Shown here in pieces: positions 1 to 64,000 of a stretch of 64,000 nt of DNA. Each line of letters starts with the position of its first letter. The stretch's first letter is position 1. The position numbers were made by a program, and so were the translations under genes. Source of the stretch: Porodaedalea pini (Eukaryota; Basidiomycota; Agaricomycetes; Hymenochaetales; Hymenochaetaceae); contig NBAY01000008.1 of NCBI GenBank assembly GCA_002794775.1, forward strand, positions 434,001 through 498,000, written 5' to 3'. The notes beneath the pieces are model-generated. The model did not search any database, was not told the origin of the DNA, and was given only the letters and a program-made list of their open reading frames with translations.

Positions 1-984
1 CAGACCCGACGACGCATATCGACAGCGAGTACGCGCGGGCGGGGATACTGGACCCGAAGATCCTGATCACGACCTCGCGCGACCCGAGCTCGAAGCTCCT
101 GCAGTTCGCGAAGGAGATGCGCCTCGTCTTCCCGAACTCGCATCGCGTGAACCGCGGGAACTACGTCGTGCGCGAGCTCGCGGACGCGTGCCGCGCGAAC
201 GAGGTCTCGGACCTCGTCGTGCTGCATGAGCACCGCGGCGTGCCAGGTTCGTTCACAGTCCTTATTCCAGATAATATACGTGTAGACCGAGCAGCGCTTT
301 GTTGAGCAGACGCCATGATCGTGTCCCACTTCCCTCACGGCCCGACACTGTACGTCTCCCTGCACAACGTCGCCCTGCGGCACGACATCGCGTCCTACAG
401 CGCCTCGACGGTCTCCGAACAGTACCCGCACCTCATCTTCGAGTCCTTCAGCTCCAAACTCGGCGAGCGGGTGCGCGACATCCTGAAATACCTGTTCCCC
501 GTGCCGAAGGAGGACAGCAAGCGCGTCATGACCTTCGCGAACGAGAACGACTACATCTCTTTCCGGTACGCACCTTCCACTTCGTTTCCATGCATTGCAA
601 GCTCCCTTGCCTGTTCTTGGCAACGACGGGAAACTGACCTACCTGCACTTTGTCGTTCTTCGGTTCGTCTCGACGGGCCGCGTAGACACCACGTTTTTGT
701 GAAGACGTCGCACAAGGAGGTACAGCTAGCGGAAGTAGGCCCCCGCTTCGAGATGAAGCGTACGTCTTCCATTCGTCCTGCTTGATAATAGTAATAATAA
801 TAATCATGACATCTTCCGCTCTTCTCATTGTTTGTTTGTTTGCACCCGCACCCGCACCCGCTCTTTGCACGCCGTCCCGACAGCATACGAAATTCGACAG
901 GGGACGATCGAGCAGGACGCGGCGGACCGCGAGTGGGTGCTCGCGCATTACACGCGCACGGCGAAGAAACGCCGGATGATGTGA
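1..984 (+). CDS. IMP4: U3 snoRNP protein IMP4 (Brix domain), 5'-truncated by window edge
   Basis: IMP4 binds U3 snoRNA with MPP10 and IMP3 in the nucleolar SSU processome and helps early pre-18S rRNA cleavage. Reading opens at base 3. Four exons are visible: 1-246, 310-565, 686-759 and 884-984, joined by GT-AG introns, with the stop TGA at 982-984. The joined protein carries Brix/IMP4 signatures: ITTSRDPSS near the start, [72 protein letters not shown] and the basic tail [11 protein letters not shown]. These match the order in yeast and human IMP4. The N-terminal part lies left of the window. The exon joins are mine, each chosen to keep the family motifs in frame. The family call is very secure. 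Confidence 0.95.
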
Positions 985-2051
985 TATGAAAATAGGTCCT
1001 TCGGCGCGGCGTCGGTGGACTTTTCATGCTTCGACTTTAATTTGCAAACAAACAATTCAAATTCAAATTCGAGGCGCACGCCTGCGGGGATTGCCAATTC
1101 GGGGGTTTCTGATTTCCTCGGAGGACCCTCGACCTCGACCTCGTCTTCGCCTTCGCCTTTGGTTTTGACATTAGCGCCAGGGATCCGTGCATCGTAAACC
1201 CACACGTACGGATTGCATCGTGTCGCGGGGATTCTGCGCACGACGACGTTTTCTGTTCGAAAACGTCGTCCCCGTTGGGATGGACGGAAATGGAAAGCGG
1301 GAACGTACATGTATATATACCGAGAAACGAGGGAGAAGTGGATTGGAATCATCTATCGTATTACTATCAATGTTGACCGCCTTGCCGCGAGCGATCCACC
1401 TCTGAACGCATCCGAGAGGGGAAGGAAGGGGAGGGATTATCTGGGTTCCGAGAAGTCCGGGAATCGGGGGGATTCATAATTACATGCGTACACTTTGCAT
1501 CTAATGATCTATGGCGCCACGCAGAACCTCTCACCGGCACCGGTGCTTGCCTCTGCGTCTGCGTCTGCGCCTACGCCTGGAAGTTCTACACAGTACTAGT
1601 CTCACATAGTAAACCGTCCCTTCAAATTCAGTTGTGAGCGATTGAGGGACACGTTTACTTCTTCCGAGCACCTACAGAAAATTTTTCTCGAGCGTCTAAG
1701 TACTAGTAAATGCATCCAGCCTTGGGAGTTGGTTACTGTAATGAAGTTTATTTGCTTTGCTGCTTTCCCGTCCCGGGGCCTTAAGCTTGCTCGCCTTGGA
1801 ATTAGATTGACTCGGAGTCTATTAATATTCCTTCCTTCTACAGTGCATGCCTCGCCTTACTCCTCATAGTCACTCACTACATAAAAATAGTACATACCAC
1901 CGCTCTTATCCAGACGCACGAAGTTTTTCTAGCGCTCGGCGTCCGGCCTTCGAATACTAATCTCCTTAAGCCTGTTGCTCTTTTTTTTATAGCATCGCAT
2001 CCGAATACTACATCGTCTTCGATCGTTCCTTCCTGTTCTCGAATCCCGTCC

Positions 2052-2081
2052 TTCTGTTCTGTTCTGTTCTGTTCTGTTCTG
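2052..2081. repeat. TTCTG pentanucleotide microsatellite
   Basis: Six perfect tandem copies of TTCTG in the intergenic region. The repeat is likely length-variable between strains. Confidence 0.9.
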
Positions 2082-2190
2082 TTTCTCTCGTCCGCAGCTT
2101 GACTGTCTGCGTTCGTAAATCTTCCTTGCATTATCAAGACGAAACAAAAAAGAAAAAGGGGGTAAAGAAAGAAGTATTAAAAAAAGAGCA

Positions 2191-2212
2191 CGTAGGATCC
2201 TGCGATCCTACG
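2191..2212. repeat. Perfect inverted repeat (9-bp stem, 4-nt loop)
   Basis: CGTAGGATC is followed by CTGC and then GATCCTACG, giving a perfect 9-bp stem with a 4-nt loop. It lies in an A/G-rich non-coding stretch. It could be an RNA hairpin or a protein-binding palindrome; no function is evident. Confidence 0.7.
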
Positions 2213-2788
2213 ATCCTCCCAATCCAAAGTAATGAGAGAAAGAAAAAAAGGGGGGATAAAACGAAGGGGGGTTAAAAAAGGAAAGGAAGCGTCTGCAAGA
2301 CGAAGACGAAGGGCAAATGTATGTAAAGACAGCCTCGCAAAACGAAAGAAAGTAGTAACTAGAACGAATGGTTACATATCACAAGAAACAAAAGGGCTGT
2401 AATGCAAGAACGGCGGACAAGCAGACACGGGCCGGGCAGATCTAAAGAAGCCTGCCAGGTGTGTAGTAAACCTGCTATCCAGTATATCCATGTACAAAAA
2501 AAGAAAAGGAGTCGTCAAGAAAGGATCAATGTAAGACAAGATAAGGACAAGACAAGAATACCGCCCGCTGCTAACTGTTTTCGTACCTTTTTTTTGTATG
2601 TTCTTTTTTTTTTTTCTCTCTATTTCTACACGTCGCGAGTGAGCGACCGAGCCTTTTGACGAATGGAGGGGAGAACTGGAGAAGGGATGATTGTGTGGTG
2701 GGACGTCACAGTGGATGCAAGAAAGAAGCACCGTAAGCATAGAAAAGGAAAAAAGGGATGGTAACATAAAGGAAGAAACAAGAAAAGA

Positions 2789-4306
2789 CTATGCGAAATT
2801 GGCCTTGTCGTCGTTCGCCAATGTCGATGGCGAGCTCGAGTACAGATCCTCGCCCGAGTGGGTGGTATTAAACTCCGGGATGCTCTTCATCTGGTCGAGC
2901 TGCACGTCCTGCTCGACGTTGATGTGCACCTCCGTCGCGCGCGTGCTGCCCGTAATCCGGCCCTGCAGGTTACGTGACTGTGAATTTCAATATCAACGCC
3001 TATATGCGGGAGAGGAAGGAAAAAAAAGACGCACCCCGAGCTGGTAGCTGTTGTGCACGCTGCTCTCCATGGTCTTCCGCAGACTTTCACGCGCGTTCAG
3101 GGTCTGATAGAGTAAAAAAAAAAAGAAGCAAAGCAGGAATTGATTAGTAACGAAGGAACGCCATCGGTGCTTCGAGCGAGCCGACGTACGGTCAGAAGCG
3201 TGTTACTATTCGGGTTTTATGAAGAAAAAGCCGTCAGATTGATTGAATAGAGAGGAAAAAGTAGGGATAAACGCACGTGTACAGGCGCCCGACGGGCATG
3301 GCGCACATAAAATGGAGGTTGTAGTTAGGGAGCGTGGTGAGGAAGACGAGGTCGAGGATCTGGAAGCGGAAGGACGATAGACGGTCCGGTGATTACCGTA
3401 AAAAAGTGCATATTCTTTTTTAAGCACTGTGTATCTGATGATGGGAGGAAGAGAAGCACGCACGCATAGAGCCGACACGGGTAGCGCGGCCTCCACAGTT
3501 ATGCGACAGAGCCGGAAGATGATCGAGTCGGTCCCTGCAGAGAAGAAGGACAGGAGGAAGATTGAGGGAAGTCGGGGTTAGATGCGTTACTTGAAGAGGG
3601 TGATTGGCTGCTTACGCTTGAATCCGGTGCGGCTCCTGTTGAGGTAGAAGAGCAGGAGGATACTATACCCAGGTCAGACCCATCCCAGATAGGAGCAGTT
3701 GCCAAAAAAGACGTACGTGATGCTCGAGTCGCACGCGACGGACATAGCAAGCCACGCATCCGCTACGGGAATGATCTTCACGTGCGACGCAATGCTCGGG
3801 GAGAGGACACCCATAGTCGCGGACGTGCATGCAAGCGCGCCCTGTGAGAGCGAGAGAAGCGAGACGAAGATGAAGAGCCAGATCGACTTGGAGAAACGCA
3901 TGATGCGCCACGCCATGAAGTGCTGAATCGGCACGGCAGCGCTGAGGGAGCAATGAATTAAGTGCGTGCCTGGCAAAAGCACGCGCATTGACGGCAGAAC
4001 TCACAGCGTGCTGAAGATCGGGAGGGTCGCGTACGTCCAGGGCGAGGCGCCCAGCGCGGGCACGTTCGCAAAGTTATCGACGACATAATGCCACATTAGC
4101 GCGACGGTCGAGCCAGTCTGGTAGATGTCGATGAAGGTGACCCAGTAAAGGAGGGCGACGAGCTTCCAGTTGTCCTTGTAGCCCGCGGAGAGATACTCGA
4201 CGAACTGCAGGAAGCAAATGCCGAAGACGAACGCGTTGACGACGGTGCCTATGAGCAGTGGACCGATGACGAGGTCGAAGTTGACGGCGGGGGCTGCGGC
4301 GGACAT
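2789..4306 (-). CDS. DUF6534-type seven-helix membrane protein
   Basis: Function unknown. The family is expanded in Agaricomycetes and resembles fungal seven-helix receptors. ATG is at 4306 (MSAAAPAVNFDLVIGPLLIG) and TAG at 2789-2791. The exons join as 4306-4005, then from 3941 leftward, and so on. The order of recognisable pieces is N-terminal LLIGTVVNAFVFGICFLQF; YWVTFIDIYQTGSTVALMWH; WRIMRFSKSIWLFIF; the motif LNRSRTGFKRTDSIIFRLC; TVEAALPVSAL; then NLHFMCAMPVGRLYT and TLNARESLRK. The S/KSRTGF+RTDSII...E motif and the GRLYTN/TLNAR ending are typical of this family. The C-terminal tail (about 60 residues) is soluble and acidic. Multiple hydrophobic helices indicate plasma or endomembrane location. 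Exon borders are inferred; the family assignment is secure. Confidence 0.88.
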
Positions 4307-5390
4307 GGCGTGGTGTGTGTATGCGGTCGGAGTGTAGGACGAGTTGCGTCTGGGTAGCGGATAGGAGGACAGAGGCAGACGGACAAGGGGCGGGGAAATA
4401 AACGATGCATGGAGGGGGCAGATAAATATAAAGAGGGTTGTGTGTGTTGTTGAAGATTCTGTTTGCGGGCCAAGGCAACGACGGTGGAGGACATAAGGTT
4501 CCAGGATCCCTGAGCAGCCGTAATAGGAAGTGCGCACTCTCCAGGCTCAAGCAAACGTCCAAATCGGGGCAGTGCATCAATATGAGCGTGGTCCATCCCC
4601 GTTCGGGACGCGTGTCGACGCGTGTACTCGCTCAAAGGCCGAGGTGAAAGCAGAGCATCTCCCCGAGCGAGGAATACAGATTCAGAAGCCTCGAGACGAC
4701 TGTTTGGCGACTCATAAAAACGTGCTGAGTTGCTGGTCCACAATTGCCAGTCCTGAGCTCCGTGGCAACGTACGGTACATGCAGAAGGTCGCCTCACGTG
4801 AGCAAGTCGTCGTCCACTCTTTTGGAACAAAGGATCGGCAAGATTGACTAGATTCGCATTTTGCTTCCGTCCTTCGTCTCTTCACCTAAGTACAACACTG
4901 ATCTTACCAACTGCTCCTTCTGCCGGGAGCTAGCTGCTTATCCGATACAAAGCAATCGACACACATGTTCAAGCGCAGACGCTACTCGTCATCACCATCA
5001 CCTTACAACCGACCTCCCCGCTCTCAGTCCAACGTACTTGATGGACATCTTCAACCCTTGAAAAACTCTCCCATCATCTGGAACATCTCGGTCGTTTTTC
5101 CTCTGGTCTGTCATAGCCATCAGAAGAGTGAATACAATTTATGAAATCCGCTGCTTCAAGTTCCTTCGTAGCGACTAATACTGCCCTCCGCCGAACTCTG
5201 TCAGCCCACTTTGTTCCTCGTGCGGAAAACGTCTGATAGCCAAAGAGCTCTTCCCGCCCCGACATGGCCTGCCCGTGAATGTCCGATTGCGCAGATAAAG
5301 GCGAATTCGCGTTCGATGTAAACACAAGTCTGAGAGCCCATCCTCCTCACTTTCCGAGCACTTCGCTTCGCACAAACCTCTCGAGAAATT
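4307..5390. other. Intergenic/divergent promoter region
   Basis: About 1.1 kb between divergent start codons. An E-box-like TCACGTGA lies near 4794-4801. I see no supported gene. It presumably contains the promoters of both flanking genes. Confidence 0.5.
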
Positions 5391-7661
5391 ATGCAAGCCG
5401 ACTACCAGTTCGCCTCCAAGGATGGCGGGAAGACCTGGACGCGCAGATGCTTCGGCATCGAGCAGCTCGTCGGCGTCATGGCGTGCGTATCCAATTCAAC
5501 TCCATATAATCTACCTCCCTGGCGCGTCGCTCAGGCTTCTCTTCGCTCGAGCGTCAAGCGTCGAGGCATCCATACATAATACATAATATAAGTAATAGAC
5601 TTGCCTGCAATTTGCTCACGCACAACCATCCCTGCCCGCAGATCAAAAACGCCTGGCTTTGGAGCGCTCACGGGCGGCTACGTCGTCTCCTTCCCGCAGC
5701 CAGTCTCCGCCACCGCCCTACGCGCGCCCCTCGAGGCAGCATGGACACGCCTCCGCGCCTCCGCTCCCGTTCTCGCCTACAAAACCAAGGATGCGAAGAA
5801 AGATGGTGACGGAAGTCCGGACTACTCGTTGTACTTCGAGTACACCGTCCCCGACGCGAAGGCCGCTAGCGTGTGGGCGGCGGAGACTATAAGGTGGCAT
5901 GAAGAGAGAATGACATTACGGGAGCGCGATATTGCGATGAAGAATGTATGGTGGCGCGCCGGCGACGGGAAGTATAACTATGAGCTGCATGTCGCGCCCG
6001 ATGTCGAGGAGGACAAGTGGCAGATCATGTGCGCGCCTCTTTTCTCTTTGTCTCTCTCTCCGCTCTCTTCCCCGCATCTTGAATCTCGCATCTCGTATCT
6101 AACTCTCCTCGCGTACCTTTTCCATTTAATTTGTCGGTTTATCTAATTTTGATTGTATTGCTTTCCCCTGCGCCAAATCGGAGATGGAACTGACCATCCT
6201 GCTTTGCGCACCAGGATCCACTCTGCGCACTGGTCGTCCGACGTCCGCGGGACGCTGCAGCTGTCCGAACTGCTCTTCACGTACCTCAACGAGTACCTCG
6301 TATTGCACCCGGAGCAGGAGCACGAGCCGTCCCTTGCGATCAAATGGGGGAAGGAGACGGCGAAGCTCACGCCGCCGGGCGCGGTCGTGGCCGCACTCAC
6401 TTCTGGGATGCCCGTGTCGATGCTCTTTCCCAAGCCTCCGCCTACATCTGCTCCTGCGCCCGCACCTGAGGCGAATCACCCGGCCGAAGGTGGCGCTGGG
6501 GGAGAAGCGCAGGCCGTCGAAGCGAATGGTGCCGAGCAGAAGCTGGAGCAAGAAGAGGGTACCGAGCCCGCAGGTCCAGTGCGCTCCTCTATTCAATTTA
6601 TTTTCGGCAACTCCTCTTACCTACGTTCCCTTGCCTGCCGAACAGGTGCTCTTCCTGCGCCCGACGCCTTTGCTCGATGCGTCCCCGACGTACGACGCGG
6701 TTGCGACGGACGTGTGGCTCACGGAGGACGAGACCGCGCGCTTCCGGGCGGCGTGTAGACGTCATGGCATTACCGTCACGCAGGCGATTACCGCGCTGAA
6801 GACCGTCGCGGAGGTCGAGTGGGTGCTCACGCATGGGGAGGGGCGGAGTGCGGAGGAGCAAGAGCAGATCGTGCAGACGTATGAGAAGGCGACGCATGTG
6901 CCGAGTGTGTGGAATGTCGTTGACCAGGTTTGTCTTTCCCCCCTCATTCTTGTGTACTTCGTTTAGAGCGAGGCTGACGATTGGTTTTTTGATCGTTTGC
7001 AGAGACACAAGATGAAGGAGTACGCGCGACACGACTCTCCGAAGGGCTCTGTCCCATTTGGCGCGGAGGGCTTCCCGCTCATGCTCGATATGGCGACCAT
7101 CCGCCAGGCAGTGAACTACAACAAAGAGACCGGGAAAGTCAAGCGCGATACGAGCGATGCAGTCTTCTGGGGCGTCATCGCGAAGATGTGCCAGGATCTG
7201 TGGAAGTCTAGTGACGTATGTCATAATCCAGACTTCTTTTTTTTTCATTTTACAAAGTTTTCTCAAAAATTTTAATTTGATTTCGGTTGGTTGTGCAGAT
7301 GGACATCCCAGCGTTCCTCGAGCGCGAAATGATGTGCCACGCGTACAGCACAATGTACGACCCGAGCACGTACATGATCCCCGCGCTGATGTCATCCTCC
7401 ATCGGGGACATCGAGCGGCTCGGGCTGCTCACTGCCTTCTCGCCATCTGTTCCTTCCAACTCCCAGGAGCGCCTGTTGCTGGAACAGGTCTCGATCAGCG
7501 TGCGCTGCCCGACGCCGATGAAGATGGTGCTCGCGTGGCAGTGGAACGGAAGACTGCTCTTGCGTCCGCAGACGGCGGCGCGCTGGACGTCCCAGCAGGG
7601 TATGGATAAGATGGGCGAGGTTTTGCGTGCGTGGATCGAGGCGACGTGTTTATCTGCGTGA
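5391..7661 (+). CDS. CAT-fold acyltransferase (alcohol/15-O-acetyltransferase-like)
   Basis: Probably transfers an acyl group from acyl-CoA to a hydroxyl of a small molecule, like fungal trichothecene 15-O-acetyltransferase (Tri3) and condensation-domain relatives. ATG is at 5391 (MQADYQFASKDGG) and TGA at 7659-7661. Six exons are separated by short GT-AG introns; the first join gives GVMASKTPGFGALTGG. After the second intron the protein reads DKWQIMIHSAHWSSDVRG. The HWSSD in it fits the catalytic HxxxD motif. A low-complexity Ala/Pro/Glu linker (FPKPPPTSAPAPAPEANHPA) separates the two lobes. The second lobe contains VNYNKETGKVKRDTSDAVFW and LEREMMCHAYSTMYDPSTY, and the protein ends WIEATCLSA. 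There is no signal peptide. The substrate cannot be told from sequence and no biosynthetic cluster surrounds it. The superfamily call is good; the exact reaction is an inference. Confidence 0.78.
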
Positions 7662-7740
7662 AAGTTGCGATCGGCTTGCAAAGGCAAAGTAAATTTTTAA
7701 ATCTTTTCTTATTTTGTCTTTTATCTTTCATGGATGGCTG

Positions 7741-7765
7741 GATTGGATTGGATTGGATTAGATTG
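7741..7765. repeat. GATTG pentanucleotide repeat
   Basis: Five tandem GATTG units (one reads GATTA), just after the acyltransferase stop codon. Confidence 0.85.
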
Positions 7766-8106
7766 AAGGGTGTTGGATACCCGCAATGAATACCCCCTGC
7801 TCAACGCTCTACATAGTTCGTACATAGAATGACATACGTAAACAAATACCACCTTGTTAGGACGATCGGTGGAAGTCGGAAAGCACTTGAGTCCCGACGG
7901 GCAGAAGCGAACGAACGGTGCCCTCAGCCAATGAACGCACATCCGCTGCTCCGAAGCCTGGCGCGCTTATTTGGCTGGGATGATCGAGTATCTAAATCTA
8001 ACATTTTCTTTTCTTTTCTTTTGTTAAAGAGACCTAGGGGATATACAGTATGCACGCAAGTGTATAGGCAAGATCCAAGTAAATTGCGGAAGACGGCGAC
8101 GATGAC

Positions 8107-8136
8107 GGCTAGAGATGGCTAGAGATGGCTAGAGAT
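8107..8136. repeat. GGCTAGAGAT 10-bp minisatellite
   Basis: Three perfect tandem copies of a 10-bp unit in the 660-bp spacer (7662-8322) upstream of the polyQ gene. Nothing else in that spacer is recognisable. Confidence 0.85.
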
Positions 8137-8322
8137 GGGATGGCTCAGAGTCAAACAACAGTCAACAACAGCCGGGCCGGATATGGACAAATAGCCGAGT
8201 TGTTACCTGCTAACTTGGAGTTATATATCCGTTTCAGCGACTCTCCCTCTTACTGCCATCTCCGCGCCTCTGCGCCTCCGATCCGCTTTCCCTTCCCCCA
8301 CGGCGACACACAGACGAATAAA

Positions 8323-9167
8323 ATGACTTTCAGCGTGGATGACCTTGTTGCGTCTTTCAGTGCGGGCGGCCATATTGGCCAGGAGGCGATTGATATTGCG
8401 GACTTGCAGGTAATGCAGGGCGATTGTCTTTGTCTTGTGATATTTGCGATGTTGCGATTATGCTGACCTCACTGGTCCTCGCGCACTCACAGGCACAGCT
8501 CGCGCAGACTCTTGCATACGCTCAGCAACAGCAGCAGCAGCAGCAGCAGCAGTACGCATCCTCGACTCATGGGCTGTGCAACACTCCGACCACCGCGCGC
8601 ACACCGACGACGAGCTTTGCGAACTGGTCCGTGCTCGAGCATCAACACCGCACGCGCAGCAGGAGCGCGAGCGCTGCGGAGGGGATGGGGATGGAGACGG
8701 TGAATGAGGACAGCACGATGGACATGGACGACGAGCTCGCTGTCGAGCAGCTCCTCGCGCCGGCACAGCCCTCGCCCATCCGCTGCCGCGGGCGCGGCGA
8801 CGCTTTCTACACGCAGCAGAATCATGTGTATGCGCCCGCGCTCGCACCCGCGAGCCCGAGTCATGCGCGGTACGCTCACACGGGTGCGGATCCGATGTCG
8901 GTGTCTGACTGCGCGTCGCCCGTGTCGTCGAACTTTGCTGCGTCTGACCCCTTTTTTGCCGCTGCCGCTGCCGAGTCTGCCTGCCAGAGTCAGAGTCAGA
9001 GTCAAAGTCAGAGTCAGCAGTCGCAATCGTCGTTCTTCGCACAGATCGGCCGGCCATCGCAGCACTCGCCTTTCTACGCTGCAGCACAGTCGAACGCAGC
9101 AGCCGCGCCCGTTCAGAATCAATTTGGGACAGCGCGCTTCGTTTCCATGGGTACGGTCGACTCGTGA
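8323..9167 (+). CDS. PolyQ/SQ-rich basidiomycete protein of unknown function
   Basis: I do not recognise a characterised family. There are two exons: 8323-8409 and 8493-9167, joined by a GT-AG intron. The join gives a continuous N-terminus, MTFSVDDLVASFSAGG then DIADLQ/AQLAQTLAYAQQ, followed by a Q10 tract encoded by mostly CAG codons. The rest is low-complexity: an acidic patch (MDMDDELAVEQLL), Ala/Pro-rich segments, an alternating SQSQSQSQSQ run coded by CAGAGT units (about 8983-9018), and the tail RFVSMGTVDS. The short hydrophobic/charged N-terminus is the only part likely to be ordered. Poly-Q and SQ-rich disorder suggest a nuclear regulatory or condensate-type protein, but that is only an inference. 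Confidence 0.72.
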
Positions 9168-11980
9168 GGATACGCTTCACCCTCCTCCGTTCGCGTCGAT
9201 GCTCGCTCACGGCTCGCACCTGACCGGGTTTTGCGAGCGAATCCGTTTCCTTTTGGCTTGTTCGTGTACGATTATTATTTTCCGCGCATTCCCCTTGGCT
9301 CGCACGCGCACGTTCGACGAGCGCCCTGTGCATGTGTATTCTCTTCCCGCGTCGCCTCACCTGCGGCTTCTTCTCTCATCCCATCCCCCATCAGCACCTC
9401 AATTCAGCGTGCAGTGCCATCCGCGACCGTGCACCTCCGTTTTGTACGAACAGTTTCAGATCCGCTCCATCTGCCCATCTGCCCATCCGATCACCCGCAT
9501 CTGATCCACCGCGCCATCACGATATCCGTCCACGACCAAACGAACCAACTGCATTAGAGTGAACCCGCCTGCGCCCCTTTTCTCGTTCGTGTTCGTTCCT
9601 TGTCACCTTGTCGTCTTGTTTTCCCTTTTGCGGGAAGCAGGGCTTCGAGCGCCTCCACGGACAAAAACTCTAAACTCTATTTTACATGTACGTGAGAGAT
9701 GATCCTCCGCCATCCCCGACCCCGCCTCCACCTCCACCTTCCCCGGAGGCATGATGCACGCACGCGCGGACGCCGACATTAGCGCGCGCTTACCCCGCGT
9801 TTCTACGGTGTCGGCCTGACATCTGTGGCGTCGTTCGTTCCGTTTGCTTACTCCAACTTTGTCGTCTTGGACACCTTGGCCCTAGCGCGTCGATTACCCC
9901 CGGTTGTCCTCATTGGTCTCTCTCTGCTTCATGGGAGCAAACGTTTGTGCTGAGTCGCCGGTCAGCATAAATGCGTATTCATCGGATCGTGCATTATCTC
10001 AGGGCCATGCAGGGTCCTTTTTTCTTTTCCCGTGACGATTTACTTTCTCCTTGTCGCTCCATTTCTTTACGACGATGCTTCAATACATACAGAAATCCCG
10101 CGCAATTTAGTTCGACTCTTCTTCCTTCTTATAACTTATGTTTTCTTTCTCCGCCTCTTTTCCCGATCCCCTCTTCTCTCCTCCATCGCTCCACCTACCT
10201 CTTCTCTGTAACATATTTCTCCACCATAATCGAAAACATCTTTGTCTCTATTACCCCCTGTTTCTCTTTGCACCAAGGTCCAAGCTCCCTCACACGCTTT
10301 ATAAGATTATTCTCCGGCTCTTTCTGCCCTTTTCTGTACTCATCACCATCCTCCCCTCTCAAACGATTATCCAAATCCAATCTACAAACGATCCAGAACG
10401 TCTGTCACACAACGTGTGTATGTATGTTATAGACTCCTGTGGACCCGCACGTACGTACCGCGAGCCAATGCACGCGATCTGCAGTTCAGAGTTTGGTGCA
10501 GGCTGCTGTTGTTCGTTGCCCGTTGCTTACCGTCTTTTTTTATCTACTCGGCGGTTGTCGGTTTTAGACACAGAAAGAAAAGACGAGGGGAGAGAAGATG
10601 TTCGAAGGCACATGAAAGACATGAGTGAGTGCTGCGGATTCACATAGTTATCCCGGATCCGAGTCGTGTGTCGCGCATGGCGAAGGCAAGTTGAAAGTCA
10701 CAATATTAATGGCATGTGCACGTCGTCCTCGGAAGTCTGAAACATTTCAGCACTAACTTTGTATGGATTTGTGGGCAGGATCACCCGCCGGCAGACGGGT
10801 ATCATCTGGACCCGCTCCCTTCTTCTGTGCATCTTCGAGTTCCTGCGTATATTGTTGTCAGGGAGCGGCAGAACTTCGTGTATCCCCTATTTAGTGGACC
10901 TGAGACTTTTTTTTTTCGGATCTGCGAGTCTGTATCCCTACTACATATTGCAATCAATACTAATGAAGCGCACGAGGAACGGGGGGGGAAGGGTATAGCT
11001 ACTGATAATTGTACGAATGCTTGGTGATGGGAGGAGGGTACCTGAAGGAGTCGAGTTGGGTCGGGTTGGGTCAAGTCTTGAGTTATGGAACTGTGGAATA
11101 ATTAGGAAGAATGGAGAGATGGTAGTAGCATCAATCAAGGAGAAAGAAAGTAGACATGCGGAGGAAGAAGGGATGTAAGGAGAGACAGAGAGACAGAGAG
11201 AAGACGAGGAGAGGATCAGGAGCAGGGAAGTGATGTACCAGTGGCGGAGTCAGACCATGGTGCTGTATGGACCTCTTCGCACACAAGCTGCGACTCAACT
11301 ACCGCCATCCCATTACCTTACACCTTCAACCCTTCGCCTCCCATTTGTCGAGCCGGGTGTTCAATGATTGACAATGCCTCTCAAAAATGCCTCTCGATAC
11401 AGTCCTTGAGTTCTCATTTGGCGTTCGGAGAGTCTGCAGCGACAGTCATGGTCGCGGGTGCGACGAGTGCGAAGACAAGCTCCAGCTATGGTCGATAATG
11501 TCGATTCGAACGTCCGGCCTCGATCAACAACTGCGACGAAAACGAAACCAAAGCAACCGGTCTTCAGCGAAGATCAGTGACGTGAGCTGACCCCCCCCCA
11601 CACACACACCTTCCCTCAAATGGCACCGCTGAAGGGAAAAGGCATCGATGGCTTCGTCGGTTTCGACTAGAAAAAATCAAACAAGTTGAGAGAGTCAAGC
11701 CGCAAGATTCAGCAATCATCCGTCCTTCATATTGATGTCCAGGCCATCTCATACTCCTACACGTTAAATGCTCTTTATATCTTCCTGATATGCTAGGGAA
11801 GAATGTCTGAGGATGAAATGCACCTCTGTCTCTGGCGTGAGTGACAGATAGAATGAGTGTACTGCCGCAGCCAGAACACCTCAGCGTAAGATTCGTATGG
11901 TGCAGGGAAGGCATCGGAAGCAAGTTGAGCGCAGCAATAACCCTAAAAGCATTGCCTTCATCGGGTGAAGGACATAAGAT
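9168..11980. other. 2.8-kb stretch without a supported gene
   Basis: The left part (9168-9700) is probably 3' UTR of the preceding gene. 10010-10400 is strongly pyrimidine-rich on the + strand, like fungal promoter/5' UTR tracts, but no convincing coding exon follows it. Around 11590-11608 a C9 run is followed by (AC)n. Short ORFs on both strands have no family features. It could hold a non-coding transcript or a rapidly evolving gene. Confidence 0.4.
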
Positions 11981-13533
11981 CTAGCATGCGATCACACTTT
12001 GCAGGATGTTGGGCTCCATTTGCAGTAAGTGAGGATACTCTTCCTGAATACAATCTAAGCACACTACAGGACATCCCAAAGGATAGAGCTCACCTCCAGT
12101 ACAGATGGGCACGCTTTCGATAGCGAAGCGAAGATTTCCTGCACAAGACTGCGCACTATGTCATCATCTACCCAATTGTTGAGTTTACGGTCCGTGTAAA
12201 TCCTTCAAAACGAAAAGCATTCACCTTCTGCTTTCTCCTGACTGTCGCAGCTAGTGACCCAATATTTTCCGACGCCCTCGATGATCGTGCCTTTCCAACG
12301 GTGCATCCGTGGATGGCATCCCTGAACCACAGCAAGGAGTGCCTTCAGCGCAGCTATCTCGAGGGATCTTGAGCGAGGCACTAGATCGTTTAGAGTGATA
12401 CTATGTAAGCACTGAGGTAATAGAGCCTAGAAAGAAAACATATAAGCAGTGACAAGAGGGGCAATGGAGGTGGCATACTTTTAGATAACGCACCGTACCG
12501 ATACCCAAACCTTGTATAAGAGACGGCAAGACATCCATTGACGCTTCAATCGTCTCCCGCTCGCGAGACGCGTATACCCATACTGCACCAATGATACTAT
12601 CTCCCAGAAGGCTAGACAGCTGGTCGAAGCGCTCGACGGAGCCCGTGAAAGTCGTCAGCTCTATCAATCGTAATGTAACCGGCACCGCTGTTCTGATGAG
12701 GCGCGGACTAAGTGTATCATGAAGGTTCATGAGGACCCTTGATAATGACTTTCTATAATTTAGCGACGGGAGAATGCATGAGTTGATGAGGCTCACATAC
12801 ACTCATAAGTAGCTGAGCTATGCCAGTCCTCTTTAACAAACTCGGCGGTACACTCTCCAGCAAGTCCGATACAAGCATGACGCCGCGGAGCTTGTACGGT
12901 GCTTGATAGTCGTCGAGAAAGGTCATGACTGGTGGTATCAGAAGATGCCATAGTTGTTCAAAGCTCTCGGACTTGAGCGGAAGTCAGCGCGTACGATCTG
13001 AACCCGTATTAGACGTGACTTACGGGTATTTGACGTATGCACCATGAGACTATGTTGGCTAAACCTGGATGGTTCTTCCAATTCTGTTCTTCGTAGTAGT
13101 CCTGCGATGCCGTTGGACCCCCAGCGGCACGCGGGAGTACGCGTCCGGTTGAAAGATTTAGTTGCGGGTGCGGGTTGGTCAAGAACAAAGGTTTGACATA
13201 GGTTTCGAGCAGGGATTTCACGAGCTCAATGCTGATGTCGATTGAACCAAGAAATTCTACAAAGTACCATTAGCAAGAGCACCCTTTAATCAGTGTTCAA
13301 GACCAGTAATTACCTTGTGCAAGATTGGAAGTATTATGAGCAAGCCAGTCTTCCCGTCCGGCGAGTTGAGAGACACTCGCTATGGTTTGAGCGTTTGGTG
13401 CTTGCTTCTTCCCGAGGCTCTTCAGTATCTTTTGACTAGAGCTGTTCCAGTTCACGACCTCTGCATCTTCGAGGGTCTTAGATTTGAAGCTTTCTGGGAC
13501 TTTTAGCCTTTGAGCGAGCTCCTCTTCGGACAT
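11981..13533 (-). CDS. TTI2: TELO2-interacting protein 2 homologue (TTT complex)
   Basis: TTI2 works with TEL2 and TTI1 in the TTT co-chaperone complex that stabilises PIKK kinases (TOR, ATM, ATR, DNA-PK family). The exons give a helical-repeat protein with family landmarks: HPGLANIVSWCIRQIP; DDYQAPYKLRGVMLVSDLLE followed by VPPSLLKRTGIAQLL; LNYRKSLSRVLMNL; LIQGLGIGTVRYLK; LEIAALKALLAVVQGCHPRM; WKGTIIEGVGKYWV; and a short last exon ending LQSVIAC, TAG at 11981-11983. The start is uncertain. I used the ATG at 13533 (MSEEELAQRLKV). The same frame stays open upstream to about 13640 and reads protein-like (LDPFIASWLRQKSNADSGNS) but has no ATG before an in-frame TGA. It overlaps the antisense first exon of SWD1. 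Confidence 0.85.
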
Positions 13534-13627
13534 GTGTTGCGGATGTTGAAGGTAAGTAACGTACGCGTCGCGTCGAGCCTTTGAGTTTCCGCTGTCCGCG
13601 TTGCTCTTTTGCCTCAACCACGACGCA

Positions 13628-15488
13628 ATGAATGGATCCAGTCTCAGTCAGTTGCGACTAGTACTGCATGTTAAAATATTCTCTCTGATGTCTTGCTAGA
13701 TCCTTTCAGCAATATCGCATATCCAACTGCCGTCCTGACCTCTCTTCCGTCAGGTGCATCCTTTGCTCGTTATGATCCCTCCGGAAAATATATCGTCGGC
13801 GCAAGACTCGACGGAAAGGCATACATCTGGGATCTTGATACCAAATCCAAAATTCGCCGACTTGACGGTCACGTCAAGATGATCACCAGTGTTGAGTGCG
13901 TGCTTCGCTCCGACTCGTGAGGTGTGAGTATCGAAGTTTACGAGCGCCGCGCTGCTGTCTGCTGTTGTGTCTAATAGCTGGTCAAGAAACTCGCGATACC
14001 TGCTTACGACTTCGAAAGACTGGAACATTATCATATGGGACCTGGCTTCAGAGACATTCTCGCCACGGCAACATTTGATAACGCGTTTCGACGCACCTGT
14101 GTTGTCTGCCATGTTCCATCCTCGAAACATGTGCGTATCCAACTGCTTTGTCTACCCGCAACGATTCACAAAATGCAGGAAAATTATTCTTGTCATTTCG
14201 GCTGTCGGTGAAGTATATATCGTCGATTCGCGCGAGGAGCATAGAAGCCGTATCGAGCTACTCGAGAGCGAGGACGTAGAAGAATACATGCGACGGTATC
14301 TTGCTTTTCAGTATGTGCTGAAACCGAGCCAAGTCCCTCTGATATTATCGAGCTAGCTCTCCGCCCACTTGCGCCCGCTTTGACCCGACAGGAAAGCATG
14401 TGTTCGTTGGGACGTCTCATGGTTCTGTCCTAGTCTTCAATACGCGGACTAAAATGGTATGTCACAAACACAGACTAGTATCCCTGACACTGAACATTTC
14501 GTTCGTTATAGCTCGTATGCCGATACAGGATATCAGGAGCAGGCATCATGAAAGGCTTAGGCTTCGCAAAGTTCGGCAGGCATGTCTACTCATTCATCAC
14601 GGCAAACCATAAGCTTATACAAATCCCTCTTCATAGGCGGCTCATCACAAACTCCTCTGATCGCACACTTCGCCAATTCAACCTTCCGAGCTCATTCCCC
14701 TCCCAGCTGGAGGAGGAAGAACAGGAACTTGAGCCCGCATACAAATTCAGTGACCCCATCAGTAGAGTTGCTTGGCACAACATGGCATATAGTCCAGACG
14801 GGGAGTGGCTGGCAGGAGGTAAGCTCCCTCTGACTTCCCTTTAGACGAACGACTGTTGACGAAGAAATCAAGGCTCTGCAGATCCCGCGACGCACAAAAT
14901 CTACATCTGGGATATCTCTTCCGATGGCCAATATGCAACCGCCCTTGACGGCGGACGCGAGCCACTGCTGGATGTTACCGTACGTCCCTTCTTTTCTTCA
15001 AACATGTAAAACGGGGTTCATGGGTTGTATGTAGTGGCATCCGAAAATACCAGCAATAGCATCGACGACAAAGACAGGCGACATACTACTCTGGCACTGT
15101 CCCACACCTGAGCGATGGGGTGCATTTGCTGGTGGGTTTGAGGAGGTTGATGAGAATGTCGAATACGAAGAGCGTGAAGATGAGTTCGATATCGTGAGTT
15201 TCCTAACCGCTTGATGCAGTTATTTTCTAATAACGAGACGTATTCTGACTGATATTTTCATGGCTCATTATCTTATAGGAAGATGAGGACGAAATGGCTC
15301 AGCGAAAGATGCGAGAAGAGGACGCGGAAGTGGACATTAATGGTGTGGACGAGGTGCTCGACGCGACTGAGATCGAGCTGCGGAGAGAAGTGAAGGATGA
15401 GGACATATTATGGGCGGAGAGCGAGCCTGACGACGACCTAAAAGGATGGAAGATGAAACTTATCATAGACCCGGAGGAAGATTACTGA
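13628..15488 (+). CDS. SWD1: COMPASS subunit SWD1 (RbBP5 homologue), WD40
   Basis: Subunit of the Set1/COMPASS histone H3K4 methyltransferase in the nucleus. The first exon starts at ATG 13628 and is short; two donor choices both lead into NPFSNIAYPTAVL. WD repeats follow: FARYDPSGKYIVGARLDGKA with YIWDLD; NSRYLLTTSKDWNIIIWDL; VISAVGEVYIVDSREEHRS; ARFDPTGKHVFVGTSHGS with VLVFNTRTKM; YRISGAGIMKGLGFAKFGR/RLITNSSDRTLRQFNLP; WHNMAYSPDGEWLAGG; THKIYIWDISSDGQY; and TKTGDILLWHCPTPERWGAF. This is the exact order of RbBP5. An acidic C-terminus ends LIIDPEEDY, TGA at 15486-15488. At least seven introns are present; one (14580-14636) uses a GC donor and is free of stops. The gene is divergent from TTI2. 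Confidence 0.93.
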
Positions 15489-15666
15489 GCCTCTTTCGCA
15501 AAACATTCTCTTGCTGAAGAAAATCACGGTTAATTTGTTGCAGTACAACAAAACTTGCATTGAGGTTAGCATGTTGAAGGAATGTATAATGAACAAGAAA
15601 CCATTACTGCAGCTAATTTACACAATGAAGAAATCCGCACAAATCCAGTAAAGAATGACAGTCTTA

Positions 15667-17379
15667 TCAATCATCAACCCAGTCACCCCTCCTAACCCGG
15701 TCGATATATTCCCGTATCCAAGCAGGCCTCCTTGCGTGCCGGCCAATTAGCTGTTCTCGCGCCTGACGCGCACGCTCATCGCCGCCTTCCTCGCCCTCGG
15801 CTGGCTGTGCACCTGCCGTCTCCCGTGCATTAGCTTCTGTTCTCAGACGGCCCTCACGCGCTCTCAACGCTGCACGTCGGCGATTCCAAAAAGCAGGGTG
15901 GATCGAGAATATAAGCAGAACAATGAAGGAAGAAGCCTTGTAAAAGAAACTTGGTTCCGGTGCGCCATTCTCGAGCCAGTGTGCTTCGGTGTCGAGGGAC
16001 ATCTGAGCGAGCTGTTCGATCCCCGCATCCAAGTTTGCCGCTGCAGCGGCGCCCGGGTTCTGAAGGGGCGGCAACATTGCACCAGGACCACCAGCGCCGT
16101 TTGCAGGGTCTGCACGCCGACGGCGCTCGTTCGGACGCGCAGCACCATCGTTACCGTTTAAGGGTCCAACGTCGAAGACCGCTCCTCGTACAGCACCCCA
16201 TGCTTCATAGAGGATATATGCGCCGAGCAATATCCCAAACACGGGTTTGCGGGCAGGGGAGAAGAAGTAAAGAAGTATGAGAGTGCGGATGAAGAGAAGA
16301 ATTAACGGCGTGAAGAGCTCGCGCATGTTGACTCGCACGGCGATCACGTTTCGAACGTTTGCGTCGGCCCTGGGTGGACCCCCAGCATTCAGATTACGGA
16401 TAACGTTCGCTTGAGGCGACGGGCCCGTGCCGTTGCGAGTGACAAAATGCGATCGAGCAGGTACAAGAGTAAGGAGTGGAAATGTGCACGCTAACACATT
16501 CAGCGCGTGCTGTTGACGAGGAGTCGGTGTGGCGTGCGGATTCAGGCTCTGCAAGAAGGGTTTTCCACTATCGCAGATGTCAGTTTACACGAAGAAATTT
16601 GTAGATTTAGACTGGACACACCTGACTAGAGTAAATTCATATGTTACGCCGCCATCCGATGGTGGAGGGAGCTCCATGTCAAAGATCTCTGGCCACGGGT
16701 AATTCGATGCCTGAAGAATAGTCTTAGCGTACTCCTTTGCAGATGCAGAATCATCTGCTCCGGGTGAAGCCGCAGGTGTCGATGGAGACAGAGCGCGCAG
16801 TGCCTTGTGATGCATATGGCTGATGAATGGCAGCGTCTCGAATTGCGGCAACGTGGCCGGCGGCGCACTTGGGATGGAGTCTGCCGGCATTCTGGGTCTC
16901 TGCATTTGCTGCTGCAACATTTCCCTATACGCCGCAAGTGCAGGCGAAGGGGAGTCATCGATGACAGGAATCTCTGGCGGAGTTGTCGACCATGATAGTG
17001 GATTTACAGCCAAGTGGACCACTCGCGCGTCCTCCGACGCCTATCGCCAACAAACGGGTTAGTCAACGAATCATGGTAAGTCAATGAAGAAGAGACTTAC
17101 GATCCATAACGCCTCTATTCTCTCACCGTCGTCGAGGACACGTCCTTTGCTGATGAGACGCTGACCGTCCACGCGCGGGTTGCCGGGGCACGCTCGCGCG
17201 ATCTCATGCTTGATGTCGTTCACAGTGCCCGCCGGGGGCACACGAACGACGAAGGTCTGCGTGTATTGCGGGTGCTCGACGGTAATGGGGACGTGCGACA
17301 TCGACATCGTAGTTGCAGCAAAGCTGCGGACGTGGAAGTGAGTAGAAACTGACGAGCCCGCGACGCTTGATGATCCCAT
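15667..17379 (-). CDS. HERP/Usa1-like ubiquitin-like ER membrane protein
   Basis: Likely an ER membrane adaptor of ER-associated degradation. Three exons: 17379 to about 17113, 17040 to about 16623, and about 16567 to 15667. Exon 1 encodes a ubiquitin-like fold: VEHPQYTQTFVVRVPPAGTV, IKHEIARACPGNPRVDGQRL, ISKGRVLDDGERIEALWI, continuing ASEDARVVHLAVNPLSW. The middle is Pro/Ser-rich and disordered. Exon 3 has a hydrophobic pair, LFTPLILLFIRTLILLYFF and FGILLGAYILYEAWGAV, and a further hydrophobic segment, FYKASSFIVLLIFSIHPAFW. The C-terminus is Arg-rich (VRRGDWVDD). The N-terminal UBL followed by a linker and membrane segments is the HERPUD/Usa1 plan. The start could be 17379 or the internal ATG at 17307 (MSMSHVPITVE). 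Homology at family level is probable, not certain. Confidence 0.68.
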
Positions 17380-17488
17380 CCGAGTTCCTATTTCGGCCAC
17401 GCGAGCAGTCTTTCCACGTCATTGACACAAAAGCTAGGATAAATCACAAATAAATTCTACTATACACAATTTACAATTATTTCCTTCT

Positions 17489-18796
17489 TTATGCAAGAGT
17501 GATGGTACGTTCCTCCTTCGAGCTCTGGTGTGCAGCCTCGATAATCTGCAATACTGTCATTACCTCACCCCAGTTCACTTTCAATTCGTCGCCGTTCCTA
17601 ATCGCTCCGGCCAGATTCTTGAACAGCTCAATGTAACAGCCTTTGTCAGTTGAAGGCCACCTGAGAAAGCATTGAAGTCAAGAACTTATATTACAAGCTA
17701 TAATGGGAAAATATCCTGCTTACTGCTTCTTTGATATGTTTCCTGCTTCATCCATCACATCGATCTCTCCCCAAATCGCCTCGGGTTCTTCACCGTACTC
17801 TACGTCAAATATTTCCTGAGGAGTGGGCATGGCTTTGAGCTGGTCCTCCTGCACGTCGAGGCCATACTTGACGAACGTGCCCTTCGTTCCACGGACGACG
17901 AAGCGCAGCTGCGGGTCGCGGACAGAAAGGATGTGACCACGGATAAAGACATTCATCGCATATTTACGGGCTTCTGAAGCGGGGTAACGGAGGATTATCG
18001 TAAACTGGGAAGGAAATTGAATGAAATCTGCATTTTCTCTGACATGAACTTGAAATGTTGATTCGGAAAGCTTACCGCATCATCGACTTCGGGATGGCCA
18101 ACTCCACGGACGTTCTCGATGAAGCCAGTAACCTTCTGTGGTTTACCGAAGAGCGAAACGGCTTGATCGATCAAATGAGTACCAAGATCATAGACCTGGC
18201 CGGCAGCGGGAAGCATGGCGTCCTTCCAGGTCCCCTTAAGCCCCATGCGGAAACGGTCGTAGCTGTACGATGTTCCGTCAAGATTTGACACATAAGAGAG
18301 CGCGATACACTTACTGGGTCTCGAGCTCGACAAGATCACCCAGGTTTACAGGCGACGATGTAGGTTCTTTCAAAAGGCGCTTCAGCGCAAGGAAATCTGA
18401 GTCCCAGCGGCGATTTTGGTACGCATATAGCACCAGGTTTTTCGACTTGGCCAACTTGCCGAGCTCTCGCGCTTCGGCAGCGGTACTGGAGGCTGGTTTC
18501 TCAACGAGAACGTGCTTGCCGGCCTCAAGGCTGCGCTTTGCGAACTCATAATGGGTAGAATTTGGCGTGCCGACGATGACAAGTTGAATCTCGTTGTCGG
18601 CGAGCACATCTTCGAAAGTCCTGTGGATTTTGGTGGTGACGCCGAAGCGATCCTTGACTCTGCCACCTTCTGAGATAGGATTACGCTCAAGAACGGCGTG
18701 TAGTGAGAAGAGATCGGGCAGTGCTAGGATGAATGGGACATGGAAGGTGAGCCCGCTAAGTCCAGTACCAAGCACGCACGTCTTTATCAGCGCCAT
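17489..18796 (-). CDS. Gfo/Idh/MocA-family NAD(P)-dependent oxidoreductase
   Basis: Sugar or polyol dehydrogenase family enzyme; substrate unknown. ATG is at 18796 (MALIKTCVLGTGLSG, with a Rossmann-type GTGLSG in place of the usual GxGxxG) and TAA at 17489-17491. The N-terminal fold continues with VLERNP, LADNEIQLVIVGTPNSTHYE and the hallmark AGKHVLVEKPASSTAAEA with the EKP motif. Catalytic-domain signatures follow: YAYQNRRWDSDFLALK, then YDRFRMGLKGTW and AGQVYDLGTHLIDQAVSLFG, with the DxGxHxxD-type motif. Four short introns are apparent; joins give ETHYDRFR, DDAFTIILRYP and KKQWPSTDKGCYIE. The protein ends SSKEERTITLA. It lies 291 bp from the divergent GH9 gene, so the two may share a promoter. 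No signal peptide; probably cytosolic. Confidence 0.92.
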
Positions 18797-18997
18797 TATT
18801 GTCTTGATGGAGTTGAGAGAGGTTCAGTCTGTGTTGTGTTGACGTTGTTCAGACGGGTGTAACTAGTAGTAGTACTGTCTGCTGAATGTTGGCCTAAGGC
18901 GAGAAGCGAGACGTGATCGATCGGCACGAAGCTCAGAAGCTCATCATGTGATCTTCAAATGTTATTTCTAACATCATTGGTAAATATAGGTAAATAG

Positions 18998-21209
<2,212 letters not shown>

Positions 21210-21367
21210 TGTGTCTGTTTCTCGTACAGCAACCATATTTTCTCTTCCTTCTCGGGCATGTCGCAACGATGTATAGACTTTGCACCGGACTCTACCCATT
21301 TATCCAGATACGCATGACAGACAATATGTAGAAATCCATGAAGGGCACCTACAATGAATGCAAGTAA

Positions 21368-24300
21368 CTAGTAGACTTCTAATACATACCGCTCTTCCTC
21401 CTTCAATCCTTCTAGATACTCTCCTGCCTCCGTTACATCAAGACCATTGTACTTCACCAATGCCGTGACAAGCGCCTCATACACATCAGGCACAGGCCAC
21501 GTCGGCCCGCACAGATAGAAAACGCCGTTCTCTGCATGCAGCATGCGTGCGAGTGTCTCTGCGTCCTCGACCATCTTGTGCTGTATATACACCTTCTGGC
21601 GACCGTCACGCGAGAACGCAAGGCCCGCACGTGTAATAGTCTTATCGAGGATAAATGCCTCAATCTCCTCACCGTAGAGATACTCCTTTGCGCGGTAGCG
21701 CGAACCGAAGTAGTAGTAAAGCGGCCCGATGGGTTTCCCTTGCGAGGCGAGCAGAGCGCGGTGTTGCAAGAAGGCACGGAAGGGCGCGACTCCCGTGCCT
21801 AAGCCAGCGAGTATGAGCGGTTGCATGTCAGTTGGAGGAAGCTATGAATTTACAAGAGAGGTATGTCAGCTTCGAAAAGAAATTGAGTTTATTGGGACGG
21901 ACCTTCATAACACTGGGCTTGATCGATACAGTGACCTTTTGGCCCACTTTCAGTCCAGCTAGGTATCGTGTGCACTGACCATATCGTGGCGAGCCTGAAA
22001 CGCCAGTTAAGCTTAGCCGCTCGGAAAAGAGTATTCTCAGGAGATTTACCTGAAGGCGTCTGCCATTCTACAGTCACCACTAGCAAATCAACACGATCAC
22101 CTACGACGCTCTGCGCGCTGGCAATACTGTAATGTCTTGGCTTGATATCCCCAATCATCTCGCACAACAGCTCAATGCTGGGCCTTGCGCTTTTGTACGT
22201 CTGAAGCACGTCAGCAAAAGTCACCGTATCTTTCTCAGATAGCTTCTTGAACATCGACGACCCCTCTGGCGATCCAATGAACTGCAACGTTAGCTTGTCA
22301 TTCTTCGACGTAGCGTGGTCCGCCAGGTCCGCATAGAAGCTTTTCGGCGGCTTGCCGAAAAGGTCTATCCGCTGCTGAAGCGCCTGGAAGATCGTGCGAG
22401 TGTGCACCTTGCCTTCTGCGCCCGGTACAGGTATTGTGATGAGGCGGTCGGGATCTACGCCATACCATTTACAGAATGACAGCACCTCGTCCGTGTCATT
22501 CCATCCATGCACGCCGAGTGCTTCGCCGATAGCATACTTCAGCCCAGTACCGGATGTATCGAACTCGAGATGGAAGACGTTGCGATCGTAGTCGAGCGGC
22601 GTGAGTCTGCGGTTCACACTGCAGGTGACAAGGAAGGTTCGCTCGGGAAGCTCCGGGCGAAGGGCAGAGTTCTGTGCGTATTCCTCATTTGTGTTCGCTT
22701 CGTCCATTGGAATGAAAGCGTCGGGGAAGAGAATATGACGAGCTGCATCGTGCCAGGAGCTAAGATGTGCGCCGGGCAGAGACGACTGGTCGAGAGTGAA
22801 GCCACCATTGATGGCATTGAATTCGAAGGCCTTCAGTTCGACCTTCGTTTCATCTTTGGATGAGTCTTCGGATGTAGTGGTGTCGACTTCTTCGAGTGCA
22901 GCCCACGCCTTCGCACTAAGTTTGTCAATGTTCACATCTCCGCTAGAAGCACCATATGTGCTATGAGCAAGCTTTCTGAGCAGCACCTCGTTCGCTGCGG
23001 GACCAAGATAAAGCCTGAGAAAGGCCAAGTGGCCAACAATGTTGGATGCGCTAACATCTGCTTCTAGTGCCTTTGCATCGATACTATAGATCTTAACATT
23101 CCTGTCATGAATTAACGTCAAGACCTCGCTCGGAAGGTTGGTCAAAACTTCAGAGTTAGTCCATGACGAGAACAGCAACACGGCGGAGTCTGACTTGATA
23201 TGACTCAGGATTGAATGCGATTTCAGGAGGCTCTGCTCGAGAACTACAATAAAGTCGGCTTTAGGGTCCTGTGTCTCCCCGTCGCCCAATGGGAGATAAA
23301 GATGCAAAGGTTCATAGTCCCCGGAGCTCTCCTTCGGTGCAAGGAGAATCCGTGTGGCTGCAATCCCACCAGGCCTAGTGAAGATGTCGTAGTCCGTGAG
23401 AGAACGCGTCTGGATGTATTTATTTGCAACGAAAGTACTGGCGACGTGGTGCGGAAGGTTCCCAAGCAAGGAGGTCGGCGTCCCAAAGAATAGCACTTTC
23501 TTTATATTCGTATCCTGAGCAAGAAGCGAATGCGAGGTGGGCGCGATTCCGTCCAAGAACGATGCAAAAGTTGAGGGTGACTTGATGAACTTCTGTGTGA
23601 GAGATGGAACGATCCTGGAAGCGCGTACAACAGGCTTTCCGGCCTTCGAACCGAGACAAGCTGCGAATACGTCCGCGTAGAGACTACCCTGGGTACCCTC
23701 CGTCGGCAATTCATCCAAAACATGGACGGACCTCGCTGTCTTGGGGAGAGCAGTGAGGAAGAACGCGTCGTCCCATGGTCTGAGGACTCTGACTACGACC
23801 ACCCCAAATCCGGGTCTGTTTTTCGCAAAAAACTTAGCTGCGGATGCAAGCGGGCCATTGAGAACGATTAGAATGTCTGACGCATCTACATCTCCCACAT
23901 AATCAAAGAACGCGTAACCAGCCGCTTTCAGTGCATCATACACGCCAAAGTTCACAGAATTCCTTTCTGCGGCCGGTTTGGCAAGCGCATGTCCAACCTC
24001 TCTTCCGGCGCTGTGATGGTCGAACAAGTGGACAACGTGCGAATCCGTGATTTTGTATGCAGCACCGGCGAGGTCGACGCTTTCCTGTGGGGAGGAGGAG
24101 AGCAGGACAACGAATGAGTCTGGAAGAGTATTGAGGATCGAGCTCAACGGTGCGAGCGTCGGCGACAGCTCGAGCGTCTGACCGACAGGAGTGACCGTTG
24201 GCACCTGAATGACAACCTTGCTCGTTGCCGTGGGTTCAGGCAAAAACGCGAACGAGGGGGCCATGACGGCAAGACCGCTAGGCGTGGTGTATGCGGTGAG

Positions 24301-24552
24301 CACCGAATCCTTCTCGACATTCTTGCTGGTCCCTTCCTCCGAAAGACGGCCAACGAGATTCAGACCTGCTCCTGCACGCGTCTGCAGGCTGACGACGCTC
24401 GTTGCTCCTCTGCCAGAATGCGTTGCCTCCTTCGTGAGAGCACCGAAGCCAGCTTGTTCTGCGAGGTCATAGACGAAAACTGAAGAGCTGCTGCCTGAAG
24501 CAATTTTCTCTATCAGCGCCGACGCTGTTTGAGTGGAGTTTTCTGCTTCCAT
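21368..24552 (-). CDS. MET10: Assimilatory sulfite reductase (NADPH) flavoprotein subunit
   Basis: Passes electrons from NADPH through FAD to the haem subunit (MET5) that reduces sulfite to sulfide for cysteine and methionine synthesis, in the cytosol. ATG is at 24552 and TAG at 21368-21370. A first exon of about 2.5 kb and two small 3' introns give a protein of about 1,040 residues, the usual fungal size. The N-terminal half resembles a pyruvate:ferredoxin-oxidoreductase-like domain, as in yeast Met10. The reductase part has ERTFLVTCSVNRRLTPLDYD, FDTSGTGLKYAIGEALGVHG, the FAD motif KPRHYSIASAQSVVGDRVDL, NADPH-site GLGTGVAPFRAFLQHRA, YYYFGSRYRAKEYLY, FYLCGPTWPVPDVYEAL and the C-terminal KEEERYVLEVY. 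The second exon join reads SPRYGQCTRYLAGLKVGQKV. No visible defects. Confidence 0.96.
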
Positions 24553-24793
24553 CTTGCCAGGTAGCAGCGAGATTTATAAGGAGGACAAGTGAGCAAAGAC
24601 ACAAGCATTCTTTGACTATGAGAGACTCAAGCCAGTAATGGCGCAATGCTGAGCACCGGCAACTCAAACGTAAGCAAAACATCCTGGCACAACTCAAGGC
24701 TTTGAATTTACATCTAACTCTTCTATCCAGCCTAATACATTGCGCAAGTGACGAGTTCGAGTATATATGAGCTCTACAATCTCAGTGCGGTAT

Positions 24794-25867
24794 TTAAAGC
24801 GTGTTGAAAAGACGGTCGCCCTATATATGACCCGGGCCGAAGTCAGAGGAATAGCTTTCAAAAGCCCGATTCAATCGACTTACCGTGTCTCCCAAACCCG
24901 GTGCAATGATACCTTCCGGAGTGAGCGTAGGGTCCACGGCGGCAGCCCAGATCTAATCGGTAAGGTTACTCAATACAATTCGTCAGAGGGAACTACATAG
25001 AATAAACATGCCTCCAGGTCGGGGAACTCTTCAGAAATTCTCTTTAGACCAGTCTCCGATGCCAGAACGGCAAGCAGCTTGATGTTCTTGACTACATCCC
25101 TGCGGTCAGAGTTGAGTTGGCTGTATGTGCCGTCCATCACTCACTGGATAGACCCCAGTCAAGGAGCATCTGCAGCGCCGCGCTCGCGGTCCCTCCGGTG
25201 GCAATCAATGGATCAAGCAAGAAACAGATGTCTACTGTCACTTCCGACGGGAGCTTCGAGTAGTCTATAGTAGTAGAATGGAAATCAGTTCTCCTCAGTA
25301 ACTTCATCCAATTTCCAATGCACGCACACTCAACGGGCTGCAAACTAATCTTCTCTCGGAAGAGTCCAATGTGATAGACTTTCGCCGTTCTAAATAGTTT
25401 ATGAGGTTTAAAATGAACGTAGCTGAGTGCAGCAATGGAATACGGTAGACTTACGGGAAGAGATCAAGCATCGACTCCGTCATTCCCAATCCCGCGCGAA
25501 GAATAGGAGTTAACCCGACCTGAGGCTTAATAGTCGTTCCAGTGAACTGAGCAACTGGTGTAGTCTATGAATCACGAACGCCTGGGATATTAATAGAACA
25601 TGGTATGAGACGCAACGACTAACACCTTCAAACGTTGTTTCCTCCAGCGTCCTGCTCGCCTCGATACCGAGGAATGTGCTGATCTGACGAATGCCCTACA
25701 CAGTGGCGACAATCCACATGAGTATTTGCATTAGAATATCTCCGCTTCTCATCCAATTCTTGACGGACCTCGCGGAACTCTTTAGTGGACGTGCTCGTTT
25801 GACGTAGTAAAGATAGCCGCGCGTTCACGACGGGGTGATTGAGGACGTTGACCTTTGCAGACGACAT
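24794..25867 (-). CDS. FUR1: Uracil phosphoribosyltransferase
   Basis: Pyrimidine salvage: uracil + PRPP gives UMP. ATG is at 25867 (MSSAKVNVLNHPVVNARLSL), the typical UPRT N-terminus, and TAA at 24794-24796. The spliced exons give GIRQISTFLGIEASRTLEET, TTIKPQVGLTPILRAGLGMT, YHIGLFREK, YSKLPSEVTVDICFLLDPL, the PRPP-binding loop DPLIATGGTASAAL, VKLLAVLASETGLKRI, IWAAAVDPTLTPEGIIAPGL, and a final small exon encoding GDRLFNTL after GDT. There are at least six introns, so the gene is heavily split for about 220 residues. It lies 240 bp downstream, on the same strand, of the MET10 start region; the two are independent genes. Confidence 0.93.
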
Positions 25868-26989
25868 GCTCGGGAAAAGTAAGCTACAGATAGTAGACCC
25901 AGCTACGGAGAATGGAAATGAAGATGGTGGTCGAGGGAGGAAGCGTGGCACGTATATGTGCGGCGCTGAGCATGAGGCTTCATGGAGGTTAGAGATAGAT
26001 CTACGCGTTATCTGCGTGGCACGGGACGCGCAAGTGCTCTCAGTCATAGACCACGCAAGCTCTTCATCTCACTTCCATTAGATCTGGCGATACAATCTGT
26101 TAATCATATTCATTCAAGGTGAATTGTTATCCACTAAGCCTGCCTTCTGGGGAGCCTCCGCGTCTCAGAGCACTTATTAGTAACGTAGCTGCGCTCCTTG
26201 TACGGTCGATGGGTATTAATGATCTCTACTACGTCGGTAACGCCGTGGTACTGTAGTTCTTTATACCAGAGTTATCATCTACAAGCTCATTTCCGTCTCG
26301 AGGATGCTTGAAGACAGCGCGGGCAGTTGTCCGAAAAGAAGTATCTTATTGGCGAGAGGCTAACTTTTCAACTAACTCAATGCAAGCAACTACATTTCTC
26401 GTTGCCCAACAGTCGATTATGTTAACCAGTGGAAGACAAGAAAGGGGAGGGTCAGCAAGTAACTAAGACCACCGTAACCAACTCGAATCTGGTTTTAAAG
26501 CCACCCGGTTCTTTTGAGCCAATTTACGACAACAGAAAAGAGGGACTGTGAGTTTCTTCTCTTGTCTGCGCATGTGTCCTTTGGAAATGGCTTTGGCTAC
26601 ACTACTGCCACTAGTGTATGTATCTTGATAAAGACTCACAATTAGAATTAAGGCCTCAAAATAAATTGAAGGCGATCTCTGTATTTTTGAGTTCCATGTA
26701 AGTCAATTGGGAAGACCGTTTGGCTTTATACGTATACTGTAGAACTATTCTGACCTGACTCAAGAGGCAGAAAGTGTCTTAGAGGCACACGCATGCAAAC
26801 ATGTGTTCGTGAGCGGAAGCGGCAGGGAAATGCGCGCCCAGGTCGATCGGTGAGAGCAGTACAGAAGCACGGCCAATCCAACGCCTGAAGCCACTCTGTC
26901 AAATCCACTCTAGGGTGCAAGAAAAAAGCCTTGAACAGGCTGAAGGACAAGAAAGGACAAGAAAGGACAAGAAATCTCCCATTGATGCG
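25868..26989. other. Intergenic region with a GGACAAGAAA triplet repeat
   Basis: AT-richer spacer between the UPRT start and the end of HerA-like gene A. I see no supported gene or RNA. Three perfect copies of the 10-bp unit GGACAAGAAA lie at 26945-26974, just beyond the stop of gene A. Confidence 0.5.
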
Positions 26990-28886
26990 CTACACGACCA
27001 TAATGCTCGATCCTCCATCCTGAGTGATACGCTGGCGCATACGGACGGTCAAGTAGCGTCGCCCGTACTGGTCTACATCGCCGCCTCCGGCGTCTGTCCC
27101 CATGCAGAGCCCGGAGGGGGCAAGAACGATAGCTTCGCCGGTCTAAAAAAATGAGGTCGTTTAGTTGCGGATGCTGTTGTGAACGATACGATGACGGACC
27201 TGAAGCTTGACGATCCGATCAAAAGCGTCTGATGATGACAGGTCGGCGGACACATGCTTTATGATGTGCTCGTACCAGGATGGCGACGAAAACCGATGCA
27301 TTATTGCAACCGTGCATAAGTCGATAAGTACCGGTGGGACAACGGTTGGCTCTGAAGAGTCTTTTCAGTGCATGATCAGAAGAGTTTTAGAGGATTCTAT
27401 GCGCACCCTGTGTACTTATAATGACACGCATCCCCTTGTGCCGCTGTTCACGGATGAGGGTCAGGAGCGCCTTCGTAAGCCCCGTTGTGCCATTCTTGGA
27501 AGCCAAATACTATGAAATGAAGTTAGAACAAAGAACATTAGGCAGGTTCCAAATCGGATTCACGGACTTTGTGAGCTTCATCAACTACCAACACCTTGCC
27601 TGTATGAACCTTCGCTCGGACAAAGAGCCTCGTGATGACCTCAAAGATTCCACACGCAGATGCTGGATCAATGAAAGGATCTGAAAGATCCACGATGGTT
27701 AGTTGACCGGCGGCGAAACGCGTCGTCTGCGTGTCTCTGTTCTTCTTCTTAGACATGAAAGATTCTAAAAGTGCCATCCGCTGCTCTAAGCCAGCGCGTT
27801 GGGCGGGGTTGAAAGTCTGTCGCTTCTCTTCAAGGATATCCTTGAAGGCCCTGTACGAGTAGCGTTCCCCAAGTTCGCGTAGAATAGACTAATAAGGGAT
27901 ATCAGCACGAGTTCTACTAGCAAGAATACCTAGATGTACCAGTATAATCTGAATATATAATGGTGCGCCGTCAGATCCTCCTACCGCCATCATTGAAAGA
28001 AAGGCCTGGGCGTCCAGCTCGTCCTCCGTGAAGTACAGAGGATTCACTCGAACTTTGGGGCCGAGATGCCCATAGACTGTCGTCATTGTGTGCAACGACG
28101 AAGGCGAGACGTAGATCTCAATCCGGGGCACTTTCGAAGAAAGATTCTTAGGCAAACCAATCCACGCGGTTTCATTCGGATTTGAATTCGTGCCGCCGTC
28201 ACTCATGTGGAGGACGAGGCCGCTTAACGATTTGGACAGTGTGCCGATACGGGCGTCGTCCTCTATAAACATGTTTTCAAGGACGCAGGCAACCGTATGC
28301 GACTTCCCGCTTCCCTGTACACCACAGACCAGCGCAGACAGAGGCGCATTCTACGAAATGTCAGGAATGAAGCTTACGAAGAAAGGCGGCAGCGTACTGT
28401 GTTTATGTAAAGCCGATCATCATCAGGCGAACTGCTGCATTCTTTGTCACTAAACGAACAATATAAGGTCCCTCGAAACGCTAAGGTAACTCATTTTATT
28501 CACTCACTGAACGGATAGGATCTGTCCCAATACGCCATACTGAGAACCATTTGCAGTAAGTCCTATAGCCTCGTGTGCTTCGCTGGTTAACAATGGAGCC
28601 GTTAAGTGATCGTGTCGCTCTATTGCAGCACCTCCAAGGCTGGTTTCTAAAGGCTTGAGCAGCTCGGATTCCTTCTGGCGTTTTGTTTCCAATGCTGATT
28701 GTCTCTCATCGGGAAGTGACGCCTCATCGGAAATTGAGTTGCTGCCAGATGGCTAAGGGAGGATATTCGCTATATAAGTCACTAAAGTTGACAGAAACAA
28801 GTCAGACGTACTGGAGAAGATACAGGAGTCAATGGCTCGCGATCCCACATCAACGATCCCATATCACACGTTATTGAGGCAGTCAT
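26990..28886 (-). CDS. HerA-like P-loop ATPase, paralogue A
   Basis: Predicted hexameric HerA/FtsK-type ATPase of unknown fungal role. Likely start ATG 28886 (MTASITCDMGSLMWDRE); TAG at 26990-26992. Joined exons contain GSQYGVLGQILSVQ, Walker A in NAPLSALVCGVQGSGKSHTV, LSGLVLHMSDGG, VRVNPLYFTEDELDAQAFL, RELGERYSYRAFKDILEEKR, TIVDLSDPFIDPASACGIFE, Walker B KVLVVDEAHK, then LTKALLTLIREQRHKGMRV, IISTQEPTVVPPVLIDLCTV, HRFSSPSWYEHIIKH and the end ITQDGGSSIMVV. The DEAH box, the sensor-like STQ and the conserved HR are the usual HerA/DUF87 features. No frameshift or stop interrupts it. A further protein-like reading (28890-29093, containing GLLRRTRGITGVFRYDTFDY) lies just upstream and may be a 5' exon; an in-frame TAA separates it from the ATG unless spliced. 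Closely related to the gene at 38126-40140. Confidence 0.82.
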
Positions 28887-29508
28887 AGTTTACGATCCTA
28901 GAGACGATGTCAGACAGCACAGTTGAGGAGAGACCTGCGTCCGGGGCGAGGCAAGAGCTTGATATATATCATAATCAAAGGTGTCGTAACGGAAGACTCC
29001 CGTAATGCCGCGAGTACGACGAAGCAGCCCTTGAACAGCGTGTAGATCCGTGAGGCGCGTATCGTGCTGCGATCCATGTACAGACTTAGACATACTCGTA
29101 CTTCTGGCTATCAGATGAAGCATCCAGAGCTCCTGTAAGGCAAAAGATATAGAAACAGGCGCTCGTGTAATTGTAGAAGCGCAGTTAAGCGCTCAAGCTG
29201 GAAGATCCAAATGCCAGGGGGCTACGTGAGAGTTTTCCGAGTCATGTTATGCGAGGTCAATCTGATAGTCACAGTAGAACATAACAGATAGCGATGAGTG
29301 TCTTGGAAACAATTAATATTGTCGTTAGATAACTCGTTAATATTCATTGCGGTTGAATTGCAGGTTACTCGTCACGCGATCAAAACACGTGCAGTCGCGC
29401 CGCCTCCCATGCGGCAAGTACGACGATCATTTTGCGGATCGACTTTAGGACCCTCTCTAACATTGTAACAAGACTTCTACAAACGCGTCTCACTTCTGTG
29501 CTCCCGGC
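28887..29508. other. Divergent promoter region of HerA-like A and RRP8
   Basis: It contains a protein-like minus-strand reading (28890-29093) that may be an alternative first exon of gene A. An AT-rich tract follows, and a CACGTG E-box lies near 29386-29391, about 120 bp before the RRP8 start. Confidence 0.5.
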
Positions 29509-31088
29509 ATGGCACTCTTTGATATTCCAGGATGGAGCATGCCCGCGGATGTCAAGCCAACCTCAGATGGAGACTCGCGGAAACGGAAGCGCGCAGCTGG
29601 AGAGGATTCATCCTTCAAATTGCGGACCGCGGAGGTCAACATGGAGAAGCTCATGAAGAAATTGACCAATGAGGAAGGCGTCTCTAAAGAAAAGAAAAGG
29701 AACAAGGTGAAGCGAGACGGCAGGAAGGATAGACGAAAATCAATGGAGGTGGAGGGCGCAGAAGGGCACGGCGGACACGATGTGACCAAAGAACATATAT
29801 ATGTACCGACTCCGAAAACTAAACGTGGAAAGCCGAAGAAGAGGGCGAAGAGAGATCGAGATGTGAATTCTTCTGCCCCTGATGCACTAGAGGACGCATG
29901 GGAATCTTCAAATCCCGAGCAGGTTCATTTAGGGAGTGATAAGGCTGCGAAACCCACGGGGAAGAAGGGTAAGAAAAAGGAGGCTCGCAACACCGATGAT
30001 ATCCCAGAGAATGCGACGAAGTCCGTCCAGGAGGGCGCTGCTGATGTTCATCTGACAAGCCTGCAATCGAAGATGAAGCAGAGCCTTGACGGAGCAAGAT
30101 TCAGGTGAGTACTTACAGTGCTACACAATCGATCCCATAGACCCATGCCCTGATTGATGGTCCTGTTGTGTGTTTTCTATCTTCGTCTCATTCTGCTTCA
30201 TTCATTCTTATGAAGGTGGATCAATGAAACACTTTACAAATCAAATAGCAAGGATGCAGAGCGCTTGATGCACGAGGACCTACAGGTGTTCGGAGAGGTT
30301 CGTGGCAATCTTCGTTTGTATCGCTGGATTCCTTACACGTGTATGCTCTGCTTTTTACATACAGTACCACGCAGGCTTCAGACACCAGGTCACCTCATGG
30401 CCGTCCAACCCCGTTGACCATTTCATTGAGACGTTATCTGCATATCCAGGACGCTCTGTGATAGTCGATCTAGGCTGCGGCGACGCGGCGCTTGCTCAGA
30501 ATCTTGTGCCAAAAGGCTATACCGTACTATCGTATGACTTCATCGCGGCAAACTCGTTCATTGTCGCTGCGGATATCTGCGGAAAGCTTCCGATTCCAGG
30601 TTCTGAAGCTGGAGAAGAAGGCCAGGTCGTGGACGTCGTGGTCTGCTCCTTAAGTCTCATGAGCACGAACTGGCTCAATTGCATCCGCGAGGCGCGCCGC
30701 GTTTTGAAAAAGGGGTACGCCCAGGCTCCTTAAATCCTATCTCTGACGTATCTGCTAAACCGTATTCTCGTTAATCTTCAAGGGGGGAACTCAAGATCGC
30801 GGAAGTTGCCAGTCGATTCACGAACGTCGACAAGTTTACGTCCGTGATCTGTTCAGTGGGCTTCCGCCTTGTGTCGAAGGTGAGTAAAATGCGGCTTTTC
30901 GCGAGCCTAGAACCTGTCTTCGGGCGTTGACTAGTATACGCAATTTCGTGCAGGATGAGCGCAATAGCCATTTTACCCTATTCGACTTCAAGAAGACCGA
31001 AGGTTTAAAGAACCCAGACGATAGGGTCTGGCAAAAGATTTTATCTCGTGGAGATGTTCTACAGCCCTGCGAATACAAACGGAGATGA
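29509..31088 (+). CDS. RRP8: 25S rRNA adenine-N1 methyltransferase RRP8
   Basis: Nucleolar SAM-dependent enzyme that makes m1A in 25S rRNA (A645 in yeast). ATG 29509 (MALFDIPGWSMPADVKP), TGA 31086-31088, four introns. The first about 200 residues are a Lys/Arg-rich nucleolar tail (KEKKRNKVKRDGRKDRRKS, KTKRGKPKKRAKRDRD). The catalytic part begins LQSKMKQSLDGARFRWINE (split by an intron) and LYKSNSKDAERLMHED, and continues YHAGFRHQVTSWPSNPVDH, motif I VIVDLGCGDAALAQNL, SYDFIAANSFIVAADI, VVCSLSLMSTNWLNCIREA, RVLKKGGELKIAEVASRF, and ends CEYKRR. The L..M...L.G..FR.INE entry motif and the DLGCGDA motif are diagnostic. Intact. Confidence 0.96.
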
Positions 31089-31752
31089 TGAACCGATGTT
31101 ATTTTCATTTACGCGTAGCATGCAAATACATATGGATATCATTAAAACAAGAAATGTATATTTATGTGACACTATATGTGAACTCGTTCCGGCTTCGTGC
31201 AAACTCCGACGTCAACCTTCTTCCTCTGGTTGGAAGCTTGAAATACTTCTAGCCCAAGGGAAAAAAAGTCAGGCCTTTGACGCTTCATATTGTCTTTTAC
31301 CAGAGCCTCTTTAATCTGAACTCTCTTCTAGATACGGGTCTGTCCACGGCTTTAGATTTCACGGCCTGCAATACAACTTGAATTCGGACGTTACTACTGA
31401 GTACCAGGGTGCTTCGGGATGACATTTTAGACTGTGGAGTTCCCAAGGTTCCTTGACTATCAGTGTATCAGTCCGTGAAGGTCTGGGTGAAATGTGAATA
31501 TGGAGGCTGATGGTAAGACGTCAGCTTACGATGAGAAGGATTAATGACTGGAGACCTTCGGTCTTGCGACGCTGTAACCGTGTAGCCTGAGGGTGGCCAT
31601 GTAGAGCTCGTGATAGCTTCGTTTCACACAACATCATTGCTTCGTCAGCACTAGTACTGCAGTCGTCCAAATTCAAAATACAATACATTGATATCGTCGA
31701 CTTCGTATCTCCCGACGTGCTATGGTCGATGTCGAGCGTTGGGTTGGACACA
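31089..31752. other. Spacer downstream of RRP8, former promoter region of HerA-like B
   Basis: No gene seen. Before LINE 1 inserted, this DNA joined directly to base 38060, so it was probably the promoter of HerA-like gene B, which is now 6.3 kb away. Confidence 0.5.
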
Positions 31753-31763
31753 CAAGCAAGCAC
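31753..31763. repeat. LINE 1 left target-site duplication
   Basis: CAAGCAAGCAC, repeated exactly at 38049-38059 on the other side of the element. Confidence 0.92.
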
Positions 31764-31838
31764 TTCTTGACTTCTTACTTCCATCACTTCGATCGTGGGA
31801 AATCTCGTAGTCAAAGCAATCTCTCTCATCTCTGCGCT

Positions 31839-34073
31839 ATGGACAACAAGTTGTTGACCAAAGCAAAAGCCTCTCTGCATAAGACAAAGTCTTATCGTTC
31901 CCTTGTCAATCCCAAGGACCCCACCAAGTGTGAGGAGTGTAAACAGGATCTCCCCTATCACAGTCGCCAGTGTGTTAGCGGAACAGCCAAATTATGTGTC
32001 ATTTGTGGTCGCGACAAGACCTACAACCACAACGACAGCGTATGCGCCACCGTACAGTCGAACCGTGCTACTTGGTCTCCCGATGTCGAGGCGGACGAAC
32101 ATGCTGCCAAACTTCGCAAACAAGGGGATCTCCCCCCGACCCCGGACATCGAATCACAGAACACACTTAAACGCTCGAACTCAGAAGAGGAACACCGGTC
32201 CATCCCACCCCCTGCCCGAATCGACGACGACGCCATGGACGACGATTTGTACATCCCGGACGAACACACCAGCCAGGCCCCACAAGTTGACAACGTTATG
32301 CTCGATATCGATGAAGCCGATAATCCGGACATCGCCGAGAAGATCAACCTTTCGTTTGCGAGCCTTACCAAGGAAACAATCGAAACCATTAACACGCTTA
32401 TTTCTCAACCGACGTGGTCATCTGACACGCCCTGGTTCGATGATCCGAACCGTGCCGGGTCCATCCTCGCTAACATCGGGTCCAACCTGGTATCCTGGAT
32501 CAACAAGTCAAATGCTCTCGACGACGAGACAAACCTTACCAACTCAGCCAACGATGGCCTGCAGGCCTTCCACTCAACCTACCGCATCCATTCCCCTTCA
32601 TTTAAGCATGTGTTTGAAAACATCTATGTTAACAGTCAGACCATCCGTGATCAGGAAATCACCGACACCATGCACGCTATGTCTCGCTCTATTCATCATC
32701 TTTCTGCGGTCGTATCCTCCATATCGGAGAAAACTAACATTATCGAAAAACAACTTTCAGATGGCTCCGTTCCCCCTGCTCGCCCGACCATAAATACTAA
32801 CGCTAACCCCGATAAACAACAGAAAATTCTCCAAGACCCCCTTCGAGCTCGCTTTGTTCACGACCCCAGGTTCCCTCCACCAGCTCCTATCACTAAACAG
32901 CGCGTCCCAACTCCTAAGAACGGTAAAACCGAGTACGCTGCTGCCGTCGCCAAAACCCGAGTCCCAGGCTCCGGTTTTCTAATGACTTCAGAGGGTATAA
33001 TCATCGCCCCTGATGGTTACGCCCATTCCGAACATAACGCACCTCGTGGTTCACAGACCAAAGTTTACTATCCCCCTATCACATCGGTTGGTACCGATCC
33101 GGAGGGCTTCACTACAGTTTCTTACGCGAAAGCAGCACAAAAGAAACCTAAGACTACCCCTACCAAGGTAGTTCGGATAACTGAACAGAACCCCCTAGGG
33201 GAAGTCTCTACAGTCCCCATCAACCGGTCTAACGGATCGGTCAACACCCGCGTCCGTAACGTTCGGCGAATCTTCTTTTCACTCCCGGGTGACTTAGCGG
33301 TTCGCCCGTCCCCCCTATCCGTTAAGAATGCAGTCCGCGCAGGCCTCAAGGGCAACCCGCTTTTTAAGCATCTCGTTATACTGAATGTTGAATACACTTC
33401 CAACAGCAACCTTTTAATCGCGTTCACCAACATTCATTCCGACTTCGATTCACAGCATAGCACACTCGTTTCCCAACTCAATCGCATAATCAACATTTCC
33501 GGGGCTAAGGCGTTCACTCCGTCACCCCAGTTCAAGATGGTCATCCCAGGGGTTCCGGTATACGACAAAGATACTAACCTCATCTATTCAGAAAAGGATT
33601 TGGTCGACGAGATCTCTTCCCTACCTCAATTTGAAGGACAGGAGTTCATGTTCCCACCTCGGTTCATGTCCTCTATCGAGCGCCTCAACCAGCGCGATTA
33701 CTGCAATGTCTCAGTTGTCCTCAAAGACGACTCTCGCTTATGTTTTGACCACTTTTTCTTACATAACAACAGATCAGTTCCCGTGTTTGGCGTCATCCGC
33801 CGACTCGAGGAAATGAAGTCTCGCCCCACCATTAACCAATGCGATAATTGTCATCGCTTGGGGCACTCCGCCTCCAAATGCCGATCCGTTGCCCGCTGTG
33901 CGGTCTGCTCCGAACCTCACCGTACCGCTGTACACGTTGCCAAATGCGCACCGTGCACAGCTTCCAACAACCTTCAGTGCGACCACTTTGCCCTGTGCAT
34001 TAACTGCCAGGGCAACCACAGTGCCAGGTCATCAGAGTGTCCAGCTCGCCGCAACTATCGCTCTCCTTTCTAA
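31839..34073 (+). CDS. LINE 1 ORF1: zinc-knuckle nucleic-acid-binding protein
   Basis: RNA-binding (Gag-like) protein of the LINE, 744 residues from ATG 31839 (MDNKLLTKAKASLHKTKSYR). I chose this ATG because the copy-2 ORF starts at the same place and upstream sequence diverges. At residues about 32-75 lie two tandem CCHC-like clusters, CEECKQDLPYHSRQC and CVICGRDKTYNHNDSVC. The middle is acidic/Pro-rich with a helical stretch (SPSFKHVFENIYVNSQTIRD). Near the C-terminus three more knuckles occur: CDNCHRLGHSASKC, CAVCSEPHRTAVHVAKC and CINCQGNHSARSSEC. The stop TAA (34071-34073) precedes ORF2 by only 5 nt. Intact. Confidence 0.92.
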   Translation: MDNKLLTKAKASLHKTKSYRSLVNPKDPTKCEECKQDLPYHSRQCVSGTAKLCVICGRDKTYNHNDSVCATVQSNRATWSPDVEADEHAAKLRKQGDLPPTPDIESQNTLKRSNSEEEHRSIPPPARIDDDAMDDDLYIPDEHTSQAPQVDNVMLDIDEADNPDIAEKINLSFASLTKETIETINTLISQPTWSSDTPWFDDPNRAGSILANIGSNLVSWINKSNALDDETNLTNSANDGLQAFHSTYRIHSPSFKHVFENIYVNSQTIRDQEITDTMHAMSRSIHHLSAVVSSISEKTNIIEKQLSDGSVPPARPTINTNANPDKQQKILQDPLRARFVHDPRFPPPAPITKQRVPTPKNGKTEYAAAVAKTRVPGSGFLMTSEGIIIAPDGYAHSEHNAPRGSQTKVYYPPITSVGTDPEGFTTVSYAKAAQKKPKTTPTKVVRITEQNPLGEVSTVPINRSNGSVNTRVRNVRRIFFSLPGDLAVRPSPLSVKNAVRAGLKGNPLFKHLVILNVEYTSNSNLLIAFTNIHSDFDSQHSTLVSQLNRIINISGAKAFTPSPQFKMVIPGVPVYDKDTNLIYSEKDLVDEISSLPQFEGQEFMFPPRFMSSIERLNQRDYCNVSVVLKDDSRLCFDHFFLHNNRSVPVFGVIRRLEEMKSRPTINQCDNCHRLGHSASKCRSVARCAVCSEPHRTAVHVAKCAPCTASNNLQCDHFALCINCQGNHSARSSECPARRNYRSPF

Positions 34074-34078
34074 TTCTT

Positions 34079-37000
34079 ATGACTGAAACAATTTCTGTCT
34101 TTTCTCTAAACATCCGGAATTCAGAACCCACCTTCGACTATCTTTTACGCGCCTTCTCTTCCACTCATGTCGCACCTGATATCATCTGTTTTCAGGAAAT
34201 ACCCGTCATAACTGCAATTATCCCTTCGAAATCCTCTTCTACCGGATCACACGGGTTTTATATTCGCAACTCCGCCCCTTATACTGCCTTCTATCCTTCT
34301 TCATCTTCTAAACCGCGATGCTGCACGCTTGTACATCCTCGCATCCTTCATCGCGTCTCGTTATTTGCCTCTAATAATTCATCACCCAATCTTACGGTCA
34401 TCTCCATTTCGCGGGATGATCTAACTCCTCTTTTACTTTGGAACGTCTACAGTTCCCCAGCTTTACACGAGTTCGAAAACCCCTTTCCTTCATTAGACAT
34501 CCCTTCCAATATCTTCACCGGGGATTTCAACCGTCATTCGTCCATCTGGTCCTTTACAGATCAGTCTCATTATTTTTCACGTTCAGACGCTTTTGTCGAC
34601 TGGATCAACGACAATGACCTTTCAGTTTGCAACCCCCCTAACCAGCATACTTACTTCAATCGTTCGTCTGGCACCAAGACTGTTCTTGACTTAGTTATCG
34701 CTTCCGATGATTTCGCACCATTCCTTTTAAACCATGTCATCATATCTGACCCTTCGTTAGACATTCTTTCTGACCACCTCCCCATTCGTTTCTCTTTCGA
34801 CATTAACTTTTTGGCTTCACCCATTAAAAATCCCCTTCGTTCCATTCGTTCCAACGACTTACCCTCCTTTATTGGGGAATTTTGTGATTCTCAAAAATTT
34901 TCCTTCTCGCTGGAAGGGATCGATTCCACTAAGGCTCTGGACGACCTCCTCTTCTCCTTTAGCGACTCCCTTTCCAACTTCGCAACCTTTTTTCTTCACA
35001 AACGAAAACCCCGCTCGTATTTCGGCCCCAACAATTGGTGGTCCGAATCATGTTCCAGACTTTATCGCGACCACTGTCGTAACCCACATCCCGAGTCTAA
35101 AAAACGACTGGATATTGAGATCACACGAGCCAAAAGCGCCTTCTTCGGCTCTCGTCTTCAGAAATCGGACGGCCACTCCATCTGGCGCAATCAATATTTA
35201 GGAACAGCACGCCGACGCACACCCATCGGTGCACTACGCATGAACAACGGGTTATTCACGACTACAGAACACGATAAAGCAGACCTATTTCGCGCGACGT
35301 TTTTTCCGCCTTTAACGTCTTCTCCGGAAACCATCCCTTTGCCGGATCTCCGCGAATTTCGCCCCATTGAAATGGCGGACATACATACCGCCCTTCATGG
35401 TATCGATCACGAAACGAGCCCGGGTAACAACCACATTTCATATAAACACTTGGAACTCTTAATTGAGCATCAAGGACAATTCTTCGTCGACCTCTTTTCT
35501 CTTTGTTTGAAACTTGGGCATTTCCCTTTATCCTTCAAAACATCACTCGTTACCTTCATTCCCAAACCCAAACGCTCTGACTTTTCTGTTCCCAGAGCGT
35601 TCCGGCCCATTACCCTGGTTGACACCATCGGAAAATTATTTGAACGCATTCTTTTTAATTTCCTTCAACCTTTTTTCGAACTTAACAACTTACTTCCAGA
35701 CGCCCAACATGGGTGTCGAAAACATCGCTCGGCCCTTACAGCATGTTACGACCTTCTCTCGACCATTCTTACTACTCCTTTTATTTATGGTGGCGATTAC
35801 GCTACTTATCTTTCTCAGCGACACAGATTTTTTATCACATCCATTCTCACGATTGACATTCAAGGCTTTTTTGATAACATTTCTCATAATCGCCTTCTCA
35901 ACAAACTCATTCTTTCCAATGTCCATCCTAATCTCATTCGCGTCCTTTCGGTTTGGCTCAGAGACCGACCCATTTCGTTTCATTTCAACAATTTCTTTTC
36001 TACACCTTTCATTAAACCTAACCGTGGGGTCCCTCAGGGATCTCCGTTATCACCACTTATTTCAATATTCGCCGCAGCCGATGTCATTATCGCCTACAAC
36101 ACTCGCTTTGGCCCTCATCGTCCTTTACTAGCTTACATGGACGATCACCTTCTCTATGCGCGCTCTCACAGCATGCGAACCAATCTAGTTCGTCTGCGCA
36201 AACAATTTCAATTCCTTTCTCTTCAATTTCAATCCCTTGATTTATCCATTGACCCCAACGCTATCGAACTCCTTCACATACTTCCACATGACAGACTCGC
36301 CATCAAGGCATTCCGTTCCTTTTTATTCGTTTCTCCCCCATCACCCTCGGCGTCATTGTCCTTACACGACGGCCGTACCATCAACCCTTCACGCCACCTT
36401 ACATGGTTGGGCGTTATTTTCTCTTACGATCTTTCTCCAAAGCTCCATTTCGAGGCTCGAGCTAACAAAGCCATTTCCACTCTACACCAGCGCTATTTCC
36501 TTTTTAACCGGTCCAACGGCGCACACCTTCAGTACGCTCGCCTCCTTTATTTTGGTTTAATCCGTTCTGTCGCCATTTATGGCGCGGTTTTGTTCCCAGA
36601 ATCTTCACATCTTTCTATACTTCAAAAAACACAAAACAAATTCTTCGATTCTATCTTCCACAAAAACATCAATCCGTCCATAGCTGAATCCTTTTTGTCT
36701 GTCCCACCGCTTTCCCTGTTTATTCGTGCGTTGTCGCAACGTTTTTTGCTCTCTTATATTTCGCATTCCAAACACGATCCTTCTCCTAATCAATATTTGC
36801 TTTCGTCCCTTCTTCCTGGTGTTTCAATCCCCAAAACCTTTTCCTTCAACACATTCACTCAAATTCATTCACGTCTTATCATGACCCCCATCCCATCACA
36901 TAATCAACGACATAAAGCCATCCGAGATTTCAATTCCTTCTTTTTGCACCCCCCACCTTACCAATATTTCATCTTTACAGACGGTTCTATCGTTCCAGAT

Positions 37001-37900
37001 GCCAATGGCTCCCACATCGGTGGTCACGGATTCGTCATCATGCATAATCACCAAGAACTAGCTGTCTTTTCCTCAGTAGCGCACTCTCGCTCGAACATAT
37101 TGTTCGAGGAGCAGGAAGCGCTCATCGCAGCCATGCGCCGTATATCCCTCCTTCTTTCGAAATGCTTCACCCCAATCCACATTCATATCGTCTCGGACTC
37201 ACTCAACTGCGTCGAACTCGTCTTCTCCAACGACGATCGACACGCCGACTTCATTATCACCTTCCGCCGCTTGTGCGGAATATTTCTAGCCTTACATCAC
37301 GAGTCTTCCCACATTACAGTCCAATGGCTCCCCTCACACCGCGGAGTATTGGGTAACTCAAAGGCTGATAAGCTGGCGAAGGACGCCGCGTCCAACCATC
37401 ATTCCGAGCCCGCCCCCGAATCGCTTCCCAATTTGAAGGCGCAAGTACATCTCGATCTCCTTCGAGACTGGAAAGCCAACATCATCAATCTTCGTGGACA
37501 TCGCTCTATCCTTGAGCCGTCCTCGTTCATCCTTCATCCGTCGCGATCTCTACGACCTTTCCTGAAGCTTTCCCCTAGGAAGAGGATACACCGCGCAGTT
37601 CTATCACGTGCTGTCAACCTGATGTTGAACACGCTCGATTTACATGACCGAAACCTCCAACCACGATGTCCGGACCCGACGTGCATCAAACACGACGTCC
37701 GTCATATCCTTAATTGTTGCCCCTTTTTTGCACTTGTCAGAAACGGCCTCTATCGTCAACGTTCTTTACCTTTAGACTTTTCCGACTGGTTTCGCCCAAA
37801 TAACTTTCTTCTATTACTTCAATTTGCTTATTTTTCATTCCGTCGCCCTCCGGACAGTATGCCCGCATTTTCCGAGTTACCCCCATCCTTTCACCTGTAG
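34079..37900 (+). CDS. LINE 1 ORF2: APE endonuclease / reverse transcriptase / RNase H
   Basis: Polyprotein of 1,273 residues from ATG 34079 (MTETISVFSLNIRNSEPTFD). An APE-like endonuclease is at about residues 1-240: FSLNIRNSE, IICFQEIP, ISISRDD, FTGDFNRHSSIW and LSDHLPIRFSF carry the usual N, E, D, D-N and D-H residues. Reverse transcriptase occupies about 470-760: LVTFIPKPKRSD, FRPITLVDTIGKLFERIL, DAQHGCRKHRSA, LTIDIQGFFDNISH, NRGVPQGSPLSPLI and the catalytic AYMDDHLLYA. RNase H at about 960-1110: YFIFTDGSIV, EEQEALIAAM, IVSDSLNCVE and WLPSHRGVLGNSKADKLAKD. A C-terminal CPDPTCIKHDVRHILNC zinc motif follows. No stop or frameshift, so it is probably active or recently active. Confidence 0.95.
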   Translation: MTETISVFSLNIRNSEPTFDYLLRAFSSTHVAPDIICFQEIPVITAIIPSKSSSTGSHGFYIRNSAPYTAFYPSSSSKPRCCTLVHPRILHRVSLFASNNSSPNLTVISISRDDLTPLLLWNVYSSPALHEFENPFPSLDIPSNIFTGDFNRHSSIWSFTDQSHYFSRSDAFVDWINDNDLSVCNPPNQHTYFNRSSGTKTVLDLVIASDDFAPFLLNHVIISDPSLDILSDHLPIRFSFDINFLASPIKNPLRSIRSNDLPSFIGEFCDSQKFSFSLEGIDSTKALDDLLFSFSDSLSNFATFFLHKRKPRSYFGPNNWWSESCSRLYRDHCRNPHPESKKRLDIEITRAKSAFFGSRLQKSDGHSIWRNQYLGTARRRTPIGALRMNNGLFTTTEHDKADLFRATFFPPLTSSPETIPLPDLREFRPIEMADIHTALHGIDHETSPGNNHISYKHLELLIEHQGQFFVDLFSLCLKLGHFPLSFKTSLVTFIPKPKRSDFSVPRAFRPITLVDTIGKLFERILFNFLQPFFELNNLLPDAQHGCRKHRSALTACYDLLSTILTTPFIYGGDYATYLSQRHRFFITSILTIDIQGFFDNISHNRLLNKLILSNVHPNLIRVLSVWLRDRPISFHFNNFFSTPFIKPNRGVPQGSPLSPLISIFAAADVIIAYNTRFGPHRPLLAYMDDHLLYARSHSMRTNLVRLRKQFQFLSLQFQSLDLSIDPNAIELLHILPHDRLAIKAFRSFLFVSPPSPSASLSLHDGRTINPSRHLTWLGVIFSYDLSPKLHFEARANKAISTLHQRYFLFNRSNGAHLQYARLLYFGLIRSVAIYGAVLFPESSHLSILQKTQNKFFDSIFHKNINPSIAESFLSVPPLSLFIRALSQRFLLSYISHSKHDPSPNQYLLSSLLPGVSIPKTFSFNTFTQIHSRLIMTPIPSHNQRHKAIRDFNSFFLHPPPYQYFIFTDGSIVPDANGSHIGGHGFVIMHNHQELAVFSSVAHSRSNILFEEQEALIAAMRRISLLLSKCFTPIHIHIVSDSLNCVELVFSNDDRHADFIITFRRLCGIFLALHHESSHITVQWLPSHRGVLGNSKADKLAKDAASNHHSEPAPESLPNLKAQVHLDLLRDWKANIINLRGHRSILEPSSFILHPSRSLRPFLKLSPRKRIHRAVLSRAVNLMLNTLDLHDRNLQPRCPDPTCIKHDVRHILNCCPFFALVRNGLYRQRSLPLDFSDWFRPNNFLLLLQFAYFSFRRPPDSMPAFSELPPSFHL

Positions 37901-38048
37901 CCAGACCTCTTCATCACCTGTTACGTCCACCTTCCACTAGCAACCACCATCCATGGGTCCCCAAAGCACTACGTAGTACTTTCTGTTTCCTGGTCTTTTC
38001 GTTTATGCGGTTGGGCGTCTGTTAGTAGTAGATAGCAGATATTATAAA

Positions 38049-38059
38049 CAAGCAAGCAC
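38049..38059. repeat. LINE 1 right target-site duplication
   Basis: CAAGCAAGCAC, identical to 31753-31763. It is followed immediately by GTGAC. Confidence 0.92.
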
Positions 38060-38064
38060 GTGAC
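38056..38064. promoter_or_regulatory. E-box GCACGTGAC in HerA-like B promoter; LINE 1 target
   Basis: Contains palindromic CACGTG and, on the minus strand, GTCACGTG, which matches the Cbf1/CDEI consensus RTCACRTG. It lies about 60 bp before the ATG of gene B. The LINE 1 duplication ends in the middle of the palindrome (CAC^GTG). Confidence 0.6.
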
Positions 38065-38125
38065 ACGCGTCCGCAAATTGTTTTGACGCGTCTTGCCGCG
38101 TTTCCCTCCTTCCTGCTTTGCCCAC

Positions 38126-40140
38126 ATGTCGGCGGCCTTGGACTTTTCAAACTTTTCCTTCGATTTTGCACGCTCGTCCAAGGAGTTTGGCTTGCAGAAA
38201 GGCAGCTCAACGGTGACGCTGAATGGCTCCACGTCCAAGGTGTTGACAAATGCAACGAACGAGCCTCAGTTCAAGATTGGAAACTCGACAAAGACAGGCG
38301 GGTCGATATTCACGCCACTGTCGACTGTTTCGGTTGAGATCATCAGAGGAGATGAGGTATGCAAGTGCATGTCTTTTATTTTTTTTCAGTGTGTTGATAA
38401 CAGGCCAACAAACGACAGGAAGAATTCGAGCTCATACAACCCATAACTATCTCATCTACGTCAAAGAAAGCGTACCCACAAAAGCAATCAAATAAGCATG
38501 ACCATTCTACTGCTCCTCTCATGACACGAGGCGCGCTCCTTGAGGTTGGTCTAGGGAAAGATAATTCGCAATATGGTGTTCTAGGCCAAATTCTCTCTGT
38601 GCAGTATGTCTTATCTATTGCTATATCTGAAACAATTTAAACTAGTCTACTTTAGTACCAAAGACCGTGCTAACGTACCTGACGATACGCGTCTCTATTT
38701 GAATACGGTGTGCATTTCTGACGCATTATTGAAGATGAAGCTGACAAGCGTCTCAACAGAATGCGCCCCTCTCAGCTCTCGTGTGTGGTGTGCAGGGATC
38801 AGGAAAATCTCACACCGTAGCGGCCATGCTAGAGAGTATGTTCATCCCATCTGACAAGCGAATCGGTACGCTCTCGAAGCCGCTTTCCGGGCTCGTGCTT
38901 CACATGAGCGACGGCGGCATGCATTCCAGCCCGAACGAGACGGCCTGGATCGCAAAGCCAAAAGTTGCATCTATGAAAGCGCCGAATGTCAGAGTATACG
39001 TGTCACCATCTTCGCTGAATACAATGAAGGCGGTCTATAAACCTCTGGGCGCGAATGTTAAAGTGAGGCCGCTGTACTTCACTGAGGATGAGTTGGATGC
39101 GCAGGCATTTTTGTCGATGATGGCCGTCGGTTCATCTGAGTCAGCACCCTTGTATGTCCAGATCATCTTGGTACGCTCGGAGCTGTGGTGTATATTCGAT
39201 CTGGCTACTGACACCTGCCGCCTATAGTCAATATTGCGGGACCTCGGCGAAAGATACTCGTACCAGGCTTTCAAGAACATCCTTGAAGAGAAACGGAGAG
39301 ATTTCAATCCCGCTCAGGAGGCTGGCTTGAAACAACGCATGGCACTGCTCGAGTCATTCATGTCGAAGGACAGGAACCGTGAGACGTACATGAAACGATT
39401 TGCAGCCGGGCAGATCACTATCGTGGATCTCTCTGACCCCTTTATCGACCCTGCGTCAGCCTGTGGTATCTTTGAAGCCGTTACTAGACTATTTGTACGT
39501 GCCCGAGTCGATACGGGCAAGATTATTGTGGTAGACGAAGCGCACAAGGTATGCAAGTTGGTCGTCTGCTTCTTCAGATTTGCTGACACTGAATCGACAG
39601 TACTTGTCGACTGGAAATAGCTCTTCAGGCTTGACAAAAACTCTATTGACTCTTATCCGAGAGCAGCGACACAAAGGCATGCGGGTCGTAATTAGTACAC
39701 AAGGTTCGCCACGCAAGTTTAGTTTTGCTTTCGTCTCCGGTTCTGACCCTTTACCCCGGCAGAACCAACGGTCGTGCCCCCGGTGCTCATCGACCTGTGT
39801 ACAGTCACGATCCTGCATCGGTTCTCATCGCCCGCGTGGTGGGAGCATGTCATGAAGCATGTGTCTGCAGATCTCTCTGCTTCGGACGCGTTCGACCGAA
39901 TTGTTAAACTTCAGGTGTGCCTCATTTTCAACAAGAGCTTTGTGCGTTTCTGAATCTTGGCTTGCGTTCGGAAACTTTCAGACGGGCGAGGCGATCGTGC
40001 TTGCACCATCGGGACTCTGCGTTTACTCCGATGCAACGGAGCACATTAATAGTGTTGGTCAATACGGACGACGTTATCTGCATGTTCGCATGCGGCGTCG
40101 TATCACGGAAGACGGAGGTTCGAGTATCATGGTTGTCTAG
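38126..40140 (+). CDS. HerA-like P-loop ATPase, paralogue B
   Basis: Second copy of the HerA/FtsK-like ATPase, role unknown. Eight exons: 38126-38356, 38419-38603, 38656-38707, 38760-39170, 39228-39548, 39601-39703, 39763-39914 and 39982-40140. They sum to 1,614 nt (537 residues) without a stop, which supports the model. The N-terminus (MSAALDFSNFSFDFARSSKE) differs from copy A. From KHDHSTAPLM onward the two align closely: NSQYGVLGQILSVQ, Walker A CGVQGSGKSHTVAAM, LSGLVLHMSDGG, LYFTEDELDAQAFLSMMAVG, Walker B KIIVVDEAHK, TLLTLIREQRHKGMRVVIS, EPTVVPPVLIDLCTV, LHRFSSPAWWEHVMKHV, and an end in EDGGSSIMVV. Intron positions match copy A. LINE 1 sits only about 60 bp upstream of the ATG, so the native promoter has been displaced. 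Confidence 0.86.
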
Positions 40141-40576
40141 ATTTTGTGGATTGTTTTCTTGATTTTTGCTCTCCAGAATGCTATGCGTTTTGCTTATCAG
40201 ATATGCACGTAGTCAGATAATTTTACTGCCTCACGATCATTGGCTGCCCGATTTGATTGGCCTGGGTTTGCGTCGGCATCAGACGCGTCACCGAAAATGC
40301 TGCAAGTGTCTTGACAATCCCACTACTCTTCTTCACCAGCAAAGCACATCCACAGCATATTTATTCAATGCGAATGAAGGAGACCAACCAGCAATAATAT
40401 TAATGTCGTTGAGAAAGGAGGGGGGAAAATGGAACTATGAGTCTACCTTTACCGTTTACGAGATACCAATAGCGTGGGAGCACCAGTTGAGACTCCGCCG
40501 AGCCAATTGCATATTAGTGACGGCTCCAATCGGCGGAGAGCCCAGTCAATCGCACCCTTCCCACTCAACGACCACC
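40141..40576. other. Spacer between HerA-like B and ISU1
   Basis: 436 bp holding the 3' UTR of gene B and the promoter of ISU1. No other feature seen. Confidence 0.5.
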
Positions 40577-41318
40577 ATGTTCTCTGCTCGTGCTCTTTCA
40601 AAGACCGTCTTCAACGCTGCCCCCCGCGCTTCTCGACCGATTGCGCGCCCAGCGTTCGCTCGCGCGTACCACGAGAAGGTCATCTCTCACTATGAGTCAC
40701 CGCGGAATGTGCGTCAGCTTATTACTAAGCCCTTTTCCCCTCTTATCTGATATGGCCACTATGTATCCCAGGTTGGCTCACTGCCCAAGAACGACAAGGA
40801 TGTTGGTACGGGCCTCGTCGGCGCGCCTGCGTATGTGCTTCGTGTATTCTATATGCATGCAGTCCTTACTGACGGATTATGCGTATTTTTCTTCAGATGT
40901 GGAGACGTTATGAAACTCCAAATCCGTGTCGACGAGAACGGCGTCATTTCTGACGTGAAATTCAAAACCTTCGGCTGCGGCAGCGCAATTGCGTCCAGCT
41001 CGTACATGACCGAGCGGGTCAAAGGTCTGTCGCTGGAGGAGGCGGGGAAAATTAAGAACACGGAAATTGCGAAGGAGCTTGCCCTGCCACCTGTTAAACT
41101 CCATTGTTCAAGTGCGTTTGTTTTGAATTCACTCATTTGCTTATATTCTGACTTGTCTTGCAGTGCTGGCTGAGGATGCCATCCGGTCTGCAATTCGGGA
41201 TTATCAGAAGAAGCGGGGTACACTCCAGAACCCCAAGCAGGCTGGTTTCATTGATGTCTCTCAGAGTGCAGCGACTGGGCAAACTGTGGCGACAGCACAT
41301 CCAGGAGGGTCTGTATAA
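40577..41318 (+). CDS. ISU1: Mitochondrial iron-sulfur cluster scaffold protein
   Basis: IscU-type scaffold on which [2Fe-2S] clusters are built in the mitochondrial matrix with NFS1-ISD11, frataxin and the Hsp70/J-protein pair. ATG 40577 begins an Arg/Ala-rich presequence ([20 protein letters not shown]). Three introns join to [60 protein letters not shown] and [20 protein letters not shown]. The three cluster cysteines (PAC-GD, FGC-GS, LHC-SM) and the LPPVK chaperone-binding motif are all present. The C-terminal tail, past the usual end ([20 protein letters not shown] and a few residues), is longer than in yeast. Stop TAA 41316-41318. Intact. Confidence 0.96.
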
Positions 41319-41524
41319 ATAATAGCCTTCCTCTTGGCTGTACTTTCTCCCCTTCCATCCTCTTGTCCATATCGCATTGCATGTCCTTTGCATTCAAAAC
41401 ATCCAGTAGTAGGTTATCATCAACTTAGTTCAATGTAAATTTAGTACAAATATGCATGACTGTCCATGTCATTAGCGTCGAGCGCTGCTCCAAACCCCGC
41501 TGATGGGGTAACAATACAAACATA

Positions 41525-43652
41525 TCAAGGCTTACTTGACGAAGCGCCGCCTTTCTGCCCGACAAAAGAGAAAGTGCCCTTTGCAAACCACTTGTCGTTT
41601 GCTTCCTTTAGACGCTGGGCCGCAGCAGCGTGATTTGTGATTTCGAAGCCTGCCAACGCGATGTACGTCAGTAAGGGTCACAAAGGATATGTAGGCAAGC
41701 CGCAAACCTTGAACGGGGGTGAATACCAGCGATGTCGCAGTTCCTGAGGTCTGCTGCTGCGCGGAGCGCGTGATAGCAGCTGTACGCAGCTTGTTCGCTT
41801 TTGACATCTTGGCTGTAGAAGAGGGCGCGATCCTGAGTAGATACTTGACGTAAGTGAAGAAGGGGGGCAAACCTTTGCTCTTCGCCTCGCCCATCCCGGC
41901 TCTGACCCTCCCACTCGCGGCACCAATCATACCCATACCCTTCGTCTCGTCGAACGCACCGACCTCCTCCTCGGCCTCGCCGAACGCCATGCGGTTCTGC
42001 AGCTTTCGGAGCTCCGTCTGTGCATACGCTTCCTTCGCTTTCCGTGCCCTGTGATAACGCAAAAGAACCCATACGCAATTGAGTAGAGAAAAGAGACAAG
42101 GGAGAAGAGTTGGAGAGAAAGGAAGGACACGAACCGTTTCCCACCGCGTCGCTTCTTCGGGCCATCGTTCGGGATGGGCAGGGCTTTCGTTACCTTCGAC
42201 GGAGGTGGTGCCGCGAGCCGGTCAATATGCTTGTCGATCTTCTCCCGTAGTTCCTCTCCGTAACTGCCTATAACGACATAGCTGTAAAAACCGAATACAA
42301 TCAATTCAGTCGAGAGTTTATTCTTACCGTCTCTCCGCATACGTTCCAAGTCCATCCTCGCGGCTAAGACGGATTTGGCACCAACAGTACGTTGGACCTT
42401 CAGCCTGTAGTCCGCGGGCGTTTGTTGGACTAGATCCGACTGGAAAACAAATCCTGTATGTCGATTCTGTGTGGCTGAAGAGAAGCCGGCCGCAATTTTC
42501 TTCTGAGCGCCAAGGAGCTATACACGACAGGTTAGAGTTATACACGAGAATACTGATTTGCGACGCACATGGACGTTGCAAGCAGGCATTTTAGCCAGAG
42601 CACTTAAACCGCCTGCGACTCCAAGAAGCTTCGCCGCGATGGTAGTGCCAACGATAGCGGAAAGATTAGGCGCAAGCATGTTCATACGAGAGCTGACGTA
42701 GGTGAAAATCTACCAATACTTTTTAGAGATGTTCACCCTCATATCATTTATCAGGCTTACCTTCTTTCTGGCCTCCTCAAGACGATCCGCCAAGTCGCAT
42801 GCAGTCTGAACTGCACGCCATTCACTGTCGGACAGCTTCTGGCCCGTCGTCGTCGTCGCCGTGACGAGGACGCTCATGATCGCCGCAGCCGGAAGGATGC
42901 CAGACAGGTCCGCCTTCGTCGGGTCCTCCGAGTTTCCCAGTGCACGCACTGAACGGATGAACTGGGCCGGGTCGGCAACGAGCTGTTCGAGCTCGGGAAA
43001 CTTTGGGGCATAATGATCTCGGATGAACTAGAGTTGAAAAGAAAGAGAAAGGAATGATCAATACCTCAGAGCCAGACTCCAAACAGAGGCGGAGATAATT
43101 GCCTTGTGCACCACCAGGATTTCGTTGTCGACGTCGACGGATAGATTATTCGCTTGCACGATTAATGTGTACTCCGGGTTGAGGTGCGGCGGTTGTGACA
43201 TCGTCTCTGCGGAGCTGGGGTTCATCGTGTAGTGCTCAATTTCCTACAAATTTGGAACATTAAACACGTACTTGAAAACAATAGCGAACGAGACATACCT
43301 TGAGAATGTCGGTCATACGTTTCGTACCCTCCAACTTTGCGATTTTGCGCACGTCCTCAACACCACCAAGCTCCATACGCTGCACCTCCTCGGCATCTAG
43401 TTCCGCTGCAGGCTTCACTCCACCTTCGAGAACTAGCCCTCCTCCTCCCGCTTCTTCGCCTTGTTCATTCGTATCCCCGTCCGGTAGTCCTTCGTCCTCG
43501 TCGTCAGACATATCCAAGTCTTCGTCCGGATCCGCCTTCCTCTTTACGCCATTCGACGGCTGAGGTGCAGGTGGTTCCTCTTCTTTGTATTCCTCTCCTT
43601 CATCGTCGAGGTCGTCAAGATCAGCCAGGAGGTCGTCGGCGGGGCCACTCAT
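41525..43652 (-). CDS. PRP31: U4/U6 snRNP protein PRP31
   Basis: Spliceosomal protein that binds U4 snRNA with the 15.5K protein and bridges the U4/U6.U5 tri-snRNP. ATG 43652 ([20 protein letters not shown]) opens a strongly acidic N-terminus. Spliced exons give the NOSIC region ([40 protein letters not shown]), the Nop domain ([60 protein letters not shown]) and the Prp31 C-terminal domain ([71 protein letters not shown]). TGA at 41525-41527. About eight short introns. All expected parts are present. Confidence 0.95.
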
Positions 43653-43778
43653 TGCTGGAGGACAGAGAGCTGCGTGGTCAACGAAGTGCGAGAGACGCGT
43701 CGATCAGAGTATGACGAATATGGCAAGAGCGTATCGCGACGATTCTCGACAACAGAAAGCACAAAACACTAACAATTA

Positions 43779-44446
43779 CAGTAAACTACCACTCCTTCGT
43801 ACACCTTACAGTGCTTGATTTTTCCCCTCATGCAATTCTGCACATTCCTTCTCAAGAATAAACAGGGAAACTCCTGAGGTGTCCCTCCTGTTATTTTAAA
43901 ATTGACAAAGTGCTAGGACTTGGAAATGAATTTATATCTAAATAACTTAGGACTCTGAAGATTTGTCACAGCTACTGCTCCTTCGTACACCGTGACTCCT
44001 ACCAAAAAACAGGTGTGCAGCCAATCGGAGCTCGCGTCAGAGCCCGTTCACACGCGTCGTCATCCAAAGCAGTCACCCTCACCACTCTTTCCTCATCCTT
44101 TTCATCTATTTAATTTCAAGCACTGAGTCAAATCCTCTGAAAATTTATAGGTATATCTGTATACTACTATTTGATGTATATGTACCTTAGCAATAGTGAG
44201 AATCAATGTAATGAAATTATTGTAGACGGTTTAGAGTAGCTTCACCTTGCAGAAACACGAGAAAACACGACCATTTTGCATCTCCTGACTCAAGCACTCG
44301 TCATTTAATCCTCAAAATTTACAGTTGTATAAAGCAGGGTTGGATAAATGTACTGATTTTTTTCTGGAGCATTTTAACACAATTTGAGCCCAGAAATGTG
44401 CAGTGTACGAAGGAATGGGGGTGCACGAAGGAGGCGTAGTATACTG
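43779..44446. mobile_element. Tc1/mariner-type MITE (668 bp)
   Basis: Terminal inverted repeats of about 27 bp: left CAGTAAACTACCACTCCTTC continuing to 43805; right end (44420-44446), read in reverse complement, CAGTATACTACGCCTCCTTC. Each end is flanked by TA (43777-43778, 44447-44448), the expected mariner/pogo target duplication. Sub-terminal copies of CTCCTTCGTACAC occur at about 43980 and, inverted, at about 44405. The interior is AT-rich with no transposase, so the element is non-autonomous. Confidence 0.85.
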
Positions 44447-44558
44447 TATCCATTGAATAACGATGATACAAATCCATAGCATGTACAATTATTCTAACCT
44501 CCTAAAAATCTATGTGGTTAGAGCGTAACCATATTTATTTGGAGCCATTCCCCGGCAT

Positions 44559-46209
44559 CACCAAACTATAATACGAGCAGCTTGTTCGTCTGTCATCTTC
44601 ACGCGCGAGCGGAAACGCGTCCTGTAACGGACATTGTCGCAGCAACCTCTATGCACTGCAAAGAATAGTTCAGTGAGTGGCTGGGAGTAACAATAGAAGT
44701 AAGATAATACGCACGGCAAAAGTCATCCTCATCCCGCATCTTCAGACGACATGTACAGTAGTCGGCCATTCCGACAATCTGCTTCTCGTTGACGACTGAG
44801 CAGTTGATCACCGTCAGCTCAGCCAGAGGCGACAAGCCGTACCCGCTTCCGGCCACCAATGAGCGCGAGCGGACAAGTTCCTCCAATGCTAAGCCCGTGA
44901 CGTGTCCACACCAGCGAAGATCCAGCACAGACAGCTTGGGCAGCAGCCCAAAAGAGGGACTCAGATATTCTAGCGTCTCATCTAGAATCTCCGATCCATG
45001 CAGCCGCAGCTCCTCCAGACTCGAAAGTATATTGAAGCAAAACAGGAAATCCTCCTGTGAAATGTCTACGTCGTATAGCTCCAAGACTTGAAGCGGTGGA
45101 GTAGACTGCTCGATAAAGTGACGCATGGCTGCGCGTGTCGTATCCGCTGCGAACCCCTGAGGGTCATCGGGGCATCGCATATAGAGACGTTGAAGCTTTG
45201 GTGCACGAAGGCGTTGGATAAATGCCATAAAGGGTATAGGAAGGCTCAAAGTAAGCGAGCTCAGCTCTCGGAGCACAATAGGTTCATCGTGCTCCAGTTG
45301 GAAGTCGCGCTTGTCCTTGCACGAGATGCTAATGTTGAGTTCTAGAAGATTGGGCGAGTCGGATAGGACCCTGATGATCTCCGAAGCAAGGATAGGTCTG
45401 GCAGCGGCGAACTGACAATCGTTGAGCTGCAGAGTGAGGCTAGTGATTTGCGGCACCCCGACCCAGGATTGGCAGATATCCGTTGTGAGCGTGACTTTCC
45501 TGAGGCTTAGTGCAGCTTCGAACGCCGTTCTGAGTTCCGATAGTTGGCTTTGTCCATGGGCAAATTCTGGGAGAGGCATAGTAACAGACGAATCGCCAAC
45601 TTTGATGGAAACTTCCTGAAGATAAGGACCAGACGCAGAGATACAGCCAAGCACATAATTGGCCGTATGCACAGTGGGTGCCTCCAACACGAAGGATCTC
45701 CAGCGTAGGATATGTGCGGATATCACCTTCAAGACAGCGTCCGTCACGAACATTTGTTCCGATGTCCTGAATGTAATATTCAACAAGGATTGACGGGCCA
45801 TCTGCAACCATAAGTTGCAGCGTGCCACTGGATCGCCCTTGTCACAGTCGATATATACGTGAGACCAGACCGAGGGCGTCTTGGAAGCTTCTCTCCAGGA
45901 TGAACAGACCTGAGAGACGACAATGGGACCCCGAGTCCATCCGTCTGTGACCGCGAGCTCGAAGATGCGAGCAAGAAGTTCTGTTGGTATGCGGTTGGCA
46001 AGTGTAAGGACGGCACGGCATTTCGTGATGGCTAAGAAATGTTTCCGCTTCTCCTCCTCGATACGGCGTGCCTGCTGAATCAGGCCATCTATCTGCGCCT
46101 GTAGCGTATCGATGAACGCTTCATGCACAGCGATTTCCTCGCGTGCCTTCTGTATATCGTTATTGGATGGCGTGTATCGGTACAAACTGCATTCCATATC
46201 GCACTGCAT
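44559..46209 (-). CDS. F-box/leucine-rich-repeat protein (basidiomycete type)
   Basis: Probably a substrate adaptor of an SCF ubiquitin ligase; target unknown. ATG 46209 ([20 protein letters not shown]), then a coiled coil ([38 protein letters not shown]) leading into the F-box-like [16 protein letters not shown] and [20 protein letters not shown], the layout seen in hundreds of Agaricomycete proteins. LRR-like repeats follow ([40 protein letters not shown]). The 3' end is ambiguous. Read through, the frame stops at 44599. A 54-nt GT-AG intron beginning at the Cys codon of DEDDFC would instead give an end [10 protein letters not shown] with TGA at 44559-44561. I prefer the spliced form because of the strong splice sites. 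LINE 2 is inserted about 110 bp upstream of the start. Confidence 0.85.
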
Positions 46210-46319
46210 GATACTTTGAGTTATGAGATGCGAGTCCCGATAGCAAGCAGGCTCACCTTCGGTCCTAAGTAAGTAAGAGGCTCCTTCACACAAGAAATGG
46301 GGCAGATAGCAAGCTGATC

Positions 46320-46330
46320 TACCATTGCAC
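46320..46330. repeat. LINE 2 left target-site duplication
   Basis: TACCATTGCAC, repeated exactly at 59986-59996. Confidence 0.92.
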
Positions 46331-46397
46331 CTTTCCTTCCTACTATCACCATACATCGTGGGAAATTGTTCAATCTTTCTCGTATTCTTTCTCTGTC

Positions 46398-47850
46398 ATG
46401 GATAACAAGATGTTAACCAGGGCAAAAGCCTCTCTAAACAAAACCAAGTCTTTTCGTTCCCTTGTTAATCCCAAGGACCCCACCAAGTGTGAGGAGTGTA
46501 AACAGGATCTCCCCTATCACAGTCGCCAGTGTGTTAGCGGGACAGCCAAGTTATGCGCCGTTTGTGGTCGCGACAAGACCCATAACCACAACGACTCTGT
46601 CTGCGTTCAGGTAGAAGCGAATCGCGCAAATTGGTCACCCGATGTCGAGGCGGACGAACATGCCGCCAAACTTCGCAAACAAGGGGACCTCCCCCCCACT
46701 CCTGATATCGAGTCGCAAAACACACTTAAACGTTCAAATTCCGAGGAGGAACATAGGTCACTCCCGCCTCCCGCCCGCGTTGACGACGATGCTATGGACG
46801 ACAATGATCTGTACATTCCGGATGAGCAACACAGTCAAGCCCCGCAGGTCGACAACGACATGATCGATATCGATGAGCTGGAGGATCCGGCTATCGCCGA
46901 GAAGGTCAACCATTCCTTCGCCCGACTTACTAAGGACACTGTCAATACGATTAACACGCTCATTTCCCAACCTACGTGGTCGTCTGATAAGGCCTGGTAT
47001 GACGATCCTGTTCGTGCCGGGTCTATCCTCGCCAATATCGGCTCTAACTTGGTAACCTGGATCAACCAATCCAACACTTTCGACGACGAAACCGCCCGCC
47101 AGAACTCAGCCAACGAGGGTCTGGAAGCTTTTCATTCTACCTTTCGTATCCACTCACCGTCTTTTAAACACGTGTTTGAAAATATCTATGTTAGCAGCCA
47201 GACCATCCGCGATCAAGAAATCACGGATACTATGCACACCATGTCCATGTCCATCCAACATCTTTCGACCATGGTAACTTCTATTTCGGAAAAAACCCAA
47301 AACATTGAAAAACAGCTTTCGGATGTCCCGGCTCCCATAGTTCGGCCAGTTTCCTCTAACATCACTAACGCTAACAAACAGAACAAGATCTTACCCGACC
47401 CCATTGGGGTCCGTTTCGTTCATGACCCTAAATTCCCACCCCCAGGCCCCATTACCAAACAGCGTGTCCAGACCCCGAAAAATGGAAAATCAGAATATGC
47501 AGCCGCCGTCGCTAAAACCTGTATCCCAGGTTCAGGTTACCGAATGACAACGGAGGGTACTATCATCGCACCAGATGGCTATGCCCATTCAGCGCATAAC
47601 GCACCTCGCGGATCACAAACTTCAGTCTACTATCCACCGGTCAAAGCAGTCGGAGTCGACCAGGAAGGTTTTACCACTGTCTCGTACGCCAAAGCCGCCC
47701 AGAAGAAACCCAAACCCACTCCCACCAAAGTTGTACGAGTCACGGAACAGAACCCCCAAGGGGAAATATCCACCGTTCCAATCAACCGATCTAACGGATC
47801 GGTGAATACACGTGTTCGCAATGTCCGCCGCATTTTCTTCTCACTTCCGG
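46398..47850 (+). pseudogene. LINE 2 ORF1, 5' part
   Basis: Starts MDNKMLTRAKASLNKTKSFR. It keeps both N-terminal zinc clusters (CEECKQDLPYHSRQC, CAVCGRDKTHNHNDSVC) and follows copy 1 closely to the chromovirus junction after NVRRIFFSLP. The reading frame is open up to the insertion at 47851. It continues at 55224. Confidence 0.9.
47846..47850. repeat. Chromovirus left target-site duplication (TCCGG)
   Basis: TCCGG here and at 55219-55223. The uninterrupted LINE 1 has CCCGGGTGAC at the matching place, which confirms the pre-insertion site. Confidence 0.9.
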
Positions 47851-48274
47851 TGTCAGAACTCAAACTTTCACCCTTTCTTTATTTCCCCTTTCCCTTTTCC
47901 TCTTCTTTTAACCGCTCCTTCTTATTATCTTTAATCATCCTTTCAATCACTTCCCACACTCCCTTCACATGACCTTCATTCGTTCCATTCCCGCTCATTA
48001 TGTAATGTTAGGTAATATAGTCTCACAGTCGTCGCTATATAAGGTCTCAGGAATCGCATGAACTCCTTGTTCTGCTTTTCCTCTTACCTCCACGACAACC
48101 TAGGTGAGACTTGTCCCCCTTGTATTAGTCTAGACTTGTATTAATCCTCTTACCTCCATGACGACCTAGCCTGAGTAAGCGTGTCCCGAGTCTACGCTCA
48201 AGTATAGCACGTCCCAGACGGTAGTCAGCCGAGGCCTGCCCAGTCCGAGTCATCTCCCGGACTCCCGCCTAACA
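47851..48274 (+). repeat. Chromovirus 5' LTR (424 bp)
   Basis: Begins TGTCAGAACTC and ends GCCTAACA. It contains a TATA box (TATATAAGG, 48036-48044), and 33 nt downstream GTTCTGCTTTT (48069-48079), the probable RNA 5' end. Confidence 0.95.
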
Positions 48275-48887
48275 TAAAAGCAGAACCTCACCCAGGCTCA
48301 TCCCCAGCGTACGTCGTCGCTGTCGACTCGCCTTCACTCGGTCTAGAGGAGTGCTCCCCTCGAAGGACTTGACGTGTAAACCCCCTAAACGACAACCCTC
48401 AACCCTGCCCGGACGCTTACGGACGTTCGTGTATTATGTAAACCTACAACCGACTTTTCCCAACCCTGGCTCTCCGTCTCTCTCTTTGGTGGAGGAACCA
48501 TCTGACTTGGACGTGGGTGACACACCGTGTACAGTCGTTGACATCGTTGTCGATTGTGCTCTCGGCCGCCTCCTTCCGTCTTATCATCAAATTTGCTGAC
48601 AAACCTGTCCTTCGTCAGCATAACATTCATCCGGACAACCAGCCCCTCCCTGTTCCCCCTCCGACGTAGTCAAGATAGATCTCACAGAGGAACAACAGCA
48701 GGCTCTCCCCTCTTCTTCACGCTACGATGCCGAACGACAATCGTACGTAGCAGACGACAGGAACCACGTCACCCATAACCTCTGGTGGAGTGACACTAGA
48801 CACGCCTGGTACTCAACTGAACCATCAGGCGAACAAACTCGTTGGGCACCTCGACCTCCCCATGCACCGTCATCACCTGCTATCTCA
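48275..48887 (+). other. Chromovirus untranslated leader
   Basis: 613 bp between the 5' LTR and the gag ATG. It holds the primer-binding site at its start and presumably the packaging signal; no ORF of note. Confidence 0.6.
48276..48286 (+). other. Self-priming primer-binding site
   Basis: AAAAGCAGAAC starts one base after the 5' LTR. It is the exact reverse complement of 11 nt in the LTR (48069-48079) located about 33 nt after the TATA box. This is the arrangement used by Tf1/sushi elements, where the folded RNA 5' end primes reverse transcription. No tRNA-type TGG site is present. Confidence 0.78.
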
Positions 48888-50075
48888 ATGTCGTCGGTGA
48901 TCCTTCCTAGCGAACCGGGAGGTTATCGTACGCCCCGTAGAGACTCATCACCGCCAACACCTCCTGAACACCTATCCCGCACACCAGCACCGACAATGTC
49001 GACGTCTACTGGGTTCACTCAACAACAACAGCGGGAGCTCGCGGCGTTAATCGCTGCGGCCTTTACTCAGCAAGCGGCGAATGCTCCCGCTGCACAAACC
49101 GGGAATGCTCAGCCCCCCAACATTGACATCGCCCGGCCACGCGAATTCGCTGGCGGTGACGATTACCTTGACTTCAAGCACGAAGTCCTACTCTTCGTAT
49201 TGGTGAACCCCACAAGGTACCCCTCATCGTCGAGCAAGATCTACGTCGCGCTCTCCTATCTCAAGGGTGGCAACGCGTCGACGTGGGCACAGAACTACGT
49301 TCAGGAGTTCACGACAAGTGGCATTGTGAGCTTCACGGATAGCTGGGCAAGGTTCCAGGAACGACTAGATGCCTCCTTCAACGACCCAAACAGAAAGGAG
49401 AAGGCATTGAAGAAGTTCCGAGAAAAGGTCCAGAAGGACCTCTCTGCTGATGAGTTCTTCCAAGACCTCGACGTAATCATCAAAGCAGCGGAACTGACAG
49501 ACGATAGTGTCATTTGCGACTGCCTAAAGCGCGCTATGAACATCGAGGTGGTCCGTGGAGTGCTAAGGTCGATGCCGGTCCCAACGAAGTATGAAGACTG
49601 GAAAAAGAAGGCCGTCGAAATCGATCGTGGCGAACAGCAGATCCGCGCCATCCAACGAGGCTGTGCACTACCCCCCACGCGCCCACAGCAACAGCAGGCG
49701 CCGCCCATCTGTTGTCCGCTCGCAGCCCCCCACGTCAACAAGCGCGATGCGACTGGCGTCACCTTTGGAGGTGCTGGTCAGCCAATGGATGTCTTGATGA
49801 ACGAGGCACAATGACGACGCGCGTGCTGGATTTGCGGCGGGCTGGACCACTTTAAGAGCAAGTGCCCGCAGGGGAAGCCGATCATCCAGCGCATGCTAGA
49901 ACTGATGGCGCCAGGCGAACGTCGTATCCTCGCCGATGAGCTCGGCGCAATGAAGGAATCGGCATTCGAGGAAGTCGTAGACACTCGAAGGTCGACTGTG
50001 GAGGACTATGTGGAGGAAGAAGACAACGACGAAGAGGTCGTTGACTTGCAGGGTTTTGCGAGTGGTCAGGCGTAG
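48888..50075 (+). pseudogene. Chromovirus gag, interrupted by one TGA
   Basis: ATG 48888 (MSSVILPSEPGGYRTPRRDS). A capsid-like retrotransposon Gag domain covers FKHEVLLFVLVNPTRY, LKGGNASTWAQNYVQEF, WARFQERLDASFNDPNRKEK and ALKKFREKVQKDLSADEFF. An in-frame TGA (49812-49814) precedes the nucleocapsid zinc knuckle CWICGGLDHFKSKC, which continues in the same frame to TAG 50073-50075. The stop sits in a TGACGACGC context and fits a C-to-T change. Confidence 0.9.
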
Positions 50076-50093
50076 TCATCAGGGCGACTGACC
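50051..50093 (+). promoter_or_regulatory. Predicted -1 ribosomal frameshift site at gag/pol
   Basis: GGGTTTT (50051-50057) reads G GGT TTT in the gag frame, the X XXY YYZ pattern. After a 6-nt spacer, GGTCAG (50064-50069) can pair with CTGACC (50088-50093). It lies inside the gag/pol overlap, 15 nt before the gag stop. Confidence 0.7.
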
Positions 50094-53000
50094 GAGAAGA
50101 ACACGGGACTTCGAATCCAGATTCGCTAAAATATAACCAACTGTCTGTACAATACGTAGATGCAAACGACGTCAATGGTTTTTCCGATTACAAAGTCCCC
50201 ACCGGTGTGAATAAAAATGAGGAGTACGAGCAGCTGTTCATGAGAGGAACTGGCAGACGCCAGCTGGACCTTCTCCTGAATGTCGGACAAAGTGTAGCGG
50301 GCGAAGTGAGAGAGGTGGACACGCACGCCCTTGTGGACTCAGGGTGTACAGGATCGTGCATCGATGTGAGGTTCGTCGAACGGTATGGGTTGGAGACCAA
50401 GCGTTACATCCGACCCCTTGCAGTACTCAATGCCGACGGCATGCACAATGAGGCTGGGTTGATTGAAGAATACGTTGAAGTCGAGCTCATGATCGGCCAC
50501 CACAAGGAAAGGATTGTCCTTGTGGTAACATCTCTAGCATCGTCAAACATATTCCTGGGGTACGACTGGCTTCGACGTCATAACCCTGAGGTCGACTGGA
50601 AAACGGGTTCGATTGAATTCACTCGCTGTCCAGAGGAATGTGCGATCGAGAGGGAGCCGGTGGAGGACCTAGGCAAGGTGAAGGAGGTGGTGGAACAGAT
50701 GAGGAGGGTGAGTGAGACACGAATGGACAAGGCGTCCTGGCCTGCGTACCTCAACGACTACGCCGACGTTTTCAGCGAAAAAGGCTTCGAGAAGCTGCCG
50801 GAACACCGACCCTGGGATCATGTCATTGACTTGAAGCCCGACTTCAAACCGAGCGACTGTAAGATCTACCCGCTCACGCCAACGGAGCAACAGTCACTCA
50901 AGGACTTCCTCAATGAAAACCTGAAGTCTGGTCACATCTGACAATTGATATCGCCCATGGCGTCGCCTTTCTTCTTCATTAAGAAAGCCGACAAATTGCT
51001 ACGCCCGATCCAGGATTACCGTAAGCTCAATGATGGTACGATTAAGAACAAGTATCCCCTCCCTCTCATCGACAAACTCGTCGACAAGGTCAAGAAAGCG
51101 AAGTACATCACTAAGCTTGACCTTCGCTGGGGGTACTACAATATCCGGATCCGCGAGGGTGACGAATGGAAAGCGGCATTTTGCACGAACATGGGCCTCT
51201 TCGAACCAATGGTCATGTTCTTTGGCCTTTGCAATGCACCGGCCACGTTCCAGGCTTTTGTCAACCACATCTTCAAGGACCTGATCTACGCTAACCTGAT
51301 CATCATATACCTTGACGACATCCTAATCCTCTCAGAAACAATCGAGGAGCATATCGACACGTCGAGGCGCGTACTTCAGATCCTCCAAGAAAACGGCCTG
51401 TACCTGAAGCCAGAGAAGTGCGAATTCAATGCCAAAGTCGTCAAGTACCTCGGTCACATCATTGGCAACGGCGAGATCAGGGCTGACCCAGTGAAGACGG
51501 ACGCGATTGCGAACTGGCCTGTCCCACGAAACCTCAAGGAGCTGCAACAGTTCCTCAGCATGGGAAACTGGCTGAGACGGTTTATTAAGGACTACAGCAA
51601 GGTGGTCCGACCGTTGACATCGTTAACAGGCAAGAAGGACTGGGTATGGGAGACTGAACAGCAGGAAGCGTTCGAGGAGCTGAGACGACGTCTCTGCTCA
51701 CCTCCAGTCCTAGCCATCGCCAACGACGAAGGCCCTTTCCGCATGGAGGTGGACTCGTCGAACTTTGCACTCGGCGGCGTGTTGTTGCAGAAGCAGGAAG
51801 GAAAGTGGAGGGTGATCGCCTACAGATCAGAGGCACTCAAACCAGTGGAACGAAACTACGAGATCTACGACAAGGAGATGCTCGCAATCGTTTCAGTGCT
51901 CAAGGAGTGGCAGCAGTACCTCCTTGGCGCTCGCCACAAAATCGAAATCTGGTCCGACCACGCCAACCTCACCTACTTCAGGTCAGCACAGAAGCTGAGC
52001 TATCGTCAAGCTCGCTGGCGGACCGAACTCGAAGAATTCGACTTCCACCTCGAACACAAGTCGGGGAAGACGACGGGCAAGGCTGACTTGCTATCACACA
52101 TGGCGGGCTATGATCAGGGCAAAGATGACAACGATGGCATCGTGTTCATCAAGGACAAGTGGCTAAACCGTGGAGTAGTACGAACATCGCGCGACAAGGT
52201 GGTGGAACGAGTGGGTGAAGCGCAGAGGGTGCAGGACGAGTCGGAGAGGCCGACGAACATGACGGAAGTCGACGGGTTGTGGCGGATGAAAGGCAAGATA
52301 TACGTTCCGTCGATGATGAAGGAGGCCATGTTACAAGAGTGCCACGACTCGGTACTGGCCGGTCATCTGGGAGCATCGAAGACAGTAGAGCTCGTCCGTC
52401 GCGATTTCTGGTGGGCATTGATGTTCTCCAATGTCTGAGCGTACGTCCGAGGATGCGACCGTTGTCAATGGACGAAAGCCTTAAGAACGTCCAGGTCAAG
52501 GCCGCTTTATCCAAACGCAGTCCCTGAAGGTCCCTGGGAAATCATCACGGTCGACCTAATCGGAGAGCTCCCAGACTCTAAGGGACACAATGCAATCTGC
52601 ATCTTTGTGGACAGGTTCTCGAAGCAGATGCATGTGATCCCGGTGATGACAAAATTGTCAGCGGAAGGTATGGCTCAGTTATACCGCGACCACGTCTTCC
52701 GTCTCCATGGCCTACCAAAGAAGATCATCCACGACTGAGGCACGCAGTTCGATGCGTCGATGATGAAGGAGCTGTACAAACTCCTGCACATCGAAGGCAA
52801 CCCGTCAACCGCGTACCACCCACAAACGGATGGTCAGACGGAACGTGTCAACCAAGAGCTCAAACAGTATCTCCGACTCTTCGTTGACCATCGGCAATCA
52901 GACTGGAAAGACTGGCTCCCCCTCGCAGAGTTCACTTACAATAACCGTGAACACTCGGCGACAAAAATGTCACCCTTCTATGCGAACACCGGACGTCACC

Positions 53001-53688
53001 CTAAGAGCTTCGACACCGTACGAACTTCCTCTGCCAACATGTTGGCAGAAGAATTCGCGAAGCACATCAAGGAAACTCATCGTGTAGCAAAGGACAATCT
53101 GGTCAAGGCGGCAGAGGACATGAAGCGCTACCACAACCGGACAGCAGGGGCTTCGGTGGAGTACAAGGCTGGAGACAAGATTTTCCTCGATGGGCGAAAC
53201 ATCAGCACAGACTCGCTGATGAAGAAGCTAGCAGACAAGTGGTATGGTCCCTTTGAGATCGTCGACAAGGTGGGAGCAAGCACGTACAAGCTCAAACTCC
53301 CAAAGCGATGGAAAAAGGTCCACCCGGTCTTCAATGAGGCCCTGCTGAAACCCGCAGTCGAACCGTCCTTCAAAAGTCAGAAACAACAGCCACCGCCGCC
53401 ACCTGATATCATCAACAATGAGGAAGAGTACGAGATCGAGGAAGTCCTAGACTCGCGTCTGCACCGAGGGAAGCTACAATACCTCATCAAGTGGGTTGAC
53501 TACAACAAACCGATGTGGCAGCCCGAGATGGACTTTGGCGAGAACGCGAAGGAGGTGATCGCTGAATTCTATCGAAAACACCCCAGCGCCCCTCAAAAAC
53601 TCGAAATTCCTTGCCAACGACTTCGCCCACACTTCATCGACACCGAGCCAGATGACCGCGATCTTGGTTGGTCGGGATGCCCAACCTT

Positions 53689-53700
53689 GAGGGGGGGGGG
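53689..53700 (+). other. Polypurine tract
   Basis: GA followed by ten G, then TAA and the 3' LTR TGTCAG. Standard plus-strand primer position. Confidence 0.85.
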
Positions 53701-53703
53701 TAA

Positions 53704-55218
53704 TGTCAGAACTCAAACTTTCACCCTTTCTTTATTTCCCCTTTCCCTTTTCCTCTTCTTTTAACCGCTCCTTCTTATTATCTTTAATCATCCTTTCAAT
53801 CACTTCCCACACTCCCTTCACATGACCTTCATTCATTCCATTCCCGCTCGTTATGTAATGTTAGGTAATATAGTCTCACGGTCGTCGCTATATAAGGTCT
53901 CAGGAATCGCATGAGCTCCTTGTTCTGCTTTTCCTCTTACCTCCGCGACAACCTAGGTGAGACTCGTCCCCCTTGTATTAGTCTAGACTTGTATTAATCC
54001 TCTTACCTCCGCGACGACCTAGCCTGAGTAAGCGTGTCCCAAGTCTACGCTTGAGTATAGCACGTCCCAGACGACAGTCAGCCGAGGCCTGCCCAGTCCG
54101 AGTCGTCTCCCGGTGTAACACCAACCGGTTCGTTGGGCATGGAATGAGCGGAACGCACACGGTGTACGTCATGAAGTCGAAGAGCCTCGACTCGGCAATA
54201 GAACGAAGTGGTACACCCGGATCGGCGGAGATTACCTGAACACGGAATGCACACAATGACCGGATCGCACGCATCAGCTACTCGGACCGACCCCAGTGCA
54301 CTTATCTGTGCACGTGTCCTCTCGACCCTGCCAAAGGTTCATTCATTTGCCTTTGTCTAAACGAACATGCACCAGCCCGGCATTGGTCACTCCGGCTCCG
54401 TACAAAGGATCCCAAAGCTCACCGACGCTACGCCAAGTCAACACGCGCCATCCCCGCCTTTCAGTAGTTCGGATCGTGGAGCCGCTCAAAGGAACACTCA
54501 GGAGGCTCAGTGGTAGGACAATAGAGGACTCGTCTTATTTTATTTCGCCTTTCATGTTTACGCAGGACACTTGTTTAGTATTTATAGAGCGCCGAATGTT
54601 GTAGATAGAACAGCAATTCCACCCCCGAGTTTTGACGCCTAACTTTGTGTGATATCTCTCAGGAAGGTCCCTAGGTACTCCTCAGAGCCTTAGTGACTCG
54701 AATCACTCACCTCGACTTCGTTTTATTCACGTTGCGCTCGTTCTGTCCGTTCTGTCTTCACCTCGTTCCGCTTCGTTCTCGTTACCTCGACTTTGCTCCC
54801 TCTTGTCTCTTATCTTCTGATTTAGGTCCCGTATCTCGCCCCGCTCTCTAGTACTCCAGACGACGTCTGTTAAGCGTAGGGACTAGCCGTCCATCCCGAG
54901 GACAATCCCGCTCCGAGAAATCGCACTAGTATTAGCGCGTCTCTGTACCTTCCGACACAGCCACCAATGATCCCCCACACATCTCGAGCGCTCCACCGGC
55001 GCTACGCTTCGAACACTTCCCTACTAGTACGCTTCGCCGATTCCGTTGCCCCTGACACACCGGAATGCATGCAACCCGAACCCTGCGATCCGGAACCCAC
55101 GGGACTTGACCGGAATGAGGGTATTGACCCACTAGACACGTCTCCCTCGAACTCATTCATCTGATTCCCATTCACTAACAACCGGAACTCAGTATTATCA
55201 CCGGACTCCCGCCTAACA
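53704..55218 (+). repeat. Chromovirus 3' LTR, split by a 1.09-kb insertion
   Basis: 53704-54113 plus 55201-55218 together make the same 424 bp as the 5' LTR once the 4-bp duplication CCGG is counted once. About 14 differences from the 5' LTR, all transitions (roughly 97% identity by eye). Confidence 0.92.
54114..55200. mobile_element. Nested 1,087-bp element, probably a solo LTR
   Basis: Starts TGTAACACC and ends TATTATCA (TG...CA). It is flanked by CCGG on both sides, and its removal restores the 424-bp LTR exactly. No domain-bearing ORF is seen; one short ORF near 54967-55164 is Pro/Glu-rich. A TATTTATAG box occurs near 54579. A solo LTR or a small non-autonomous LTR element are the likely readings. 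Confidence 0.72.
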
Positions 55219-55223
55219 TCCGG
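55219..55223. repeat. Chromovirus right target-site duplication (TCCGG)
   Basis: Matches 47846-47850. LINE sequence resumes with GTGACCTCGCTG. Confidence 0.9.
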
Positions 55224-56008
55224 GTGACCTCGCTGTTTGCCCTTCCACTCTCTCTGTCAAAAACACGGTTCGTGCGGGCCTTAAAGGCAACCCGCTTTTC
55301 AAACATCTCGTTATTCTCAACGTCGAATATACCTCTAACAGCAACCTCCTAATCGCATTTACTAACATCCGCTCTGACTTCAACGTCCAGTATAACTCCC
55401 TAGTCATTCAACTCAACCGCATCATTAACATCTCTGGAGCGAGAGCTTTCACGCCTTCGCCTCAGTTCAAAATGGTCATCCCCGGTGTCCCAGTCTTCGA
55501 CAAGGACACCAATCTCATTTATTCAGAAAAAGATTTGCACGACAAGATCTCTGCCCTGCCGCAATTCGAAGGGTACGAGTTTATGTTCCCGCCCCGCTTC
55601 ATGTCATCTATCGAGCGTCTCAACCAATGGGATTACTGCAACGTTTCGGTTGTCCTCAAGGACGACTCCCGTTTATGTTTTGACCATTTCTTCCTGCATA
55701 ACAACAGGTCCGTCCCTATTTTCAGAGTCATCCGCCGCCTCGAAGAGATGAAAGCCCGACCCACCATCAACCAATGCAACAATTATCATCGCTTGGGACA
55801 TACCGCAGCAAAATGCCGCTCAGTTGCACGCTGCGCAATTTGCTCCGAACCCCATCGGACTGCCATTCATGTCGCTAAATGCACTCCATGCACGGCGTCC
55901 AACAACCTCCAATGCGACCATTTTGCCCATTGCATCAACTGCCAGGGTAACCACAGCGCCAGGTCATCGGAGTGCCCAGCTCGTCGTAACTTCAAGTCCC
56001 CCTTTTAA
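55224..56008 (+). pseudogene. LINE 2 ORF1, 3' part
   Basis: Continues the ORF1 interrupted at 47850, in frame once the insertion is ignored. It includes FKMVIPGVPVFDKDTNLIYS and the C-terminal knuckles. The first knuckle reads CNNYHRLGHTAAKC, where copy 1 has Cys in place of Tyr (CDNCHR), so a zinc ligand is lost. TAA at 56006-56008. Confidence 0.9.
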
Positions 56009-56013
56009 TCCTT

Positions 56014-59000
56014 ATGACCAATACAATTTCCGTCTTCTCACTTAATATTCGCAATTCAGAGCCCACTTTTGATTACCTCTTATGCTCCTTTTCATCCACG
56101 AATTTCACACCTGATATTATTTGTTTCCAGGAAATTCCAACCATTTCCTCTACAATTCCTTCTAAAACATCCCCTTCTGGCTCACGAGTTTTTCAAATTT
56201 GCAATTCTAATCCTTACACCATTTTCAGGCCTTCTCCTTCAACTAAACCACGTTGCTGTACTTTGGTACACCCACGCATCATTCATCGCATCTCTTTGCA
56301 TGACTCCGACCCTCCTTCCCCTAATATTTGCGTCATATCCATTTCTCGGGGGGACTTATCCCCTCTTTTACTTTGGAACATTTACAATTCCCCCAGCCTA
56401 CATGAATTTGAGAACCCCTTCCCTTCTCTCCGACTCCCCTCTAATATCTTTACCGGGGACTTTAACCAACATTCGGATTTGTGGTCTTTTCCGGCCCAAT
56501 CCGACACATTCCCGAGGTCAAAAGCTCTCGTTGACTGGATCAATGACAGCGGTTTAGTTGTTTGTAACCCCCCTGACCAACACACCTATTTCAACCGTTC
56601 CAACAATTCTAAAACCATTATTGACCTCATCATTGCTTCAGATGATTTCGCCCCTTACCTTTTAGACCATGTTTCCATTTCAAATCCTTCTTTGGACATT
56701 TCATCTGATCATCGTCCACTCCTTTTTTCGTTTAAACTGGATCTAATCTCCTCCCCTCCCAAAACCGCCCTTCGTTCAATTCGATCTCAAGACCTACCCG
56801 TGTTTGTTGCGGAATTTTGCGATTCCAATTCTTTTACCTTTTCTTTAACAGATATTCATACACCTGAGGCGCTGGACGACCTCCTTTTTTCGTTTCAGAC
56901 TTCATTCTCTAATTTCGCCACCCTTTTCCTCAACAAATGGAAACCGCGTTCATATTTCGGCCCCAATTCTTGGTGGTCTGAAACATGTTCTAAATTGTAT
57001 CGTGCGCATTGCCATAACCCTCATCCCGAATTGCGAAAACGCCTCGACGTCAAAATCACTCGGGCCAAAAACGCTTTCTTTGGTGCTCGCCTCCAACAAT
57101 CTGACACCCAATCTATTTGGCGCAACCAGCACCTGGGTACCGCTCGCCATCGCTTCCCTATTGGGGCATTGCGCATGGCTAATGGTTCATTCACCCTAAC
57201 TGAAGACGACAAAGCATCTCTCTTCCGTGAAATGTTTTTTCCCCCTTTAACGTCTACACCAGAGGTTATCCCACTCCCAGCCCTTCGCGACTTCATACCC
57301 CTTACGATGAGCGACATTCACGACGCGCTCCGAGGTATCGACCAAGAAACGAGTCCTGGTAACAACCACATCTCATATAAACACCTCGCGCTACTCATTG
57401 AACACTGCGGACAATTTTTCGTTGACCTTTTTTCCCTATGCCTTCAACTCGGTCATTTTCCTTTACCATTTAAAACGTCACTCGTTACCTTTATTCCAAA
57501 ACCCAAACGTTCTGACTTTTCAGTTCCACAGGCTTATCGTCCCATTAGTCTGGTTGACACTATCGGCAAACTTTTCGAACACGTTCTTTTCAATTCCTTA
57601 CAACCTTTTTTCGAAACAAACAACCTTCTTCCCGACACCCAACATGGGTGTAGGAAACATCGCTCCTCCATTTCAGCCTGTTATGAACTTCTTTCCTCTA
57701 TTCTATCCCAACCATTTATTTTCAATGGTAGCGATAAAACTAAGGCCGTCTTTCGACGCCATCGCTATCTCATTACCTCCATTCTTACGGTCGATATCCA
57801 AGGATTCTTCGACAACATTTCTCATAATCGTCTTCTTCACAAACTCATCCTCTCTAACGTCCACCCGAATCTTATTCACGTCCTTTCGGCCTGGCTCAGG
57901 GACAGACCCATTTCGTTTCATTTTAACAATTTTTATTCCACTCCTTTTATCAAACCCAATCGAGGTGTTCCTCAAGGGTCCCCATTATCCCCCCTCATCT
58001 CAGTTTTTGCCGCAGCAGACGCCATTACGGCTTACAACATTCGTTTCGGTGCACATCATCCCTTACTCGCGTATATGGACAATCACCTTCTTTATTCACG
58101 TTCTCTCAGCATTTCCACTAATTTAACCCGCCTTCGTACCCAGTTTCAGTTTTTATCCCTTCAATTCCAAACCCTTGGCCTCTCCATTGACCCGGATGCC
58201 ATTGAACTTCTTCATATTCTTCCAAACCGCTGAGCAGTGGCCATTACTTTTCATTCATTCTTAAATAATTCTCCATCTTCTTCTAACGCGTTGTTGTCCC
58301 TACCCAACAATTGCGTCATCCCTCCGTCGCGGCATCTGACTTGGCTAGGTGTAATCTTCTCTTATGACCTGTCACCCAAACTTCATTTCACAGCCCGTGC
58401 AAATAAAGCCCTTTCCACTATTCACCAACACTCCTTTTTGTTTCAACGTTCCAATGGTGCATACTTTCAATACGCCAGAATGCTATATTTCGGCTTGGTT
58501 CGTTCGGTCGCCATTTATGGCACCATCCTTTTCCCTAATTCTTCTCTCATTTCTTCCATTCTTCACCCAACACAGAACCGTTTTTTCCATTGTATATTTC
58601 ACAAAAGCATTACTCCCGCTGTCGCAGAATCGTTCTTGTCATGCCCACCACTCAATCTTTTCATTCACACTCTTTCTCAATGTTTCCTATTATCATATTT
58701 TTCTTATTCAAAACATAACCCTGTTCCGAACCAATATTTAATGTCATCTCTTCCTCCTGATATCCAAATTCCTAAATCACTCTCTTTTCCCACCTTTACT
58801 GAAATTCATTCGCGTCTGATTATGACACCTATCCCTTCTTCAGCCCAACACAATCGCGCTATTCGCGACTTCAATTCCTTCTTTTTACACCCTCCCTCTT
58901 ACCAGTACTTTATTTTCACAGATGGCTCCATCATTCACCAAGCCGATGGCTCTTACACCGGGGGCCATGGCTTTGTTATCATGCACGATCACAAAGAACT

Positions 59001-59841
59001 TGCTGTCTTTTCTTCAGCAGCGCACTCTCGCTCAAATATCTTATTCGAGGAGCAGGAAGCGCTCATTGCAGCCATGCATCGTATCTCTCTCCTTCTGGCG
59101 AAATGCTTCACACCCATCCACATTCATATCATTACGGACTCACTCAATTGCGTCGAGCTCATTTTCTCCAACGACACTCGACACGTGGAGTTTATCATAA
59201 TGTTCCGCCGTCTTTGCAGGATTTTCCTTGCCCTCCACCACGAGGCTTCACATATTACAATCCAGTGGCTCCCCTCTCATAGAGGAGTATTGGGCAATTC
59301 CAAAGCCGATAAACTCGCAAAAGACGCCGCCACCAAACCCGATCGCGAGACCATTCCAGATTCCCTACCCAATCTGAATGCTCAAGTACAGCTCGACCTC
59401 CTTCGAGACTGGAAAAACAATATCATTAATCTTCGCAGGCATCGCTCAATTCTTGAGCCGTCCTCATTCATCCTTCACCCAACGCGATCTCTGTGTCCGT
59501 TTCTGAAGCTTTCCCCAAGGAAAAAGATACATCGCTCAGTTCTTTCCCGCACCGCCAACTTAATGCTGAACGCGCTTGATCTGCATAATCGAAACCTCGA
59601 ACCCCAGTGTCCAGACCCATTGTGCTCCAAACATGATGTCCATCATATTCTCAATTGCTGCCCTTTCTTCTCCCTCATTCGAAAAGGCCTTTTTCACCAA
59701 CGATCCCTTCCTTTAGATTTTGTTGAATGGTTTCGCCCAAATAATTTTCTTTTACTTCTAAAATTCGCATATTTCTCTTTCCGCCATCCTCCGGACAGTA
59801 TGCCCCTTTTATCTGACTTACCACCCTCTTTTAACCTTTAG
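56014..59841 (+). pseudogene. LINE 2 ORF2 (EN-RT-RNase H), inactive
   Basis: Starts MTNTISVFSLNIRNSEPTFD, 5 nt after the ORF1 stop as in copy 1. Endonuclease motifs remain (FTGDFNQHSDLW, SSDHRPLLFSF). The RT active site reads AYMDNHLLYS instead of YMDD, removing a catalytic Asp. A TGA at 58231-58233 stops the frame after LHILPNR. Beyond it the same frame continues through ATWLGVIF-like, RNase H (IFTDGSIIHQADGS, WLPSHRGVLGNSKADK) and the zinc tail (CPDPLCSKHDVHHILNC). One stop plus a lost catalytic residue make it non-autonomous. Confidence 0.93.
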
Positions 59842-59985
59842 TTACTTTTCATGCTTTATCCTTGTAGAACAATCTTCCCATACTAGTTCATCACACTTCC
59901 CGAGCACTACGTAGTTGTTTTTGTTTCTGGTTTCTTTCCGTTGCGGTTGGATGTCTGTTAGTAGTAGATAGCAGAAGATTATAAA

Positions 59986-59996
59986 TACCATTGCAC
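59986..59996. repeat. LINE 2 right target-site duplication
   Basis: TACCATTGCAC, identical to 46320-46330, and followed immediately by GTGAC. Confidence 0.92.
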
Positions 59997-60001
59997 GTGA
60001 C
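59993..60001. promoter_or_regulatory. E-box GCACGTGAC between F-box gene and SSU72; LINE 2 target
   Basis: Same nine bases as at the LINE 1 target (38056-38064). It lies in what was the shared divergent promoter of the F-box gene (-) and SSU72 (+). The duplication ends at CAC^GTG. Confidence 0.6.
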
Positions 60002-60325
60002 CGCATGCTGGACGCGCTCACAACAGTCACAGCTGCCAGTGACGCCCGCATTTTCATTCTCCTAACCACGACTTTCTGAAAAAATTTGAGTAACAAAGGC
60101 TCTGTTGCCAGGTAAATGTTGATCAATGACATTCATTTCTTTTGATGATGATTCAGAGTGGAAGCCGAATTTACCTGCTCGAATGATTTTTTTTCATGCT
60201 GGGTTGACACGAAGACTAGTGAATGTTCTAGATACTGCTGAGATTCTTTCTTTTGCTGCTTTCTCCATTTGAACGTGTGCAACAACTGACTGTATTGTAT
60301 TTTAGTAAACCAGGGCACACTTGAC
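60002..60325. other. SSU72 promoter region
   Basis: 324 bp of host sequence between LINE 2 and the SSU72 start. Nothing further recognised. Confidence 0.5.
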
Positions 60326-61524
60326 ATGGATCCACGAAAAGCCAGAGACCCCAGATTGGCTCGTGCAGACCCACGACTACAGAATAGGCCGCCTTCCAAT
60401 TCGCCCGTGCCAACCCCTCCTCCTCAGTCCACTCAATTTGGAACTCCGCAGCAAGATGTAGCATCTACCCATAACTCAGCGCAAGCATATGGCATGCCAG
60501 GTTATGCAACATCCCCAGAATTGCAAAACGGCATCGAAGCCAGTCCCGCAATAGGTGTTGCTGGACCGTCAACATATCAGGCTCAGAATCCACCTGCACC
60601 TACACCCGCACCAGAAGCAACACAACATTCTCAACCACCTGTAACAAAGTACAAGGCCAGACCGCTTTTTTGTGTCGTATGTGCGAGCAATAATGTAAGA
60701 CGTCCTATAGAATGTGCTCTGAAATATACAAATTGACACTTTGTATAGAATCGCTCTATGGAAGGTCACAACGTCTTATCGTCAGTGTTTCTTGTCTTAT
60801 GAACTGAGGACTAAGCTGAACTTTCTTCAACGTTCTCAGAAAAGCTGGGTTTCAAGTTATTTCGTCAGGGACTGGCTCGGCCGTTCGTCTTCCCGGTCCG
60901 TCAATTGACAAGCCCAACATCTATGCATTCGGAACGCCCTACAACACCATGTACGAGGAACTAAGTGCAAAGGATCCACGGTTGTGAGTTCAAGTAGCCA
61001 ACGTGAACATTATAAATAATTAACTCAAAGCAACGCGCGTTCGCAGATACACGGCGAATGGGATATTGAATATGATTGACCGCAACCGAAAAATTAAGCA
61101 AGCCCCTGAACGATGGCAGGAGAATAAGAGCGTGGCGGACGTGGTCATCACATGTGAAGAGCGATGCTATGACGCAGTATGCGATGGTGAGCAGGCTCTT
61201 TGTCTTGTATATGTCTTAATCTGAAGGCAACGGCGGCGTCGAATAGATCTGCTATCAAAAGGAGGAGAATTCAATCGTCCAGTTCACATTATTAACATCG
61301 AGATCAAAGACAATCACGAGGAAGCATTAATAGCAGGAAAGGCAATGCTGGACCTAGCTACAGCAGTAAGCCTCTATTCAGCTCTAAGCTTAGAGCCCTT
61401 GCTGAAGATGTCTTCACTGAAGATCGAGGCTTCCAGCGATATAGACGAGGACATCGGAAAGATCCTGGAAGTACAACAGGAGAAGCATCCGCACCCGCTG
61501 CTGCACACGGTTGCCTTTTACTAG
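60326..61524 (+). CDS. SSU72: RNA polymerase II CTD phosphatase SSU72
   Basis: Dephosphorylates Ser5 of the Pol II C-terminal repeats and acts in mRNA 3'-end formation in the nucleus. ATG 60326 ([20 protein letters not shown]), TAG 61522-61524, five introns. An about 110-residue Pro/Gln-rich N-terminal extension precedes the core; yeast Ssu72 lacks it. The catalytic CX5R signature is [20 protein letters not shown], split by an intron between the two Asn codons. The core continues [59 protein letters not shown] (with the general-acid Asp region), [20 protein letters not shown] and ends [12 protein letters not shown]. All key residues present. Confidence 0.95.
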
Positions 61525-61931
61525 CTCTCCGACCCTATCTCCGATTGTACTGTTCCTCTCCGATAAGTATGTATTTAGGTCGCTCTCACTTTGCGTTGCA
61601 TATCCCTGTCCATGTCGAAATACTTATTGCCAAGGCCATTATAATTGTACTGCATGCACAAATAGACCTTCGGGAATACATACTGCTCGATCCTAAATAC
61701 TGGAATGCTTGTGTGCCTATCTCCAAGACAAGCTTAAAAGTGTACAAGATGACGTTTGAAGCACGCCATATGTGCGCTGCATCTAGCCAGTCATTAAATA
61801 AAGCAGCCGTGCGAAAGTATCACACAAGTGTGAGCGAGCGCAAAACTAGCTCTTATAAAGCCCAACGATGATAGCAATGGGTTTCCTCTACGCATTCAAG
61901 CCCCACAAACCCTACTTACAAGCTCTTCAGA
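61525..61931. other. Spacer between SSU72 and peroxiredoxin
   Basis: 407 bp of 3' UTR and promoter. Short ORFs here lack family features. Confidence 0.5.
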
Positions 61932-62957
61932 ATGTCCGCTACTCTCAGACTCGGAAGCATCGCGCCCGACTTCGAGGCACAGACGACTGCCGGTCCCATC
62001 AAGTTTCATGACTGGATTGGAGACAGCTGGGCCGTTCTGTTCTCGCACCCCGGCGACTTTACGTGCGTCTCGACCTTGTTTCTACTTCGTGTCTTGTAAT
62101 CGTGATGCTGACCTTGTCCCGGCTTGCAGGCCAGTTTGCACGACCGAACTTGCCGAGGTCGCGCGCCGCGTACCCGACTTCAAAGCCCGCGGCGTGAAGG
62201 TCATTGGCATCTCTGCGAACGGACTCCAGGACCACAACGCATGGGTGTGTAACGCCGTCATGATTTGATTTACTTTATTTGTGCTGAAGTATATGCCTTT
62301 CTAGGTAAAAGACATCGAAGAATGGGGTGGCAAGGTCGCGCCGACGGACGTACAATTCCCAATCGTTGCGTACCCTGCTTGATTGTCTATTCTTGTTTCT
62401 GTTCGAAACTCATTGAACCCTTTTTTCTTTTCATATCGGTAGATCGCTGACCCCGACCGTAAAATCTCTACGCTTTACGACATGCTTGACGCTCTTGATC
62501 CCACGAACCGGGACGCAAAGGGTCTTCCTTTCACGGTACGTCGAATCTCTGTCTCAGCAAGTCTGCACTTTATATTTCGTATGGAAGGCTCAATTTTTTT
62601 TTTACCCGCCCCTCTTTCCCCGTTAGGTCCGCACCGTCTTCGTGATCGATCCCAAGAAGGTCATTCGTCTCACGATCTCATACCCTGCGAGCACTGGCCG
62701 AAACTTTGACGAGATTATCCGAGTCATCGACTCCCTCCAGCTCGGTGACAAGTATCGTATCACCACGCCTGTCAACTGGCAGAAGGGCGATGATGTGATC
62801 GTGCATCCATCCGTGTCTAATGAGGAAGCGAAGACTTTGTTCCCTGAATTCACAATCCACAAGGTTCGTTTCGTTTTATTGATGCAGCTCGGTTGTCTCT
62901 AACATCTGCTCATCCATGCAGCCTTACCTGAGGACCACGCCTCTTAAGATCGAGTAA
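61932..62957 (+). CDS. 1-Cys peroxiredoxin (PRDX6/Prx1 type)
   Basis: Thiol peroxidase reducing H2O2 and organic hydroperoxides. ATG 61932 ([20 protein letters not shown]), TAA 62955-62957, five introns. The joined sequence has [20 protein letters not shown] with the peroxidatic Cys at about residue 47. It continues [100 protein letters not shown] and the PRDX6-type C-terminal arm ([31 protein letters not shown]). It has no obvious mitochondrial presequence, unlike yeast Prx1, so a cytosolic location is more likely. Complete. Confidence 0.95.
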
Positions 62958-63100
62958 ATTCTTGTCAGAAACAGTCTGTTTCCTTTTGTAAGCTGTACTC
63001 AATCACGAGAAAAATGATATTAATGTTGTAACCGTGTACCGAAATATATCTCGTATATGTCCTTCCGTCTGTTGTTTTTTCTTTGAAGGCTGACTTGTAT

Positions 63101-64000
63101 TTAGCTTGAAGATGCGACAACGCCACTTCCAAACACCCTATCTACTTTCGCCCGCCTACAAGAAAAGGCTCAGTTCGGGCATATGTTTATGCCGAGTCTG
63201 ACAAGAGTGCATACCTGTCCCATACTACTACTCCCGTGGACTTGCATCGAAAATGCACAACTCGGTGAAACGGGATCTGCGACGATCCGCTTAGCGCTGC
63301 CCCGAATGTCAACTAAGAAAGTTGAAAAAACACGCACGAACGTCTCATCGTCGATTTCCCTGCTCCAGCTCTTCAATTGCATTTCCTTGATCCCCAAAAA
63401 GCGGTCCTCGTATCCAATGAGATAATCCTCCCCAAAATACTGCGGATCCCACAGCAAGCGGTTGTAGACATCCGCACTCGTCCTGAGCCTCTCCGCTGGA
63501 ACGTGGTGCGCTCTTTTCAAATCCCTTACGACCCTACGCTGCTTCTTCGATGCCGAGTGATTTACGACATACTCCTGACGATCGGGATCGCCCCCGGCTT
63601 CTTCCCAATACGAAGCGGCGCCGTTACCAGGTCCTTCGTCTTCTTCAGCGCTAAGCGGCTCGTCAATTCCGTCATCCCTCCACACAGGCCTATCGAACCA
63701 GATATTCCCGCAATGCATTATGTGAGTCCGCGTGCATGTCGCCACGGAGAAGAAGCAGGTCGATGCATCAAAATACGATGCGTTCTTTCGGACAGACTCT
63801 TCAAAGGCCCGCAGCACACCGATCAACGGCGTTGTACTTTTTTCATTCTGGATGTGCTGTAAGCCCAGAAGATAGAAGCCCTGCACGGAAGAGGTACCGC
63901 CGTCTGTCATCGCCTGAGACAAGTCGGTGAGACGTTCTGGCCAAAGTCGTACAACAGCATGTTGATCGGCTGCGTGGAGGTCGACTAACAGCTGCGGGAA
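63101..64000 (-). CDS. MJ1316/DUF504 RNA-end-binding domain protein (C-terminal part)
   Basis: The N-terminus lies beyond the window. The visible part starts LLVDLHAADQHAVVRLWPER, QGFYLLGLQHI, then LIGVLRAFEESVRKNASYF. This could be the tail of a poly(A)-polymerase-like nucleotidyltransferase region. A disordered stretch with SASKKQRRVVRDLKRAHHVP follows. The C-terminal domain is MJ1316-like: RTSADVYNRLLWDPQYFGED, YLIGYEDRFLGIKEMQLKSW, DDETF/IPFHRVVHFRCKSTGV and VVWDR. Two introns complete it: one begins after ETF and ends before ATCCCGTTTCAC; the last joins WDR to AKVDRVFGSGVVASSS, TAA at 63101-63103. The MJ1316 domain is proposed to recognise cyclic-phosphate RNA ends and is fused to RNA-processing enzymes in fungi. 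The domain call is strong; the role is inferred. Confidence 0.82.

Follow-up and report, generated by a model that had tools for sequence, protein, structure and literature searches.

To our knowledge, site-specific LINEs reside in repeated genes or telomeres. The sequence preference of the best-known LINEs sits at the priming nick; human L1 prefers T-rich priming nicks. For the Tf1/Ty elements, the choice of the insertion site is tied to host regulatory sites. In the portion of PMC4640811 consulted here, most reported target-specific families belong to the early-branched, Tx1, and R1 groups; Tad1 is not named there as one of these and is listed among the clades with RNase H. The LINE family described here, together with a set of short passengers, integrates at RTCAC^GTGAY; the E-box is probably read by the element's own complex, and the specific cut would be that of the second strand.

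The starting point was a window of 64,000 nucleotides (contig 8, positions 434001-498000) in an apparently fungal assembly of 53.27 Mb in 201 contigs, which was searched as a whole. The window contains two full-length LINE copies on the plus strand. Copy 1 (31764..38048) has the 3' end ..AGTAGTAGATAGCAGATATTATAAA, without a long poly(A), and is flanked on the same strand by the 11-bp target duplication CAAGCAAGCAC on the left (31753..31763) and on the right (38049..38059). An intact E-box, CACGTG, spans its right junction (38057..38062), where the top strand would have been cut between 38059 and 38060. Copy 2 (46331..59985) is interrupted at about 47850-55219 by LTR-element DNA and lies between two plus-strand copies of the 11-bp duplication TACCATTGCAC (46320..46330 and 59986..59996); its right junction likewise holds an intact E-box (59994..59999), with the top-strand cut placed between 59996 and 59997. 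Both duplications are perfect and end in CAC, followed by GTG. These junction coordinates confirm the claim of a sequence-only reading of this DNA, i.e., two LINE copies with 11-bp duplications, both at an E-box. Its view that the copies are too diverged to stem from one duplicated event was borne out as well: nucleotide identity is 76.6% and 73.0% over two aligned parts, and at 73-77% identity the copies represent separate insertions. The word GCACGTGAC occurs twice in the window, exactly at the two LINE junctions. This count is unremarkable by itself (mean of 0.59 in 100 shuffles, at least two in 11 of the 100), and what matters is the exact placement.

The coding regions define the class of the element. 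ORF1 of copy 1 (31839..34073, plus strand; 744 aa) carries CCHC-type cysteine clusters at both ends, as seen by eye; it has no Pfam match and no relatives at E ≤ 0.001 among 8000 scored entries of the protein database. The genome contains 222 matches to a 26-mer of ORF1 (31926..31951, plus strand) with up to three mismatches, and 100 or more of these are perfect. ORF2 of copy 1 (34037..37900, plus strand; 1287 aa) encodes an AP-type endonuclease (PF14529, 2.5e-16), a reverse transcriptase (PF00078, 6.3e-22), and, after the latter, RNase H (PF00075, 2.8e-8); ORF2 of copy 2 is open in two stretches (56014-58233 and 58237-59841, plus strand). The catalytic N/D/H columns of the endonuclease are conserved with 19 relatives, and a fold match was also found. 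In the protein database, ORF2 has distant relatives only (39 proteins, best identity 26%). With an AP-type endonuclease and a reverse transcriptase, target duplications, and no LTRs, the element is an APE-type LINE (non-LTR retrotransposon). The RNase H after the reverse transcriptase (PF00075 matches of 2.8e-8 and 1.8e-10) is a trait of the Tad1 clade, a likeness in domain content. No relatives were confirmed in other genome contigs and viral contigs by a search reaching close relatives. One viral contig (L189) matched the 3'-end pattern; it has no adjoining E-box and was taken as a chance match.

For a genome-wide sample of 3' junctions, we used exact matches to the 12-mer AGTAGATAGCAG near the LINE 3' end, so that lineages without this word fall outside the sample. 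The 12-mer has 219 exact matches in the genome, compared to eight for the reversed word; the first 100 (contigs 1 to 21) were read as junctions, and all 100 were inspected. Element ends were anchored on TTATA, or on GTATA or TATTAAA for four copies with altered ends. CACGTG adjoins the element in 81 of these 100 junctions, and an E-box with one substitution in another 18, namely CACATG (8), CACGCG (3), CATGTG (2), CACGAG (2), CACGGG (1), CGCGTG (1), and CTCGTG (1). The remaining junction reads CAC and continues with the 5' end of another LINE copy, i.e., the same E-box was entered again. In 98 junctions, 8 nt separate the element end from the hexamer; the two odd spacings, 9 nt in L104 and 10 nt in L109, were set by hand. 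CACGTG occurs at 10,184 sites in the genome (once per 5.2 kb), and about 0.02 exact matches are expected by chance per 100 fixed places. The pattern TTATAAA-N8-CACGTG occurs 198 times in the genome and its reversal once. A similarity search yielded 30 copies, 16 of which were already in the sample; among the 14 further ones, 12 have CACGTG, L006 has CACGTT, and L012 has no E-box at its end. When 101 right flanks were compared, few pairs matched and the flanks were mostly unlike, with only the E-box in common; same or nearly same flanks (L079/L080, L019/L020, and L015/L024) were counted as duplicated loci. A second CACGTG lies within the stretch read in six of the 100 right flanks. The LINE family is target-specific, with one defined sequence in nearly all copies read. 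Other copies lacking E-box enrichment, which would have spoken against the sequence-only reading, were looked for, and the enrichment was found throughout the sample (81 exact sites and 18 one-base variants in 100).

Motif statistics were based on 98 sites (80 exact, 18 variant), leaving out L080 (duplicated locus) and L065 (nested). Information amounts to 1.6-2.0 bits over the hexamer, 0.62 at +6, 0.28 at -1, 0.15 at +7, and 0.10 at -2, and there is none at -8 to -3, the positions covering the priming-nick base. The base counts at these 98 sites are G 41 and T 38 at -1, A 65 at +6, C or T 72 at +7, and A or G 69 at -2. The family word GCACGTGAC proposed earlier is thereby corrected to CACGTG with graded flanks. 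Of the 80 exact sites, 50 carry A at +6, compared to a genome-wide share of 34.9% of CACGTG sides (7108/20368; p = 8e-7); T at -1 stays at background (27/80 versus 34.9%). Sites with A on one side only favour the right flank, with 38 cases versus 15 for the left (p = 0.002). Core changes affect the right half more often than the left (14 versus 4; p = 0.03), and the flanks of the 18 variant cores are better than those of the exact cores (p = 2e-4). The target is a graded and oriented RTCAC^GTGAY. The data support the earlier placement of one cut at the centre of CACGTG and of the other 11 bp away. They also support, as a resemblance, the proposed likeness of the flanks to the CDEI/Cbf1 consensus, which is RTCACRTG.

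A perfect 11-bp duplication is present in 49 of the 52 copies with both ends read, comprising 42 paired copies, five further ones, three short elements, and the two window copies. The 42 paired copies show 39 perfect duplications, two with one C/T difference, and one case without a duplication. CAC precedes 19 of 20 5' ends that were taken by similarity alone, the exception being L132; the ends of L132/L044 lie 12.4 kb apart and show no matching duplication. For the left-half variants L048 (CAT), L051 (CGC), and L088 (CTC), the variant is present in both copies of the duplication. These are therefore real off-consensus targets, the three bases belong to the target, and decay as the source of the variant cores was rejected for these three. 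Right-half variants have no second copy for comparison; decay looks rare, with a one-base difference in only two of 42 duplication pairs. Furthermore, we compared 16 joined flanks with the genome. Matches were to separate halves or single halves only in 14 of them, and two revealed related DNA without the element, one on contigs 138 and 45 (82%; one site, with both stretches in mutual agreement) and one on contig 6 (85%). In the aligned empty sites, ..GCAAACTCCACGTGATTC.. and ..AGGGACATCACGTGCTGT.., the 11-mer is present once and the E-box is intact. After an insertion, the element is preceded by TSD-CAC and followed by TSD-CACGTG, which preserves the E-box on the right. In L065/L064, a second LINE lies inside such a restored E-box, and the duplications differ by one C/T. 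Tandem arrays, with two LINEs in one E-box, had been considered because many 5' and 3' ends were spaced by some 12.4 kb (14 of 43 pairs over 8 kb); this was dropped, as seven middle stretches (L182-L188) appeared by eye to be other retroelement-like DNA and not LINE ends, leaving L065/L064 as the one real nested case.

The same target is used by elements that lack the LINE proteins. Upstream sequence of 1.5 kb was compared with ORF2 for 30 sampled copies; 25 of them match, with amino-acid identities of 62-91%, and the other five show no match. Three of these five (L033, L037, and L050) are complete at a length of 862-863 nt, each flanked by a perfect 11-bp duplication. With the LINE they share a 5' end of about 30-40 nt (by BLAST in two of the three, by eye in the remaining one) and a 3' end of 40-54 nt. 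An internal 21-mer has 37 genome matches, 14 of which fall into the 100-junction sample, 13 at CACGTG and one at CACATG. This 0.86-kb family is non-autonomous and has the same E-box target. As the short elements share only the ends and the target with the LINE, the ends seem sufficient for machinery acting in trans.

Regarding the mechanism, TPRT would imply two cuts: one at the E-box dyad, CAC^GTG, and, 11 nt to its left and without base preference, a nick in the opposite strand, which primes reverse transcription. The sequence-specific cut would then be the second-strand cut, or would be made first and not used as primer. We prefer the element's integration complex, most likely its endonuclease domain, as the putative reader of the E-box; a partner subunit one helical turn away may make the priming nick, and each new copy would keep an intact E-box on its right. 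In its fullest form, the proposal is of a lineage with its specificity in the second-strand cut, whose own endonuclease reads RTCAC^GTGAY while the partner nicks unspecifically one helical turn away and the E-box is left intact, a mode common to diverged lineages and to passengers needing only both ends. This fuller version is offered tentatively, its chances being slightly below even. Several observations speak against a reading of the E-box by the element's own machinery. The priming nick is without sequence preference here, unlike in the best-known LINEs, and it would lie just outside the seat of a bound bHLH dimer. Among the eight CACATG sites, five have the form RTCACATG, which is what site choice by a Cbf1-like factor would predict. 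L012 without an E-box, L006 with CACGTT, and the sampling by an exact 3' 12-mer also belong here.

Alternatively, a host Cbf1-type bHLH protein on RTCACGTGAY could recruit the LINE particle, whose endonuclease would nick beside the dimer and later cut the dyad. The target is an E-box, after all, and its flanks and the tolerated CACATG fit the CDEI consensus. The genome has ten HLH matches, and one of eight HLH stretches examined (L191) has yeast centromere-binding protein 1 as its best solved relative (7ssa, E = 1.4e-8), so that the host does encode a Cbf1-like bHLH protein. Other retroelements are known to be tethered by host factors, as reported for TRE5-A with the RNA polymerase III complex. 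We nevertheless consider tethering rather unlikely: the spacing is accurate to the base in 98 of 100 junctions, the cut falls at the centre of the very stretch to be occupied by the factor, a symmetric homodimer does not obviously give an orientation preference, and exact sites show no excess of T at -1. The data lean to reading by the element's own machinery.

The sequence-only reading had also placed both sites close to gene starts. This holds for the window, where putative start codons follow the E-boxes of copy 1 and copy 2 at distances of about 63 nt (38126) and about 326 nt (60326), respectively; a preference for promoters as such does not follow from this, and a similar near-start picture would arise if insertions in genes were selected against. 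The minus-strand ORF at 44602-46356 encodes an F-box-like domain (PF12937, 1.2e-6). No Pfam match was obtained for the first exon to the right of either copy, and the labels 'HerA-like' and 'SSU72' are putative, coming from the earlier reading and from motifs seen by eye. Neighbouring ORFs in the flanks run in both orientations, as judged by eye. A codon-usage comparison of coding potential in the right flanks (39 of 1.5 kb, 61 short) had little power. Selection against genic insertions surely acts, and coding-like sequence in the first 100 bp was seen in two of 100 right flanks compared to about 10% of background windows, in a weak test. That unspecific insertion followed by selective loss of copies outside E-boxes produced the pattern is nonetheless highly improbable, as such loss would not set a fixed 8-nt spacing (98/100, in many diverged lineages) to a hexamer found once per 5.2 kb. 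Even less credible is the idea that CAC and GTG are element ends merely resembling a target: CAC does precede nearly all 5' ends, but CAT, CGC, and CTC recur in both duplication copies of L048, L051, and L088, and the empty sites hold a full E-box without an element. A chance likeness of two sites, conceivable when the sample was two, has a negligible probability given 81 exact and 98 correctly spaced junctions in 100, pattern counts of 198 versus 1, and an expectation of about 0.02.

This family addresses some ten thousand dispersed copies of a transcription-factor word and cuts one fixed bond, and its AP-type endonuclease may read a palindrome of 6-10 bp. For a mobile element, this is a way of entering next to an E-box without destroying the word. 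Both the mode of target reading by a LINE complex and the question of which cut carries the specificity become directly testable, with the graded natural targets and empty sites as a ready control set. A full-text literature search found no published LINE aimed at E-boxes; Repbase-type libraries and subscription papers were outside its scope.

Compared to known systems, this looks like an APE-type LINE that is target-specific, uses a new sort of target, and, as we infer, carries its specificity in the other cut. Human L1 prefers T-rich priming nicks, whereas the priming nick here is without base preference. In Tf1/Ty and, as reported, in TRE5-A of Dictyostelium, site choice is likewise tied to host regulatory sites; however, these elements are tethered and insert at variable distances, whereas the spacing here is exact to the base. 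With Tad1-like fungal LINEs, the family has in common an endonuclease, a reverse transcriptase, and RNase H in one ORF, as well as CCHC cysteines in ORF1. The Tx1 clade, as far as the consulted portion of PMC4640811 describes it, comprises AP-type endonuclease LINEs with fixed targets (e.g., Keno in U2 snRNA genes), but its target is a multicopy gene and not a regulatory word. A multicopy-gene or tandem-repeat target, typical of R1, Tx1, and early-branched families, was not found here, the right flanks being mostly unlike. R1 and TRAS (R1 clade; 28S rDNA and telomeric repeats) provide the nearest folds to the ORF2 endonuclease, and they likewise combine an AP-type endonuclease with sequence-specific insertion; copies here are also mostly full length, as far as 5' and 3' counts tell. 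The targets of R1 and TRAS are multicopy repeats, whereas the present family uses a dispersed 6-bp palindrome with 10,184 sites, and its specific cut would, in contrast to theirs, be that of the second strand.

Almost every target duplication of the LINE copies is perfect, but no two of 32 sampled copies are more than 89% identical over the 3' 1.3 kb. The family looks young by its duplications and old by its divergence, much as though numerous lineages were active in parallel. A 26-mer at the start of ORF1 (window 31926–31951 in copy 1) is identical at every letter in at least 100 LINE copies, although the family is otherwise divergent by about a quarter, which suggests constraint at the nucleic-acid level, for which an RNA signal or an internal promoter, for example, could be responsible. 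Regarding the host DNA near copy 1, two stretches of about 0.8 kb (window 27566–28352 and 38758–39550) are mutually inverted and 69–71% alike; they are probably paralogous genes.

Many LINE copies carry extra DNA, often about 6.3 kb, and the ends were more than 8 kb apart in 14 of 43 copies. Seven middle stretches of such long copies resemble LTR-element genes, as judged by eye. In the window, at about 47850–55219, ORF1 of copy 2 contains a Ty3-type LTR element encoding gag, protease, reverse transcriptase, integrase, and a chromodomain, and about 1.1 kb of additional DNA lies between its second LTR and the point where the LINE resumes.

The LINE pair L064 and L065 (G000, the assembly holding the window, contig C4: 529103 and 542327) is nested in a single E-box, which was restored by the first LINE insertion and then entered by the second copy. 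In the genomic stretch L012, from position 1830 onward, the LINE 3' end lacks an E-box; an AT-rich inverted repeat and numerous occurrences of a GGGT-ACCC-like word come after it. This junction may carry another insertion.

E-box sites with 11-bp duplications are also occupied by a short non-autonomous family, found at 37 places genome-wide. Its elements of 862–863 nt, seen in the stretches L033, L037, and L050 upstream of the 3' anchor (the exact 12-mer near the LINE 3' end used for drawing the genome sample), have LINE-like ends; their interior is unrelated and contains decayed reading frames.
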